Positions 1 to 55,856 of a stretch of 55,856 nt of DNA are shown here, in pieces; within the stretch, counting starts at the first letter, position 1, and every line of letters starts with the position of its first letter. Source of the DNA: Lachnospiraceae bacterium (GTDB lineage: Bacteria > Bacillota > Clostridia > Lachnospirales > Lachnospiraceae); NCBI GenBank assembly GCA_017461045.1, contig JAFTZJ010000026.1, positions 1-55,856 of the forward strand, written 5' to 3'. The position numbers and the translations under genes were made by a program. Under the pieces are notes generated by a model. It saw only the letters and a list, made by a program, of their open reading frames with translations. It made no database searches and had not been told where the DNA came from.

Positions 1-36
1 GTTTAAGCGTTCCTTTAAATGGTTTCTTTTACTCAT
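1..36 (-). CDS. N-terminus of an unknown protein, cut by the window edge
   Basis: Only the first 12 codons lie in the window; the product begins MSKRNHLKERLN. An ATG sits behind a good AAAGGAG ribosome binding site and a promoter at 89-117, so the start is credible. The basic, hydrophilic N-terminus does not resemble lumazine synthase, which would be the expected next gene after ribBA. No function can be assigned. Confidence 0.6.
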   Translation of the reverse strand, partial: MSKRNHLKERLN

Positions 37-88
37 GTTATAAAATCTCCTTTGTTTTCTGATGTATTAAGTCGCCAAACTCATATAC

Positions 89-117
89 ATCATACGGGGA
101 GATTTTATTTTTTTCAA
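89..117 (-). promoter_or_regulatory. Sigma-A-type promoter for the left-edge gene
   Basis: On the minus strand TTGAAA (112-117) and TATGAT (89-94) are separated by 17 bases. The predicted start of transcription is near 82, about 45 bases before the ATG at 36. This suggests the left-edge gene has its own promoter and is not simply the last gene of the riboflavin operon. Confidence 0.6.
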
Positions 118-153
118 ATTTCATGTTCTATAGGAATGCTTATTTTGCAAGAA

Positions 154-1359
154 TTATAAATGAGAGAAAATGTGTCCCATTTTTTCTTCTTTTGTTTTCA
201 TGTAAAATGCATCATACTTTTGTACCGGAACTTCAATCGGTACCCGTTCTTTAATCTTGAGACCATATCCGTCCAAACCGTAAATCTTGCTTGGGTTATT
301 GGTAAGAAGTCGTAATTCCTTGATTCCCAAATCCCGAAGAATCTGAGCTCCCAACCAGTACTCCCGTAAGTCCGGAGCAAAGCCTAAATCTAAATTGGCT
401 TCTACGGTGTCGCGGCCTTTTTCCTGTAATTCATAAGCCTTCAGTTTGTTAATTAACCCAATGCCTCGGCCTTCCTGACGCATATAGAGTAACACTCCTC
501 GGCCTTCTTTTTCGATTTGACGCATAGCATTTGCTAATTGTTGTCCGCAATCGCATCGTAAGGAACCGAATACGTCGCCGGTCAGACATTCGGAATGAAC
601 CCGGCAAAGTACATTCATGCCATCGCCGATGTCTCCCTTGACTAATGCGATGTGATGTTCTCCGGTAATGTCGCTGACATAGCCATAAGCCTTAAAGGTA
701 CCGAACTCGGTTGGCAGATTTACTTCTGCTTCCCGTACCACATGCTTTTCCTGAAGGCGGCAATAATCCTGTAAATCCTTAATGGTAATAAAAGCAATAT
801 TGTATTCTTTGGCAATTTCGATTAACTCCGGTGTCCGCATCATGTGTCCGTCTTCGGCCATGATTTCACAGCAAAGACCGCAAGGCTTTAATCCTGCCAG
901 GCGCATTAAATCAACGGTTGCTTCTGTGTGGCCATTTCGTACCAACACACCGCCTGCCTTGGCTACCAGTGGGAACATGTGTCCCGGTCTTCGAAAGTCA
1001 TTTGGTTTGGCATCCTCAGCAACTGCTTTCATAGCAGTGATGGAACGCTCATAAGCAGAGATTCCGGTGGTAGTATCTACGTGGTCGATACTAACTGTAA
1101 ATGCGGTGCAATGATTGTCCGTATTTTCGGAAACCATCTGTGGAACGTTTAATTTGTCCGCCAGTTCTTTGGACATAGGCATACAGATTAGACCTTTTCC
1201 GTGAACGGCCATAAAATTAATGTTTTCACCGGTAGCAAATTCAGCTGCACAGATGAAGTCGCCTTCGTTTTCGCGGTCCGGATCATCTGTACAAAGAATG
1301 ATTTTCCCGGCACGTAATTCTTCTAATGCATGCTCTATGGTTGAAAATTCAAAATCCAT
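154..1359 (-). CDS. ribBA: Bifunctional 3,4-dihydroxy-2-butanone-4-phosphate synthase / GTP cyclohydrolase II
   Basis: This cytoplasmic enzyme supplies both precursors of riboflavin: the four-carbon unit from ribulose 5-phosphate (N-terminal half) and the pyrimidine precursor from GTP (C-terminal half). Residues 25-34 read [10 protein letters not shown], the acidic metal-binding loop of RibB. Around residues 255-270 the pattern [14 protein letters not shown] gives the three zinc cysteines of RibA, followed by an RQEGRGIGL-type substrate loop. The length of 401 residues is normal for the fusion. The ATG follows AAGGAGGAATCAAC. It is the last recognisable gene of the FMN-riboswitch operon, 72 bases after ribE. 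Expression should fall when FMN is high. Confidence 0.97.
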
Positions 1360-1431
1360 GTTGATTCCTCCTTGTTGTATTTGAATTCATATTAGCTAAG
1401 TTATTGTTTTCCAATCGTTTGAACTTTCCGG

Positions 1432-2106
1432 TTAAAATCCGTGTTCCCGCAGAAAGTCCATGGTAATGCCTCCGGATGCAGCGGAAGCAGGAGTGGATTC
1501 TGTAGAAGGATTTCCGCTGTAAGGAAGTAATAACTTCTCAACGTATTTTCCAACAACATCATTTTCCAGATTTACCACATCTCCCGGTCGGCTTTTTAAC
1601 AGAGTGGTTTCCTCGCCGGTATGCGGAATAATAGAAACCTTAAATACAGAGTCATCCACGTAAGCAACGGTCAGGCTGATGCCGTCAATGGCAATGGAAC
1701 CTTTGTTGACAATTAAGTGGAGAATGGACGCCGGAGCTTGAATGGTTACCCAAACGGCGTTCCCTTCCGGTTCTAAGGCTTGAATGGTTCCGGTTCCGTC
1801 AATGTGACCGCTGACAATGTGACCACCGAAGCGGCCATTTGCCGCCATGGCTCGTTCCAGATTCACACTGGCACCTATAGGCAGGCTGCCCAAATTGGTT
1901 TTGCGTAAGGTCTCGGCCATAACATCTGCAACGAAGCTGTCTCCTTGCAATTTTGTAACGGTTAAGCATACGCCGTTAACGGCAATACTGTCTCCGATAT
2001 TCGTACCTTCCAGTACCTTTTTTGCTTTTATTTCTATGAAACCGGAGGTCTGATGACCAATAATTTTCTTCACTGTACCGGTTTCTTCTATGATACCTGT
2101 AAACAT
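1432..2106 (-). CDS. ribE: Riboflavin synthase, alpha subunit
   Basis: Catalyses dismutation of two 6,7-dimethyl-8-ribityllumazine molecules to riboflavin plus the pyrimidine precursor. It begins with the diagnostic MFTGIIEETG and contains two lumazine-binding repeats, each with an NGVCLTV/DGISLTV-type strand (about residues 45 and 140). The 224-residue length is family-typical, with a slightly extended C-terminal tail. The start ATG follows AAAGGAG. It lies 17 bases after ribD and upstream of ribBA, so it is part of the riboflavin operon. The C-terminal 25 residues are low-complexity Ser/Ala/Thr followed by a short amphipathic end. Confidence 0.96.
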   Translation of the reverse strand: MFTGIIEETGTVKKIIGHQTSGFIEIKAKKVLEGTNIGDSIAVNGVCLTVTKLQGDSFVADVMAETLRKTNLGSLPIGASVNLERAMAANGRFGGHIVSGHIDGTGTIQALEPEGNAVWVTIQAPASILHLIVNKGSIAIDGISLTVAYVDDSVFKVSIIPHTGEETTLLKSRPGDVVNLENDVVGKYVEKLLLPYSGNPSTESTPASAASGGITMDFLREHGF

Positions 2107-2123
2107 AGGGATGTATACTCCTT

Positions 2124-3209
2124 TCAGTCACAATCATACTCAATTAATACGTCTGTACCAAAGGTCTGTACCTTTGGGTTGGTAAGCTTCAGGCTTTCGG
2201 CAACGGTTTCTATGCCTGCACCACTGACTGGTGTATATTCATTGACGCCGCCGAATATTTGAGCTCCCACATATGCATATACATGATGTACCTGCTTTTC
2301 TTTTACAAAAGCGGCATTGATGCGTCCGCCACCTTCCACTAGGATGCCGTCAATGTCCTGTTGCCCAAGCTTGGTTAATAAATCCGTTATATCGATGGTT
2401 CCGTTAGCTTCCTTTACGAACAGAACCTGTACACCTTTGGCTTCTAAAGTGGCCTGCTTTCCTTGAGGATCATCAATACAGGCAACAATTACCGGTGCTT
2501 GATTGGTTGAGTTACATAACTGACAATCGATTGGTATGCGCAAATGACTGTCGCAAACAATTCGTACCGGATTTCTGCCCTCCGGAAGACGGCAGGTAAG
2601 CAACGGATTGTCTTGCAAAACTGTGCCGATTCCAACCAGAATTCCTTTGTAGTAATTCCGTAGCTGATGCACATGGTTTCTTGCAACCTCTCCGGTAATC
2701 CATTGGGATTCTCCGGAATTCACTGCAATTTTTCCGTCGGCAGTCATAGCATATTTTAATGCAACGTATGGCATTTTATTCTGAATGTAATGGAAGAAAA
2801 CCGGATTCAGAGTATCGCATTCCTCTCGCAAGAAGTTTTCTTCAACTTCAATTCCGGCTTCCCGCAGAAGCTTTGCTCCTTTGCCGGCAACCTTTGGATT
2901 CGGGTCTCTGGAACCGATTACCACCTTGGCCAGCTTATTTTCAATGATGGCTTCTGTGCATGGTGGAGTTTTGCCATAATGGCAACAAGGCTCCAAGGTG
3001 ACGTAAATGGTTGCACCCTCCGGGGATTCCGTACAATTTGCCAAGGCATTTCGCTCCGCGTGTAGCCCACCAATATATTGGTGATAGCCTTCGCCGATGA
3101 TTTTATCATTTTTAACAACCACCGCGCCAACCATGGGATTCGGATTGGTTTTACCTGCTGCCAGAGTGGCAAGCTCTATGGCGCGCCGCATGTAACGTTG
3201 GTTACTCAT
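2124..3209 (-). CDS. ribD: Bifunctional diaminohydroxyphosphoribosylaminopyrimidine deaminase / uracil reductase
   Basis: Performs the second and third steps of the pyrimidine branch of riboflavin synthesis. The N-terminal cytidine-deaminase-like domain has the zinc and proton-shuttle motif HAERNAL (about residues 50-56) and PCCHYGKTPPC (about 74-84). The C-terminal reductase domain has the ALKYAMTADGK start, a WITG segment and an LVEGGG motif that fits NADPH binding. The length of 361 residues is normal. Its ATG overlaps the stop codon of the upstream hydrolase by 4 bases, so the two are probably translationally coupled. Confidence 0.96.
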   Translation of the reverse strand: MSNQRYMRRAIELATLAAGKTNPNPMVGAVVVKNDKIIGEGYHQYIGGLHAERNALANCTESPEGATIYVTLEPCCHYGKTPPCTEAIIENKLAKVVIGSRDPNPKVAGKGAKLLREAGIEVEENFLREECDTLNPVFFHYIQNKMPYVALKYAMTADGKIAVNSGESQWITGEVARNHVHQLRNYYKGILVGIGTVLQDNPLLTCRLPEGRNPVRIVCDSHLRIPIDCQLCNSTNQAPVIVACIDDPQGKQATLEAKGVQVLFVKEANGTIDITDLLTKLGQQDIDGILVEGGGRINAAFVKEKQVHHVYAYVGAQIFGGVNEYTPVSGAGIETVAESLKLTNPKVQTFGTDVLIEYDCD

Positions 3210-3787
3210 AGCCAGCCCTCCTTTGAATTGGCTTCTGAAATGGATTCTATATAATTCTTTGTGTGGTGCATGATTACCGAGAGATGTTTAATATCATCTA
3301 AAACATTGCAGGTTTCCAGGGAATGGTTTCCCTGCTCTGTAATATAGAGCGGAAGTCCCAGCTTTTCGCAACCTTGCTTCAAAATTTCCATATTCGCAAA
3401 GGGGTCTGAAGTGCCGGTAAATACAATTCCTTCCTGCTTCATATAGTCTAAGGATTCTGTAACCGGTGTATAGTAAATGTTATGAGCAGTCAAGTGGTGT
3501 TTTCTTGCAAAAGTCGGAGCAACTGCTGTTCCAAGGCTTTTGGAAATGAATAAAAGCTCCTCGTATTTTGAAAAATCTATATCCTGCAATTCTGTTTCAA
3601 TCTGAACCAAGGCACTGTCAAAGGCCTGTTGCATTTCTTCCCGGGTACCCCGAAAGGTTCCTTTTGATGAGCCATAGGTTAATTCACGAACTTCAAATCC
3701 GTATTCCTTGGCAAGCTTCTTGCTATAATATAAAAGTGGCTTGTCGGTATGATATCCCACACCCGGAAAAATAACGGCTAATTTCAT
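3206..3787 (-). CDS. Alpha/beta-hydrolase-like protein, first gene of the riboflavin operon
   Basis: A 193-residue single-domain protein with the layout of small alpha/beta hydrolases of the dienelactone-hydrolase/Tex30 type. A beta strand and oxyanion-type FPGVGYH occur at residues 7-13. A nucleophile-elbow-like ISKSLGT (Ser84) follows LLF, then TGTSDPF (Asp128) and QGNHSLE (His155), giving a plausible Ser-Asp-His triad in the right order. The elbow is S-K-S-L-G rather than the usual G-x-S-x-G. There is no signal peptide, so it is cytoplasmic. It directly follows the FMN riboswitch and overlaps ribD by 4 bases. Its substrate is unknown; co-regulation suggests a flavin-related role, but this is inference. 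Confidence 0.7.
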   Translation of the reverse strand: MKLAVIFPGVGYHTDKPLLYYSKKLAKEYGFEVRELTYGSSKGTFRGTREEMQQAFDSALVQIETELQDIDFSKYEELLFISKSLGTAVAPTFARKHHLTAHNIYYTPVTESLDYMKQEGIVFTGTSDPFANMEILKQGCEKLGLPLYITEQGNHSLETCNVLDDIKHLSVIMHHTKNYIESISEANSKEGWL

Positions 3788-3856
3788 AAAGAACCTCCTT
3801 GCGTGTAAATTCTGTCATATGGGCAATTGTCGGAACAATAGAATTCTGACGAAACT

Positions 3857-3885
3857 AAAAAATGCCCTGAATTCTTTCAGGGCAT
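3857..3885 (-). terminator. Intrinsic terminator of the FMN riboswitch (expression platform)
   Basis: On the minus strand a 9-bp GC-rich stem (arms 3877-3885 and 3862-3870, ATGCCCTGA type) with a 6-base loop is followed by six T residues (3857-3862). It lies between the FMN aptamer and the first gene, where a transcription-attenuating terminator is expected. FMN binding should favour this hairpin and stop transcription. Confidence 0.85.
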
Positions 3886-3937
3886 GCGTCATACAAAAGA
3901 AAAACCGGAATACAAAGATTCCGAAGCACTTAGATTT

Positions 3938-4043
3938 CTTCTCACATCCAGACTATACTGTCGGCTTCGGAATTACACCGAATCATGCCTTGCGGCTCGC
4001 GGGCTGTACCGCCGGTAGGGAATTGCACCCTGCCCCGAAGAAT
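3938..4043 (-). promoter_or_regulatory. FMN riboswitch (RFN element)
   Basis: The minus strand carries the highly conserved RFN core: CTTCGGGGCAGGGTG near 4026-4040, AATTCCCTACCGGCGGT, then GCCCGCGAGCC, ATTCGGTGTAATTCCG and a closing AGTCTGGATG near 3945-3955. This matches the FMN aptamer family in order and spacing. It precedes a terminator and the riboflavin genes. The family turns off transcription or translation of flavin synthesis or transport genes when FMN is abundant. Confidence 0.96.
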
Positions 4044-4064
4044 TATTCATTTAATCTATTGCCT

Positions 4065-4093
4065 ATTGTACTCGTATGAAGATGGTTTTTCAA
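4065..4093 (-). promoter_or_regulatory. Promoter of the riboflavin operon
   Basis: On the minus strand TTGAAA (4088-4093) and TACAAT (4065-4070) are separated by 17 bases. Transcription would start near 4058, about 15 bases ahead of the FMN aptamer, which is the expected geometry. Confidence 0.75.
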
Positions 4094-4141
4094 GAACTTT
4101 TGTTATTTTTCCTTTTATAACGCAGTTTAGAATAATTTAAC

Positions 4142-4170
4142 TTGAATTTCTTAAGGTATTCCTCTATGAT
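4142..4170 (+). promoter_or_regulatory. Promoter for the yesL-like / lysA / cyclophilin / mltG genes
   Basis: TTGAAT (4142-4147), 17-base spacer, TATGAT (4165-4170). It lies about 63 bases upstream of the first start codon and points away from the riboflavin operon, so the two transcripts diverge from this gap. Confidence 0.65.
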
Positions 4171-4232
4171 ATACAAGGATGACAAACAGAAGTAGAATCG
4201 CTGTTGATTAGAAAATAGATTGGAGAATAGTT

Positions 4233-4991
4233 ATGTCAAATCATGGTACATTTGGAGAAAATAATCCGGTTTGGAGAGCCATAAGCCGTTTTGCGGATAT
4301 GATGGTAATCGGAATTATATTTTTGGTTTCGTGTCTTCCGATATTTACGATTGGTGCAGCACTGAGTGCATTTTATTACACCGCCATGGATTCCTTACGG
4401 AAGGAAGATGGATATATTTTCAAACGATATTTTCGTAGCTTTGCAAGCAATTTCAAAAAAGGAACTATTTTGTGGCTGATTATGTTAGTAATCGGTGGGA
4501 TTTTGGGATTGGATGTGTATTTCTGGGTAACAAATTCAGAAATGCAGATTGCAAGTGTAATGTTTGGAATCAGTATTATTTTAGCAGTTATATGGTTTAT
4601 GACCTTTGTTTTTGTGTTTCCATTGCAAGCCAGATTTGAAAATACAGTCGGTAAGACAATTCAAAATGCGTTCTTAATTGCAATCACACATTTGCCATTT
4701 ACCATCGCAACAATGATTTTGATTGTGGGATTGGCCTTTTTATGCTACATTTCGTGGTTAGCAGTTTTTGCTATGGTACTGTTTGGCGTGGGTGTAGTTG
4801 GTTATCTGTTAGTATATAATTATGAACGGTTATTTAAGAAATGTGGATTTATTGATGAAAATGATGGTAAAATTGAAAATGATGATTATGATTTCGAGAT
4901 AGAAGTTGATTATGAAGCATTGCATAATCAAAAGAATTCAGAGGCAGAAGAAAATATAGAAGAAGATGAGTCTGACGAAGACAATGAATAA
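4233..4991 (+). CDS. YesL family (DUF624) membrane protein
   Basis: A 252-residue integral membrane protein. The N-terminal pattern (W..ISRFADMMVIGIIFLVSCLPIFTIGAA.SAFYY) is typical of YesL/DUF624 proteins. Hydrophobic segments occur near residues 20-45, 78-100, 105-125, 145-165 and 170-195. The last 50 residues form a strongly acidic cytoplasmic tail (ENDD, EEDESDEDNE), longer than usual for the family. The ATG follows TTGGAGAATAGTT. In Bacillus, relatives sit near carbohydrate transporters; no transporter is adjacent here and the role is unknown. It is the first gene of a plus-strand cluster. Confidence 0.8.
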   Translation: MSNHGTFGENNPVWRAISRFADMMVIGIIFLVSCLPIFTIGAALSAFYYTAMDSLRKEDGYIFKRYFRSFASNFKKGTILWLIMLVIGGILGLDVYFWVTNSEMQIASVMFGISIILAVIWFMTFVFVFPLQARFENTVGKTIQNAFLIAITHLPFTIATMILIVGLAFLCYISWLAVFAMVLFGVGVVGYLLVYNYERLFKKCGFIDENDGKIENDDYDFEIEVDYEALHNQKNSEAEENIEEDESDEDNE

Positions 4992-5040
4992 AGAGAATTC
5001 GTAATGGTGTCCAATTGATATACAGGAGATGAAGAGTGAT

Positions 5041-6291
5041 ATGATTAAGAAACCATTTGTAACAAAAACACAATTAGATGCGATTGTAAAGCAGTATCCA
5101 ACGCCGTTTCATTTGTATGATGAAAAGGGGATTCGGGAGAATGCCAGAAAGCTAAAGCAGGCATTCGCATGGAATCCGGGATTTAAGGAATATTTTGCGG
5201 TAAAGGCAACACCGAATCCGGCAATTTTGAAGGTTTTGCAGGAGGAAGGTTGCGGTGTAGATTGCTCCTCTTTGACAGAACTTATGATGTCTGAACGTTG
5301 CGGATTTCGTGGAGATGAGATAATGTTTTCATCCAACGAAACACCGGCAGAGGAATATATCAAGGCAAGTCAGTTAGATGCAACCATTAATCTGGATGAT
5401 ATTACCCATATTGATTTCTTGCAGGAATGTGTAGGAATTCCGAAGAAGATTAGCTGTCGTTTTAATCCGGGTGGCGTGTTCTCCTTGGGAACCGACATTA
5501 TGGATAATCCGGGAGATGCGAAGTATGGCATGACCAAGGAACAGTTAATGGAGGCATATTCCAGATTGAAGGAATTGGGTGTGGAAACCTTCGGTATGCA
5601 TGCGTTCTTAGCAAGTAATACCGTAACCAATGAATACTATCCGACGTTAGCTAAGATCTTGTTTGAATTAGCAGTTGAGATCAAAGAACAGACCGGCGTG
5701 CAGTTGAACTTTATTAACTTGTCCGGCGGCGTGGGTGTTCCGTATACACCGGATAAGGAGCCGAATGATATTTTGGCAATCGGTGAAGGTGTGCACAAGG
5801 TATATGATGAGGTGCTGGTACCTGCCGGAATGGGAGATGTAAAGATTTTCACAGAATTGGGACGATTTATGTTGGCACCATACGGACACTTGATTGTGAA
5901 GGCTGTTCACGAAAAACACACATATAAGGAGTATATTGGAGTAGATGCATGTGCAGTAAACCTTATGCGCCCTGCCATGTATGGTGCTTACCATCACATC
6001 ACGGTTATGGGAAAAGAAGATGCGACCTGCGACCATGTATATGATGTAGTTGGCTCTTTGTGTGAGAACAATGATAAGTTTGCAATTGACCGTAACTTGC
6101 CGAAGATTGACAAGGGTGATTTACTTGTAATTCATGACACAGGTGCTCATGGCTTTGCAATGGGATATAATTATAATGGTAAGTTAAAGTCTGCAGAGCT
6201 TCTGCTACAGGAGGATGGCTCTGTACGAATGATTCGCCGGGCAGAGACGCCGGAGGATTACTTTGCAACATTAGAAGGATTTTGGGAATAA
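5041..6291 (+). CDS. lysA: Diaminopimelate decarboxylase-like PLP enzyme
   Basis: A fold-III PLP decarboxylase of 416 residues, probably the last step of lysine synthesis. YFAVKAT carries the PLP lysine (about residue 55), LSGGVGVPY is the glycine-rich phosphate-binding loop, and GSLCENNDKFAIDRNLP matches the CES-D...LP substrate motif of LysA, with N replacing S. HDTGAHGFAMGYNYNG contains the conserved Tyr near the C-terminus. The usual EPGR is ELGR here. I chose ATG 5041 because an upstream ATG at 5029 directly abuts the AGGAG ribosome binding site at 5024-5028 with no spacing. Another fold-III amino acid decarboxylase specificity is possible. Confidence 0.8.
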   Translation: MIKKPFVTKTQLDAIVKQYPTPFHLYDEKGIRENARKLKQAFAWNPGFKEYFAVKATPNPAILKVLQEEGCGVDCSSLTELMMSERCGFRGDEIMFSSNETPAEEYIKASQLDATINLDDITHIDFLQECVGIPKKISCRFNPGGVFSLGTDIMDNPGDAKYGMTKEQLMEAYSRLKELGVETFGMHAFLASNTVTNEYYPTLAKILFELAVEIKEQTGVQLNFINLSGGVGVPYTPDKEPNDILAIGEGVHKVYDEVLVPAGMGDVKIFTELGRFMLAPYGHLIVKAVHEKHTYKEYIGVDACAVNLMRPAMYGAYHHITVMGKEDATCDHVYDVVGSLCENNDKFAIDRNLPKIDKGDLLVIHDTGAHGFAMGYNYNGKLKSAELLLQEDGSVRMIRRAETPEDYFATLEGFWE

Positions 6292-6306
6292 TAGGAGGAA
6301 AATAAA

Positions 6307-6825
6307 ATGGCAAATCCAGTAGTAACAATCACAATGGAAAATGGTGACGTAATGAAGGCGGAGTTATATCCGGAAATTGCACCGATTTCTGTAAACAATT
6401 TTATCTCGTTAATTAAGAAGGGCTACTATGATGGTTTGATTTTCCATCGTGTAATCAGTGGCTTTATGATTCAGGGCGGATGTCCGGAAGGAATTGGTAC
6501 CGGTGGTCCTGGTTACAGCATTAAGGGTGAGTTCACCATGAACGGCGTAGCAAATGACTTAAAGCATACAGAAGGTGTATTGTCTATGGCACGTGCTATG
6601 CATCCGGATTCAGCAGGTTCTCAGTTCTTTATCATGCACAAGACATCACCACATTTGGATGGTTCTTACGCAGCATTTGGTAAAATCATTGAGGGTATGG
6701 ATGTTGTAAATAAGATTGCAGAGACCAGAACCGATTATTCTGACCGTCCGGTAGAAGACCAGAGAATGAAAACCGTTACCGTAGATACCTTTGGTGTGGA
6801 GTATCCGGAACCGGAAAAAATGTAA
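6307..6825 (+). CDS. Cyclophilin-type peptidyl-prolyl cis-trans isomerase
   Basis: Catalyses proline isomerisation during protein folding. The 172-residue single domain has IFHRVISGFMIQGG (catalytic Arg48, Gln55), GSQFFI and LDGSYAAFGKIIEGMDVV, all canonical cyclophilin motifs. No signal peptide is present, so it acts in the cytoplasm. The start follows AGGAGG with an 8-base spacer. It sits 15 bases after the LysA-like gene and ahead of mltG. Confidence 0.95.
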   Translation: MANPVVTITMENGDVMKAELYPEIAPISVNNFISLIKKGYYDGLIFHRVISGFMIQGGCPEGIGTGGPGYSIKGEFTMNGVANDLKHTEGVLSMARAMHPDSAGSQFFIMHKTSPHLDGSYAAFGKIIEGMDVVNKIAETRTDYSDRPVEDQRMKTVTVDTFGVEYPEPEKM

Positions 6826-6870
6826 GTAAACAAGGAAACAGATGAATTCGTATAAGCAAAGGTGGTACAA

Positions 6871-7914
6871 ATGAAGAATCCAAAACCATTAATTGTCATA
6901 TCCGTTATCTTAGTTGTAATTCTTGCAAGTATGATTTATGGATATAGTCAATATAAGATTTATCAGGATGAATACCAGGGAATGGAAACCACAGCAGGAG
7001 AAGATGTGGTGATTGTAGTTCCGGAAGGGGCGACAACCAAGCAGATAGCACAGATTTTGAAGGATAACGGCTTGATTCAGTTTCCGTCTGCATTCGTAAA
7101 GCGTGTAAAGGAATCTGAATACCGTGGTTTATTACAACCGGGTGAATTCACTTTGAATACCGGTATGAATACATGGGAAATGATTGAAATACTGGGCTAT
7201 GTTGCACCGGCAAAAACAGTGGTTGCAACGGTAACGTTCCCGGAAGGATTTTCCATTGAGCAGATGGCGGCAAGAGTAGAAGCAGAAGGAATCTTTACAG
7301 CTGATGAATTTTTGGCTGCTGTAGAAGAAGACACATATACTTATGACTTCTTAGAAAGTATTCCGGAAGGAACAACCATTAAATATCGTTTACAGGGCTT
7401 CTTATTCCCGGCAACCTATGACATCTATGATGATACAACTGCTCATGATTTGGTTGATATGATGTTGCAGAAGTTTGACCAGGTATATTCGGAAGAAATG
7501 CGAGCTCAGGCTACTACAATGGGCTATTCTGCATTTGAATTGGTGAATCGTGCTTCGATTGTAGAACGGGAAGCAAAATTAGATGAAGAGCGTCCAATCA
7601 TTGCAGGCGTTATCAATAACCGTTTGGATCAGGGAATGATGCTTCAAATGTGTCCGACAGTATTATATCCGGTTACAGACGGAATGTATGATAAGGGCGA
7701 AGTAACCTATGATGATTTGGAAGTAGTTTCAGCATATAATACCTATAAGAACACAGGGCTTCCGGTTGGACCGATTTGTAGTCCGGGTGAGACTTCCTTA
7801 CGGGCGGTCTTATATCCACAGGAACATACCTACTTGTATTATCATGTAGAAAACGAAGAAACCGGTAGTCATATCTTTACAGAGACTTATGAAGAACATG
7901 TAATTACACAGTAA
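6871..7914 (+). CDS. mltG: Endolytic murein transglycosylase MltG (YceG family)
   Basis: A membrane-anchored lytic transglycosylase that cuts nascent glycan strands and so limits their length. Residues 7-25 are a single N-terminal membrane anchor with the catalytic part outside. A LysM-like segment (VIVVPEGATTKQIAQILKD) precedes the YceG domain, which has the catalytic Glu in ASIVERE, then GVINNRL and the C-terminal NTY...GLPVGPICSPG motif. I chose ATG 6871 because AAAGGTGG at 6858-6865 is a ribosome binding site that would lie inside the coding region if the GTG at 6862 were used. The length of 347 residues is normal. Confidence 0.94.
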   Translation: MKNPKPLIVISVILVVILASMIYGYSQYKIYQDEYQGMETTAGEDVVIVVPEGATTKQIAQILKDNGLIQFPSAFVKRVKESEYRGLLQPGEFTLNTGMNTWEMIEILGYVAPAKTVVATVTFPEGFSIEQMAARVEAEGIFTADEFLAAVEEDTYTYDFLESIPEGTTIKYRLQGFLFPATYDIYDDTTAHDLVDMMLQKFDQVYSEEMRAQATTMGYSAFELVNRASIVEREAKLDEERPIIAGVINNRLDQGMMLQMCPTVLYPVTDGMYDKGEVTYDDLEVVSAYNTYKNTGLPVGPICSPGETSLRAVLYPQEHTYLYYHVENEETGSHIFTETYEEHVITQ

Positions 7915-7924
7915 TTGTTAGAAA

Positions 7925-7972
7925 TAAAAAAGGGTTGTTGCACTGATTAATTCGTGTAACAACCCCTTTTTT
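7925..7972. terminator. Bidirectional intrinsic terminator
   Basis: A 12-bp stem (7932-7943 with 7954-7965, one G-U) is flanked by A-rich sequence on the left and six T residues on the right (7967-7972). It can stop mltG transcription on the plus strand and the anti-sigma gene on the minus strand. Confidence 0.9.
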
Positions 7973-7974
7973 AG

Positions 7975-10095
7975 TTATTCTTTATGAATGTGGTTTCCGT
8001 CGCCTCTTATTATCAGTCCCTCAACATACTCGTAAGTATCTAAGGAATACGAACTGAAACGATTGCCGTTAATCAGATACAGATAATCATCAATGTATAA
8101 TCCGCGGATATTATAGAAATTAGTGCTGTATTCTGCTATGCCGTCGGCCAGAATTTCATCCTCGGAAAGTGCACACGTGAATTCTTCATGGAAGCCTTTT
8201 CCTTCAACATAAGAGTAAATGGCGTAGGCTTCTACGTACTCATACGTTGTTTCGTCATAACACTCTGTATAGAAGCCAATAAGGTTCATTTCCGGATCAA
8301 TTAACAGAGACTTGTGATTGTACTGTGCAACGGAATAGTAGGCATTTTTCAATACGGTTTTGTCTGCCTCTGTAATGTTATACGGGTCGGAAATATCGAA
8401 CATGGATAACTTTAATCCCATGAATTCTCCGGTAATCGGATTAATTTCCTCACCGAATCCAAAAAGCAAATCCTCAGAATAGAAATGTAAATAGTTAGAA
8501 AATCCCGGTATTTTTAAGGCGTCCATAATCTCTGGATTCTCCGGGTCTGACAAATCCACTGCGAACAGAGGGTCAGTTTCCCGGTAGGTAACAAAGTAAC
8601 CAACATCTCCCATAAAGCGGGCGGAATATACCCGTTCATCCGGTGCCAGATTATCAATGGTGCCAACCAACTGCATTTGCTTGTTAATTACATAAAGGGC
8701 ATTTTCATTGTCAACAGTAGCAACCAAACGTAAGTATCCGTCGTATTCGTCCATAGAGAATTGATTTAGTAAATATCCATCTACAGCAATCGAACCTTCC
8801 GGCTGGATAATTCCGTCCTTATAATGGAATCTTAAAATTTCTGTTTGGTATCCCTCGGTACCATAAACGCCGCCCCAGGTGGTTTGAGCAAAAAAGATAT
8901 GCTCCGTACTTACATAGTAGGTTCCGGTTCTGGATAACACCGCCTTAGAGCTGACAAAGGAGTCTGCTTGGTTAATATCCATACCCGTCATGATTTGATA
9001 AATAGAAGCGTTCGGACAGGTAGGTAAATAAATATCCGGACATAACAGTAGTTCTCCGTTTACGTTAGGAACATAGGCTTCATAGGCACGATGGTGATTT
9101 GGTACCTGAGTATGCTTAATAGAAAATGTGTACAAGTATCCGTCCACCAGACGAGAACTATTGTAGCTTCCGTCTTGAGAAGTGACGCCAAGAACCTTTG
9201 GTTTAGAAGGGGTGCTCACATCATAGGTTAGGATATATGTGATAGAGAGACTATCCGGTACACCATAACTGACTTGTCGCCAGGTTCCGTTTGTCTGAGT
9301 TCCGACACATAACAGAATCAATCTGTTATCACAGATATACATTTCCCGGATGTTGAAATCATCACAAGCAATGGCTTTGCTGATTTCTTCCGGAGATATA
9401 GTTGCAGCTGCACGTAATGTGCCGTTGTCTGCTTTTGCAATAGCTACGGCATTCGTGGTGTAGTCACGCTCTGAGTAGCAGGAATAAATGTAACTGCCAT
9501 CTGTTTTTACAATATCTGCTTCTGCCACAGCCTCCACTTGGTTATTCGTATCGGAATACCGATGGGTATCGGTGGTATTGGTGGCACTGGAACCAGCCTC
9601 GGTGGAGTCGAAAGAAGCACCATCGGAAGCTACAGCATTTTCCTGTATTGCCCCATCTGTTTCAAAATAAATCTCCGGTTCGGAAAATTCGTCAAGAATA
9701 CCGAATAATTCCTTGTAGTCCTCCGGTGTGGCAATCGGATGATTTCCAGCATTACAATCGCCGGTCTCATCAATAGATTCCGCACACGCTGAGTCATCTT
9801 CAAACACCGCGTTATCGGCAACTTCATTTTTTTCTGTATCCATAGCGTTGCCCTCCATAGAAGAGGAGTCCATGGAATTATTTGGCTGTTGGTTAAGACC
9901 GATAATAATCGCCGATGTGATTATACCAAGCAGAGCAAAGCTTGCGGCGACATTCATCCACGGATGCTGATACCAGCGTTTGCGGCGGGGTGGTTCGTTT
10001 AGGTTATCTAAAATATGTTCCGGTGAAAGGCTTTCGGGAATCGGTGTTTCTTCAGTGATTTCCCGAATCCGTTGTTGAAAATCTTGTTCGTTCAT
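7975..10095 (-). CDS. Membrane anti-sigma-like protein with extracytoplasmic beta-propeller domain
   Basis: A 706-residue protein. Residues 1-45 are a hydrophilic, charged cytoplasmic segment; 47-67 are a single membrane helix; the rest is extracytoplasmic. After an acidic linker (about 70-165), the region from about 170 to the end has repeating four-stranded blade patterns resembling the bacterial beta-propeller family PF09826. The gene follows an ECF sigma factor by 14 bases, the classical sigma/anti-sigma arrangement, so the N-terminus probably sequesters the sigma factor and the propeller senses an external signal (inference). I chose ATG 10095, which has AAAGGAG with proper spacing; a TTG 18 bases upstream overlaps the sigma stop codon and is less likely. 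Confidence 0.78.
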   Translation of the reverse strand: MNEQDFQQRIREITEETPIPESLSPEHILDNLNEPPRRKRWYQHPWMNVAASFALLGIITSAIIIGLNQQPNNSMDSSSMEGNAMDTEKNEVADNAVFEDDSACAESIDETGDCNAGNHPIATPEDYKELFGILDEFSEPEIYFETDGAIQENAVASDGASFDSTEAGSSATNTTDTHRYSDTNNQVEAVAEADIVKTDGSYIYSCYSERDYTTNAVAIAKADNGTLRAAATISPEEISKAIACDDFNIREMYICDNRLILLCVGTQTNGTWRQVSYGVPDSLSITYILTYDVSTPSKPKVLGVTSQDGSYNSSRLVDGYLYTFSIKHTQVPNHHRAYEAYVPNVNGELLLCPDIYLPTCPNASIYQIMTGMDINQADSFVSSKAVLSRTGTYYVSTEHIFFAQTTWGGVYGTEGYQTEILRFHYKDGIIQPEGSIAVDGYLLNQFSMDEYDGYLRLVATVDNENALYVINKQMQLVGTIDNLAPDERVYSARFMGDVGYFVTYRETDPLFAVDLSDPENPEIMDALKIPGFSNYLHFYSEDLLFGFGEEINPITGEFMGLKLSMFDISDPYNITEADKTVLKNAYYSVAQYNHKSLLIDPEMNLIGFYTECYDETTYEYVEAYAIYSYVEGKGFHEEFTCALSEDEILADGIAEYSTNFYNIRGLYIDDYLYLINGNRFSSYSLDTYEYVEGLIIRGDGNHIHKE

Positions 10096-10109
10096 CTGCA
10101 ATTCTCCTT

Positions 10110-10619
10110 TCAAATAATATGTAAATCAGCTTCCATCTTGTCCATGGCACGACTTTTTATGGAACGTAATGTGCCGGCTTTCATATTCAGAAGCTTTGCG
10201 GCTTCTTCGTTGTTGTATCCGGCAAAAATAGTCATGGAAAGAATGAGCCGTTCGTTATGGTTTAATTTGGCAAATGCGTTTCGGACATCTTGGATTTCAG
10301 CATAATTTCGGTCCGGTATATGAATCTCAGTGTTTAATTCTAAGGTGCGATTCGTATAACGTTTTAGTTGCATTTTGCATTTATTTGTCAAAATCTTAAA
10401 AATCCAAGGACGAAAGGCAGACGCGGAACGCAGCTTACGAATTGAGGAATAAGCATCTGCAACTGTATCGCTTACCATATCTTCTGCATCCTCCGGATTG
10501 CCCAGAGTATAAAGTGCAAAACGATACAAGTCCTTATAAACCATTGTATATAATTGAGCAAATGCTTCGCTGTCTCCTTGGCTGGCACGGCGAACCAGTA
10601 ATTCTTCCTGTGTGTCCAT
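10110..10619 (-). CDS. ECF-type RNA polymerase sigma factor
   Basis: A 169-residue sigma-70 family protein with only regions 2 and 4. Region 2 includes LYRFALYTLGNPEDAEDMVSDT (core-binding and -10 recognition) and FRPWIFKIL. Region 4 is a helix-turn-helix around YNNEEAAKLLNMKAGTLRSI near the C-terminus. The ATG follows AAAGGAGGACCTGC. It is co-transcribed with the membrane beta-propeller protein downstream, its likely anti-sigma factor. ECF factors usually activate their own operon; a possible site is noted in the findings. Confidence 0.93.
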   Translation of the reverse strand: MDTQEELLVRRASQGDSEAFAQLYTMVYKDLYRFALYTLGNPEDAEDMVSDTVADAYSSIRKLRSASAFRPWIFKILTNKCKMQLKRYTNRTLELNTEIHIPDRNYAEIQDVRNAFAKLNHNERLILSMTIFAGYNNEEAAKLLNMKAGTLRSIKSRAMDKMEADLHII

Positions 10620-10770
10620 GCAGGTCCTCCTTTCTGAAATGCATTTCTGATTAATTAGTGTTCGAAATTAAGCAAAGTGTTGCATGAAAATATTAAAAAA
10701 GCAAGAAAAAGTTAAAAATGCATGAAAATGAGTCAAATTTGACTGAATATGAAAAAATACATAAAAAATG

Positions 10771-10799
10771 TTGACATTTGAAGTATAGAGGCGTATGCT
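10771..10799 (+). promoter_or_regulatory. Promoter of the FHA / phosphatase / kinase operon
   Basis: A perfect TTGACA (10771-10776), 17-base spacer and TATGCT (10794-10799). A-rich DNA directly upstream could act as an UP element. The predicted start of transcription is near 10806, leaving a 50-base leader to the FHA gene. Confidence 0.75.
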
Positions 10800-10856
10800 A
10801 GAAATAGCGTTTTATACTTATTTATAAGGGAAACTAGGGAATTTAGGGAGGTTACT

Positions 10857-12533
10857 ATGAAATTAGAATTATTAAAGCATTCTTTTCGTGACAACAGAAA
10901 TGTAATGGAATATCAGACACAACCGGGTGAAATGATGGAAGGTCCGGTGTTAAAGCAATTTAAGGAAGGCAAGATTCCGGGCGTATTGATGATGGGTGCA
11001 GCCTATGAAGATGGCCGGAACTATATGTATGCGTATGTGGATGATAAGGATACATTTGCCGGCCGATTAGAGGATGTAGTTACACAGGAATTGATTTTAA
11101 CCTCGTTTGAAAGTATTGTCAGCACATTGATTCGTATGGATGAAGCAGGAATTAATCTTGCATATGCAGTGCTTGATACAAAGGGAATCTATATAGATGA
11201 TGAAGCAAAGAAGGCAAGATTGGTTTGTATGCCAACTAAGAATGCAACCTCTGAGGTCGAGCAGTTGCCGGAATTCTTCCGTAATATTTTGGCTAATGCA
11301 GTTTATTTGAATAGTGATGATGGAAATTATGTTGCAAAATTATTGACTGCAGTGAATCGGGAATTTGAATTTAAGTCGTTCCTGCGCACTTTGCATGGTT
11401 TGATGATGGATGCAGGAATTGAGATTGTTGAAGAGACAATAGAAGAAGAACCGGTAGAACCAGTAGTGGCAGAACCGGTAGCAATGCCAGTAGTCGAACC
11501 GATAGTAGCAGAGCCGATAGTAGAAGCAATGGCAGAACCAATAGTAGCAGAGCCGGTAGTAGAAGCAATGGCAGAACCGGTAGTAGCAGAGCCGGTAGTA
11601 GAACCAATGGCAGAACCGGTAGCAATGCCAGTAGTAGAACCAGTGGCAGAGCCGGTAGCGCCGGCGACACCAGTAATGCCGGAAGTACCGGTACAACCGG
11701 TTGTTTCAGCAGCAGGTGTAATTGTGGAAGATGAAATTGAATTCGAACCGATGCCGGAAGAATTAAGTGCTAAGATTGAACGTATGAATGCGGAAACGAC
11801 GGCACCGGTAGTAGAACCAGTAGTAGCAGAACCGGTAGCGGCACCGATAGTAGAACCGGTAGTGGCAGAGCCGGTAGCAATGCCAGTAGTAGAACCAGTA
11901 GTGGCAGAGCCTGTAGCAATGCCAGTAGTAGAACCGGTAGTGGCAGAGCCTGTAGCAATGCCAGTAGTAGAACCGGTAGTGGCAGAGCCTGTAGCAATGC
12001 CAGTAGTAGAACCAGTAGTGGCGGAACCTGTAGCAGAGCCAGTGGCAGAGCCTGCAGTAGAACCAGTAGCAGAACCGGTAGTGGCAGAGCCTGTAGCAAT
12101 GCCAGTAGTAGAACCGGTAGCAACACCAGTGGCAGAGCCAGTGGTAGCACCTGCACCAGGACCGGTAGTAACACCATCAATGAGTCCACAACCTTTGATT
12201 ACACCGGAAGCGGCAGGATTAAAGGCACCAAAGGTTCCAAGTCCACATTTGATAAGAAGTAAGACAGGGGAACGCATTGATTTGCCGGATACAGATTTCA
12301 TAATTGGTAAGTCTCAAATCGGTGTGAATTATACGGTAACAGATAACTCAGCAGTTAGTCGGGTACATTGTACAATTACTCGAAAGAATGGTGCATTTTA
12401 TATTCGAGATGAGAAATCAACCAATTGTACCTATGTAAATGGAGAACAAGTACTTCCGGGAACTGAGAAATTATTATTAAATAATTGTAAAATAGTCCTG
12501 GGAGATGAAGAATTCACATATAGCTTGTGGTAA
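10857..12533 (+). CDS. FHA-domain protein with DUF6382-like N-terminus and long V/E/P/A repeat linker
   Basis: A 558-residue cytoplasmic protein in three parts. Residues 1-190 form a globular domain resembling DUF6382, a domain found at the N-terminus of clostridial FHA proteins. Residues about 200-450 are an almost pure Val/Glu/Pro/Ala/Met repeat (units such as PVVEPVVAEPVAM), probably an extended spacer. Residues 469-558 are a forkhead-associated domain with IIGKS (Lys in place of the usual Arg), VSRVHC (Ser501, Arg502, His504) and STNCTYVNG (Asn528-Gly529), the residues that grip phosphothreonine. It opens the operon with PP2C, kinase and an ETSVL-repeat protein, so it is the probable reader of their phosphorylation. 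Confidence 0.88.
   Translation: MKLELLKHSFRDNRNVMEYQTQPGEMMEGPVLKQFKEGKIPGVLMMGAAYEDGRNYMYAYVDDKDTFAGRLEDVVTQELILTSFESIVSTLIRMDEAGINLAYAVLDTKGIYIDDEAKKARLVCMPTKNATSEVEQLPEFFRNILANAVYLNSDDGNYVAKLLTAVNREFEFKSFLRTLHGLMMDAGIEIVEETIEEEPVEPVVAEPVAMPVVEPIVAEPIVEAMAEPIVAEPVVEAMAEPVVAEPVVEPMAEPVAMPVVEPVAEPVAPATPVMPEVPVQPVVSAAGVIVEDEIEFEPMPEELSAKIERMNAETTAPVVEPVVAEPVAAPIVEPVVAEPVAMPVVEPVVAEPVAMPVVEPVVAEPVAMPVVEPVVAEPVAMPVVEPVVAEPVAEPVAEPAVEPVAEPVVAEPVAMPVVEPVATPVAEPVVAPAPGPVVTPSMSPQPLITPEAAGLKAPKVPSPHLIRSKTGERIDLPDTDFIIGKSQIGVNYTVTDNSAVSRVHCTITRKNGAFYIRDEKSTNCTYVNGEQVLPGTEKLLLNNCKIVLGDEEFTYSLW
11445..12180 (+). repeat. In-frame degenerate tandem repeats encoding the V/E/P/A linker
   Basis: GTAGTAGAACC-, GTAGTGGCAGAGCC- and GTAGCAATGCCA-type blocks recur. 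The clearest stretch (about 11870-12040) has four near-identical 39-base units, each 13 codons. Because the unit is a multiple of three, copy-number change would keep the reading frame. The reverse strand contains long open frames only because of this repeat. Confidence 0.85.
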
Positions 12534-12559
12534 ATAACCACGATTAAAGGAGAAGAGGG

Positions 12560-13333
12560 ATGAATTTTTTTGCTTCATACAATACAGATATAGGCTTGCG
12601 TAAACATACCAATCAGGATTCCATAGCAATTAAAATGCTGGATACCCCTCAGGGTCGTGCTGTATTTGCGGTTGTTTGTGATGGAATGGGTGGATTGGCA
12701 GCAGGAGAATTGGCCAGCAAGGAAGTGATTCAGGCTTTTTGTGACTGGTTTGATCATTCATTTGCAAAACAAGCAGCTGATAATGCATTTCAAGTAGAAC
12801 AGACACTGACAGAATGGAGAGAACTGGCAATCGCAGAGAATGCGAAGTTAGGAGTATATGGTGCTCAGAATAATGCCGGATTAGGTACTACATTATCTGC
12901 GTTGTTAATATATCAGAATCAGTATCTGATTGTGCATGTGGGAGACAGTCGTATATATGAAATGAACGCAGAGGGTATGCGTCAGATAACAGAAGATCAA
13001 TCGGTAGTGGCAAGAGAAATTGCTGCCGGTAGACTGACACCGGAAGAGGCGTTGAGAGATCCGAGAAGAAGTATTTTGTTGCAATGTATTGGCGCGTCGC
13101 CTACGGTAGAACCTGCATTTTATCAAGGAAATGTAGAGTCGGAGACAACTTATCTGGTATGCTCAGATGGATTTTGCCATGAAGTGAGTTCGCAGGAAAT
13201 ATATGAAAATATGGGACCGCAAGCATGTGAGAATCCGGTTGTTATGAGACAGAATTGTGTATATTTAACAGATTTAGTGAAGCAAAGAAAAGAGCAGGAT
13301 AATATATCTATAGTGCTTTTGAAAGCCTATTAA
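12560..13333 (+). CDS. PP2C-family (PPM) Ser/Thr protein phosphatase
   Basis: Removes phosphate from Ser/Thr residues, using two metal ions. The 257-residue single catalytic domain begins with KHTNQDS (metal-binding Asp20), then VVCDGMGGLAAGE (Asp41-Gly42), TTLSALLIYQ, IVHVGDSRIY and the C-terminal QDNISIVLL (Asp about 247). No membrane segment, so cytoplasmic. It lies 26 bases after the FHA gene and 15 bases before the kinase; paired PP2C and Hanks kinase genes in Firmicutes usually act on the same substrates. The ATG follows AGGAGAAGAGGG. Confidence 0.95.
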   Translation: MNFFASYNTDIGLRKHTNQDSIAIKMLDTPQGRAVFAVVCDGMGGLAAGELASKEVIQAFCDWFDHSFAKQAADNAFQVEQTLTEWRELAIAENAKLGVYGAQNNAGLGTTLSALLIYQNQYLIVHVGDSRIYEMNAEGMRQITEDQSVVAREIAAGRLTPEEALRDPRRSILLQCIGASPTVEPAFYQGNVESETTYLVCSDGFCHEVSSQEIYENMGPQACENPVVMRQNCVYLTDLVKQRKEQDNISIVLLKAY

Positions 13334-13348
13334 ATCAGGGAGAAAAAG

Positions 13349-15427
13349 ATGACAGATAAAGGTACAGTTTTAGACGGAAAATATGAAATATTGAAGGAAA
13401 TTGGCCGGGGTGGTATGTCTGTAGTTTATGTTGCTATGGACTTGCGACTGAACAAGCAGTGGGCGATTAAGGAAATCAAGGATGACGGCTCTAAGGATAC
13501 CCAGACGCTTTTGAAAGGATTAGAGCGGGAAGCGAATATCCTGAAGAAGGTAGACCATCCGGTATTACCACGAATTGTTGATATTATCCAGAAGGACAGC
13601 AAGGTATACGTTGTCATGGATTACGTGGAAGGTCGTCCGATTAGTGAAGTGCTAAAGGAGCAGGGGGCTCAGCCACAGGAGTTGGTAATTGAGTGGGCAA
13701 AGCAGTTGAGTAGTGCTTTGGATTATCTGCATTCCATGAATCCGCCAATCATTTATCGTGATATGAAGCCGTCTAATATTATGTTAAAGCCGGATGGTAA
13801 TGTGAAGCTGATTGACTTTGGTACAGCAAAGGAATATAAGATAGAAAATAATGCAGATACAACTGCGCTTGGTACCAGAGGGTATGCGGCTCCGGAGCAG
13901 TTCGGTGATGCTCAGGGTAGAGGTATCTATAATACCGACGCAAGAACAGACATATACTGTTTGGGGGCAACCTTATATCATATTGTAACGGGAATGAATC
14001 CTTGCGAACCACCATATGAAATCAAACCGATTCGTCAGTGGAATCCGGCATTGTCCAGTGGTTTGGAGAAGATATTAATTAAGTGTACCCAACCAAATCC
14101 AAATGACCGTTATCAGTCTTGTTCAGAATTGCTGTATGCCTTAGATCATTATGATGAATTGGATGAGCAATTCAAGAAGAAGGAACGAAAGAAGTTTGGT
14201 GCTTTTGCAGCGATGGTAGCGTTATGTTTGCTGTTTTCTATTGTATCGGTAACCGGTTTTACAGGCAAGCGAAATATGACCAATGAACACTATATGAGTA
14301 TAATATCGACTGGTGACGAGTTGCGTTATCGTGGAGATTATGAAGCCGCCATAGCAGAATATCAAAACGCAATTGCAGTGGATTCTCGAAATGAAGAGGC
14401 GTATATCCGGATTTTAAGTGTATATACAAATGATTTGGATAATGCAGATAAAGGATTGGAAACAATTGCTTCTTATATCAACAGTAACAAACAATTGACC
14501 AAGAATAATCGGCTTCTTTACGAGGTGGGAATGGCTTATTTTGATATGCGAAGCTACGATGCGTCTCTCAAATACTTCCGAATGATTAATGAGAAGAATG
14601 ACGAATATGGAGAAAATGCGAAGCATTACATAGCGGTGGCAATGATAATGTCCCAGCCAAATCCGGATTATGAGGAACTGGCAGTCGACTTAGCCGAGTT
14701 CGAATCCAATAATGCAGGTATGCCGATTGGAGAAGCTAAGTTTATGAATTACAAGATTCTTGGTATGGTTTATACAAGGAATATCAATAATATCGAAGGT
14801 GCAGATGAATCGGCGATTCGTGTATTGACGTCTGCGCTGGAGGATTTGACAGAGAATGGAAATGCAATCAGTAATACATCTGAGTATTACTATTATTATA
14901 ATCTGTATTTGATTTCTGCTTATCAAAGCGTTGCAGAGAATAGTGAAGACACGGCAGAAGCAGAGATTTACTATTATGAAGCGTTGACCTGTTGCGACAA
15001 CGTATTGTCACAGATTGATAAAGAAGAACGGGCAACCATTTATGAAAATGTATTGATTAGTAAGGCGGAGATTTATGCAGCACTTGGACAACATGCAAAT
15101 GCAGTTTCAATGTTCAAGGAAGCAGAGGGGCTGATGGGTGAAAATGGTCAGTCTGTATATGTTAGCCATCTGAGATTTTTATATGATGCATATAAAGCAA
15201 AGGATCCGGATGTATCCTCCTGGGATGCCCCGGATATCATAGAGGTCTATAACGAAGGTAAAGAAATTCCGGGTATAAGTGAGAATTTCGAGTGGAAGGC
15301 ACTGGTAAACAGCTTGCAACCACTGCTGAATCGTGTGCCGGAGACTCCGGAGGAGACCGATTTAGAAACAAGTGAAGATGCTGATACAGAAACGGATAAT
15401 AGTACAGAAACAATACAGGAGGAGTAA
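13349..15427 (+). CDS. Transmembrane Hanks-type Ser/Thr protein kinase with C-terminal TPR region
   Basis: A 692-residue receptor-like kinase. Residues 11-270 form a complete kinase domain: GRGGMSVVY glycine loop (19-27), WAIKEI lysine (41), IIYRDMKPSNIM catalytic loop (Asp138), LIDFG metal motif (Asp156) and an activation loop with TTALGTRGYAAPE. Residues 283-305 are a membrane helix. Residues about 310-650 contain TPR-like helix pairs (GDYEAAIAEYQNAIAVD and similar), predicted outside the cell, followed by an acidic Glu/Thr tail. There are no PASTA repeats, so it is not the usual cell-wall-sensing PrkC type. It is encoded between the phosphatase and the ETSVL-repeat protein, its likely target. 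Confidence 0.95.
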   Translation: MTDKGTVLDGKYEILKEIGRGGMSVVYVAMDLRLNKQWAIKEIKDDGSKDTQTLLKGLEREANILKKVDHPVLPRIVDIIQKDSKVYVVMDYVEGRPISEVLKEQGAQPQELVIEWAKQLSSALDYLHSMNPPIIYRDMKPSNIMLKPDGNVKLIDFGTAKEYKIENNADTTALGTRGYAAPEQFGDAQGRGIYNTDARTDIYCLGATLYHIVTGMNPCEPPYEIKPIRQWNPALSSGLEKILIKCTQPNPNDRYQSCSELLYALDHYDELDEQFKKKERKKFGAFAAMVALCLLFSIVSVTGFTGKRNMTNEHYMSIISTGDELRYRGDYEAAIAEYQNAIAVDSRNEEAYIRILSVYTNDLDNADKGLETIASYINSNKQLTKNNRLLYEVGMAYFDMRSYDASLKYFRMINEKNDEYGENAKHYIAVAMIMSQPNPDYEELAVDLAEFESNNAGMPIGEAKFMNYKILGMVYTRNINNIEGADESAIRVLTSALEDLTENGNAISNTSEYYYYYNLYLISAYQSVAENSEDTAEAEIYYYEALTCCDNVLSQIDKEERATIYENVLISKAEIYAALGQHANAVSMFKEAEGLMGENGQSVYVSHLRFLYDAYKAKDPDVSSWDAPDIIEVYNEGKEIPGISENFEWKALVNSLQPLLNRVPETPEETDLETSEDADTETDNSTETIQEE

Positions 15428-15430
15428 GAG

Positions 15431-16177
15431 ATGGCCACGATATTTACCATATTAGCGTATGGCGGATTGGCACTGGCTGTCATCTGCCTCATAATAGCAG
15501 CGGTATTCTTCTTTCTATGGGATATACCTAAGATTCTGGGAAATATAACCGGACGTAATGAGAAGAAGAGTATTGAAAGAATTCGAAAAGAAGGATATGA
15601 AGCAAATGCTTCAAAGAAAACATCTATTAAAACTGCGGAGGATACCGGAAAGATTCAAGTACGTCTAACCGAAACAGACGAATTGAGTGAAAACAAACCG
15701 CCGGTAATTTCGCGAACCAGCTTAGGAAGAGCGCAACAATCCACACAAAAACCGGTGGAAAACATGCAACCAGAAGGGGATGAAACATGGCTGGAAACAG
15801 CAGTTCTATCCGGGCAGGAATTAGAGGAAGAAACTTCAGTACTTGCGGCTACACAGGAAAGTGCTGATGAGGAAGAAACTTCAGTGCTTGCAGGAGGGCA
15901 GGATTCCGAGGCGGAAACCTCGGTGCTTGCAGCTACACAAACAAATGCCACAGAAGAAGAAACTTCGGTACTTGTAGCTACACAGGTAAGTGTTGCTGAA
16001 GAAGAAACCTCAGTGCTTGCAGGAGGGCAGGATTCCGAGGAAGAAACCTCGGTGCTAGCAGGTACACAGGAAAAGGATGACATTATTCGATTGCCGGATG
16101 TTGTGTTAACAAAACCGGGAACAGTAACCAGTGTTTTGGATTTAATCATCGTTCATACGGATGATGAGGTTAGTTAG
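15431..16177 (+). CDS. Small membrane protein with six ETSVL repeats, candidate phosphothreonine scaffold
   Basis: A 248-residue protein, family not recognised. Residues 4-30 are one N-terminal membrane helix, followed by a basic stretch (about 36-70). Residues 120-212 carry six near-identical motifs of acidic residues followed by E-T-S-V-L, with threonines at 135, 150, 163, 178, 193 and 206, plus variants ETAVL (Thr123) and VTSVL (Thr233). The motif resembles the ETTSVF phosphoacceptor site of mycobacterial GarA, a kinase substrate recognised by an FHA domain. The gene lies 3 bases after the kinase stop and shares an operon with PP2C and FHA genes. Phosphorylation by the kinase and FHA docking are inference. 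Confidence 0.75.
   Translation: MATIFTILAYGGLALAVICLIIAAVFFFLWDIPKILGNITGRNEKKSIERIRKEGYEANASKKTSIKTAEDTGKIQVRLTETDELSENKPPVISRTSLGRAQQSTQKPVENMQPEGDETWLETAVLSGQELEEETSVLAATQESADEEETSVLAGGQDSEAETSVLAATQTNATEEETSVLVATQVSVAEEETSVLAGGQDSEEETSVLAGTQEKDDIIRLPDVVLTKPGTVTSVLDLIIVHTDDEVS
15830..16066 (+). repeat. Repeats encoding the ETSVL motifs
   Basis: GAAGAAAC(T/C)TC(A/G)GTRCTTGCAG-type blocks recur every 39-45 bases, all in frame, giving six copies of the ETSVL motif. Silent third-base differences between copies suggest that the peptide motif is being kept. Confidence 0.85.
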
Positions 16178-16187
16178 GAGGAAAAGG

Positions 16188-19100
16188 ATGAAGAAGAGAA
16201 TAAAACAAGGAGTAAAGCGAATAGCCGCCGTAACATTGGCAACCCTGTTGGCGTGGACACCATTTGTGGGCGTACTTCCGGGAACTATAACAAGTACATA
16301 TGCAGATGATGCCAATACATTTCGGTATTCTAGAGATGCGGGCGTTGCAAGTGTAACTATTGCTAATTCTGCTACAGGAATTCCAGTAATATTTGATCAG
16401 GATGAGGATGATGGTACCTTTTATAAGGATGGATTTACAAACACAGAGTATCAGTGTCAAATTGCATTAAGAGATGGGTTTACTTTGGTTGATAATACGA
16501 ATATAAATTATGACATGCTAACAGTTAGTCAGGAAATGCTAGACAATGACGCATCTGAAGTGGATCTTGTAATTCAGACCAAGCTGAGTGCTGAATTAGA
16601 TATTACCAATATCATGGCTACCAAGGTAAAAGAAATTTCAAGTGTGACAGTGGGTGATACTTCTCTGCCATCGATTCCTGATGGTACAGGTGGTACTAAG
16701 TACACAATCCCTGCAGATACTCTTGCATCTACACCGGTTGTGATAACGCTTACAACGAGTCCGGCTTATTATGGGTCACAAGATGCCGGATATGAATATA
16801 TGGAGCTGGTAGTAGATGCGGCGGGAAATCAATCCAGAAAATATACCTACACAACAACCGTAGGTGATTTGAAGAATGCTGGTGGAGTAATTGATATTGA
16901 TGGTAGTTTGAACGATACAGAGCAACTTTTAGTTGTTAATGGTGAAGTTACTTCCAATGCTAGAGTAACGATTAATCCATCTGATTATGGATATGATGAT
17001 ACAACTGTTTACAAGCCGATGTATGAGGGAGAAACATGTACTGTAGTGATAGAGCCAAATAATGGATATAAGGTGGTTGTGCTTGCTGATCCAGAAGAAT
17101 CGGTGGTAAGGGATAATACTTCACTTGCTATTAGTTATAATATATCTAAGGATACAACGGAAGCTCCGACAGTTGAAATAAAACTTATAGAACCGGATGC
17201 AAATGTTGAGATAGCTGGGTATTTGTCTGAATCCGAGTTTGTAATAAGTCAATATTTATTAGATAATCCGGGGAATGCACCTAATAGGTCTTTATATTTT
17301 GCGTTAGGTAAAAATGAAAATGAACTATGCGCTTGGTCTAATCCTGTGTCTGATTTTCACAGTGGTGCAAATGGACCTGTGGATATAGAGTTACCTTTGC
17401 CGGATGCGTCAGGTGAATACTACATTTATGCAAAGTTTACGAGTATAACAGGTTCTTCAGATGTGGTAGGAGTAAGGGGAATTGGCGCACAACCTATTTA
17501 TATTGATGTGACCCCGCCGGAAGTTGGTTATGATGAAAGCTATATAAAGATTGGCAATAACCAGTATGGAGAATTCGCGAGCAAAGACAAAGAAGGTACA
17601 ATTGGTACATTTTGGATAAACAAAGCCGACATAGATGCAGGTGCGGCACTTTCTATTCCGGTAAGTGATAATTACAGCAAAGAGATAACATATACAGTAG
17701 ATGCAAACCCTACTTGCGATGGTTTTCCAAAAACTGGTAGCCAGACGTCCGGTGAGGCATACAATGGAAGTTTAGAAATTCCGCTTAATCCTGTCATGGA
17801 TGGTACATGGCTTAATTATTCTATTCAGGACGTGATTGGCTCAAAGGAAAACAATGGCGTAGTAGAAAAATTCGGAAATGAAGCTACAGGCTCTCTTGAC
17901 TTAAGTAATATTAAGTATGACACGCAGGCTCCTACCCTTGATAATGTATCATTCCAAAATGAAGATGGAACGATTGCAGATACAGATCTTGTTAATTGGC
18001 AACCGAAAGCTGTGACAATGACCTTGGCAGGGGTGGAAAACACCGCAGGTAACGGAACCGGTGAAAGTGTTTCAGCTTTACAAGGGGTATATGTTTCAAT
18101 CAATGGTGTTAAACAATTGATGACCCAAAGTGGGTCCACATACTCACACTCCTTTGATGATACAGGAGACTATGTAGTAGAGATTTATGCTCGGGACAAA
18201 GCCGGTAATGAAAGCGAGCATAAGGAGTATAGAATTAAGATTGACAATGACGGTATGTCCAATGCAAAGATTACCTTTGACCCTGTTAGTAATAACTACG
18301 GCAATAATTATAGTAGTGAATTTCAGGTGAAGGCTTCTGCTGATTCTTTCTGTGGAGTGAAAGAAGCACAATTCTATTTTGAGAATGCAGATGGCCAGGA
18401 ACTTTGTCCGGTTATTACATCGAATGTTGTGACGGATAATATAGTAGCAATTACTGCACCTATCGAAGCCTTGGATGGCAATCGTAACATTTATGTAAGA
18501 ACGGTGATAACAGACCAATTAGGTCGGACGGAAGAAGTGAGAACCACCAATCCGTTCGCATGTAATACCAAGGGAGCTACAATTTCCGTTAGTACCTCAA
18601 AGGGCAGTTGGACGAATCAGTATGTTGATGTGCAGATTTCTGCAATTGACAAAACCTGTGGAGTTACAGAAGTAGAGGTATATGTAGATGGCAATCGTGT
18701 GAGCGTTACCGATACCAATGCAGACCCAAATGAATTCACAGGTGTTATCCGGGTGGATGCAACCTCCGGTTCCAGTGCAGGTACCAAGATTGAAGTATAT
18801 GCAACCAATGGTGCGTATACACGAGTAGGACTGCCGACACCGGCATATGTATATGTAGATAAGCAGGCTCCGTCTGTAGGATTTAGTGGAATTAGTGAGG
18901 GAAGTGTTTCGAATACCAGTCGCACCTTGCAGGTAAGTGTATCAGATAATATATGGCAGGCGATGGATGGGGTAAGCGTAACAGCAACCAGAACAATTGA
19001 TGGTAAAACAACAGATGTAGACCTTGCGGATATGGTTATGACCGATGCTACAACACAGAGAGGATATACCTTCTCAGAAGATGGGGTTTACGAGGTGACG

Positions 19101-20351
19101 GTAACGGCAACGGATGCTGCAGGTAATACAGATACGAAGAAGATTGGCTTCACCATTGACCGTACGGCGCCGGTATTGCAGATTACAGGAGTGACAGAAG
19201 GAGATTATCTCGGTAAGGCAGCGAATGTAGGATTTCGGGTTGTAGAAACCTTCTATGAAACCAATCGGGTAACGATTGAGGTAGAACGATCTTATCGTGG
19301 AACTACTTCAAAGAAAACCATTCCGTATACCTCAACTGGTGTGAATTCGTTGAATTCATCTGCATTTGGAGAAGATGGTGATTATACAATCACGTTTTCG
19401 GCAGTGGATCGTGCAGGTAATGAAGCGACGTCTCAGACAGTGAAGTTTACAGTGGATGTAACGGCACCAAAGGTATCCATGTCCGGTACAAAGGACTATG
19501 CAATTACCAGCGAAAACGTAACCTTGAATTTCCAGGTGGAAGAGAACTATTATGAGACAAACAGTGTAACCATCCAGGGAAGCTGTCGTTTGGCAGATGG
19601 AAAGACGGAAACGATTCGAGTTATGGGCTGGAATAATACAGCAATTAAGAGCGCAATGACGGAAACCTTTGCAAAGGACGGATACTACACGATTACGATT
19701 TCAGCAAAGGATAAAGCCGGTAATAGTACGCAGGAGACCGTGCATTTTACCATTGATACGCAGGCACCGGTAATTGCCGATATGTCCAAGTATGATGGTA
19801 AGTACATGAAGAATTTCTCCTTAGAGGAAACCTTAGAGGAATTAATTTCTGAGTTGACAGTGCCGAATGTTCGCATGACACTGAACGGAGAGGCGTATGA
19901 CGGAAGAGATATTACAGAAGATGGTAAGTATACACTTGTAATTGAAGTTGCGGATGAAGCCGGTTTGACGACAACAAAGACGGTTGAATTTGTAGTTGAT
20001 AATACCAGTCCAAAGATAATTTTGGGTGGTGTGGAAGATAAAAAAACCTATACAGAGCCGATTGTTATGAATGTGGCATTGGAGAATGAGAATGATGCCT
20101 TTGTGGAGATTCTGATTAATGGAGTGGCACAGGAACTGACAGAAGGAAAAACTGTATACGAGTATGTATTTGATGTGTTTGGTGATTACGAAGTAGAGGT
20201 TCGGACGATTGACCAGGCCGGTAATGAAAATACACAGACTTTCCAGGTTACTTATGCAGAGCATAAGACATTCCCATGGATTTGGGTATTGATTCCGTCT
20301 GTGGTTGTGGCAGCAGGACTTGTTGTAGTACTGTTGGTAAGAAAAAAATAA
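16188..20351 (+). CDS. Large Ig-repeat surface protein with signal peptide and C-terminal membrane anchor
   Basis: A 1387-residue secreted protein. It starts MKKRIKQGVKRIAAVTLATL with a basic then hydrophobic signal region and probable cleavage near TSTYA-DD. From about residue 480 onward it consists of Ig-like beta-sandwich repeats, recognisable by recurring (D/V)xxAP joins and AxDxAGN closing strands (for example YARDKAGNE, ATDAAGNTD, AVDRAGNEA, AKDKAGNST). The last 25 residues are a membrane helix followed by RKK, so it is anchored at the membrane; there is no LPXTG. I chose ATG 16188, which has GGAGGAAAAGG directly upstream; an earlier in-frame ATG at 16161 overlaps the previous gene. It closes the kinase operon, so it may be its surface output or sensor. 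Adhesin or envelope-spacer roles are possible. Confidence 0.85.
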   Translation: MKKRIKQGVKRIAAVTLATLLAWTPFVGVLPGTITSTYADDANTFRYSRDAGVASVTIANSATGIPVIFDQDEDDGTFYKDGFTNTEYQCQIALRDGFTLVDNTNINYDMLTVSQEMLDNDASEVDLVIQTKLSAELDITNIMATKVKEISSVTVGDTSLPSIPDGTGGTKYTIPADTLASTPVVITLTTSPAYYGSQDAGYEYMELVVDAAGNQSRKYTYTTTVGDLKNAGGVIDIDGSLNDTEQLLVVNGEVTSNARVTINPSDYGYDDTTVYKPMYEGETCTVVIEPNNGYKVVVLADPEESVVRDNTSLAISYNISKDTTEAPTVEIKLIEPDANVEIAGYLSESEFVISQYLLDNPGNAPNRSLYFALGKNENELCAWSNPVSDFHSGANGPVDIELPLPDASGEYYIYAKFTSITGSSDVVGVRGIGAQPIYIDVTPPEVGYDESYIKIGNNQYGEFASKDKEGTIGTFWINKADIDAGAALSIPVSDNYSKEITYTVDANPTCDGFPKTGSQTSGEAYNGSLEIPLNPVMDGTWLNYSIQDVIGSKENNGVVEKFGNEATGSLDLSNIKYDTQAPTLDNVSFQNEDGTIADTDLVNWQPKAVTMTLAGVENTAGNGTGESVSALQGVYVSINGVKQLMTQSGSTYSHSFDDTGDYVVEIYARDKAGNESEHKEYRIKIDNDGMSNAKITFDPVSNNYGNNYSSEFQVKASADSFCGVKEAQFYFENADGQELCPVITSNVVTDNIVAITAPIEALDGNRNIYVRTVITDQLGRTEEVRTTNPFACNTKGATISVSTSKGSWTNQYVDVQISAIDKTCGVTEVEVYVDGNRVSVTDTNADPNEFTGVIRVDATSGSSAGTKIEVYATNGAYTRVGLPTPAYVYVDKQAPSVGFSGISEGSVSNTSRTLQVSVSDNIWQAMDGVSVTATRTIDGKTTDVDLADMVMTDATTQRGYTFSEDGVYEVTVTATDAAGNTDTKKIGFTIDRTAPVLQITGVTEGDYLGKAANVGFRVVETFYETNRVTIEVERSYRGTTSKKTIPYTSTGVNSLNSSAFGEDGDYTITFSAVDRAGNEATSQTVKFTVDVTAPKVSMSGTKDYAITSENVTLNFQVEENYYETNSVTIQGSCRLADGKTETIRVMGWNNTAIKSAMTETFAKDGYYTITISAKDKAGNSTQETVHFTIDTQAPVIADMSKYDGKYMKNFSLEETLEELISELTVPNVRMTLNGEAYDGRDITEDGKYTLVIEVADEAGLTTTKTVEFVVDNTSPKIILGGVEDKKTYTEPIVMNVALENENDAFVEILINGVAQELTEGKTVYEYVFDVFGDYEVEVRTIDQAGNENTQTFQVTYAEHKTFPWIWVLIPSVVVAAGLVVVLLVRKK

Positions 20352-20380
20352 CACAGGAATCATATAGGAAATAAAACAAA

Positions 20381-20416
20381 CAGGGCTATCACTTGAGTGG
20401 TAGCCCTGTATTCTTT
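20381..20416. terminator. Terminator after the kinase/surface-protein operon
   Basis: A 12-bp stem (20381-20392 with 20397-20408, one G-U) closed by a TTGA loop, followed by TATTCTTTT. A-rich DNA on the left side means it may also serve the convergent GH3 gene. Confidence 0.88.
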
Positions 20417-20444
20417 TGGTTGTCGGGATGATTCAGGAGTAGTT

Positions 20445-22859
20445 TTATTCCCAGATGGTAAATTCCTTTAACATACCATAGATTTCGTTTTTAGCCTGTT
20501 CCAATGCATCTCCCTTTAATCTCCAACCCACAACGCTATTCAGAACCCGTTCCATATCAAAGTATGGAGTATAGACTGCAAAGCCTTGGAAATCAGATTC
20601 GGTTATTCCGATGCCTGTACAATAATCTAATAATTGTTTGTATGCAGTCGGGTGCTCCAGAATTCGGATAAATGGTGTAGTAGATTGAAAGTCATATTGG
20701 CTATGTCCGGTGACTGTAACGGCAATTGGTTCCTGTAACTGTCGCGAGGATTGTCCAATATAGAACCGATATTCTCCCGGTTCTACTGCCCATTCGTGGA
20801 AGGAAGGGTCGTAGGAGGCCAGTGTTTGTACCGGAAGCCGGAATTGTACCGTTTTTGTCTCTCCCGGTTCCAACTCAATCTTCTGAAATGCTTTCAATTC
20901 CCGTAATGGTTTATCTAAAGTAGCGACTACATCTTCTACATATAATTGAAGAACTTCTTTTCCGGTAAAAGAGCCGGTATTGGTAATCTGGCAGCGGATA
21001 CGAATTTCCTCTGACATAGACAGTTTATCTTCGCATTCTAAATGTATATTTGATACTTGGAAGGAGGTGTAACTCAAACCATATCCAAATGGATAAAGTG
21101 GGGCAATATCCTTCTTATCATAATAACGATACCCTACATAGATACCTTCGCCATAGTTTAAGGTCCAATCCGGAGAAGGTGGATTTAAGTAAGTCGGACA
21201 ATCCTCGATTCGTTTCGGGAAGGTAACCGGTAATTTGCCGGATGGGTTAACCTTGCCGGTCAGAAGATCCTTTACACCCCGACCGCCTTCCATGCCAGGG
21301 AAAAAGATGCACAGGATTGCATCTAAATCCTGCTCGCAAAAACGTAAATCCACGGGACCGCATACATTTAACAGAAGAATGATACGCGTATGGGATTGCT
21401 TTGCTATGCGGATGGCGTTGGTTATTTCCTCCTGCTGTTTAGAAGATAAGAACAAGGAGGCTCTGTCCCGCCCTTCCTGTCCCTGTACGAAGACGGTAAT
21501 AACTGCGTGGTCAAAACCGGACAAATCTCCATCTGTAATACTGTCAAAGTAATGACATTGGTAATTTGTATCCGAAGACAGCTCATCTAATAAACTGGTG
21601 GTCTTATTGGTATAGACTCTGGCACTTCCATCTCCGCAATCGTGAAAATGTGCGGATGTATTTCCAAGAATTGCAATGTGGCTGCCGGTCTTCATCGGCA
21701 GTGTACAATCATTGTTCTTTAACAAAACCGCACCTTCTGTAATAGCGTCGTAAGCGGCTTTTCTTTGGAAGTCGCGATTTGTTTCTGCATCTGTTTGGGC
21801 GTGCTCCGGCGTATCCGATGAGGCGGTTGTCGGATTGGAAACCGGTGCCTGCAGAATGGCCCGAAGCATATGGCGCACGGCTGTGTTTAAGTCATCTTCG
21901 GACAGGGAGCCGTTTTGTAAAGCTGTAAGAACCGGCGATTGGTCTCGTGGTCCCGGCATATCCACATCATTGCCTGAGGCAATGGCGTTCGGCTGATTGT
22001 ATACGGCACCCCAATCAGAAATAATCAGGTTGTCACCAAATCCCCATTCCTTGCGGAGGGTTTCTTGAAGTAAATGTTTATTTTCTGTACAAGCGACCCC
22101 ATTGATTTTATTGTAAGCAGTCATAAGGGTTTTCACCTGACCTCGTTCTACGCAGGCACGGAACCCCGGTAAATATAATTCTTCTAATGCCCGTTCCGAA
22201 ATGTGTTCATCCACTCCTTGACGGTAAGCTTCCAAATTATTGGCAGCAAAATGTTTTACATTGGCCAAAACTCCGGATTCCTGAACACCGATTACCAGCT
22301 CCGGAGCTAACGTGGTAATCAGACATGGGTCTTCAGAATAACCTTCGAAGAAACGCCCGTTTAATGGATCCCGGTGAAGATTTACATTTGGTGTTCCTAA
22401 CAGGATGTCCACGTGATAATCCAGGGCCTCTTGTCCCAGGGCTTTACCGCAGGCGTAGACCGTCTCCGGATTCCAGGTAGCACCTAAGAGGATTCCGGGT
22501 GGATAACAGCCGGGTTGTTCGTTCCGGCAACCATGAGACGAAAGTAATTCTATGAATTCTTCCCGGACCTTTTTATGTGCCTCCAATAACACATCCGGTT
22601 CGTTGAAATGTGATAATACCTCACGAATGGTTCCGGTATCTACATCCATCCAGTCGCTCATTAATTGTTCCCAGTTCATACCGGTCCCGCCGTCCAGATA
22701 CTGAATGCGGGGAATGCCCAAGTGCTCAATAGCGTAACTGCTGAAGGAGCTCCCGCCGTTAAGCAAATGCACCTTTTCTTCTGTGGTCATCGCTTCTAAC
22801 CATTGGTTGATTTTGTTGTCAATATTTATGTTCGTATGGTTCGTGTTTGTATTTGTCAT
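20445..22859 (-). CDS. Glycoside hydrolase family 3 (beta-glucosidase-like)
   Basis: An 804-residue enzyme expected to release sugars from the non-reducing end of beta-linked oligosaccharides. The (beta/alpha)8 domain begins EKVHLLNGG and contains VKHFAANN and the nucleophile motif LIISDWGAVYN. The second domain begins near EGAVLLKNN, and the C-terminal fibronectin-III-like domain includes KEVLQLYVEDVVATLDKP and LEPGETKTV. There is no signal peptide, so it acts in the cytoplasm on imported oligosaccharides. I chose ATG 22859 with GGAGGGCC upstream rather than a GTG 36 bases earlier. The exact sugar is not determinable. A palindrome like that near the AraC/epimerase promoters lies upstream. 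Confidence 0.92.
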   Translation of the reverse strand: MTNTNTNHTNINIDNKINQWLEAMTTEEKVHLLNGGSSFSSYAIEHLGIPRIQYLDGGTGMNWEQLMSDWMDVDTGTIREVLSHFNEPDVLLEAHKKVREEFIELLSSHGCRNEQPGCYPPGILLGATWNPETVYACGKALGQEALDYHVDILLGTPNVNLHRDPLNGRFFEGYSEDPCLITTLAPELVIGVQESGVLANVKHFAANNLEAYRQGVDEHISERALEELYLPGFRACVERGQVKTLMTAYNKINGVACTENKHLLQETLRKEWGFGDNLIISDWGAVYNQPNAIASGNDVDMPGPRDQSPVLTALQNGSLSEDDLNTAVRHMLRAILQAPVSNPTTASSDTPEHAQTDAETNRDFQRKAAYDAITEGAVLLKNNDCTLPMKTGSHIAILGNTSAHFHDCGDGSARVYTNKTTSLLDELSSDTNYQCHYFDSITDGDLSGFDHAVITVFVQGQEGRDRASLFLSSKQQEEITNAIRIAKQSHTRIILLLNVCGPVDLRFCEQDLDAILCIFFPGMEGGRGVKDLLTGKVNPSGKLPVTFPKRIEDCPTYLNPPSPDWTLNYGEGIYVGYRYYDKKDIAPLYPFGYGLSYTSFQVSNIHLECEDKLSMSEEIRIRCQITNTGSFTGKEVLQLYVEDVVATLDKPLRELKAFQKIELEPGETKTVQFRLPVQTLASYDPSFHEWAVEPGEYRFYIGQSSRQLQEPIAVTVTGHSQYDFQSTTPFIRILEHPTAYKQLLDYCTGIGITESDFQGFAVYTPYFDMERVLNSVVGWRLKGDALEQAKNEIYGMLKEFTIWE

Positions 22860-22893
22860 TTGGCCCTCCGTTGGTTCGTTTATTGCTATATTC

Positions 22894-22922
22894 ACTGTAC
22901 CATAAGCGTGATGCTTTCACAA
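22894..22922 (-). promoter_or_regulatory. Probable promoter of the GH3 gene
   Basis: On the minus strand TTGTGA (22917-22922), 17-base spacer, TACAGT (22894-22899). The -35 is imperfect, which fits dependence on an activator. The start of transcription would be near 22887. Confidence 0.5.
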
Positions 22923-22950
22923 TTGAAAGGTTTTGGAATGAAGCAAATAA

Positions 22951-22971
22951 GAATAGAAAAGTGTTCTATTC
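22951..22971. promoter_or_regulatory. Palindrome upstream of the GH3 gene, candidate operator
   Basis: GAATAGA (22951-22957) and TCTATTC (22965-22971) are perfect inverted repeats separated by 7 bases. They lie roughly 64-84 bases upstream of the predicted GH3 transcription start. The same AATAGA half-site occurs in the AraC/epimerase intergenic palindrome. Confidence 0.45.
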
Positions 22972-23020
22972 AATAGGGTTTCGCATAAGATGAACTATAT
23001 GAGGAAAGGCGGGTTGTATC

Positions 23021-23383
23021 ATGTCAACATCAATGAAGATACTGGAAGTAATCAAATCCTTAGTGGTTTCTTATGTATTCACCGGAATTGCGCTGGCGGC
23101 TTTGGCATTTGGCATATTCAAATGGAATCTGAATGAGACAGTGGTTAATATTGTGATTATGGCAATTTATGTAATTGCGTCTTTTATTGGCGGATGGATT
23201 ACCGGAAAACGTGTAAAAGAAAGAAAATTCTTCTGGGGGATGTTGTTAGGAGGGTTGTACATATTAATTATCTATGGAGTGTCTATGATTATGAGTGCCA
23301 GTCTGGATATGATTTCTACAGCAGGTATTGCTGCTTGTCTGCTTTGCCTGGGCGGAGGAATGCTAGGAGGAATGGTGAGCTAA
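23021..23383 (+). CDS. Small four-helix membrane protein, TIGR04086 family
   Basis: A 120-residue protein made almost entirely of four hydrophobic helices (about residues 12-34, 40-62, 70-92 and 98-118), with GWITGKRVKERKF between helices 2 and 3. This matches the TIGR04086/DUF3792 family of clostridial membrane proteins of unknown function. The ATG follows GAGGAAAGGCGGG at a longer than usual distance. It is divergent from the GH3 gene. A strong hairpin overlaps its 3' end. Confidence 0.78.
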   Translation: MSTSMKILEVIKSLVVSYVFTGIALAALAFGIFKWNLNETVVNIVIMAIYVIASFIGGWITGKRVKERKFFWGMLLGGLYILIIYGVSMIMSASLDMISTAGIAACLLCLGGGMLGGMVS

Positions 23384-23397
23384 GCATTCCTCCTAGC
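23362..23397 (+). other. Strong hairpin overlapping the 3' end of the TIGR04086 gene
   Basis: A perfect 13-bp stem (23362-23374 with 23385-23397) with a 10-base loop spans the last codons and stop. No T-run follows, so it is not a standard intrinsic terminator; it could protect the 3' end or pause polymerase. Confidence 0.6.
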
Positions 23398-23426
23398 CTC
23401 AAGGGGCAACTGTTCAACACTAGAGT

Positions 23427-23454
23427 TTGCGTGATTTAGGAAATGGTGTATAAT
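23427..23454 (+). promoter_or_regulatory. Probable promoter of the FecR-domain gene
   Basis: TTGCGT (23427-23432), 16-base spacer, perfect TATAAT (23449-23454), 33 bases ahead of the start codon. Confidence 0.5.
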
Positions 23455-23486
23455 GACCTCAAGTAATACACAAGGAGAAAAAGTGA

Positions 23487-24614
23487 ATGAAATCAAAAAT
23501 AGGAAAAAAGGGAATGATTGGTATTGGTGCAGTTCTTGTAGTAATCCTGGTAATAGTAGTGGTGCTAATAATGATTTTTTCTAAGAAAGAATATAGACTT
23601 GTTAAAGTCGAGAATTATGAAGGACAAGTAGATTTGCTGAGAAAGGAAAAATCAGTTCAGTTATTTGCAGATATGCAATTGATTACGGAGGACAGGGTGA
23701 CTACCGGCGAGGACGGGATTATTCAATTGCTTGCAGATTCTGATAAGCGAATTGTCGCTGAAGGAAATACCTGTTTTACAATCGAAACCAGTGGGAACGA
23801 AACAAAGGGAAACATTCGAATCAATCTTGTTTATGGCAAAGGCTTATTTACGATTGAGAATAAATTGCCGGAGGGCTCAGAGTTCCAAGTGGATACGCCC
23901 AATGCCGTCATGAGTGTCCGAGGAACAGTGTTTGAAGTGACTTACGATAATAACACTAATACGACAACGGTAACGGTTCATGAAGGTGTAGTAGAGGCGG
24001 TTGTCGGTTCGCAGGTGCGACAGGTAAATGCAGGGGAGACCTTGATTATTCAGGATGCAAATATAACAGATGGTATTTATGAATCGCTGAATACAGGTAT
24101 GGATGGAAACTCGGATGGAACTGCTCAAGAAAATGACGGAATGATTTCTCAGGATGGTGCATTTGCATATACGGATGAAATCGCCTTCTACGCAATTGAT
24201 GACGCGGGAGCAACGAATGTTGGCATTAAGACAATTGAAGCCTTCAGTATCTTAGGCTCCATGTCAGAGGGAGAAACTTTATATTATTCCTTCTATGATG
24301 AAGAAATGAATGATAGCGTGTCAATTGATTATCGTATGGAGGATGCGAGAATATATGACGGTTATGTGCAAACCTGGACGCAGGAGAAATTCTTTGGGGA
24401 AATGGCAGTGGATGAACACTATGTGAACGATGCAGGCAAAGACGTACATGTAATGATGATTGAATCCCAGAATGTTGACCATTTCCGATGCAGTTTCTTT
24501 AAGGAGATGGAAGACGGAAGATATCTGCATATGCGATTAAATGCAGCTCAGCCGGGACATGATTATGAAAAGTATGTGGTGCTTATGGATGAGTGTTATT
24601 ATGTAATTGAATAG
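23487..24614 (+). CDS. FecR-domain membrane protein
   Basis: A 375-residue protein with a short basic start, one membrane helix (about residues 10-32) and an external part. Residues about 40-195 form a FecR-like beta domain: the sequence runs from VENYEGQVDL through TGEDGIIQLLADSD to VDTPNAVMSVRGTVFEV and VHEGVVEAVVGSQVRQVNAGE. In Gram-negatives FecR signals to an ECF sigma factor, but here no sigma gene is adjacent, and in Firmicutes this domain is common in envelope proteins. The C-terminal 170 residues are not recognised. The ATG follows AAGGAGAAAAAGTGA. Confidence 0.8.
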   Translation: MKSKIGKKGMIGIGAVLVVILVIVVVLIMIFSKKEYRLVKVENYEGQVDLLRKEKSVQLFADMQLITEDRVTTGEDGIIQLLADSDKRIVAEGNTCFTIETSGNETKGNIRINLVYGKGLFTIENKLPEGSEFQVDTPNAVMSVRGTVFEVTYDNNTNTTTVTVHEGVVEAVVGSQVRQVNAGETLIIQDANITDGIYESLNTGMDGNSDGTAQENDGMISQDGAFAYTDEIAFYAIDDAGATNVGIKTIEAFSILGSMSEGETLYYSFYDEEMNDSVSIDYRMEDARIYDGYVQTWTQEKFFGEMAVDEHYVNDAGKDVHVMMIESQNVDHFRCSFFKEMEDGRYLHMRLNAAQPGHDYEKYVVLMDECYYVIE

Positions 24615-24673
24615 TCGGAGGATTCAGAGACAAGAAATAGAGTGCAAAGAAATGCATATAGACACAACAGTTC

Positions 24674-24702
24674 TTGCATGGCAAGAGAAAATATGCTATA
24701 CT
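24674..24702 (+). promoter_or_regulatory. Promoter of the SCIFF peptide gene
   Basis: TTGCAT (24674-24679), 17-base spacer, TATACT (24697-24702). Transcription would begin near 24709, 28 bases before the SCIFF start codon. Confidence 0.65.
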
Positions 24703-24736
24703 TGTTGGAGTTATTGTAGAGAAGGAGGATTTTTCG

Positions 24737-24880
24737 ATGAAACACGTTAAGACATTAACCAATAAGACATTAAAGAGTACCATGGAAAAAGGCGGCTGCG
24801 GCGAATGCCAGACATCTTGCCAGTCAGCTTGCAAGACCTCTTGTACCGTTGGTAATCAGACCTGCGAGAATAAGAGATAA
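24737..24880 (+). CDS. scfA: SCIFF precursor peptide (six cysteines in forty-five residues)
   Basis: A 47-residue ribosomally made peptide. It begins MKHVKTL and has cysteines at positions 21, 24, 28, 32, 36 and 43 in the invariant GGCGECQTSCQSACKTSC arrangement of the SCIFF family, found in nearly all Clostridia. The partner radical SAM enzyme installs thioether bridges from Cys to Thr or other residues. The start is fixed by GAAGGAGGATTTTTCG upstream; an earlier in-frame ATG would overlap the promoter. The maturase gene follows after a hairpin. The mature peptide's function is not known. Confidence 0.97.
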   Translation: MKHVKTLTNKTLKSTMEKGGCGECQTSCQSACKTSCTVGNQTCENKR

Positions 24881-24902
24881 TCTGTGTTAGTTTAAGCGTA
24901 AG

Positions 24903-24941
24903 CAGAAAAGAGGACGCATGTATTCGCTGTCCTCTTTTCTG
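24903..24941 (+). terminator. Hairpin between the SCIFF gene and its maturase (partial terminator)
   Basis: A perfect 13-bp stem (24903-24915 with 24929-24941) with a 13-base loop. The 3' arm itself ends in TTTTCTG and no long T-run follows, so it probably stops only part of transcription and lets the small peptide be made in excess of the enzyme. Confidence 0.65.
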
Positions 24942-24963
24942 ATTGAAAAGGTAGGGAAAAATT

Positions 24964-26340
24964 GTGATTCACCAGTATAAGAATAATGGCTATAACATTG
25001 TAATGGATGTGTGCAGTGGTGCTGTGCATGTAGTTGATGACATTACCTATGATGTGATAGCGGTTTATGAAGAAAATAATGAGGATAATATAGAGACTAA
25101 TTTGGAACTTTTGCAGAATAAGCTTCCAAGCTATTCGAAAGAGGAGTTAGAAGAAACCCTTGCAGAAGTAGAAGAGTTGAAAGCCAATGGGGAATTGTTT
25201 GCAGAAGATGTATACAAGGAATTTGTCATGGATTTCAAGAAGCGGAAGACAGTTGTTAAGGCTTTATGTTTGCACATTGCCCATGATTGTAATCTGGGAT
25301 GCCGATACTGTTTTGCGGAAGAAGGCGAGTATCACGGAGATCGTTCTATGATGAGCTTGGAAGTCGGTAAGCAGGCGTTAGATTTCTTGGTAGCGAATTC
25401 CGGCAATCGTAAGAATCTGGAAGTGGATTTCTTTGGTGGTGAGCCGACTATGAATTTTGAGGTGGTTAAGGAACTGGTTCGATACGGTAGAAGCTTAGAA
25501 GAACCGTATAATAAGAATTTCCGATTTACATTGACCACCAACGGAATTCTGTTAAATGACGAGATTATGGAATTTGCCAATCAAGAGATGGCCAATGTAG
25601 TATTAAGTATTGATGGACGGAAATCTGTCAATGATTATATGCGACCAGCAAGAAACGGCAAGAGTACTTACGATATTATTGTTCCGAAGTTTCAGAAGTT
25701 TGCGGAACTTCGAAATCAGACCAATTATTATGTGCGAGGTACCTTTACCCATCATAATTTAGATTTTTCTGAAGATGTGTTACATTTGGCGGATTTGGGA
25801 TTCCAGCAGATATCCGTAGAGCCGGTAGTGGCACCTTCTGATGAACCATATGCCATTCAGGAAGCTGATTTACCACAGTTAATGGAAGAATATGATAAGT
25901 TAGCAAAGGAAATGGTAAAACGTGAGAAGGAAGGAAATGGATTTAATTTCTTCCACTTTATGATAGATTTATCCCAGGGACCATGTGTAGCAAAGCGCTT
26001 GTCCGGATGTGGCTCCGGCACAGAGTACCTTGCGGTAACACCGTGGGGTGACTTGTATCCGTGTCATCAGTTCGTAGGACAGGAGCAATTCAAACTTGGA
26101 ACCGTTTATGACGGAATTCAGGCAGAAGACATTCGAGATGAATTTAAGTTGTGTAATGTCTATGCGAAGGATAAATGTAGAAATTGTTTTGCACGGTTCT
26201 ACTGTAGCGGTGGTTGTGCAGCAAATTCGTATAATTTCCATGGTAGCATTTTGGATGCTTATGATATTGGATGTGAATTACAGAAGAAGCGGATTGAGTG
26301 TGCCATTATGATAAAAGCTGCGTTAGCAGATCAGGAATAA
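24964..26340 (+). CDS. scfB: SCIFF peptide maturase, radical SAM/SPASM thioether-forming enzyme
   Basis: A 458-residue enzyme that modifies the SCIFF peptide. The N-terminal about 90 residues resemble a RiPP recognition element (HQYKNNGYNIVMDV...VVDD). The radical SAM domain has CNLGCRYC (near residue 109) binding the SAM-linked 4Fe-4S cluster and FFGGEPTMNF. The C-terminal SPASM region has CGSGTEYLAVTPWGDLYPCHQ and CRNCFARFYCSGGCAAN, which bind auxiliary clusters. A GTG start at 24964 follows AGGTAGGG. It lies directly downstream of its substrate gene, and SecDF follows 14 bases later, as in other Clostridia. Confidence 0.96.
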   Translation: MIHQYKNNGYNIVMDVCSGAVHVVDDITYDVIAVYEENNEDNIETNLELLQNKLPSYSKEELEETLAEVEELKANGELFAEDVYKEFVMDFKKRKTVVKALCLHIAHDCNLGCRYCFAEEGEYHGDRSMMSLEVGKQALDFLVANSGNRKNLEVDFFGGEPTMNFEVVKELVRYGRSLEEPYNKNFRFTLTTNGILLNDEIMEFANQEMANVVLSIDGRKSVNDYMRPARNGKSTYDIIVPKFQKFAELRNQTNYYVRGTFTHHNLDFSEDVLHLADLGFQQISVEPVVAPSDEPYAIQEADLPQLMEEYDKLAKEMVKREKEGNGFNFFHFMIDLSQGPCVAKRLSGCGSGTEYLAVTPWGDLYPCHQFVGQEQFKLGTVYDGIQAEDIRDEFKLCNVYAKDKCRNCFARFYCSGGCAANSYNFHGSILDAYDIGCELQKKRIECAIMIKAALADQE

Positions 26341-26354
26341 AAGGAGAAAAGAGT

Positions 26355-28550
26355 ATGAAGAATCAAAGAGTAAAAGCCATATTAGTTATCGTACTGTTCT
26401 TGTTGATAACAGTCGGTTGCGCGTATATTGATATCTATGGTTTGATGGGGTCCGGGAAGGCAGAGGATATAACCTTAGGTCTGGATTTGGCAGGTGGTGT
26501 TAGCATTACCTACGAAATTGCGGACGAGAACGCGTCAGCAGAAGATATAGCGGATACCATCTATCGTTTACAGAAGCGTGTAGATGAGTATAGTAGCGAA
26601 GGTGAAGTGTATAAGCAGGGAGATAATCGAATTGCTATTGAGATTCCGGGTGTACAGAATGCAAACGTAATCTTAGAGGAATTAGGTAAGCCGGGTGCTT
26701 TGGAATTCATGGATTCCACTAACTATACTTTATATACAACCGGCGAAGAATATGAAACAGTTATGACCGGAGCGGATATTGAGTTGGCGCAGGCAAGAAT
26801 TGATAATTCTAGCGGTGTAAATGAGTATTTAGTAGAATTAGAACTATCGGATGCTGGTTCTGAACGCTTTGCAGAAGCAACTGCAGCCAATATCGGTCAA
26901 CCGATTTATATTATTTACAATGACGAAGTAATCAGCTATCCAATGGTAAATGAAGCTATTACAGATGGTGCTTGTTCGATTAGTGGATTGGAAAGCTATG
27001 AAGAAGCAGATACCTTGGCTACCACCATTCGAATTGGTGCACTTCCATTGGAATTAAGAGAATTACAGTCTAATATTGTTGGTGCAAAATTAGGTGAAGA
27101 TGCCATTGAAACCTCATTGTTAGCCGGATTAATCGGTTTAGCATTGATTGCAGTAATCATGATTATTGTATACCGGTTCCCGGGCTTGGTATCTGTATTT
27201 TCATTAGTTTGCTACACAGCTTTAATGATTTTATGCTTGAACTTGTTTGATGTAACCCTGACCCTGCCGGGTATTGCAGGTATCCTGCTTTCTATTGGTA
27301 TGGCAGTGGATGCGAATGTTATTGTTTTTACACGTATTAAGGAAGAAATTACAGCAGGCAAGTCAGTAAAATTGGCAGTTCAGGGTGGATTCCAGAAGGC
27401 AATGTCAGCCATCTTAGATGGTAATATTACAACCTTGATTGCAGCAGCGGTATTATGGTTTATGGCTTCCGGTTCTGTTAAGGGATTTGCACAGACATTG
27501 GCACTGGGTATTGTTTTATCTATGTTTACAGCTTTAGTAATAACAAAGTTATTATTGAATGCATTCGTAGACTTGGGAGCAGAGAGTCCAAAGTTATTTG
27601 GTAAGATTAAGGAACGTAAGGTTCGGGATTATGTTAAGAACAGCAAGATTTGCGCTGTGTTATCTATAGTAGTTATTGTTGCAGGCTTTGTATTCCTGCC
27701 AATCAATAAGAATAATGAAAATATCGGTAAAGTTTTGAATTTCAGTATGGAATTCGTTGGCGGTACTTCCATGACGGTGGAATTCGATAAGGTATTTAGC
27801 CTTGAAGAAGCGGAAGCAGAGATTCTGCCGGTATTAACTGAAGCAACCGGAATTGCAGGTTCTGAAATTCAGTTACAGAATGTGCAGAATTCCACATCTA
27901 TGGTAATTAAAACTCCACAGATGACTTTAGAGCAACGTCAAGCGGCAGAGGCTGCATTGAATGGTGCATTTACGGTTCAGAATTTCTCTGTTGAGAATAT
28001 TAGTTCAACAGTAAGTAAAGAAATGCAAAGAGATGCGATAGTATCCGTAACGGTTGCAGCAATATTAATGTTAATCTATATTGCTTTCCGGTTTAAGGAT
28101 GTGCGTTTTGGTGCCAGTGCAGTATTAGCGTTGATTCATGATGTATTAATTGTATTTACGTTATATGCAATCGCGCATTTGTCGGTAGGTAATACATTTA
28201 TTGCATGTATGCTAACCATTGTTGGTTATTCTATTAATGCAACCATTATTATCTTTGACCGTATCCGTGAAAACTTAAGAATTATGGATGAGCGTAAGGT
28301 TGGATTAAAGGAAATTGTGAATACAAGTATTGCTCAGACCTTTACAAGAAGTATTTATACGAACCTGACAACATTTGTTATGGTTTTAGTGCTGTATATT
28401 GTGGGAGTAGCAGCGATTAAAGAATTTGCCCTTGCATTAATGGTAGGTGTGTTAGGTGGAACCTATTCGTCTATCTGTATCACCGGACCGATGTGGTATT
28501 TTATGCGCAAGAAGTTCGTTTCAAAGGATACTGCTAACGCAGAGAATTAA
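26355..28550 (+). CDS. secDF: Fused protein translocase subunits SecD and SecF
   Basis: A 731-residue inner-membrane protein that uses the proton gradient to help pull proteins through SecYEG. The SecD half has an N-terminal helix, LGLDLAGGVSITYE and a four- to five-helix bundle ending with GIAGILLSIGMAVDANVIVFTRIKEE. The SecF half begins near VCAVLSIVV, has MEFVGGTSMTVEF and ends with GYSINATIIIFDRIREN plus further helices. I chose ATG 26355, with AAGGAGAAAAGAGT before it; an upstream in-frame ATG lies inside the maturase gene. Co-location with SCIFF genes is conserved in Clostridia, and export of the peptide is one idea. Confidence 0.96.
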   Translation: MKNQRVKAILVIVLFLLITVGCAYIDIYGLMGSGKAEDITLGLDLAGGVSITYEIADENASAEDIADTIYRLQKRVDEYSSEGEVYKQGDNRIAIEIPGVQNANVILEELGKPGALEFMDSTNYTLYTTGEEYETVMTGADIELAQARIDNSSGVNEYLVELELSDAGSERFAEATAANIGQPIYIIYNDEVISYPMVNEAITDGACSISGLESYEEADTLATTIRIGALPLELRELQSNIVGAKLGEDAIETSLLAGLIGLALIAVIMIIVYRFPGLVSVFSLVCYTALMILCLNLFDVTLTLPGIAGILLSIGMAVDANVIVFTRIKEEITAGKSVKLAVQGGFQKAMSAILDGNITTLIAAAVLWFMASGSVKGFAQTLALGIVLSMFTALVITKLLLNAFVDLGAESPKLFGKIKERKVRDYVKNSKICAVLSIVVIVAGFVFLPINKNNENIGKVLNFSMEFVGGTSMTVEFDKVFSLEEAEAEILPVLTEATGIAGSEIQLQNVQNSTSMVIKTPQMTLEQRQAAEAALNGAFTVQNFSVENISSTVSKEMQRDAIVSVTVAAILMLIYIAFRFKDVRFGASAVLALIHDVLIVFTLYAIAHLSVGNTFIACMLTIVGYSINATIIIFDRIRENLRIMDERKVGLKEIVNTSIAQTFTRSIYTNLTTFVMVLVLYIVGVAAIKEFALALMVGVLGGTYSSICITGPMWYFMRKKFVSKDTANAEN

Positions 28551-28562
28551 ATAATGATAAAC

Positions 28563-28607
28563 AAGGCTGTTTAGATGGGGGAACTCTCTGGACAGCCTTT
28601 TGGGGTT
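28563..28607 (+). terminator. Intrinsic terminator after secDF
   Basis: A 13-bp stem (28563-28575 with 28587-28599, two G-U pairs) followed by TTTTGGGGTTTTATT. It ends only a few bases before the recJ start codon, so any read-through transcript has recJ's ribosome binding region next to the hairpin. Confidence 0.8.
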
Positions 28608-28612
28608 TTATT

Positions 28613-30442
28613 ATGAATGAAAAATGGATATTACTGAATAAGAAAGCTGATTTTTATCAGTTGGCAGAACAATTTCATATTGACCCGGTAATCGCTCGGA
28701 TTATACGAAATCGGGAAATAATTACCGAACGCGATTATGCAAGATATCTGAATTCAAATGCGGAGTTGCATGACCCGAAGCAAATGAAGGATATGGAAAA
28801 AGGGGTAGAACTGATTCGTGATGCAATTATTCATCAGCAATCAATACGCATTATTTCAGATTATGATGTGGATGGAATTATGTCTAATTATATTCTGTTC
28901 AAAGCGTTAAAGCGTTGTAATGCGAAAGTGGACTACCGGATTCCGGATCGGGTGGTAGATGGATACGGAATAAATGAAGCTATGGTGCGAGAGGCGTATG
29001 ATGCAGGGGTACGAGTTTTGTTGACCTGTGACAATGGTATTTCGGCGTTGCTCCCGATTGCTCATGCTAAAAATCTGGGCATGACTGTGGTGGTAACCGA
29101 CCATCATGACATTCCGTTTGAATATGATGAAGAAGGCAAAAAGGAGTACATACAATCGGTTGCAGACGCAGTGATTGATCCGAAACAGGTGGAATGCAAA
29201 TACCCGTTCAAGGAACTGTGTGGTGCGGCAATCGCTTATAAATTTGTACAAGTATTGTATGAGGCTTGTGGAGTGGATCCGTTAGAAGCAGAGGAATTCA
29301 TTGATTGCGTTGCTGTGGCAACTATTTGCGATGTTATGTCTCTGGTAAATGAAAACCGGACGCTGGTACAAAGAGGTTTGGAAGAACTGAATCGTACAGG
29401 CAATTTTGGTTTGCGGGCGTTAATAAAAGTGAATGAGTTGAATCAGCAAAAGGTAATGTCATACCATGTTGGATTTGTTCTGGGACCATGTCTGAATGCA
29501 ACGGGTAGACTGGAAAACGCCAAGCTTGCAGTGGAACTTTTGTTAGAAAAAAATTATGATAAGGCACTGAAACGTGCGGAACACTTAAAACAATTAAATG
29601 ATGAGCGAAAAGAAATGACCCAGATAGGAATTGATGCAGCCATTGAGCAGGTGGAAACAACTACTTTGATGGATGATCGCGTACTGGTGGTGTATTTGCC
29701 GAATACTCATGAGAGTTTGGCAGGAATTATTGCCGGAAGAGTTCGGGAACGGTTTTATCGCCCGACCTTGATTTTGACGGATTCTGAAGAGGGTATACTA
29801 AAGGGGTCTGCCCGCTCCATTGATGGGTATAATATGTATGAAGCACTTACTGAGTGTAGTGATTTGTTGGTGAAATACGGCGGACATCCTATGGCGGCCG
29901 GGTTCTCCATTCAAGGAAAGGATTTGGAGTATTTCCGTCATAAGTTGAATCTGCTATGTGATTTAACGGATGATGACCTGACACCGAAATTATACATTGA
30001 CGTGCCAATGCCGATAGATTATATCCGGTTTGATTTGATTGAACAGCTGGAACTGCTGGAGCCGTTTGGCAAAGGGAATGAAAAACCGGTGTTTGCACAG
30101 AAGAATTTGCGTGTGCGGTCTGCAAGAATTGTGGGTCGCAACGGTAATGTGTTGAAGCTTCAGTTGGAAAGTGAAACCGGGGCGAAAATGGAAGGCATTT
30201 ACTTCGATGTAAATGAATTTACAGAGAATATTAAGACTTGGTTTGGCGAAGCGGAATATGATCAAATGATGAAGGGTTGGATTAATAATGTCGCTTTGGA
30301 TGTGGCATATTATCCTACAATTAATGAGTTTAATGGCATACGTGCAATGCAGCTTACAATCAAGAGCTATTTGCCACATACCCTTGATTTTTCAAGGGAT
30401 ACAACGTATACTGATACAAACGATGGACAGACAGAAGCCTGA
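28613..30442 (+). CDS. recJ: Single-stranded-DNA-specific exonuclease RecJ
   Basis: A 5'-3' single-strand exonuclease for recombination and repair. The 609-residue protein has the DHH phosphoesterase motifs ISDYDVDGIMS (about residues 82-92), LTCDNGISA and VVTDHHD, then the DHHA1 domain with AGRVRERF and GGHPMAAGFS, and a C-terminal OB-like domain. The start ATG at 28613 gives the family N-terminus, but the ribosome binding site is poor (GGGG within the terminator tail). It is the first gene of a long operon, with rel 20 bases downstream. Confidence 0.95.
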   Translation: MNEKWILLNKKADFYQLAEQFHIDPVIARIIRNREIITERDYARYLNSNAELHDPKQMKDMEKGVELIRDAIIHQQSIRIISDYDVDGIMSNYILFKALKRCNAKVDYRIPDRVVDGYGINEAMVREAYDAGVRVLLTCDNGISALLPIAHAKNLGMTVVVTDHHDIPFEYDEEGKKEYIQSVADAVIDPKQVECKYPFKELCGAAIAYKFVQVLYEACGVDPLEAEEFIDCVAVATICDVMSLVNENRTLVQRGLEELNRTGNFGLRALIKVNELNQQKVMSYHVGFVLGPCLNATGRLENAKLAVELLLEKNYDKALKRAEHLKQLNDERKEMTQIGIDAAIEQVETTTLMDDRVLVVYLPNTHESLAGIIAGRVRERFYRPTLILTDSEEGILKGSARSIDGYNMYEALTECSDLLVKYGGHPMAAGFSIQGKDLEYFRHKLNLLCDLTDDDLTPKLYIDVPMPIDYIRFDLIEQLELLEPFGKGNEKPVFAQKNLRVRSARIVGRNGNVLKLQLESETGAKMEGIYFDVNEFTENIKTWFGEAEYDQMMKGWINNVALDVAYYPTINEFNGIRAMQLTIKSYLPHTLDFSRDTTYTDTNDGQTEA

Positions 30443-30462
30443 GAAAGCGTGGTGACAATTCG

Positions 30463-32727
30463 ATGGAACGAAAGAGAGAGAAAAACTTAAGTACGCCGGC
30501 TGATTTTACGCCCCCTGAAGAGTTGTTTCAGGATTTGATTCGGCATATACATCAATATCATCCCTCTACCGATACTTCTATGATTGAAAAAGCGTATCGG
30601 GTGGCGGATGAGGCTCATAAGGATCAGAAACGGAAGTCCGGTGAACCATATATCATTCACCCATTGTGTGTGGGTATCATATTGGCAGAATTGGAAATGG
30701 ATAAGGAAACCATTGCGGCCGGTATTTTGCACGATGTGGTAGAGGATACCGTTATGACAACAGAAGAATTGGCACAGGAATTTTCTCCGGAAATCGCGTT
30801 GCTGGTAGATGGTGTTACTAAGTTGACAAATCTGAATTTTTCCCAGGATAAGATGGAGTTGCAAGCAGAGAACCTTCGGAAAATGTTCCTTGCTATGGCA
30901 AAGGATATTCGTGTCATTATTATTAAGTTGGCAGACCGATTGCACAATTTGCGTACCATGCAGTATCAGTCTCCACAAAAGCAGATTGAGAAGAGTCGGG
31001 AGACCATGGATATCTATGCACCGATTGCACATCGGTTGGGTATTTCCAAAATCAAGGTAGAGTTGGATGACTTATCCTTGAAGTATTTGATGCCGGATGT
31101 GTATGAGGATTTAATGCGTCAGATTAATGAGCGGATTACAGAAAGAGAAGCCTTCATTAATGGGATTGTGCAGGATGTGCAACGGCATATTGTGAATGCG
31201 AATATTGAAGCAGAGATTGATGGCCGGGTAAAACACTTCTTTAGTATTTACAAGAAAATGGTGAACCAGCATAAGACCTTGGATCAGATTTATGATATAT
31301 TTGCTGTCCGGATTAAGGTGGAGACTGTGCGGGATTGTTATGCCGCATTGGGCGTCATTCATGAGATGTACACACCGATTCCGGGACGTTTTAAGGATTA
31401 TATTGCAATGCCGAAGTCGAATATGTATCAGTCCTTGCATACGACTTTGATTGGACCTTCCGGTCAGCCGTTCGAGATTCAAATCAGAACCTTTGACATG
31501 CACCGGACCGCAGAATATGGTATTGCGGCACATTGGAAATATAAGGAAAACATGCAGGGAGGAACCGGAGAAGAACGGGAAGAAGCGAAGCTTGCATGGT
31601 TGCGTCAGATTTTGGAATGGCAACAGGATACAGATGACAATAAGGAATTTATGAGTGCCATTAAGACGGATCTTGACTTGTTTGCAGAGCAGGTATATTG
31701 CTTTACTCCGGCAGGAGATGTGAAGAACCTTCCGGCGGGCTCTACACCAATTGACTTTGCGTATATTATTCATACAGCAGTGGGTAACCGCATGATTGGA
31801 GCCAGAGTTAATGGCAGACAGGTTACGATTGATTATCGGTTGCAGAATGGTGACCGGGTAGAGATTATTACCTCTCAGAATGCAAAGGGACCAAGCCGTG
31901 ATTGGTTAAATATCGTTAAGAGTACACAGGCGAAAACCAAGATTAACCAGTGGTTCCGTCAGGAATATAAGGAAGACAATATTACCAGAGGTAAGGAATT
32001 GTTAAATGCATACTGTAAATCCAAGAATTTACAGTTGAGTGATTATACCAAACCGGATTATATTGCCAGAGTTACGGAGAAGTACAACTTCCGTGATTGG
32101 GAATCAATCTGTGCGGCAATTGGACATGGTGGTTTGAAGGAAGGCCAGATTGTGAATCGTCTGGTAGAAGAGTATGAGCGGGATCATTGTCACCAGCTGA
32201 GTGATGAGGAATTGCTGGAGCAAATGGCCGGTGAAACCAAGGAAGTGATTCATCGTCCGAAGCATTCCAAAGGCGGAATTGTCGTAAAAGGAATTGATGA
32301 TGTAGCGGTTCATTTTTCAAAATGTTGTAGTCCGGTACCTGGGGACGAAATTGTGGGGTATGTTACCAGAGGCCGTGGAGTTTCCATTCATCGATGTGAT
32401 TGTGTCAATGTACTTGGCATGACTGATGAAGAGAAGGAACGGTTAATTGAAGCAGAATGGCAGAAGCAGGAAGAGGCAAGAGATGCACTGTATATAACAG
32501 ACATTAAGATTTATGCCATTGACCGTCGGAATATTATTTTTGATATTACCAAGATATTTACGGAAATGCTGATTAACGTTACGAGTATGACCTTGCGTAC
32601 CAATCGGCAGGGAAAAGCAACCATTAATGTTGCTTTTGAAATCCGTAGCGTAGAGCAGTTGAATAAAGTAATTGCCAAGATTCGTAATGTAGATGATATC
32701 ATAGATATTGAACGTACCATGGGATAG
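30463..32727 (+). CDS. rel: Bifunctional (p)ppGpp synthetase/hydrolase (RelA/SpoT family)
   Basis: Makes and degrades the stringent-response alarmone. The 754-residue protein has an N-terminal HD hydrolase domain with GILHDVVEDT, an intact hydrolase motif; a synthetase domain with RFKDYIAMPKSNMYQSLHTT and FEIQIRT; a TGS domain (VYCFTPAGDVKNLPAGSTPIDFAYIIH); a zinc-finger-like CCSPVPGDEIVGYVT; and a C-terminal ACT domain. Both activities therefore appear present, as is normal for the single long Rel of Firmicutes. It follows recJ closely and precedes an MBL hydrolase. Confidence 0.96.
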   Translation: MERKREKNLSTPADFTPPEELFQDLIRHIHQYHPSTDTSMIEKAYRVADEAHKDQKRKSGEPYIIHPLCVGIILAELEMDKETIAAGILHDVVEDTVMTTEELAQEFSPEIALLVDGVTKLTNLNFSQDKMELQAENLRKMFLAMAKDIRVIIIKLADRLHNLRTMQYQSPQKQIEKSRETMDIYAPIAHRLGISKIKVELDDLSLKYLMPDVYEDLMRQINERITEREAFINGIVQDVQRHIVNANIEAEIDGRVKHFFSIYKKMVNQHKTLDQIYDIFAVRIKVETVRDCYAALGVIHEMYTPIPGRFKDYIAMPKSNMYQSLHTTLIGPSGQPFEIQIRTFDMHRTAEYGIAAHWKYKENMQGGTGEEREEAKLAWLRQILEWQQDTDDNKEFMSAIKTDLDLFAEQVYCFTPAGDVKNLPAGSTPIDFAYIIHTAVGNRMIGARVNGRQVTIDYRLQNGDRVEIITSQNAKGPSRDWLNIVKSTQAKTKINQWFRQEYKEDNITRGKELLNAYCKSKNLQLSDYTKPDYIARVTEKYNFRDWESICAAIGHGGLKEGQIVNRLVEEYERDHCHQLSDEELLEQMAGETKEVIHRPKHSKGGIVVKGIDDVAVHFSKCCSPVPGDEIVGYVTRGRGVSIHRCDCVNVLGMTDEEKERLIEAEWQKQEEARDALYITDIKIYAIDRRNIIFDITKIFTEMLINVTSMTLRTNRQGKATINVAFEIRSVEQLNKVIAKIRNVDDIIDIERTMG

Positions 32728-32767
32728 CGAAACACTTGCGATGACGAAAGTAGAAATGAGGAAAAAC

Positions 32768-33415
32768 ATGGAAAATATTATTGTAATTACCAACCAGTTG
32801 GGAAGTTTTGCAACGAATTGTTATACGGTATATAATTCTGCAACGAAGGAAGCAGTAATTATTGATCCCCCAAGCAATGCAAGATTTATCAGTAACATGC
32901 TGGTGAATCAGCAATTGAATTGTGTGGCAGTACTGCTGACCCATGGTCACATTGATCATATTGGTGCAGTTTCGGAGCTGATGGAATTGATTGGACACAA
33001 GATTCCGGTTTATGCCGCTGCTGCAGAAGCAGATGTATTAAGTGACCCTAGAAAGAATCTGTCGGCTATGCTTTCGGATCAGGTGGTAACTCTGAAGCCG
33101 GATGTTTTGTTGGAGGATGGTCAGGTGATTGAATTCCTCGGAACGAAGATTACTTGTATTCTGGTGCCGGGACATACCAAGGGTGGCATGTGTTATTACT
33201 TAGAGGATAATCAAATGTTGTTCTCCGGGGATACATTGTTTGCGCGTAGTATCGGACGTTCGGATTTTCCAACAGGTAACGGCATTGAATTGGTAAACAA
33301 AATCAAAGAAAAATTAATGGTTCTGCCGAATGAAACAACGGTTTATCCGGGACACAATGAGCGGACAACCATTGGACGGGAACGGGATAGCAACCCATTT
33401 TTAGCAGATTATTAA
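32768..33415 (+). CDS. Metallo-beta-lactamase-fold hydrolase, glyoxalase II-like
   Basis: A 215-residue cytoplasmic hydrolase with the dinuclear-metal motif THGHIDHIG (about residues 57-65), a further His in LVPGHTKG, Asp in LFSGDTLF and His in VYPGHNERT. This is the complete metal set of the glyoxalase II-like subfamily; the substrate is unknown. I chose ATG 32768, preceded by GAAATGAGGAAAAAC; an ATG at 32708 would overlap the rel gene. It is conserved next to rel and hisS in many Firmicutes. Confidence 0.88.
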   Translation: MENIIVITNQLGSFATNCYTVYNSATKEAVIIDPPSNARFISNMLVNQQLNCVAVLLTHGHIDHIGAVSELMELIGHKIPVYAAAAEADVLSDPRKNLSAMLSDQVVTLKPDVLLEDGQVIEFLGTKITCILVPGHTKGGMCYYLEDNQMLFSGDTLFARSIGRSDFPTGNGIELVNKIKEKLMVLPNETTVYPGHNERTTIGRERDSNPFLADY

Positions 33416-33430
33416 TGCAGGAGAACTAAT

Positions 33431-34873
33431 TTGATATATTTAGATCAGAATGTCAATGATTATGATAATGATTTCCGAACCATGATTCAGGCGTTTATTC
33501 CAAGAGAGAAAATTATACTCACGGAGGAAGATACCCGACTGACATTCCGGGCAAGATTGTCTGAAGAACAGGTAGTATTAAGCCTGTGGGAGAACGGAAA
33601 ACAAATAGATGAAGAACGGGCTGTATGCTATTATCCGGACAAGAAGACAGCGCGTAATCCTATTAAGGCGGCGGCATATTATTTGTTAAGTCGTTATTGC
33701 GGGAAGACGTTGCCTTGGGGAAGTATGACCGGGGTGCGTCCGACGAAATTCGCCACTGCCAGATTGGAGCAGGGGTGGACGGAAGAGGCTGTGATTCGGG
33801 AATACGAGGATTTGTACCTGACAACCAGACAGAAGGGCGAGATTTGCTATCGTGTGGCGAAGCGGGAGCAGGAATTATTACAGCCGTTTCGATTTAAGGA
33901 GGAATACTGCTTGTATGTAGGTATTCCCTTTTGTCTGTCAAGATGTCTTTATTGTTCCTTTACGGCATATCCGGTTGCACAATATCAGGATCGGGTAGAG
34001 GATTACTTGCAGGCGTTATTCCATGAGATGGAATATGTAGCGAAGAAATATAGCAATAAGCGATTAGTTGCAGTTTATATAGGCGGCGGTACGCCTACTT
34101 CCTTGAGTGCAGAACAGTTGGGTCGGGTGATTGACCACATTTATGCAGTGTTTGATACCCGATACATAACAGAGTTTACGGTAGAAGCGGGGCGACCGGA
34201 TAGCTTGAGTCGGGAGAAATTTCTGGCTATGAAGGAACGGCCGGTAACCCGAATCAGTATTAATCCGCAGACTATGAATGATAAGACATTACGTTTTATC
34301 GGACGGGCGCATACGGCGCAAATGACTGTGGATGCCTTTCATTTGGCGAGAGAATGTGGCATGGATAATATCAACATGGATATGATAGTTGGCTTGCCAC
34401 AGGAGGATATTCAGGACATTCGGTATACATTGGATGTTATACGGGAATTGAATCCGGAAAGCTTGACAGTGCATTCTTTGGCAATTAAGCGGGCAGCAGA
34501 ATTGAATATACAGATGCAGCAATATCAGGACAGTATTAAAGGCAGTACCAATGAGATGCTTACATTGGCAGACCAATACGCATCCGGACTTGGCATGGTG
34601 CCGTATTATCTGTACCGACAGAAGAATATTCCGGGCAATTTGGAGAATGTAGGATATGCCAAACCGGGGAAAGAATGTCTGTATAATGTCTTGATTATGG
34701 AAGAAAAAATGGATATCATAGCAGTAGGTGCAGGCACCTCTACCAAATTAACATTTCCGGATGAAAACCGAATTGAACGGGTGGAAAATGTTAAGAATGT
34801 AGAAGAATATATTCGACGGGTAGATGAGATGATTGGCCGGAAGGAAGCAGGTTTACAAGAAAAGCAATTGTAG
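33431..34873 (+). CDS. hemZ: HemZ-type coproporphyrinogen III dehydrogenase / radical SAM protein
   Basis: A 480-residue radical SAM enzyme. PFCLSRCLYCSF near residue 165-175 is the C-x3-C-x2-C cluster site, YIGGGTPTSL is the SAM-binding glycine motif and GLPQEDIQD follows later. The N-terminal about 160 residues are the HemZ-specific extension (SMTGVRPTKFA). The annotated reaction is oxygen-independent oxidation of coproporphyrinogen III, but many anaerobes with this gene lack haem synthesis, so the true substrate is uncertain. It starts with TTG at 33431 behind CAGGAGAACTAA. Confidence 0.88.
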   Translation: MIYLDQNVNDYDNDFRTMIQAFIPREKIILTEEDTRLTFRARLSEEQVVLSLWENGKQIDEERAVCYYPDKKTARNPIKAAAYYLLSRYCGKTLPWGSMTGVRPTKFATARLEQGWTEEAVIREYEDLYLTTRQKGEICYRVAKREQELLQPFRFKEEYCLYVGIPFCLSRCLYCSFTAYPVAQYQDRVEDYLQALFHEMEYVAKKYSNKRLVAVYIGGGTPTSLSAEQLGRVIDHIYAVFDTRYITEFTVEAGRPDSLSREKFLAMKERPVTRISINPQTMNDKTLRFIGRAHTAQMTVDAFHLARECGMDNINMDMIVGLPQEDIQDIRYTLDVIRELNPESLTVHSLAIKRAAELNIQMQQYQDSIKGSTNEMLTLADQYASGLGMVPYYLYRQKNIPGNLENVGYAKPGKECLYNVLIMEEKMDIIAVGAGTSTKLTFPDENRIERVENVKNVEEYIRRVDEMIGRKEAGLQEKQL

Positions 34874-34882
34874 GTGAGGAAT

Positions 34883-35560
34883 ATGGACGCTTCAAGAGAT
34901 ATTTTCACAGGAGACACAATAAATGAATATTTGAGTGAAGACTTCAGTGCAGGTATTACCCATGCTATGTGTGTCAGTGATTTGGCAGGCAAATTGGCAA
35001 GGGAACTTGGATTGCCGGAAGAAGATGTAAAAGAAATTGCTTTGGCTGGTATGGTGCATGATATTGGTAAGCTGAAAATCAGTCGGTATATTTATGGTCG
35101 TCAGGAAGATACCATGAAGATTGAAGAAAGCCGATATATCCGCCGACATGCCCAGTTGGGCGAACAGATTTTGAGAAAACAAGGGATGTCAGATAATATC
35201 TGTAATATGGTGTTATATCATCATGAGAATTTTGATGGCTCCGGATATCCGTTTAATTTACGGGGAGAGGAAATACCGTTGGGTGCCAGAATTCTTCGGG
35301 TCTGTGACGTTTTTTCAGCGCTGATTTCAGACCGGCCTTATCGAAAGGCGTTTGATATTAACACTGCTACATTATTGTTAATTGATGAGGTGAAAAACTT
35401 CGATATGCGGGTGTTCCTGGCGTTTCAGAGTGTTATACATAATGAAAGTACGCTGGCGGAATTAGAAGAAATAGAAATGCTGCAGATTCATCGCAGTATC
35501 ACACCGGAATCGGTGAAGGGATTGCTGGATGAGGAAGAACATGATATAGAAAATGAGTGA
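34883..35560 (+). CDS. HD-GYP-type phosphohydrolase domain protein
   Basis: A 225-residue soluble protein with a complete HD-GYP core: GMVHDIGKL (HD pair), RRHAQLGEQIL, LYHHENFDGSGYP (HHE and GYP-like signature) and RILRVCDVFSALISDRPYRKAF. Such domains hydrolyse cyclic di-GMP or related nucleotides. There is no receiver or membrane part, so it is a stand-alone enzyme. I chose ATG 34883, since AGGTGAGG at 34872-34879 is the ribosome binding site; a GTG at 34874 lies inside it. It sits between hemZ and hisS. Confidence 0.85.
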   Translation: MDASRDIFTGDTINEYLSEDFSAGITHAMCVSDLAGKLARELGLPEEDVKEIALAGMVHDIGKLKISRYIYGRQEDTMKIEESRYIRRHAQLGEQILRKQGMSDNICNMVLYHHENFDGSGYPFNLRGEEIPLGARILRVCDVFSALISDRPYRKAFDINTATLLLIDEVKNFDMRVFLAFQSVIHNESTLAELEEIEMLQIHRSITPESVKGLLDEEEHDIENE

Positions 35561-35591
35561 CAGGAGTGTCACATAAGTGGAGGAAATAGAT

Positions 35592-36848
35592 ATGGCAATG
35601 AAGAAAAAGCCGGTTACCGGCATGAAGGACATAATGCCAAAGGAAATGGAAATTCGGGATTATGTCATTGGATTGATTAAGGAAACTTATAAGACCTTTG
35701 GTTTTACATCTGTGGAAACTCCTTGTGTAGAACACATTGAGAATCTTAGCAGTAATCAGGGTGGCGAAAACGAAAAGTTGATTTTCAAAATTCTGAAGCG
35801 GGGAGAGAAGTTGAAATTAGAATCGGCTACCTGCGAAGCAGATTTAGTAGACGGTGGATTACGATATGATTTAACACTTCCGTTGTCCCGTTATTATTCG
35901 AATAATGCGAACGATTTACCAAGTCCGTTTAAGGCATTGCAGATGGGAAATGTATGGAGAGCGGATCGTCCGCAACGCGGCCGTTATCGTCAGTTCATGC
36001 AGTGTGATATTGATATTTTAGGTGAGCCGACTTATTTGGCAGAAATTGAGTTGATTCAGGCAACAACAACCTTGCTTGGCAAGTTGGATTTCCAGAAATT
36101 TACCATTCGAATCAATGACCGTCGGATTTTGAAGGCAATGGCTGCATATAGTGGTTTTGCACCGGAAAGCTATGATACGGTGTTTATTATTCTGGATAAG
36201 ATGGACAAGATTGGTTTGGAAGGCGTGGCAGAAGAATTGGTTAACGCCGGATTTGCGCAGGAGTCCGTAGATAAATATCTGGAATTATTCCGGATTGTAA
36301 CCAATGATGTTGCAGGTGTTGCATTGCTGAAGGAGAAGCTGGACGGCTTCTTAGAGCCGGCAGTTGCAGATGATTTAACAACGATTATTGCAAGTGTGGA
36401 TCAGGTAAAGACTGCAGACTTCAAGATAAGTTTTGACCCGACCTTGGTTCGTGGAATGTCTTACTATACCGGACCGATTTTCGAGATTGCTATGGATGAA
36501 TTCGGTGGTTCCGTAGGTGGCGGTGGTCGTTATGACGAAATGATTGGAAAGTTTACCGGACAGAATACCAGTGCCTGTGGTTTTTCCATTGGCTTCGAGC
36601 GTATCATTATGTTATTATTGGAACGTGATTTTAAAGTGCCGACAGCAGGTTCTAAGGTGGCATTTTTAATTGAAAAGAATATGCCGGCAGATAAGATGTT
36701 AATGATTTTTGAAGAAGCAAAGACAGAACGTTTATCCGGCAAACAGGTAAACATCGTTATGATGAAGAAGAATAAGAAATTCCAGAAGGAACAGATGCAG
36801 GCAGAGGGTTATGAAGAGTTCAAGGAATTCTTCGTAGACCGGATGTAA
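35592..36848 (+). CDS. hisS: Histidine--tRNA ligase
   Basis: A class II aminoacyl-tRNA synthetase of 418 residues. It has KPVTGMKDIMP at the N-terminus, motif 2 (GNVWRADRPQRGRYRQFMQCDIDI), the HisRS-specific LVRGMSYYTGPIFEI and motif 3 (GGGGRYDEMIG ... CGFSIGFERI). A C-terminal anticodon-binding part follows, shorter than in some homologues. I chose ATG 35592, which follows GTGGAGGAAATAGAT; a GTG at 35577 overlaps that site. No T-box leader is visible upstream, so expression seems to come from the operon promoter. Confidence 0.96.
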   Translation: MAMKKKPVTGMKDIMPKEMEIRDYVIGLIKETYKTFGFTSVETPCVEHIENLSSNQGGENEKLIFKILKRGEKLKLESATCEADLVDGGLRYDLTLPLSRYYSNNANDLPSPFKALQMGNVWRADRPQRGRYRQFMQCDIDILGEPTYLAEIELIQATTTLLGKLDFQKFTIRINDRRILKAMAAYSGFAPESYDTVFIILDKMDKIGLEGVAEELVNAGFAQESVDKYLELFRIVTNDVAGVALLKEKLDGFLEPAVADDLTTIIASVDQVKTADFKISFDPTLVRGMSYYTGPIFEIAMDEFGGSVGGGGRYDEMIGKFTGQNTSACGFSIGFERIIMLLLERDFKVPTAGSKVAFLIEKNMPADKMLMIFEEAKTERLSGKQVNIVMMKKNKKFQKEQMQAEGYEEFKEFFVDRM

Positions 36849-36874
36849 GTATAGAAGCAATAGGAGGAAGAACA

Positions 36875-38668
36875 ATGGCAGAATCTATGCAGGGCTTAAA
36901 GAGAAGCCATAGATGTGCAGAATTAAACAAGGCAAATGTAGGAGAGCAGGTAACCGTTATGGGTTGGGTACAGAAGACCCGTAATACCGGTGGTTTGATT
37001 TTTGCTGATTTACGTGACCGCAGTGGTTTGTTACAGATTACCTTTAACAGTGAAAAGTTATCGGAAGAGACCTTTAATAAGGCATACAAGTTAAGAAGTG
37101 AATTCGTAATCGCAGTTACCGGTACCGTTGTAGAACGGGAAGGTGGCGTAAATAAGAATCTGATTACCGGTGAAATCGAAGTAATTGCCGATTCTTTACG
37201 AGTGTTATCTGAGGCAGAGACTCCTCCATTCCCAATTGAGGAGAACAGTAAGACCAAGGAAGAGCTTCGTTTGAAGCATCGTTATTTGGATTTGCGTCGC
37301 CCGGACTTACAGGCGAATATTATGTTGCGCAGTAAGGTGTGCGTATTAACTCGTGCATTTTTAGCAGAAGAAGGATTCTTAGAGATTGAGACACCAATGT
37401 TAACCAAATCTACTCCGGAAGGAGCCAGAGATTACTTGGTGCCAAGCCGTGTGCATCCGGGTAGCTTCTATGCGTTACCACAGTCACCACAGATTTTTAA
37501 GCAGTTATTGATGTGTTCCGGATATGACCGTTATTTCCAGATTGCAAGATGCTTCCGTGATGAAGATTTACGTGCAGACCGTCAGCCGGAATTTACCCAG
37601 ATTGATATGGAATTATCCTTCGTGGATGTAGATGACGTTATCGATGTAAATGAGCGTCTGTTGGCAAAGTTGTTTAAGGAATCCGTAGGTGTGGATGTAA
37701 CATTGCCGATTCAGAGAATGACATGGAAGGAAGCTATGGACCGTTTTGGTTCGGACAAGCCGGATTTACGATTTGGAATGGAATTACATGATGTGACAGA
37801 TGTTGTTAAGGATTGCGAATTCGTCGTTTTCAAGGGTGCCATTGAGAATGGTGGTAGTGTTCGCGGTATTAATGCAGAAGGTCAAGGTGCAATGCCTAGA
37901 AAGAAAATCGATGCATTGGTTGATTTTGCAAAGGGTTATGGTGCAAAGGGCTTGGCTTATGTAGCGATTAATGAGGATGGTACTTATAAATCATCATTTG
38001 CAAAGTTTATGAAGCCGGAAGAAATGGATGCGCTGGTAGCAGCTATGGAAGGTAAGCCGGGAGACTTATTACTCTTTGCTGCAGATAAGAATAAATTAGT
38101 TTATGACGTATTGGGAGCCCTTCGTCTGGAGCTTGCTAACCAGATGGGCTTATTAGATAAGAATGAGTACCGTTTCGTATGGATTACAGAATTCCCATTG
38201 TTAGAGTGGAGCGAGGAGCAGGGTCGATATATGGCAATGCATCATCCGTTTACTATGCCGATGGAAGAGGATTTACAGTATTTGGAAACCGAGCCGGGAC
38301 GTGTGCGTGCTAAGGCATATGATATCGTATTGAATGGTACAGAAATCGGTGGTGGTTCGGTTCGTATCCATCAGGATGATGTGCAGGAGCGTATGTTTGA
38401 AGCCTTAGGATTTACCAAGGAAGCTGCTTATGAGCAGTTCGGATTCCTGTTAAATGCATTTAAGTATGGCGTGACTCCTCATGCAGGTCTGGCATATGGA
38501 TTGGATCGTTTGGTTATGTTAATGGCAAAAGAAGATTCCATTCGTGATGTTATTGCATTCCCGAAGGTGAAGGACGCATCTTGTCTGATGTCAGAAGCAC
38601 CAAATGTTGTAGATCCAAAGCAGTTAGAAGAATTAGAGATTGCTGTTATGGCAAAGGAAGAGGAGTAA
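36875..38668 (+). CDS. aspS: Aspartate--tRNA ligase
   Basis: A class II synthetase of 597 residues. The N-terminal OB-fold tRNA-binding domain (VGEQVTVMGWVQKTRNTGGLIFADLRDRSG type) is followed by motif 1, motif 2 (QIARCFRDEDLRADRQPEFTQ), the GAD insertion domain typical of bacteria and motif 3 (AYGLDRLVM). The start ATG follows AGGAGGAAGAACA. Whether it is discriminating or also charges tRNA-Asn cannot be decided here. It forms a hisS-aspS pair as in many Firmicutes. Confidence 0.97.
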   Translation: MAESMQGLKRSHRCAELNKANVGEQVTVMGWVQKTRNTGGLIFADLRDRSGLLQITFNSEKLSEETFNKAYKLRSEFVIAVTGTVVEREGGVNKNLITGEIEVIADSLRVLSEAETPPFPIEENSKTKEELRLKHRYLDLRRPDLQANIMLRSKVCVLTRAFLAEEGFLEIETPMLTKSTPEGARDYLVPSRVHPGSFYALPQSPQIFKQLLMCSGYDRYFQIARCFRDEDLRADRQPEFTQIDMELSFVDVDDVIDVNERLLAKLFKESVGVDVTLPIQRMTWKEAMDRFGSDKPDLRFGMELHDVTDVVKDCEFVVFKGAIENGGSVRGINAEGQGAMPRKKIDALVDFAKGYGAKGLAYVAINEDGTYKSSFAKFMKPEEMDALVAAMEGKPGDLLLFAADKNKLVYDVLGALRLELANQMGLLDKNEYRFVWITEFPLLEWSEEQGRYMAMHHPFTMPMEEDLQYLETEPGRVRAKAYDIVLNGTEIGGGSVRIHQDDVQERMFEALGFTKEAAYEQFGFLLNAFKYGVTPHAGLAYGLDRLVMLMAKEDSIRDVIAFPKVKDASCLMSEAPNVVDPKQLEELEIAVMAKEEE

Positions 38669-38673
38669 GTAAT

Positions 38674-39756
38674 TTGATAAAGGGGAAGAAGTATGGATGC
38701 CTGCTGGGAGTGTGTTGTATACTCTGTATGGTAGGAACCGCTTGCGGAAAAACAAATGTTACACCAGATACGGAAAGCGGAAGTACGGAAAGCATAGAAG
38801 CAATTGCGACAACGGAAGGAACCACAGAGATGGTTACGCCGGTGGAACACGAAGGATATCGGGATTTGGAAGCGGAATTTACAGACCCATGTAAGTCGGT
38901 TGCGAATCCGGGAACCCGGGAAAATTTTTCTTTTGAAGTAGATGGCAAAAAATATGTATTCACAGAAACGGAAACATTATGGTTGTATAACCAGTCTATA
39001 ATAAACGAATGTGAAACCCAGTTTTTGCTAAGTGTCCGAGGCAACAAGGTAGTGCTTGCTATTCCGGAGGAAGAAGAACTGGAAGCATTGAATTTTGCAG
39101 ACTACGATGCGGTATATGAGGATGATGTAGTAACCATTTACCGGGAAAAACAGGAGGAAGAGGAAACTACAGAGGAAGCGGATGAAGAAGAGGCGACCAT
39201 GTATGTGACTCTATATGATTTAACATATAAAGTGCAGTTCTGGGAAACATTATTAGACCGACAGCTAGTGACCACTAATTCCTTATACGAACGAGTGGCA
39301 CAAATGGGAACAGCCATTGTTCCGGCAGAATCTAAGGAAACCTTGTCTAATGTCATTGAGGGTATGCGGGAAAATCCGGTATTTGAAGATTATAAATTGG
39401 CGTTTCGGGAAAATGTAGAATATGCAGGATATATTTTCTGTTCTCCAAACAGCGGAGATGCGAATTATGATGACGTTAGTATTGTAATGTCTGTAAGAGT
39501 GCCGGAATGGAACGATTATGCGATGATTCACATTGAGGGAATTCCGGATTATGAGGACCGGTTAGAAGAAACAGGAGAAACCTTTGGTGATTATCCGATA
39601 TTGGCGGATTATGCAGGGGAGTTGAAATACTTCCTGATTGGAGAAGGCAATACCTGTATTTATATAGATGGTGCTCCGTCAGATGCAGGAAGCTTTGCAG
39701 ACAGCTATTCGGCAAAAGAGGCTGCCTATATATTTGAATTAGTGTTGACGAAATAA
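38674..39756 (+). CDS. Probable lipoprotein of unknown function
   Basis: A 360-residue protein, family not recognised. The N-terminus has a basic stretch (IKGKKYG), a hydrophobic core and MVGTACGK, where Cys24 is a likely lipid attachment site although the -3 position is Gly rather than Leu. A Thr/Glu-rich linker follows (about 25-60), then an acidic domain with an EEEETTEEADEEE stretch in the middle. It starts with TTG at 38674, 5 bases after aspS, with GAGGAG of the aspS end as ribosome binding site. It is the last gene of the recJ-rel operon; the terminator follows. Confidence 0.68.
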   Translation: MIKGKKYGCLLGVCCILCMVGTACGKTNVTPDTESGSTESIEAIATTEGTTEMVTPVEHEGYRDLEAEFTDPCKSVANPGTRENFSFEVDGKKYVFTETETLWLYNQSIINECETQFLLSVRGNKVVLAIPEEEELEALNFADYDAVYEDDVVTIYREKQEEEETTEEADEEEATMYVTLYDLTYKVQFWETLLDRQLVTTNSLYERVAQMGTAIVPAESKETLSNVIEGMRENPVFEDYKLAFRENVEYAGYIFCSPNSGDANYDDVSIVMSVRVPEWNDYAMIHIEGIPDYEDRLEETGETFGDYPILADYAGELKYFLIGEGNTCIYIDGAPSDAGSFADSYSAKEAAYIFELVLTK

Positions 39757-39764
39757 TGTTTAAT

Positions 39765-39804
39765 AAAAAACACTTGCTTATATTAATATAGGCAAGTGTT
39801 TTTT
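39765..39804. terminator. Bidirectional intrinsic terminator
   Basis: A 12-bp stem (39771-39782 with 39787-39798, one G-U) with six A residues before and six T residues after. It separates the plus-strand lipoprotein gene from the minus-strand GH26 gene and can serve both. Confidence 0.9.
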
Positions 39805-39819
39805 ACTATATTCAGCAGT

Positions 39820-40755
39820 CTATAAGGTTACTGCATAATCGCTTTGATACATATCAATTAAAGCGGAATTGTAATTGTGGTCTTCGGTTAAGCAGAATTC
39901 TTTGGACCAGGTCATGTAGAATGCCCAAGGAATCTGACTTTGTTCTAAGAGTTTGATATCCGGAATAACACCGACTTCTGTTAATGCCATTACTTTGTTC
40001 TTACTGGTGTTTGACTGTAGAATGCCATATTCGGTCTTGTAATCCGTAACAGTATGTGGCGTTGCATAAATATCCCAGCCGATTACGTCTACGTATTCAT
40101 CTCCCGGATAACCATTGTAAGCAGGTGCACTCCAAACCCAAAGCAGGTGGTTCAGTTTTTTCTCATTTACATAATAGGTATACATTAGCCGATACAGTTC
40201 TTTGGCAACCTCCGGTCCTTTGGAACCCCACCAAAACCAATCGCCCTCGGCTTCGTGTAATGGTCTCCATAATACAGGAATGTTTGCCTCCTGGAAGCGA
40301 CGGAGTTCTTCAGCAATTACATCTAAGTCGCTGAAAAATGCCTTGCGTTCCGGTGTGCCTTCAATAAGAACCTGGCATGGGTCGAAATCTGTATGTCTGG
40401 CATAGAAACTCTTGTCCCGACCGCCGATTGGAGAAAACCAATGGAAACAAAGACTTACGATTCCGTTGTTTTCTTTGGCCCATTCTAAAGCAGTATCCAT
40501 AGTATGCTTGTTCTCTTCTACTTCAACTAGACATTCTTCGGAAGCGTCCCCATAGTTAACATTTGGAGAATATGCCAGAAGCTCGAATTCTAAGAGCTTT
40601 GGATATTTGCCGGTTATGTTATGAATGTGGGTGCGTTCTTCCATAGGAATGGTCTGCGTGTGCTGACCGGTAATAATCTTCTTGCCTGCAGTGTTGTATA
40701 AGTATTCTAATAATTCCTTTGCTTCTTTGGTTGCGTGAGTATTAACTGGTGTCAT
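39820..40755 (-). CDS. Glycoside hydrolase family 26, cytoplasmic beta-mannanase-like
   Basis: A 311-residue (beta/alpha)8 enzyme. The acid/base Glu lies in VLWRPLHEAEGDWFWWG, the nucleophile Glu in MALTEVG near residue 265, and KIITGQHTQ and SLCFHWFSP are further family motifs. There is no signal peptide, so it would act on short mannan fragments inside the cell. The start ATG follows AGGAGGGCG. It is 34 bases downstream of the epimerase gene. Together they fit intracellular use of beta-mannooligosaccharides; other GH26 specificities remain possible. Confidence 0.88.
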   Translation of the reverse strand: MTPVNTHATKEAKELLEYLYNTAGKKIITGQHTQTIPMEERTHIHNITGKYPKLLEFELLAYSPNVNYGDASEECLVEVEENKHTMDTALEWAKENNGIVSLCFHWFSPIGGRDKSFYARHTDFDPCQVLIEGTPERKAFFSDLDVIAEELRRFQEANIPVLWRPLHEAEGDWFWWGSKGPEVAKELYRLMYTYYVNEKKLNHLLWVWSAPAYNGYPGDEYVDVIGWDIYATPHTVTDYKTEYGILQSNTSKNKVMALTEVGVIPDIKLLEQSQIPWAFYMTWSKEFCLTEDHNYNSALIDMYQSDYAVTL

Positions 40756-40789
40756 GATAATCGCCCTCCTATTATATTTCTCAAACGAA

Positions 40790-41953
40790 TTAGTGCATGC
40801 GGTTGATAATTTCCAAGCACATTCTTCCGTTGTGATATGGACATTTCCATGGTTCTACAATTGGAAGTCTGCTGGATGGATTTCCGTCTGCGTCTACTTC
40901 GGTATACCATTCAGAGTTTGGTCTAGGATCAATCAAATTGGTCTCGATGTAATTCCAGATATCTTCTGCTGTTTCCTTGAAACGAACGTCATTGGTCTTC
41001 TGGTAAGCATTATAGAAACCAACAATGGATTCGCACTGTACCCACCAGATACGGGTGGTCAATACAACGCCCTTTTCGCATTCTGCCATAACAGAATGAT
41101 TTTCATAAGCTACCTTGTAAATCTGTTCGGTTAAATCCATAATCATTGGAGCTAAACGATTGGATAATTCAGCGTCATCCAGTACCGTTAAAGCTCGGTC
41201 GATTAACCAGGTTGCTTCAATGTCATGACCGTAGGAATGAAGATCCAAAATGGAATTCATATCTGCATCGAAGAACACTTCTAAACGATGTAATTCTGGA
41301 TTGTACAGATTCTCTAAGAATTCTGCTGTTGTCCAGTATAAACGTTCCCGAACCTCCGGATTCTTAGTAACCCGATATAATTCAGTATATGCCTCGCAGA
41401 TGTGCAACAAAGTATTCATGGTCTTGTCTGCGATAACATTATTTTCTGATAATTTGTCATTGGCATTTGGTACAAAATCTCTGGTGTAAGATTCGCCATA
41501 GCCTTCACCAAGACGACATTTGGTTTCAATAATGGCATAAAGGTTCATAGCAATATCTAGTGCCTCTGTATTATGGGTTGCATCATAGTAGGAGGATAAG
41601 GCATAAACTGCAAATGCCTGATTATAGGTATGCTTAGTTGTGTCCTCCGGCTTACCGTCGTAAGTTAATGACCAGTAGATGCCGCCTTGTTCCGTATCCA
41701 GACAGTAGGTTTTCAAAAACTCAAATGCGTGGTCTGCATATGGTAAAACGGATTCATCTTTCGTTGTTAAGTATACATTAGAAAAGAACCATAAGATTCT
41801 GCTGTTTAGGATACCGCCTTTGATTGCTTTTTTGTCCAGATTCAAATCGAAATCCAGTAAGCCGTAATATCCGCCGAATTCTTTGTCAATCATGCCCTTC
41901 CAAAATGGAAGAATACAGTTGTTCAGGTTTTTAGTAATGTTCTCTTTTAACAT
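40790..41953 (-). CDS. AGE-family epimerase, probable cellobiose/mannobiose 2-epimerase
   Basis: A 387-residue (alpha/alpha)6-barrel enzyme that inverts C2 of the reducing sugar (cellobiose to glucosyl-mannose, mannobiose to mannosyl-glucose). Family features include FWKGMIDKEFGGYYG, GGILNSRILWFFSN, NQAFAVYALSSYYDAT, HSYGHDIEATWL and the late RIWWVQCESIVGFYNAYQ and KCPYHNGRMCLEI. I chose ATG 41953, with AAGGAGGACATCTTC upstream. Next to a GH26 gene, conversion of mannobiose for phosphorolysis is likely; the matching phosphorylase is not in the window. Confidence 0.88.
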   Translation of the reverse strand: MLKENITKNLNNCILPFWKGMIDKEFGGYYGLLDFDLNLDKKAIKGGILNSRILWFFSNVYLTTKDESVLPYADHAFEFLKTYCLDTEQGGIYWSLTYDGKPEDTTKHTYNQAFAVYALSSYYDATHNTEALDIAMNLYAIIETKCRLGEGYGESYTRDFVPNANDKLSENNVIADKTMNTLLHICEAYTELYRVTKNPEVRERLYWTTAEFLENLYNPELHRLEVFFDADMNSILDLHSYGHDIEATWLIDRALTVLDDAELSNRLAPMIMDLTEQIYKVAYENHSVMAECEKGVVLTTRIWWVQCESIVGFYNAYQKTNDVRFKETAEDIWNYIETNLIDPRPNSEWYTEVDADGNPSSRLPIVEPWKCPYHNGRMCLEIINRMH

Positions 41954-41995
41954 GAAGATGTCCTCCTTGTGGTATTTGTCATTTTTCATGAGTTT

Positions 41996-42024
41996 ATTAT
42001 AGAAATCAAGATGGAACATATCTA
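41996..42024 (-). promoter_or_regulatory. Probable activator-dependent promoter of the epimerase-GH26 operon
   Basis: The minus strand has a perfect TATAAT (41996-42001) but a poor -35 (TAGATA, 42019-42024) at 17 bases. A weak -35 with the palindrome at 42040-42060 just upstream is the geometry of an AraC-activated promoter. Confidence 0.5.
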
Positions 42025-42039
42025 GAATAGATAAATCAA

Positions 42040-42060
42040 AAAATAGAACGAATCTATTTT
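42040..42060. promoter_or_regulatory. Palindromic operator candidate between epimerase and AraC genes
   Basis: AAAATAGA (42040-42047) and TCTATTTT (42053-42060) form a perfect 8-bp inverted repeat with 5 bases between. A third half-site, GAATAGA, is at 42025-42031. The site is upstream of the epimerase promoter and ends 7 bases before the AraC -35, so a bound regulator could control both. Confidence 0.6.
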
Positions 42061-42067
42061 GTTTTTG

Positions 42068-42096
42068 TTGTTAGTTGGATAAGGCTGTGATAAAAT
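42068..42096 (+). promoter_or_regulatory. Promoter of the AraC-family regulator
   Basis: TTGTTA (42068-42073), 17-base spacer, TAAAAT (42091-42096). The start of transcription would be near 42103, about 90 bases before the chosen start codon. Confidence 0.55.
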
Positions 42097-42192
42097 AGGG
42101 ATGCCTGTAACGGAAAATGTAAAATGCCTATTACAGATAAAACGGTAAAACAGACAGTAAAGAACTTAATTATGCAGAAAGAGGATACATTT

Positions 42193-43065
42193 ATGGCAGG
42201 ATTATTTGAATACATTGATGTTATGAATACCCCTTATCAGATTTATATGGAAGAGGTTACGGATAAAGAATTTCGGGTAAAAGGACATTGGCATTATTTT
42301 GTAGAAATCCTATATGTAGTAGAGGGCGGGATTTATGTGGATTGCGGTAACTATCGGCGAACCTTACTGGTTGGAGATATGATTGTATTGCCACCGAAGA
42401 TGCTACATCGAATACAGGTGTTTGGAGAATTGCCAACGCGATATGCAGTAGTAAAATTTGATTTGAATGCAATTAAGATTTCGGGGGTGTACTTGTCAAA
42501 GATTCGTAAGACCTTGTCCGGAATTCAGGAAAAGAAAGCAATGCTGTTTACTAAGGAAGAACAGGAACAATATGACTTGGGAACGTGTATTCAGGATTGT
42601 CTGCAGGAATTAGATGAGAAGGCCTTTGGTTACGAGTGGAATGTGTATTCTCATTTATCAACCATGCTGGTATACATGGTTCGTATGTGGGAGCAGAAAA
42701 ATGATGATGTAGAGCCGGATGCAGAAGGTGAGTCGGGCACCATGCTTCTGGATGGGGTTTTGGAGTATATAGATGCTCATTCCTTTGAGGTGATACGGGT
42801 GCAGGATTTGGCAGACCGATGCGGTATGAGTTACTCGAATTTTGCAAAGGTATTTAAACAGCAGTTTGGGCGTTCCTGCAAAGAATACATTGAGTATATT
42901 CGAATCTCCAAAGCGGAAGAACTGGTTCTGTATAGCGATTATGATATTAGCTATATTGCTCAGGAAACCGGCTTTGCCGATACCAGTCATTTTATTCGAA
43001 TTTACAAACGATTCAAGGAAGAAACGCCCAAACAGGCAAGATTGAAATTACAAAATTTCCAATAA
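42193..43065 (+). CDS. AraC-family transcriptional regulator
   Basis: A 290-residue sugar-type regulator. The N-terminal cupin domain has HWHYFVEILYVVEGG and LVGDMIVLPPKMLHRI. The C-terminal 100 residues hold two helix-turn-helix units: VQDLADRCGMSYSNFAKVFKQ and ISYIAQETGFADTSHFIRIYKR. It is divergent from the epimerase-GH26 operon and so is its likely activator. I chose ATG 42193, preceded by AGAGGATACATTT; an upstream ATG at 42124 has no clear ribosome binding site. Its 3' end overlaps the convergent aminotransferase gene by 18 bases. Confidence 0.93.
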   Translation: MAGLFEYIDVMNTPYQIYMEEVTDKEFRVKGHWHYFVEILYVVEGGIYVDCGNYRRTLLVGDMIVLPPKMLHRIQVFGELPTRYAVVKFDLNAIKISGVYLSKIRKTLSGIQEKKAMLFTKEEQEQYDLGTCIQDCLQELDEKAFGYEWNVYSHLSTMLVYMVRMWEQKNDDVEPDAEGESGTMLLDGVLEYIDAHSFEVIRVQDLADRCGMSYSNFAKVFKQQFGRSCKEYIEYIRISKAEELVLYSDYDISYIAQETGFADTSHFIRIYKRFKEETPKQARLKLQNFQ

Positions 43066-44142
43066 TGTATTTACTAACTTGTCATCATCTTCCGGATTCA
43101 GGAAGCAGAATCGGATGTATTCAGGACCGAGTCCTACGAAATTCGAGCAGTCCCGAATCATAAGACCTTTTTTGATGCAATGCTCAAATGCCTGAGCAGA
43201 GGTTATGTCCTTTTTCAAGATTTTTACTAATACAAAGTTGGTGACAGGCGGAATGATTTGAATCGTCTGTCTGGTTTTTAATGCAGAACATACTAAACTC
43301 TGTTCCTGTGCAACCAAATCCCGGGTACGCTGAATATAGTCCGTATCGGTAAACATAACCGTTCCGGCATAAGCGGCAATGGAACTGATGGACCACGGAT
43401 TTGCGTGCTTCTTAATGTAACGCAGAAGCTTTCCGTTGGAAGTGCAGGCATAGCCTAGGCGAAGACCCGGTGCGGCGAAGAATTTTGAAACTCCCCGAAG
43501 CACGATTAAATTGTTATATTTTTTAACCAGTGGAAGGGCAGAGATAATAGAAACATCCTTGACGAATTCCACATAGGTTTCATCTACTAATAAAAAGGTA
43601 GAGGTTGCTTTGCATTTTTCAAGAATTTCCTGCACCTGACTAATGGTGATACAGGTAGAGGTAGGATTGTTTGGGTTGCAAAGGATTACCATGTCTACGG
43701 ACTCATCAATTCGCTTACATAAATCCGTAGGGTCTAATTGAAATTGATTCTTTTCTGTCAGAACATAGTCAATTACTTCACTTTTGATTTCTTTCAAATC
43801 CCGTTTGTATTCAGAATAAGTCGGTTCGATTACAATGGTTTTCTTTGGCTTAATAGTAGAAATGAAGGTGCTGATTAATTCTGTTCCGCCACTGCCGGGA
43901 AGAATGTAAGAAGCATCTACGCCGGTATATGCCTGGAGAGCTTCCCGTAATGCGGTGTATTCCCGATCCGGATAATCTGACAGAACATCCAGATGTTCCT
44001 GTAGCGCTTGCTTCATTTTTGGAGATAAACCTAACGGGTTTACATTGGCACCAAACGGACGAATATCCTCTCTGCGAATATGATATAATTGTTCAACTTT
44101 TTCTAAATCACTTCCATGAAATTGATCTGCAGGTTGTAGCAT
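43048..44142 (-). CDS. Fold-type I PLP aminotransferase, HisC/CobD-like
   Basis: A 364-residue class I/II aminotransferase-fold enzyme. Features are NVNPLGLSP near the N-terminus, LPGSGGTELIS, LCNPNNPTST, LLVDETYVEF (the PLP Asp), the LRGVSKFFAAPGLRLGY region with the PLP lysine, and YIRFCFLNPEDD at the end. These fit both histidinol-phosphate aminotransferase and threonine-phosphate decarboxylase (CobD). With no his or cob genes nearby, the substrate stays open. The start follows AAGGAGAGGGG. Confidence 0.82.
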   Translation of the reverse strand: MLQPADQFHGSDLEKVEQLYHIRREDIRPFGANVNPLGLSPKMKQALQEHLDVLSDYPDREYTALREALQAYTGVDASYILPGSGGTELISTFISTIKPKKTIVIEPTYSEYKRDLKEIKSEVIDYVLTEKNQFQLDPTDLCKRIDESVDMVILCNPNNPTSTCITISQVQEILEKCKATSTFLLVDETYVEFVKDVSIISALPLVKKYNNLIVLRGVSKFFAAPGLRLGYACTSNGKLLRYIKKHANPWSISSIAAYAGTVMFTDTDYIQRTRDLVAQEQSLVCSALKTRQTIQIIPPVTNFVLVKILKKDITSAQAFEHCIKKGLMIRDCSNFVGLGPEYIRFCFLNPEDDDKLVNTLLEIL

Positions 44143-44205
44143 AAAAATATCCCCTCTCCTTCTTTCCTAATTCGACAAACTCTGTTATAATCATTTATAG
44201 TTGTT

Positions 44206-44235
44206 ATTATATCCCACAGTGGGAAGGATTGGCAA
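44206..44235 (-). promoter_or_regulatory. Promoter of the aminotransferase gene, with a palindrome in the spacer
   Basis: On the minus strand TTGCCA (44230-44235), 18-base spacer, TATAAT (44206-44211). A perfect TCCCAC-A-GTGGGA palindrome (44212-44224) fills the spacer next to the -10 and could be an operator. On the plus strand a TATAAT at 44186-44191 may serve the DUF5717 operon, but I see no good -35 for it. Confidence 0.5.
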
Positions 44236-44246
44236 GGGTGTTGTAG

Positions 44247-47200
44247 ATGAAAGAGAAAGTCGAACAGTATGCAAAAGGCGAATATAATGTGAATCGTCCT
44301 CAGGTGGTAGTGTCCACTGATCATTTACAACTGAATATTGAAGCAGGCTCGGTTTATCGGGGCGTAATAGATGTGAATTCGGTAAATGACCGGCGGATGA
44401 AAGGTATGATTTATGATAGCCGGTATTTATTCAAAATAGAGCCTCATAATTTTATCGGGAAATCGCAAGCCGTAGAATTAACCTTTGATGCGGGTAAATG
44501 GGAAAAGGGCGAAAAAATATCCGGGATGATTTATCTGGTTACCGATGGTGGTGAAATTCGTATTCCCTATGAGATAGAAATTGTTTCTCCGGCTGTAGAA
44601 ACCTCCATTGGTCAGTTAAGTGATATGTTCCAATTTGCCAGCTTGGCGGAAGGAAACTGGAGCGAAGCAGTTCGGATTTTTACGTCAGCGGAATTCAAGC
44701 GAACCTTCCTGGAACGAGAACCGATGTATACCCGTGTATATGAGAGTCTCACCCGTAGCTTGTCTGCCAGTCAGGCCATGGAAGAATTCTTGATTTATAC
44801 TCACAAGAAGCGTTCCTTATCCTTAGAGGTAACGGAGAAGAAGATTGTTCTTCCGTATCATCAGGAGGCCGAGAAGCATAGCTTGATTGTTAGCCGAAAT
44901 ACCTGGGGATACCTGAATGCAGAGGTACATTCGGATGTCCGGTTTATTCAGCCGATTAAGCGCTATATCAGCATGGAGGATTTTGTTGGTAATAAGTATG
45001 CCATGGATTACATGGTATTTCCGGAATATTTGGAGGACGGAACCAATTCCGGTCATATTACCATTGAGAATATATATCAGAAAATCGTGGTTGATGTAAC
45101 GGTGAATACGACACCGGATTTCTCTATGGAGCCACCGCGATTGTTTACCAATCATCATATGATTAAAGTGCATCAGCATAGTCTGATTAGCAATTATCTG
45201 GATTTCCGAATTGGTAAACTGGAGTTAGACAGTTATGTAGATAAAAGCTTATATGCACTGCGCAATCTGGTGCAGTATTGTCGGGAAGAGCAGATTTACC
45301 GCTTAGGTATTTTGCATATGAATATTCTTGCCGGAAATGAAAGTATGGCGGAGGAAGAATTTAAGCGAATTGACGCAGATGCAGATAAGATGGTAACCGG
45401 AACCAGAGAGGCTTGCTACTATTCTTATTTGAAAGCACTTGCGTTTAAGGACGGAAGCTCGATTGAACAGGCCAAACGGCAGATTCGTGCTACCTTTGAA
45501 GCAGAGGACGAGAAATTATTCTATTTCTGGTTGTTAATTTTCTTAGATAATTCAGAAGAAGCGGAAAAGGGACAAATCTATGCAGAAATTCAGCGGTTAT
45601 ACAATCAGGATGTCCATAGTCCGATTTTGTATTATGAAATCTGTGACTTGCTGAATCACGAGCCATTGATGCTACGGAAGCTGGAGGGCATGGAAATTGC
45701 TTCCATTCGTTGGGGCTTACAGCATGATTATGTGTCTGAAGATGTGATTCGTATTTGTGTGGATTTAGCAGGAAAGGAACATGGCTTCCAACCAAGTTTG
45801 TTCCGATTGTTACAGGCAATTGATAAGAAGTTCCCGTCAGATGAAGCGTTGCGGGCGATTTGTGGCATGCTGATTCGGGCAAACAAAGCAGAGCAGGCAT
45901 ATCATGATTATTTTGCCCGTGGAATCGAAAAGGGCTTTAAGCTGATTGGAATCTATGAGTGCTATATTCGTAGCATGGATATGAAGACATATGCCCTGAT
46001 TCCGGAACCGGTTCTGCGATATTTGGTTTATAACAATACGTTGACAGACTATGAACAAGCATATGTGTACGCCAATTTAATTAAGAATAAGAGTGTCTAT
46101 CCGGTACTATACGGAGAATTGGCACCGGCCATTGAAAATTACATGGAAGGTCAGATTGTAAAGGGTGCTATTCATGAATTCTTATTGGTAATATATAAGG
46201 AATTTCTGAAGCCGGAGCATGTGAATCCGAAGTATGCAGCCCGTTTGACCAATATTATGTTTAAGCGTCGTTTGACCTGCAACAACAGCAATATGAAGGC
46301 GGTGATTGTGAATCATCGGGAGCTGGTAGAGGAACAGCAGGTGCCGATTGTAGATGGCACCGCTTATGTGGATGTGGTAACGGATTCAGCAGTTATTACA
46401 TTGGTAGATATTAAGGGGAATCGTTATACCAGCACCGTTCCGTATCGTTTGGAACGTTTGGTAGATGCGAAGGTGTATTTGGATACCTGTCATAGATTTA
46501 ATCCTTCAGATGCCAAGGTACTTGCTTATATCTATTGCCATATGGACCATAAGCACTTGCAGGATGCCAAGGATGTAAATCAGGCAAGAGATGTGTTGGA
46601 ATGTGAGGAAATCAGTTATGGAATCCGCCAACAGGCATTGCTTCAGATTATTGAATACTATCTGGAAAACTATGACGCAGATATTTTAGAAAAGTATCTG
46701 TTACAGGTGGATTTGGAATATTTGGATAAGCTTCATAGTGCAGAGATTATTTCCGGATATATTATGCGGGGGTTGAATCGGAAGGCTTATGAGGCAATCA
46801 AGCGTTTTGGCTATGGGGATGTAGAGATTTCCCGTTTGCTTCGCTTAGCATCCTATATTGTGACGGATACAGATATTATGGGGGATGAAGCATTGACTTC
46901 CCTGTGTGTATACCTGTATCAAAAGGGTCAGTATAATGACCGGACTATTCAGTATCTGATATTCCAGTATAAGGCAGATACAAAGGAACTGGCGAAACTG
47001 TGGGAAACTGCCATGGTGGTATTGGGTGAAGCCAGAGAATTAGAAGAGAATTTATTAGCACAAATGGTCTTTTCCGATGCGAATCTGGACAATGCCATGG
47101 ATATTTTCCGGACGTATTATCAGGGAAGACATCGTGGCATGGTAACCAAGGCATTTTTGCGGAAAATGGCATATATGTATTTTATTCGGGAAGAGTGGGT

Positions 47201-47816
47201 TCCGGATACCGTATTTGATTACCTGATGCAGGAAATGGCAAAGGGCGAGATTCAGGACGATATCAGTCATTGTGCAGTACTCTGGCATTTATCAAAGAGT
47301 GTCCGTTTGAATGATGAGGAAACCGCATATGTGACCCGCATGGTAAAACGATTCTTGGATCGGGGAATTGTACTGCCATTCTTTAAGTCATTTTTAGAGT
47401 TTTTAGATTTGCCACAGGAAGTATTCCTAAAAACCTATTTGGTATATAAGGGTGAAGAACGACAGAATGTGGTAGTGAATTATAGTGTGGGAACCAGCGA
47501 ATTGCAGACGCTGGATTTCAAGCCTTGCCGGATGGAAGAACGGATTCCGGGATATTATGTACAGGAGTTTATTGTGTTCCATGGAGAACAATTGTTATAT
47601 CATTTTGGTGAGGAATATACCGGACCGGTTACTCTGATTGAAAGTGACAGCATTCGAAGTGATGCGTATAATCAGGATAATCCGGAAAGTCGGTTTGAAC
47701 GCTTGAACCAGATGCTGATTCGTCAGGAAATGCGGGATTCTGTAACACTGACGGAGGCAATGGAGGAATACATGAAGAATAGTCATGTATTCGAGGAATT
47801 GATGCGGATTTTGTAA
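44247..47816 (+). CDS. DUF5717 family protein
   Basis: A 1189-residue soluble protein with no signal peptide or membrane helix. The N-terminal about 110 residues (VVVSTDHLQLNIEAGSVYRGVI ... GEIRIPYEIEIV) look like a beta-sandwich (Ig/MSP-like) domain and match my memory of DUF5717. A second beta region follows at about 205-300. The long remainder is helical and repeat-like, recalling TPR/HEAT solenoids (TNEMLTLA-style helices around cysteine-poor loops), with another beta segment near 680-750 and 1070-1140. It is the first of four tightly spaced genes. No biochemical function is known to me; a large scaffold is the best reading. Confidence 0.72.
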   Translation: MKEKVEQYAKGEYNVNRPQVVVSTDHLQLNIEAGSVYRGVIDVNSVNDRRMKGMIYDSRYLFKIEPHNFIGKSQAVELTFDAGKWEKGEKISGMIYLVTDGGEIRIPYEIEIVSPAVETSIGQLSDMFQFASLAEGNWSEAVRIFTSAEFKRTFLEREPMYTRVYESLTRSLSASQAMEEFLIYTHKKRSLSLEVTEKKIVLPYHQEAEKHSLIVSRNTWGYLNAEVHSDVRFIQPIKRYISMEDFVGNKYAMDYMVFPEYLEDGTNSGHITIENIYQKIVVDVTVNTTPDFSMEPPRLFTNHHMIKVHQHSLISNYLDFRIGKLELDSYVDKSLYALRNLVQYCREEQIYRLGILHMNILAGNESMAEEEFKRIDADADKMVTGTREACYYSYLKALAFKDGSSIEQAKRQIRATFEAEDEKLFYFWLLIFLDNSEEAEKGQIYAEIQRLYNQDVHSPILYYEICDLLNHEPLMLRKLEGMEIASIRWGLQHDYVSEDVIRICVDLAGKEHGFQPSLFRLLQAIDKKFPSDEALRAICGMLIRANKAEQAYHDYFARGIEKGFKLIGIYECYIRSMDMKTYALIPEPVLRYLVYNNTLTDYEQAYVYANLIKNKSVYPVLYGELAPAIENYMEGQIVKGAIHEFLLVIYKEFLKPEHVNPKYAARLTNIMFKRRLTCNNSNMKAVIVNHRELVEEQQVPIVDGTAYVDVVTDSAVITLVDIKGNRYTSTVPYRLERLVDAKVYLDTCHRFNPSDAKVLAYIYCHMDHKHLQDAKDVNQARDVLECEEISYGIRQQALLQIIEYYLENYDADILEKYLLQVDLEYLDKLHSAEIISGYIMRGLNRKAYEAIKRFGYGDVEISRLLRLASYIVTDTDIMGDEALTSLCVYLYQKGQYNDRTIQYLIFQYKADTKELAKLWETAMVVLGEARELEENLLAQMVFSDANLDNAMDIFRTYYQGRHRGMVTKAFLRKMAYMYFIREEWVPDTVFDYLMQEMAKGEIQDDISHCAVLWHLSKSVRLNDEETAYVTRMVKRFLDRGIVLPFFKSFLEFLDLPQEVFLKTYLVYKGEERQNVVVNYSVGTSELQTLDFKPCRMEERIPGYYVQEFIVFHGEQLLYHFGEEYTGPVTLIESDSIRSDAYNQDNPESRFERLNQMLIRQEMRDSVTLTEAMEEYMKNSHVFEELMRIL

Positions 47817-47835
47817 CGAATAAAGGAGAGTACCA

Positions 47836-49098
47836 ATGCAGAAGTTTTATTTGGGTATGGACGTCTGTGCAGATTACACACAGTTGAGTTTTTTTAATCA
47901 ACAGACAAAAGAACCGGAGTCCATTTGCCAACTGAATACAGTGGATACCTACCTTCTTCCTAATGTAGCATTCTTTGGAAATGAAGCAAAGCGTTGGTAT
48001 GTAGGAAGTGAAGCTCTAGAGCATCGGTTTCATCAGAATGGAACTATGTTGGAGCAGGTGGTGGAGAAGCTTGGCTCTACCGAACGGATGATTTTCCAGG
48101 AAGAAACCTATACCTATGAGGATGTACTTTTGGTGATTCTGAAGGGACATATTATGGACTTTTTGAATCGCTTTGAGGATGGGAAGATTGAACGTTTGGT
48201 AATTACGGTTTATAAGTATTCCAATGCATTGTTCCGGGTGTTGCATATGCTGCAGGATGACTTGGGGTTGTATGGAGATAAGTTCTTTATTATTGGACAT
48301 ACCAGTGCTTATTTGCATTTTGTTTTCCAACAACCGGAAAGCTTGCGGAATAACAGTATCGGGTTGTTTGATTATGGTCCGGAGGGTATGGATTTCTATC
48401 GGGTGGATATAGCCAGAAGAACCACACCGCAGATTGTATCCGTGGTACACAAGGATTACCGTTCGCGGATGGGTTATTTCCGGATTTATGATGATAAGAA
48501 GGAATTAGATCAGAAGTTTCTGGAAGTGGTACAGGAGGTACTGAAGGAGTCTTACATGTCGGCTGTATATTTGACCGGTGTGGGATTCTCTGAACTATGG
48601 GCAAGCGAATCTCAGAATGCCCTGTGTAATGGCAGACGAGTATTTGTAGGACAGAATATTTATACAAAGGGTGCCTGTTATGCCGCATACATTGGCTCCA
48701 ATGTAATTAATCCGAATAAGTATATTGTCAATGCAGAAGATATGGTTCACAGTGATGTGGGAATTCTAAGTGGAGATGCCTCCAACACCTTTATTCCGAT
48801 TGCCAAGGGCGGACGGGAATGGTACAACATGCGTGGTAAGCTTCAGGTGTGCTTAGATGATACCAATCGGGTAGAATTGTTATATAAAAATCATTATAAT
48901 CAGGAGGCTGTGCGGGAGATTATTGAAATTCATGGTTTGCCCTCCCGGCCGAATAAGACTACAAGACTGTCTCTGGAGGTAGAAATGTATAGTGGAACCA
49001 GAGGAGCAGTTGTTATTCGTGACGAAGGATTTGGAAAATTATATCCAACCACTAATAAGATTTATCGTAAGGAGTTTTCGCTAGAAAAGGAAGGATAA
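47836..49098 (+). CDS. DUF5716 family protein with Hsp70/actin-like nucleotide-binding fold
   Basis: A 420-residue cytoplasmic protein. The order of motifs follows the actin/Hsp70 superfamily: YLGMDVCADYTQLSF (phosphate-1, residues 5-19), YTYEDVLLVILKGHI ... RLVITV (the Hsp70-like connecting helix and strand), IGLFDYGPEGMDFY (phosphate-2, about 174-187) and AVYLTGVGFSE (adenosine motif, about 242-252). The glycine positions are weaker than in DnaK, so ATP binding without fast hydrolysis is possible. There is no peptide-binding domain. It starts 19 bases after the DUF5717 gene and ends 4 bases before the next, implying a common complex. Confidence 0.72.
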   Translation: MQKFYLGMDVCADYTQLSFFNQQTKEPESICQLNTVDTYLLPNVAFFGNEAKRWYVGSEALEHRFHQNGTMLEQVVEKLGSTERMIFQEETYTYEDVLLVILKGHIMDFLNRFEDGKIERLVITVYKYSNALFRVLHMLQDDLGLYGDKFFIIGHTSAYLHFVFQQPESLRNNSIGLFDYGPEGMDFYRVDIARRTTPQIVSVVHKDYRSRMGYFRIYDDKKELDQKFLEVVQEVLKESYMSAVYLTGVGFSELWASESQNALCNGRRVFVGQNIYTKGACYAAYIGSNVINPNKYIVNAEDMVHSDVGILSGDASNTFIPIAKGGREWYNMRGKLQVCLDDTNRVELLYKNHYNQEAVREIIEIHGLPSRPNKTTRLSLEVEMYSGTRGAVVIRDEGFGKLYPTTNKIYRKEFSLEKEG

Positions 49099-49102
49099 CT
49101 AC

Positions 49103-49936
49103 ATGGGAAAAATTATTCTTTGTAATGCCAGACAGGCAATAATTCCATATGTGTTTACCAATACCAAGGTAGAAGTGTTTTCCTATGAAGAACTGTGCTT
49201 TTATATTTATAACAATGTGGCACTGTTGAATCCGGAGCAGTTTCAAGGAAAAATGATTCAGTGGTTGAAGACGGAACTTGGTATGGAAGAACTGGCGGAA
49301 AAACTGATGGAGCAGTTGGCGTCAGAAGGTTCCTTTATAGACATGCTGGTTGCTATTTTGTCAGCAGGCTCCTATTATGAGACGGCGGAAATTCGTCAGT
49401 TTATGGATAAGCAGGAACTGGTGGGTTTGTTACCGGCGGAAGAGAAGTTGAAATTAAAGGCAGATAGCTTTCTGATGTATAAGCGATTGTTAAAGGCAAT
49501 GTCCTTATACGATGAGATTTTGCGTCAAGAAGAGAGAATAGAAGACAAGAAATTCTTGGGTGATGTGTATCACAACAAGGGCGTGGCTTTGGCAAAGAAC
49601 ATGGAACTTACTAAGGCGAAATTGTGCTTTTTAGAGGCCTTTAACCGCAATCAAAAGAAGGCGTCTTTGGAAGCATACATTTCCTTACGTTTATTAGAGG
49701 ACTCCCAAGAGGTGGTTGCACAGGAAGCAAGAACTCTTGGTATGGAGGAAGCTGATTATGCAAGACAGGTTATGCTGGTGGAAGATTCGGTTGATGATTC
49801 AATGAATACGGCGGTATATAATCGATATCAAAAGGCATTATACAATCAGGAGCATGGGGATCAGGAAGCCTTTAATCAGAGAGTGGATATGTTGCTAAAT
49901 CAGTGGAAGGAAGAATTTCGAGAGCAGGTTATATAG
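49103..49936 (+). CDS. Helical-repeat protein of the DUF5716/DUF5717 operon
   Basis: A 277-residue soluble protein, family not recognised. The N-terminal about 125 residues are mixed and start MGKIILCNARQAIIPYVF. Residues about 125-205 resemble tetratricopeptide helices (YKRLLKAMSLYDEILRQ, VYHNKGVALAKNMELTKAKLCFLEAFNRN), so it probably binds another protein. The ATG follows AAGGAAGGATAACTAC. Only 4 bases separate it from DUF5716 and 3 from the next gene, so stoichiometric translation is likely. Confidence 0.75.
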   Translation: MGKIILCNARQAIIPYVFTNTKVEVFSYEELCFYIYNNVALLNPEQFQGKMIQWLKTELGMEELAEKLMEQLASEGSFIDMLVAILSAGSYYETAEIRQFMDKQELVGLLPAEEKLKLKADSFLMYKRLLKAMSLYDEILRQEERIEDKKFLGDVYHNKGVALAKNMELTKAKLCFLEAFNRNQKKASLEAYISLRLLEDSQEVVAQEARTLGMEEADYARQVMLVEDSVDDSMNTAVYNRYQKALYNQEHGDQEAFNQRVDMLLNQWKEEFREQVI

Positions 49937-49939
49937 ACG

Positions 49940-51097
49940 ATGGGATTTTGGAAACGTGTGGGCAGTTTGTTCAAACGCTCAAAAAGAGAATCGAATAAAG
50001 AACTGGAGTCCATGGATTATGGTGAACAGCAATCCTTAGCGGAAGAATCGGAACTGTCACATCATTTAACGCAGATTGTGGATTCTACCTATGAAATGGA
50101 GGATTTGAAGCGGGAATATGAGCTTGTAACCTCCTACTTTTCAGATATTCAGAAAATCGAACAGATGGAACCGGGATACTTGCGAAAGTTGGAGGATGAT
50201 GCCAGAAAGATTCTCATGTTAGAAGAGAATCGGAAGCAGTATCAGCATACGCCAAAACGGATATCTCCGGAACGATACAAGCTGATGATGCGATTGGAGT
50301 CAGAGGTGCCTCAGGGAATTCAGCGGCTAAGGGAATTGGAAGATATGCGCGGGAAAATCAAGCGGGATTTGGAATACTTAGAAGGCGAGAAGGGTGCGAT
50401 TAAATACGAAGAAGAGGAACTACAGACACGACAGGCAACAATGCGGAATGTAGCAATTGTAGTTGGTCTGTTGGCATTATTGTCGGTGCTTATATTCTTA
50501 TTCTTGAACGTTCAATACGAAGTGGATTTAACTGCTGCCGGAGCCGGTATTGCCATTGTGGCTGTGATTGTGGAATTTTTCTTGTTCCTTGGATACAATC
50601 GTGCAAACTATGATCGTAAAGTATGCTTCCAAAAGCATAATCGTGCGATTCAGTTGCAGAATAAGGTGAAAATCAAATGGCTAAATAATACCAACAATCT
50701 GGATTTCTTATATGCAAAGTACGAGGTTAACAGTCGTAAGGAATTGGAATATGACTGGGAACAGTATCGACTTACAGTAGAAGAGGAAGAGCAGTATCAG
50801 AAGAACACCGGTGATCTTCGGGTATATCAGGAAGAAATCGTAATGAATCTGAAGCGTGCAGGCTTGCGAGATGTAGAAATCTGGTTGCAGCAAATCGTAG
50901 CGTTGGTAGATAAGCGGGAAATGGTTGAGGTAAAGCATTCGCTGAATGTTCGACGTCAGAAGCTTCGTGACCGTATGAAGGTAAATGAAGAAACCAGACA
51001 AAACAGTCTGGTTTGTGTAAAAGGTATTTTAACCGAGCATCCGGAATTAAAGGAGCAGGCGAAGGAGGTATTAACCTCTTATCATATTGCGGTATAA
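49940..51097 (+). CDS. Coiled-coil membrane protein of the DUF5716/DUF5717 operon
   Basis: A 385-residue protein, family not recognised. Residues 1-165 are charged and largely helical with heptad-like patterns; two membrane helices follow near 172-190 and 198-218; residues about 220-385 are again charged and coiled-coil-like. Both ends should therefore be in the cytoplasm. The basic start MGFWKRVGSLFKRSKR could contact lipid. It is the last gene of the operon and would give the three soluble partners a membrane anchor (inference). A bidirectional terminator follows. Confidence 0.75.
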   Translation: MGFWKRVGSLFKRSKRESNKELESMDYGEQQSLAEESELSHHLTQIVDSTYEMEDLKREYELVTSYFSDIQKIEQMEPGYLRKLEDDARKILMLEENRKQYQHTPKRISPERYKLMMRLESEVPQGIQRLRELEDMRGKIKRDLEYLEGEKGAIKYEEEELQTRQATMRNVAIVVGLLALLSVLIFLFLNVQYEVDLTAAGAGIAIVAVIVEFFLFLGYNRANYDRKVCFQKHNRAIQLQNKVKIKWLNNTNNLDFLYAKYEVNSRKELEYDWEQYRLTVEEEEQYQKNTGDLRVYQEEIVMNLKRAGLRDVEIWLQQIVALVDKREMVEVKHSLNVRRQKLRDRMKVNEETRQNSLVCVKGILTEHPELKEQAKEVLTSYHIAV

Positions 51098-51116
51098 TGT
51101 ATGTCTGATGGCATTG

Positions 51117-51146
51117 AAAAGGGTACACATTCATGTGTACCCTTTT
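51117..51146. terminator. Bidirectional intrinsic terminator
   Basis: GGGTACACA (51121-51129) and TGTGTACCC (51134-51142) pair around a 4-base loop, with AAAA before and TTTT after. It lies between convergent operons and can end both. Confidence 0.9.
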
Positions 51147-51151
51147 ATAAA

Positions 51152-53404
51152 TTACTCCACATTTTTTAGCGCCATTTCCAAAGGCACCTTCTTAACCTTG
51201 CGCATTTGCAGGAATGCAATGATTGCATAAGCACAGATTCCGCAAAGGACAATCTTAACGAAGACTGGGAATGGAACATAGTACGGAAGCCAGCCGGAAT
51301 ATTCGGAGAAGGCAATGGCAAACACATACTTAATTGCAATGTTAACGATTGGTAATGTCAGGATAAAGGAACCAATTACTACCAAAGAAGTTGCCATAAC
51401 ATATAAGCCATTGATTTCTCCGTTGGTATAACCAAGGATCTTAGTCATGGAAATCGACTGTGCATTTTTCTCAATAATAATCTTTGATAATAAGTAAATA
51501 ATCAGCATAAACATAACAATACCAAATCCGGCAAAGACGTCCATCAAACCGCCCATGGATAGTATTAACTGGCGGGAAGTCTTGGTTAAATCATCTTCGG
51601 TAATGGTGGTGGCAATATAAGCATCATCAATATCGCTTAATTCCTCATTTGAAAAATATCCGGTATATTCATCGTCTTCCCAGTCGAAGGTGTCACGAAA
51701 TGCTTCCTCGTCCATGAAAATTGCAATGGAAGAAGGATAGTAGTGAATGCCCTGAACAGAAAATTCATAAGAATCATTACCATATTCTGCATCCAGTGTA
51801 ATCCGGTCACCTATGGCGATATGATGCTTTTCTGCATATGCATTGGAAATGTAAACACCATCATTTTGAAAATCCAAATTCAAATAGTCGCTATCTTCTG
51901 CTATGCCGTATACAACCGCTTGCTCACTTCGTAAGCGGCCTTCGATTGTTTTCAAAGAAGTCATGCAATACTTCTCGGCATCTTCGGAATCGGTTTCTAC
52001 CGGTGCTTTTAGTGCATACTGGTATTTGCTAATCATATTATTGGTGATTTCTTCTTGATAGTGTGTCATCATTGGTGGCATTGCAAAGCCAAACAGTAAA
52101 ATGACATTTGCCATAAAAATACCAATGATAATGGTAATATAGTTTGGCATATTCTGGAAGATAATTCTTAATCGGAATCGTTTCATAATACCAATCTTGG
52201 TATTTAAGCGGAACGCTTTTTTCTTTTGTTTACGCTTTAAGTCCCTGCGTAAGAATTTCAATGGAGAAAGGCTCAGCTTGTTAACCAGAATTGCCCAATT
52301 TATGATTAGCATCAGAATAACCGGAATTACGGTAGTCTTCACAAATGCATCTGCATTCCATAGGGTGGTATAGGTTGGCAGACAGTAGCTTGCATAATAC
52401 AAATCTGCCGCAAAATCCTTGACTATGGTATATCCTAAGATGTTACCAACCAATGCTGCTATAAGCGTAATGCTAATGGGCATGGTTAAGTAATGACACA
52501 TTAACTCGCTCCGGGAATAGCCGGAAGCCCGGAGAGTTCCGATTACAGTGGCTTCCTTAGTGATTGTATTGCTGGTGGTAATAGCGAAAATAAATGCAAT
52601 AATTATAATTAATAAGTAAAGGAACACGGTAACCATAAGATTATCTCTGCCAATGTCGTTGCCGGTAAAATGAATGGCCTGGTTGCCGTAAGCAGGGATA
52701 TAATTGGTTACAATGGCATGCTCGGTTAAATGTTCCAGAAAATCCTCTGCACGCTCTTTGGCATCGGTATCATTTTCCGGTGATTCGTCATAGATCCAGG
52801 AATAGCTGTAGTGCAAATGATTGGTTGGATAGGAATCAAAGCCCTCTTCAGTCATAATAGCTACTCCGAATTTCACTGAGTCAAACATCATATCGGAAGG
52901 ACTGGAATATAAAGCACTATAGTCAGAAAGTGCCACTAAACCGGTAACAGTCAGGTTTTTCTTGCCGATTCGTATGGTATCACCAACTTCAATCTTGTTG
53001 TTGGTTGCATATAAGCGGTCAAGGGCGATTTCATCCTTGGCAGTTGGCATTTTGCCACTCATGAGGCAAACCAGATTGATGTCTTTCCGGTCTTGAAAGA
53101 TACGGACGGTGCTGTCAAATTCATTTGTCTCTTCCTCTAAATAGAAATTCTCATAAATTCGTTGTTCATCATCTTCCAAGGTTTCGATGAGTTCCTCATC
53201 TGCTTCGTATGCAAGCTCAAAATTGCCGTCTTCAATGTGATATTTTTCAAAGCTTTCGTTATAAGCAACGGTCATACTGTTTGATGCCACAAGAAATCCG
53301 GAAACAATACCAATCATTCCGGTAATGAAAATGAATAAAACCAAGTATTTTCCGATTTCGCTTTTGAATTCTCGAGGTAGTCGTTTGATTAATGGATTCT
53401 TCAT
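51152..53404 (-). CDS. FtsX/MacB-type ABC transporter permease
   Basis: A 750-residue membrane protein. One helix near residues 18-40 is followed by a large extracytoplasmic domain (about 45-255), then helices near 262-282, 308-330 and 355-378. A second unit begins with a helix near 425-450, followed by a second external domain and three C-terminal helices. This is two FtsX/MacB permease units in one chain, as in YtrF/BceB-like and LolC-like exporters. I chose ATG 53404, with TAGGAGGTGG before it; an earlier GTG lies in the ATPase gene. It partners the ATPase encoded just upstream. The exported substrate is unknown. Confidence 0.9.
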   Translation of the reverse strand: MKNPLIKRLPREFKSEIGKYLVLFIFITGMIGIVSGFLVASNSMTVAYNESFEKYHIEDGNFELAYEADEELIETLEDDEQRIYENFYLEEETNEFDSTVRIFQDRKDINLVCLMSGKMPTAKDEIALDRLYATNNKIEVGDTIRIGKKNLTVTGLVALSDYSALYSSPSDMMFDSVKFGVAIMTEEGFDSYPTNHLHYSYSWIYDESPENDTDAKERAEDFLEHLTEHAIVTNYIPAYGNQAIHFTGNDIGRDNLMVTVFLYLLIIIIAFIFAITTSNTITKEATVIGTLRASGYSRSELMCHYLTMPISITLIAALVGNILGYTIVKDFAADLYYASYCLPTYTTLWNADAFVKTTVIPVILMLIINWAILVNKLSLSPLKFLRRDLKRKQKKKAFRLNTKIGIMKRFRLRIIFQNMPNYITIIIGIFMANVILLFGFAMPPMMTHYQEEITNNMISKYQYALKAPVETDSEDAEKYCMTSLKTIEGRLRSEQAVVYGIAEDSDYLNLDFQNDGVYISNAYAEKHHIAIGDRITLDAEYGNDSYEFSVQGIHYYPSSIAIFMDEEAFRDTFDWEDDEYTGYFSNEELSDIDDAYIATTITEDDLTKTSRQLILSMGGLMDVFAGFGIVMFMLIIYLLSKIIIEKNAQSISMTKILGYTNGEINGLYVMATSLVVIGSFILTLPIVNIAIKYVFAIAFSEYSGWLPYYVPFPVFVKIVLCGICAYAIIAFLQMRKVKKVPLEMALKNVE

Positions 53405-53415
53405 AATACCACCTC

Positions 53416-54114
53416 CTACCAATCCAGCTCGGTAGCGGCGATTTTAACTTCATTTACATAGTTCTTGCGGACTATTCCGTCACGCAGGGTAATTACTCGG
53501 TCTGCCATGTTTTTAATGGCGTCATTATGTGTAACCATTACAATGGTGTTGCCGTATTTCTGATTTACTTCCTCGATTAACTTCAGGATTTCTTTGGAGG
53601 TGTTGTAATCCAAAGCACCGGTTGGCTCATCACAAAGAAGAATATCCGGATTCTTTACAATGGCACGGCCAATGGCAGTACGTTGCTGCTGCCCGCCGGA
53701 AAGCTGATTCGGCAATTTGTGTCGATGCTCATAAAGTCCCAACGTATGCAGTAAATCATCTACATTTAACGGGTTATCACTTAAATATGCACCGACTTCA
53801 ATATTTTCTTTAATGTTCAAATTGGGGATTAAATTATACATCTGAAAGATGTAACCAAGATGCTTTCTGCGGTATTGTGTGAGGGCTTTTTCACTCATGT
53901 CTGCAGTTTTCTCGCCGTTGATAGAAATGTATCCGCTATCTGCACTGTCGATACCGCCAATGATATTGAGAAGAGTGGATTTGCCGGAGCCGGAAGGTCC
54001 TAGCAAGACGCAGAATTCGCCACGTTCGATTTGGATATCGATGCCTTTTAAGACTTCTACACGACTTTCATTTTCGCCAAATGCTTTTCTAATGTTGCTG
54101 ATTTCTAGAAACAT
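53416..54114 (-). CDS. ABC transporter ATP-binding protein (MacB/LolD type)
   Basis: A 232-residue ATPase with Walker [10 protein letters not shown] (about residues 38-46), the Q-loop, signature [15 protein letters not shown], Walker [13 protein letters not shown] and the switch His in VMVTHND. The TGALD ending and size are typical of ATPases that serve FtsX/MacB permeases. The ATG follows AAAGGGAGGAAACAACT. It is the first gene after the yybP-ykoY-like leader, and the permease follows after 11 bases. Confidence 0.96.
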
Positions 54115-54175
54115 AGTTGTTTCCTCCCTTTCGTATGTGTATTTTCTACAACTTACTTATCAGCTACATCGGGAT

Positions 54176-54220
54176 AAAAAAATAGACTCCACGTATAGCT
54201 TATAAGCAATACATGAGTCT
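54176..54220 (-). terminator. Intrinsic terminator in the ABC operon leader
   Basis: On the minus strand AGACTC (54215-54220) pairs with GAGTCT (54184-54189), extended inward by UGUAU/AUACG, with a GCTTATAAGC palindrome at the tip. Seven T residues follow (54176-54182). Its 5' arm overlaps the 3' strand of the aptamer's closing helix, so the two structures exclude each other. Confidence 0.82.
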
Positions 54221-54302
54221 CGTTATTTAAGACAAACCAGAATGCACTTAATACATCCAGGATGTTGATTTGCCACGCGTCAGCGCCACTACTCCCTCAA
54301 TG
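54212..54302 (-). promoter_or_regulatory. yybP-ykoY-like (Mn2+) riboswitch aptamer
   Basis: The minus-strand leader contains GAGGGAGTAG, then ATCAACATCCTGG, CATTCTGGTTTG and AACGAGACTC, in the order of the yybP-ykoY family. CATTGAG (54296-54302) can pair with CTCATG (54212-54217) to close the element, and CAAATC pairs with GGTTTG inside. A promoter lies upstream and a terminator overlaps the closing helix, so ligand binding should switch the ABC genes on. The consensus comparison is from memory, so a covariance-model search is the proper test. Confidence 0.75.
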
Positions 54303-54321
54303 GAATTATGTTGTTGCTATA

Positions 54322-54350
54322 AATGTAGCAGATGAAAATTGAAAAGTCAA
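54322..54350 (-). promoter_or_regulatory. Promoter of the riboswitch-ABC operon
   Basis: On the minus strand TTGACT (54345-54350), 17-base spacer, TACATT (54322-54327). The start would be near 54315, leaving a 200-base leader before the ATPase gene, which is occupied by the riboswitch and its terminator. Confidence 0.72.
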
Positions 54351-54460
54351 CCACTAATTTGGAAAAAAATGTATGTTGATTTACGTTTTCGCTTTTTTGG
54401 TTTCATACAACAAGCATGAAAAACAGATTCAAAGCATAATGTGAAATGGGGGGTGTAATT

Positions 54461-54934
54461 ATGAAACTTGAAAAGAAAAAATTAGTCATATGCATTGCCA
54501 TACCGTTGCTGGTTGGTTTGACTTCCGGTTTGTTAACCCGGGGTGGAATGGTAAGCTTCGCAACGCTGAATCAACCGCCGTTGTCACCGCCGGCATGGTT
54601 GTTCCCGGTTGTGTGGACAATTCTTTATACATTGATGGGGATATCCTCTTATCTGATATTGGTATCCGAAGGGGATTCTAAAGAACGGACAGATGCACTT
54701 GCAGTTTACTTTTATCAGTTAGTGGTTAATTTCCTGTGGCCGGTGTTTTTCTTTTCCTTTCAATGGTACTTATTTGCATTTGTTTGGCTATTATTCTTGT
54801 GGGTGTTGGTAGCAATCATGATTTGGCGCTTTTGGAGTATATCAAAGGTTGCTGCGTACATAAATATTCCTTATTTGATTTGGTTGACATTTGCAGCTTA
54901 TTTGAACTTCGGTGTGTGGTGGTTGAATCAATAG
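54461..54934 (+). CDS. TspO/MBR family membrane protein
   Basis: A 157-residue five-helix membrane protein that binds tetrapyrroles or related ligands in other organisms. Family signatures are PPLSPPAWLFPVVWTILY, NFLWPVFFF and AAYLNFGVWWLN at the C-terminus. I chose ATG 54461, behind GGGGGGTGTAATT; an upstream ATG at 54446 overlaps this site. It is divergent from the ABC operon, and between them lie only regulatory elements. Its ligand here is unknown. Confidence 0.95.
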   Translation: MKLEKKKLVICIAIPLLVGLTSGLLTRGGMVSFATLNQPPLSPPAWLFPVVWTILYTLMGISSYLILVSEGDSKERTDALAVYFYQLVVNFLWPVFFFSFQWYLFAFVWLLFLWVLVAIMIWRFWSISKVAAYINIPYLIWLTFAAYLNFGVWWLNQ

Positions 54935-54966
54935 GGGTATAATTATATCTAAGATGCAGTAAGAAA

Positions 54967-55031
54967 TAACTTGACATTTTGTGCAAGCACCATTATGATT
55001 AATATATCAGCAAAGACAAAATGTCAAGTTA
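54967..55031. repeat. 16-bp perfect inverted repeat around a promoter
   Basis: TAACTTGACATTTTGT (54967-54982) recurs inverted at 55016-55031 with 33 bases between. Each arm holds a TTGACA hexamer. Because a promoter overlaps it on both strands, it could be a repressor site, or a small invertible switch; no recombinase is visible in the window. Confidence 0.8.
54971..54999 (+). promoter_or_regulatory. Consensus promoter of the PD-(D/E)XK nuclease-like gene
   Basis: TTGACA (54971-54976), 17-base spacer, TATGAT (54994-54999). The start would be near 55006, before the right arm of the inverted repeat. A mirror promoter on the minus strand uses TTGACA in the right arm and TATTAA 17 bases further. 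Confidence 0.75.
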
Positions 55032-55142
55032 AATTTGTTCCAAGGCTGATGATTCAGTAAAATTCAGGCAAATCTGCCGGTTTTATTCCAAGAAAAAAAT
55101 ACAACAAAAGAGTGAACAACAGAAAAGGGAGGCGCTATTTGT

Positions 55143-55856
55143 ATGGCAAGACGCAAATTGGAAGAGTTGAATGTATTGGATAACTTTTTGTTTCAACAAT
55201 TGGTATCCAGAGGAGAAGACGGCGAGGATTTTTGCCGGAGATTATTAGAACCGATTTTGGGAAAGAAGATAGGAAGAATAAAGATTGCCCCGCAGAAACC
55301 TATTGCAGGTTTAGATACGGATTTACATGGAATTCGTTTGGATGCATATGTGGAAGTGTCAGAACCGGATGTAGATATGGAGATTGATTCGGAAATATAT
55401 GATATTGAGCCCAATCAGACAGTGGAACGAGAACGTTTACCCAAACGAACAAGGTTTTATCAAGGGTTGATTGATTCACGTCTGCTGGAAGGCGGATGGG
55501 ATTATCGCCAGTTAAAAAAGGTTGTTATTATTATGATACTTCCTTATGATCCGTTTGGTAAGAATCGAATGGTATATACGGTGAAAAACCAGTGCGTCGA
55601 GGATTCGACCGTGGAATATGAAGATGGCGCAATAAAAATATTTTTAAATACAAAAGGAAATGCATTAAATACTAGCCAAGAATTGCAAAAAATGTTAAAA
55701 TATATTGAAAGTAGTGTTGCCGAGAATGTAACGGATGAAAACATTCAGGCAATCCATAACTATGTCAAAGAAGTGAAGAAAGACAAGGAAGTGGAGGTTC
55801 AATATATGAAGAGTTGGGAAGTTGAGCAATTGATACGGGAAGAAGCGCAGGCAGAA
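55143..55856 (+). CDS. PD-(D/E)XK nuclease family transposase (Rpn-like), cut by the window edge
   Basis: The first 238 residues of an open frame that runs past the edge. It begins MARRKLEELNVLDNFLF and has the nuclease-like core RLDAYVEV (Asp67), a second acidic stretch and YDIEPNQ (Glu89), then RTRFYQGLIDS and KVVIIMILPYDPFG. This pattern fits the Rpn/PDDEXK_2 family common in Lachnospiraceae, often in several copies per genome and often described as a putative transposase. The ATG follows AAAAGGGAGGCGCTATTTGT. A 77-base stretch between the promoter's right repeat arm and the RBS holds no other gene. Whether it mobilises DNA is unknown. Confidence 0.85.
   Translation, partial: MARRKLEELNVLDNFLFQQLVSRGEDGEDFCRRLLEPILGKKIGRIKIAPQKPIAGLDTDLHGIRLDAYVEVSEPDVDMEIDSEIYDIEPNQTVERERLPKRTRFYQGLIDSRLLEGGWDYRQLKKVVIIMILPYDPFGKNRMVYTVKNQCVEDSTVEYEDGAIKIFLNTKGNALNTSQELQKMLKYIESSVAENVTDENIQAIHNYVKEVKKDKEVEVQYMKSWEVEQLIREEAQAE

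Follow-up and report, generated by a model that had tools for sequence, protein, structure and literature searches.

A five-gene operon matching TseJ-F-D-H-I of T7SSe in a Lachnospiraceae bacterium: a candidate free-standing phosphothreonine switch

The window analyzed here is a 55,856-nucleotide stretch of DNA from a Lachnospiraceae bacterium (GCA_017461045.1, contig JAFTZJ010000026.1). We confirmed five open reading frames between positions 10771 and 20416, all on the + strand and closely packed as the initial annotation had described (gaps of 3-26 bases), with measured intergenic gaps of 26, 15, 3 and 10 bases in gene order. The last gap depends on the start of gene 5: the listed ATG at 16161 overlaps gene 4, and the ATG at 16188, behind AGGAGG, leaves 10 bases. 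The annotation had also given the genes one promoter and one terminator. The terminator held up, as a clear intrinsic terminator with a 13-pair stem lies at 20380-20409 (+). A sigma-70-like sequence (TTGACA-17-TATGCT, 10771-10799, +) is a consensus match only and is joint best with seven others in the region. Because the region has 37 promoter-like matches where shuffles give 31.8 (sd 4.6), a promoter at 10771 is unproven.

The first gene (10857-12533, +) encodes a TseJ-type reader with a DUF6382 domain at residues 26-156 (E 1.6e-6), a long EPV-rich linker and a C-terminal FHA domain at residues 482-549 (E 1.2e-14). In an alignment of 98 related FHA domains the consensus keeps GK...SR.H...STN.T, which we take to be the phosphothreonine-binding residues, and with these kept the protein is a predicted phosphothreonine reader. 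We found no support for DUF6382 being an EssB-like pseudokinase: its profile had no PDB match at E 10 or better, and comparing it with a profile of the module kinases yielded a probability of only 1.3% (E 0.039). The second gene (12560-13333, +) encodes a TseF-type PP2C/PPM phosphatase (Pfam PP2C_2, E 2.1e-12) that scores 170 bits (E 5.6e-50) against the NCBIfam Stp1 model, under the model's cut-off of 230. Hydropathy gave no transmembrane segment for the FHA protein or the phosphatase.

The third gene (13349-15427, +) encodes a TseD-type membrane Ser/Thr kinase, with a kinase domain at residues 12-256 (Pkinase, E 2.3e-49), one transmembrane segment at 283-301 and a TPR-like C-terminus (TPR_11, E 7.7e-8) that we read as extracytoplasmic. 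Its activation loop includes the stretch DTTALGT (13856-13876, +), and D170, T171, L174, G175 and T176 are invariant across 15 aligned kinases. The kinase had been described as carrying TPR and not PASTA repeats, and this was borne out: the domain scan found TPR matches and no PASTA repeats, and the score against the NCBIfam PASTA-kinase model was 213.7 bits, with a cut-off of 450. Given the missing PASTA repeats and a separate PASTA kinase encoded in the same genome, we rejected an ordinary PrkC/StkP identity.

Gene 4 (15431-16177, +) had no Pfam match. Relatives and hydropathy describe its product as a TseH-type repeat protein with one transmembrane segment (residues 11-29), a basic juxtamembrane stretch, an acidic tail that we read as cytoplasmic, and a conserved C-terminus. 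Eight T-[SA]-V-L motifs (15797-16138, +) have their threonines at residues 123, 135, 150, 163, 178, 193, 206 and 233, and the copies vary at silent codon positions. Gene 5 (16188-20351, +) encodes a TseI-type surface protein with, by domain scan and hydropathy, a signal, bacterial Ig-like repeats, a C-terminal transmembrane segment and a short basic tail. Anchoring through LPXTG was rejected, as that motif occurs in 0 of 59 relatives.

The repeat threonines had been put forward as candidate phosphoacceptors, and a Thr-specific enrichment across the family backs that candidacy. The tails of 76 repeat proteins contain 525 T-x-[VIL]-L motifs where about 21 are expected by shuffling, with 24 of the Ser version and 8 of the Ala version. 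The motif was not enriched in the kinase domain (18 vs 25.1 expected), the ectodomain (11 vs 19.5), the surface protein (94 vs 116.7), the PP2C (28 vs 27.1) or neighboring ORFs (92 vs 104.5), and the shuffles and these five control sets reject compositional chance. In a second set of 21 relatives it occurred 63 times (2.6 expected) and the Ser version twice. Glu or Asp is found at -3 and at -2 in two thirds of the repeats. Both the flanks and the number of copies differ widely, with 1-13 matches per protein and a median of seven; the motif is not universal, with a single copy in 2 of the 76 proteins and none in 3 of the 21 relatives (L023, L024, L096). Recognition of repeat proteins is biased towards motif carriers, since the profile used was itself derived from proteins with the motif. 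The linkers of FHA proteins are also enriched (34 vs 6.7 expected; Ser version 12), with a weaker preference for Thr than in the repeat-protein tails. In all ten Bacillaceae readers one copy sits 118-125 residues from the C-terminus, immediately ahead of the FHA domain, and the window's own FHA protein has zero T-x-[VIL]-L copies.

FHA domains are reported to be highly specific for phosphothreonine in the available text of PMC3146460, which fits a motif with Thr and not Ser. The motif (T-x-V-L, TxVL, TTVL, ETTVL) was not met among the papers listed in the literature searched, which left most subscription papers and bioRxiv preprints outside. For the sites that change in kinase mutants, a C. 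difficile phosphoproteome gives, in the text available, no specific signature motif (PMC9674922). The term FHA does not occur in that text.

Judged from sequence, the five genes match TseJ-F-D-H-I of T7SSe, a system in which Garrett et al. 2024 describe all five protein kinds, with TseH and TseI treated, in the text available, mainly through their T7SSd counterparts TsdH and TsdI (PMC11217815). Gene 1 has the DUF6382 and FHA domains of TseJ, genes 2 and 3 encode the PPM phosphatase of TseF and the membrane kinase of TseD, and gene 5 has the large Ig-like architecture, signal peptide and C-terminal transmembrane segment of TseI. By hydropathy and relatives, gene 4 has the single transmembrane segment that defines TseH, and its tail is the presumed counterpart of the unstructured cytoplasmic tail of TseH. 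The C-terminal region of TsdD, the T7SSd counterpart of TseD, is described as largely helical (PMC11217815), and the scanned Bacillaceae kinase L178 has TPR matches like the kinase of the window. One repeat-protein profile recognizes both Bacillaceae and Lachnospiraceae copies. Among the papers listed in the literature searched, the names DUF6382 and T7SSd/T7SSe were met only in PMC11217815, the available text of which raises possible phosphorylation control of new T7SS variants and names no phosphorylation site.

Both Lachnospiraceae and Bacillaceae keep the order FHA/DUF6382 - PP2C - TPR kinase - repeat protein - Ig surface protein. Across the 79 of 80 named loci that have a long kinase ORF, the slot directly before the kinase is PP2C in 74 of 77 and the slot directly after it is the repeat protein in 73 of 78; the FHA gene lies two before the kinase in 69 of 73, and a large ORF two after it in 62 of 69 usable slots. 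The five genes were recognized in the window's order in 9 of 10 Bacillaceae loci; in the exception, L172, the ORF caller set another ORF in the PP2C slot. In six of the first 14 relatives the FHA gene was not directly before PP2C (one of these loci lies at a contig end), and two of the 14 had no recognized PP2C. The initial annotation had proposed conservation of gene order as the check on its reading, and because the order is conserved in related genomes we reject an accidental operon. Domains and conserved order agree with its view of a writer, an eraser, a reader, a candidate acceptor scaffold and a surface protein in one operon. Its suggestion that the system is specific to this bacterial group does not survive: the same five genes are TseJ-F-D-H-I in Bacillaceae T7SSe, and the module also sits beside Tad pilus genes in other Lachnospiraceae.

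We found no TseC (EssC-like FtsK ATPase) in the window or, at E<=1e-50, in its own genome, which is 67.5% complete and also had no match to the WXG100 pair TseA/TseA2 and no YukD match for the ubiquitin-like TseB. EssC lies within the fetched stretch in 9 of 10 Bacillaceae loci (all but L175), and the single WXG100-size ORF scanned there is a WXG100. The module could be just the regulatory and envelope part of a T7SS, with the ATPase and WXG100 genes located at another site and acting in trans, which we consider unlikely. The five components match T7SSe, EssC is present in 11 of 23 module genomes vs 13 of 77 others (Fisher p 0.0045), and in G100 and G101, both close relatives, EssC and a YukD-like gene are found on a different contig. 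However, EssC (E<=1e-50) is missing in 28 of 43 non-Bacillaceae module genomes, and 28 of 33 EssC-less module genomes, including the window's own, have no WXG100 match (E<=1e-3); of the five remaining, with WXG100 matches, three are over the cut-off. Apart from the window's own, the family-sample module genomes without EssC are 95-100% complete, and the close relatives G102 and G103 lack both EssC and WXG100. The genome of a cultured strain, Eubacterium ruminantium ATCC 17233, likewise carries the module and gave neither an EssC nor a WXG100 match. At 19 other EssC loci in module genomes, the repeat-protein gene was recognized in none and a surface-protein match in one (L188), and these loci have their own kinase match in eight cases and their own short DUF6382-FHA gene in ten. 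Counting against a free-standing module, in the kinase tree the EssC-linked L091 is nested in an otherwise largely T7SS-unlinked clade, and the T7SS-unlinked L025 lies outside both clades. The module occurs without an adjacent secretion ATPase in the window's clade, in line with its description as a self-contained unit.

A different Lachnospiraceae clade has the module alongside Tad pilus genes; a module-type FHA gene accompanies a Tad cluster including CpaF in 6 of 13 chosen stretches, and partial Tad genes in two more. The last protein of the Tad cluster in the window's own genome is a DUF6382-FHA protein that has a T-x-V-L copy ahead of its FHA domain. Both observations would suit a module that controls this genome's Tad pilus, its FHA protein being a paralogue of the Tad-cluster protein, but we judge this distinctly unlikely. 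No Tad gene was recognized beside the module in the window or in L101-L105 (phmmer E<=1e-5), and of 100 family genomes 95 encode DUF6382 but only about 23 the module. Should the high-scoring copies of DUF6382 be Tad proteins, as the one in the window's genome is, most Tad pili of the family would lack the module. Of the family's high-scoring DUF6382-FHA proteins, 16 were readable, and 8 of these, counted without regard to Tad context, have a T-x-[VIL]-L copy 33-49 residues before the FHA core.

That T-x-V-L is a phosphorylation-independent short linear motif, with the kinase and phosphatase acting on other proteins, would accommodate the variable flanks and copy number but is very unlikely given the strict preference for Thr over Ser (525:24) and over Ala (525:8), the acidic flanks, the likeness of the motif to the kinase activation loop and the linkage of motif proteins to FHA, kinase and PP2C genes.

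We favor, with a probability of roughly 60%, a free-standing TseJ-F-D-H-I phosphothreonine switch in which the kinase marks the repeats, the FHA domain docks and PP2C resets; the phosphorylation, FHA binding, sensing, output, signal direction and joint function are what we infer from the genes. The TseD-type membrane kinase would sense the envelope through its TPR ectodomain, autophosphorylate its own DTTxLGT activation loop and then phosphorylate the Thr-x-Val-Leu threonines on the TseH-type cytoplasmic tail. Once phosphorylated, the tail would be a multivalent platform on which the FHA domain of the TseJ-type DUF6382 protein lands, gathering this reader at the membrane beside the TseI-type surface protein, and the TseF-type PP2C would erase the marks. 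In relatives with an adjacent T7SS ATPase or Tad pilus, the switch may control the assembly or activity of that machine; in the window its target may be just the surface protein, or else a partner whose gene lies at another site.

The module copies without a detectable T7SS core or beside Tad genes suggest an independent unit adopted by different envelope machines, and the function of such a unit could be studied without a confounding secretion system. We see the chances as evenly balanced for the broader proposal of a portable phosphothreonine module with its own code, acidic-Thr-x-[Val/Ile/Leu]-Leu, repeated along a membrane tail and in many cases present once more ahead of the FHA domain, that works on T7SS, on Tad pili or alone, running a surface protein. 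If true, the Bacillota would have their own general equivalent of the T6SS threonine phosphorylation pathway, in which multivalent docking replaces a single site. The T-x-V-L repeats offer a concrete candidate substrate/reader pair for the whole family. The module type is already known from T7SSe; the apparently free-standing, portable form varies on it, and the motif is new relative to the literature searched.

The module shares with T7SSe its five protein kinds and, in Bacillaceae loci, their order, and differs in that TseC ATPase, WXG100 and TseB-like genes were unfound in the window or its incomplete genome. The Tad-cluster DUF6382-FHA protein has the same two domains as the module reader, but kinase or phosphatase genes were found in 0 of 10 ORFs scanned around it. 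Among solved structures, the kinase profile matches best to 9ymt and 4eqm (labeled simply as kinases), StkP and PknB, whereas the module kinase has a TPR ectodomain where PrkC and StkP have PASTA repeats. GarA has a phosphorylated ETTS motif N-terminal to its FHA domain, according to the available text of PMC5448819 and PMC12321487, and the candidate motif of Bacillaceae TseJ-type proteins, like that of GarA/OdhI, lies just N-terminal to FHA; GarA is a metabolic regulator, whereas the module copies are mostly on a separate membrane protein. The proven precedent is PpkA/TssL/Fha of the Agrobacterium T6SS (PMC3953482, text available). The T6SS pathway (PpkA, PppA, Fha, TssL) likewise has a kinase, a cognate phosphatase and an FHA reader, and an inner-membrane protein as phosphothreonine docking site, the candidate role of the repeat protein in the module (PMC3953482 and PMC5995506, as far as available). 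The likeness of the docking proteins is one of role, with homology not claimed, and a single TssL site contrasts with a median of seven repeated sites in the module.

The five genes of the module lie on the forward strand of the window and carry, by Pfam, DUF6382 and FHA (gene 1, 10857-12533), PP2C (gene 2, 12560-13333), protein kinase and TPR (gene 3, 13349-15427) and bacterial Ig domains (gene 5, 16188-20351); gene 4, the repeat protein (15431-16177), has no Pfam match. The gaps are 26, 15, 3 and 10 bases, with gene 5 taken to start at 16188 (the earlier start in the ORF list, 16161, would overlap gene 4), and a purine-rich ribosome-binding stretch precedes every gene. This closely spaced same-strand run and its domains agree with the initial annotation. 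Of the promoter and terminator that the genes had been said to share, the terminator stood (13 pairs, 20380-20409, after gene 5); the promoter is only a candidate: the match at 10771 tied for best in the region, where such matches did not clearly outnumber those in shuffled sequence. Judging from hydropathy, and from charge assessed by eye, the kinase domain is probably inside and the TPR region outside, gene 4 is predicted to have one N-terminal transmembrane segment and a cytoplasmic tail, and gene 5 is predicted to be exported with a C-terminal transmembrane segment. Such a segment was present in 50 of 59 gene 5 relatives, and LPXTG near the protein end in none of the 59.

We found that the gene order was kept in relatives. 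Searching 100 genomes of the same family with the single gene 4 sequence gave matches in 15, and 14 stretches were fetched from these, the window's own genome being excluded. Gene 4 was downstream of the kinase in all 14, PP2C ahead of the kinase in 12 (unrecognised in L023 and L028), and FHA ahead of PP2C in eight. An ORF of more than 1100 residues followed gene 4 in 12; the exceptions were L022, truncated by the contig end, and L031, with a 168-residue ORF near a contig end. A kinase profile run against named genomes yielded the best 80 of 573 relatives as loci, 79 of them with a long kinase ORF. In these 79, PP2C immediately preceded the kinase in 74/77 slots, gene 4 immediately followed it in 73/78, FHA lay two genes before it in 69/73 and a large ORF two genes after it in 62/69; at least some misses were contig ends or opposite-strand ORFs picked by the caller. 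Ten of these loci were from Bacillaceae (Bacillus, Mesobacillus, Neobacillus, Alkalihalobacterium). Of 291 genomes of the class, seven were matched by a gene 4 profile at E≤1e-6, counting the window's own genome, three of them outside the family. The initial annotation would have called the operon accidental had genes 4 and 5 not been kept beside kinase and FHA genes in relatives; since the order is conserved in most of the 14 stretches and 79 loci, that objection falls, and the five-gene module is a real, conserved unit.

The flanking genes were also surveyed. Divergent from the module (7975-10619, reverse strand) are genes for an ECF sigma factor and for a beta-propeller-bearing membrane protein that may be its anti-sigma sensor. 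In L101, L103, L104 and L105 the module is preceded by mutually clustering ORFs that resemble these in size, strand and place, so the pair may drive module transcription. Farther upstream are cyclophilin and MltG/YceG genes (6307-7914, forward); clusters with cyclophilin and YceG representatives occurred at 21 and 29, respectively, of the best 80 of 573 loci. The FHA gene is often doubled (L109, L117, L127, L130, L148 and others), and L117 and L148 have three FHA-labelled ORFs ahead of PP2C. Beyond the module, on the forward strand, are genes for a DUF3792 protein and then a FecR-domain protein (23021-24614), and for a radical SAM maturase for SCIFF peptides (24964-26340; TIGR03974, E 8e-242).

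Gene 4 of the window contains eight T-[SA]-V-L motifs, whose copies differ at silent codon positions. In the tails (after residue 60) of 76 gene 4 proteins, including the window's, we counted 525 T-x-[VIL]-L motifs versus about 21 expected, an enrichment that is partly circular in that the gene 4 recognition profile includes the motif; the transmembrane segment, juxtamembrane stretch and gene position are independent of it. The serine and alanine versions numbered 24 and 8 in the same tails, and 74 of the 76 proteins had at least two motifs. Glu or Asp was common before the threonine (67% at -3, 67% at -2, 39% at -1), +1 was often Asp (42%), Thr, Ala or Glu, and +2 was Val in 66%. Five control sets had counts near or below expectation. 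A second set of 21 relatives had 63 motifs versus 2.6 expected, with at least one in 18 and none in L023, L024 and L096.

The motif also occurred in linkers of FHA proteins (34 versus 6.7 expected, serine version 12); the 28 proteins with a copy, out of 84, include the L178 EssC. In all ten Bacillaceae readers one copy lies shortly ahead of the FHA domain, 118-125 residues from the C-terminus; none was present in the FHA protein of the window. Twenty stretches around high-scoring DUF6382 genes from other family genomes yielded 16 readable FHA proteins, which we presume to be of the Tad type. In eight, the motif appears 33-49 residues ahead of the FHA core, and the 16 linkers held 12 motifs versus 2.5 expected (serine version, 4). 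The kinase activation loop, in which D, T, L, G and T were invariant in 15 aligned kinases, read DTT[A/N/C/V]LGT in 78 of 80 kinases and DTVSLGT in one (one was unread), and in sequence it resembles the gene 4 repeat.

The module was often found without a T7SS core. EssC (TIGR03928, E≤1e-50) was present in 24 of 100 family genomes. The gene 4 profile matched 26 of the 100 at E≤1e-3, and we accepted 23 of these, namely the 22 at E<1e-8 and G088, where the match adjoins a DUF6382 gene; weak, unlinked matches in G014, G020 and G097 were dropped. The 23 are an undercount, as it took a later profile to recognise the gene-4-like protein of G030. EssC was present in 11 of the 23 module genomes versus 13 of the 77 others (Fisher p 0.0045) and was not detected in 12 of the 23; the relation of module and EssC is therefore association, not dependence. 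Among 50 module genomes reached by name from the best 80 of 573 loci, EssC was present in 7/7 Bacillaceae and 15/43 others. Of 33 EssC-less module genomes, 28 had no WXG100 match at E≤1e-3; in the remaining five, three matches exceeded the family cut-off. A set of 15 module genomes gave WXG100 in seven, and these were the seven in which EssC matched strongly.

Three family genomes have EssC close to the module on one contig: G095, G058 and, with only a weak fragment at a contig end, G065. At a selection of 19 other EssC loci in module genomes, gene 4 was recognised at none, the surface protein at one (L188) and the kinase at eight, and ten carried their own short DUF6382-FHA gene. In the close relatives L101 and L103, EssC is on a different contig from the module, and L104 and L105 have none at E≤1e-50. 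Both EssC and Tad genes were unrecognised in the fetched stretches, some only 4.3 kb, of 69 of 70 non-Bacillaceae named loci, the exception being L165, with EssC.

Some modules adjoin Tad pilus genes. Among 13 extra stretches selected for promising upstream genes or a second DUF6382 match, six (L218, L219, L220, L225, L226, L229) had a module-type FHA gene with a Tad cluster including CpaF, two (L217, L227) had partial Tad genes, and five had no linked Tad genes, L228 among them being a separate Tad cluster. Labels came from phmmer with L097, L020 and L024 proteins, and the L218 CpaF was checked by Pfam. The order in L218/L020 and L219/L093 was CpaF, TadB, TadC, TadE-like, DUF5702, A24 peptidase, WG-repeat, FHA, PP2C, kinase, gene 4, giant ORF; L220/L095 resembled these, its gene 4 being followed by a 786-residue ORF, and in L226/L029 the Tad genes come after the surface gene. 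Gene 4 was unrecognised in L225 and L229. In G051 (L022), DUF5702 and TadE proteins precede FHA. The other DUF6382-FHA gene of the window's own genome (L097:9723-11015, forward) is the last gene of an ordinary Tad cluster; its protein has a T-x-V-L copy (GETMVLE) before the FHA domain. Upstream of the Tad-linked module in L024, a protein (18228-19670, reverse) matching TadE at its N-terminus and a TNT domain at its C-terminus is perhaps a pilus-associated effector.

In a kinase-domain tree of 59 rows, the T7SS-linked copies (Bacillaceae, L021, L023) and the T7SS-unlinked L025 fell outside two supported Lachnospiraceae clades. The window kinase is in the larger, of 29 rows (99/98); the smaller, of 18 rows (100/98), includes the six Tad-linked copies in the tree (L020, L022, L024, L029, L093, L095) and the EssC-linked L091. 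The tree would suit a T7SS-linked origin followed by uncoupling. We claim no direction, because the root is uncertain, L091 is in the smaller clade and the tree lacks most of the kinases from other EssC loci.

Within the open-access literature searched, DUF6382 was named only in PMC11217815, which describes the T7SSe of Bacillota, with TseJ (DUF6382 and FHA), TseF (PPM phosphatase), TseD (kinase), TseH and TseI, and further components TseC, TseA, TseA2, TseB and TseK. The window module holds the J-F-D-H-I equivalents in that order and is a T7SSe-type accessory module, but it does not classify as a T7SSe at this locus, because EssC, WXG100 and YukD were sought in its own genome (67.5% complete) and none was found. 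As far as the searched literature shows, the free-standing form, the Tad-linked form and the repeated T-x-V-L code are new.

Threonine-only repeats on a membrane protein encoded beside kinase, phosphatase and FHA genes are the pattern expected of a phosphothreonine docking strip. The repeat threonines of gene 4 would be phosphorylated, the phosphorylated tail would be bound by the FHA protein, and the module might thereby couple sensing to output. FHA domains are reported to be highly phosphothreonine-specific (PMC3146460). Candidate docking of this kind on a membrane protein has a precedent in PpkA, which phosphorylates the inner-membrane protein TssL, to which Fha binds (PMC3953482, PMC5995506). 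The motif ahead of the FHA domain likewise has a precedent in GarA, whose phosphorylation motif is N-terminal to its FHA domain (PMC5448819, PMC12321487).
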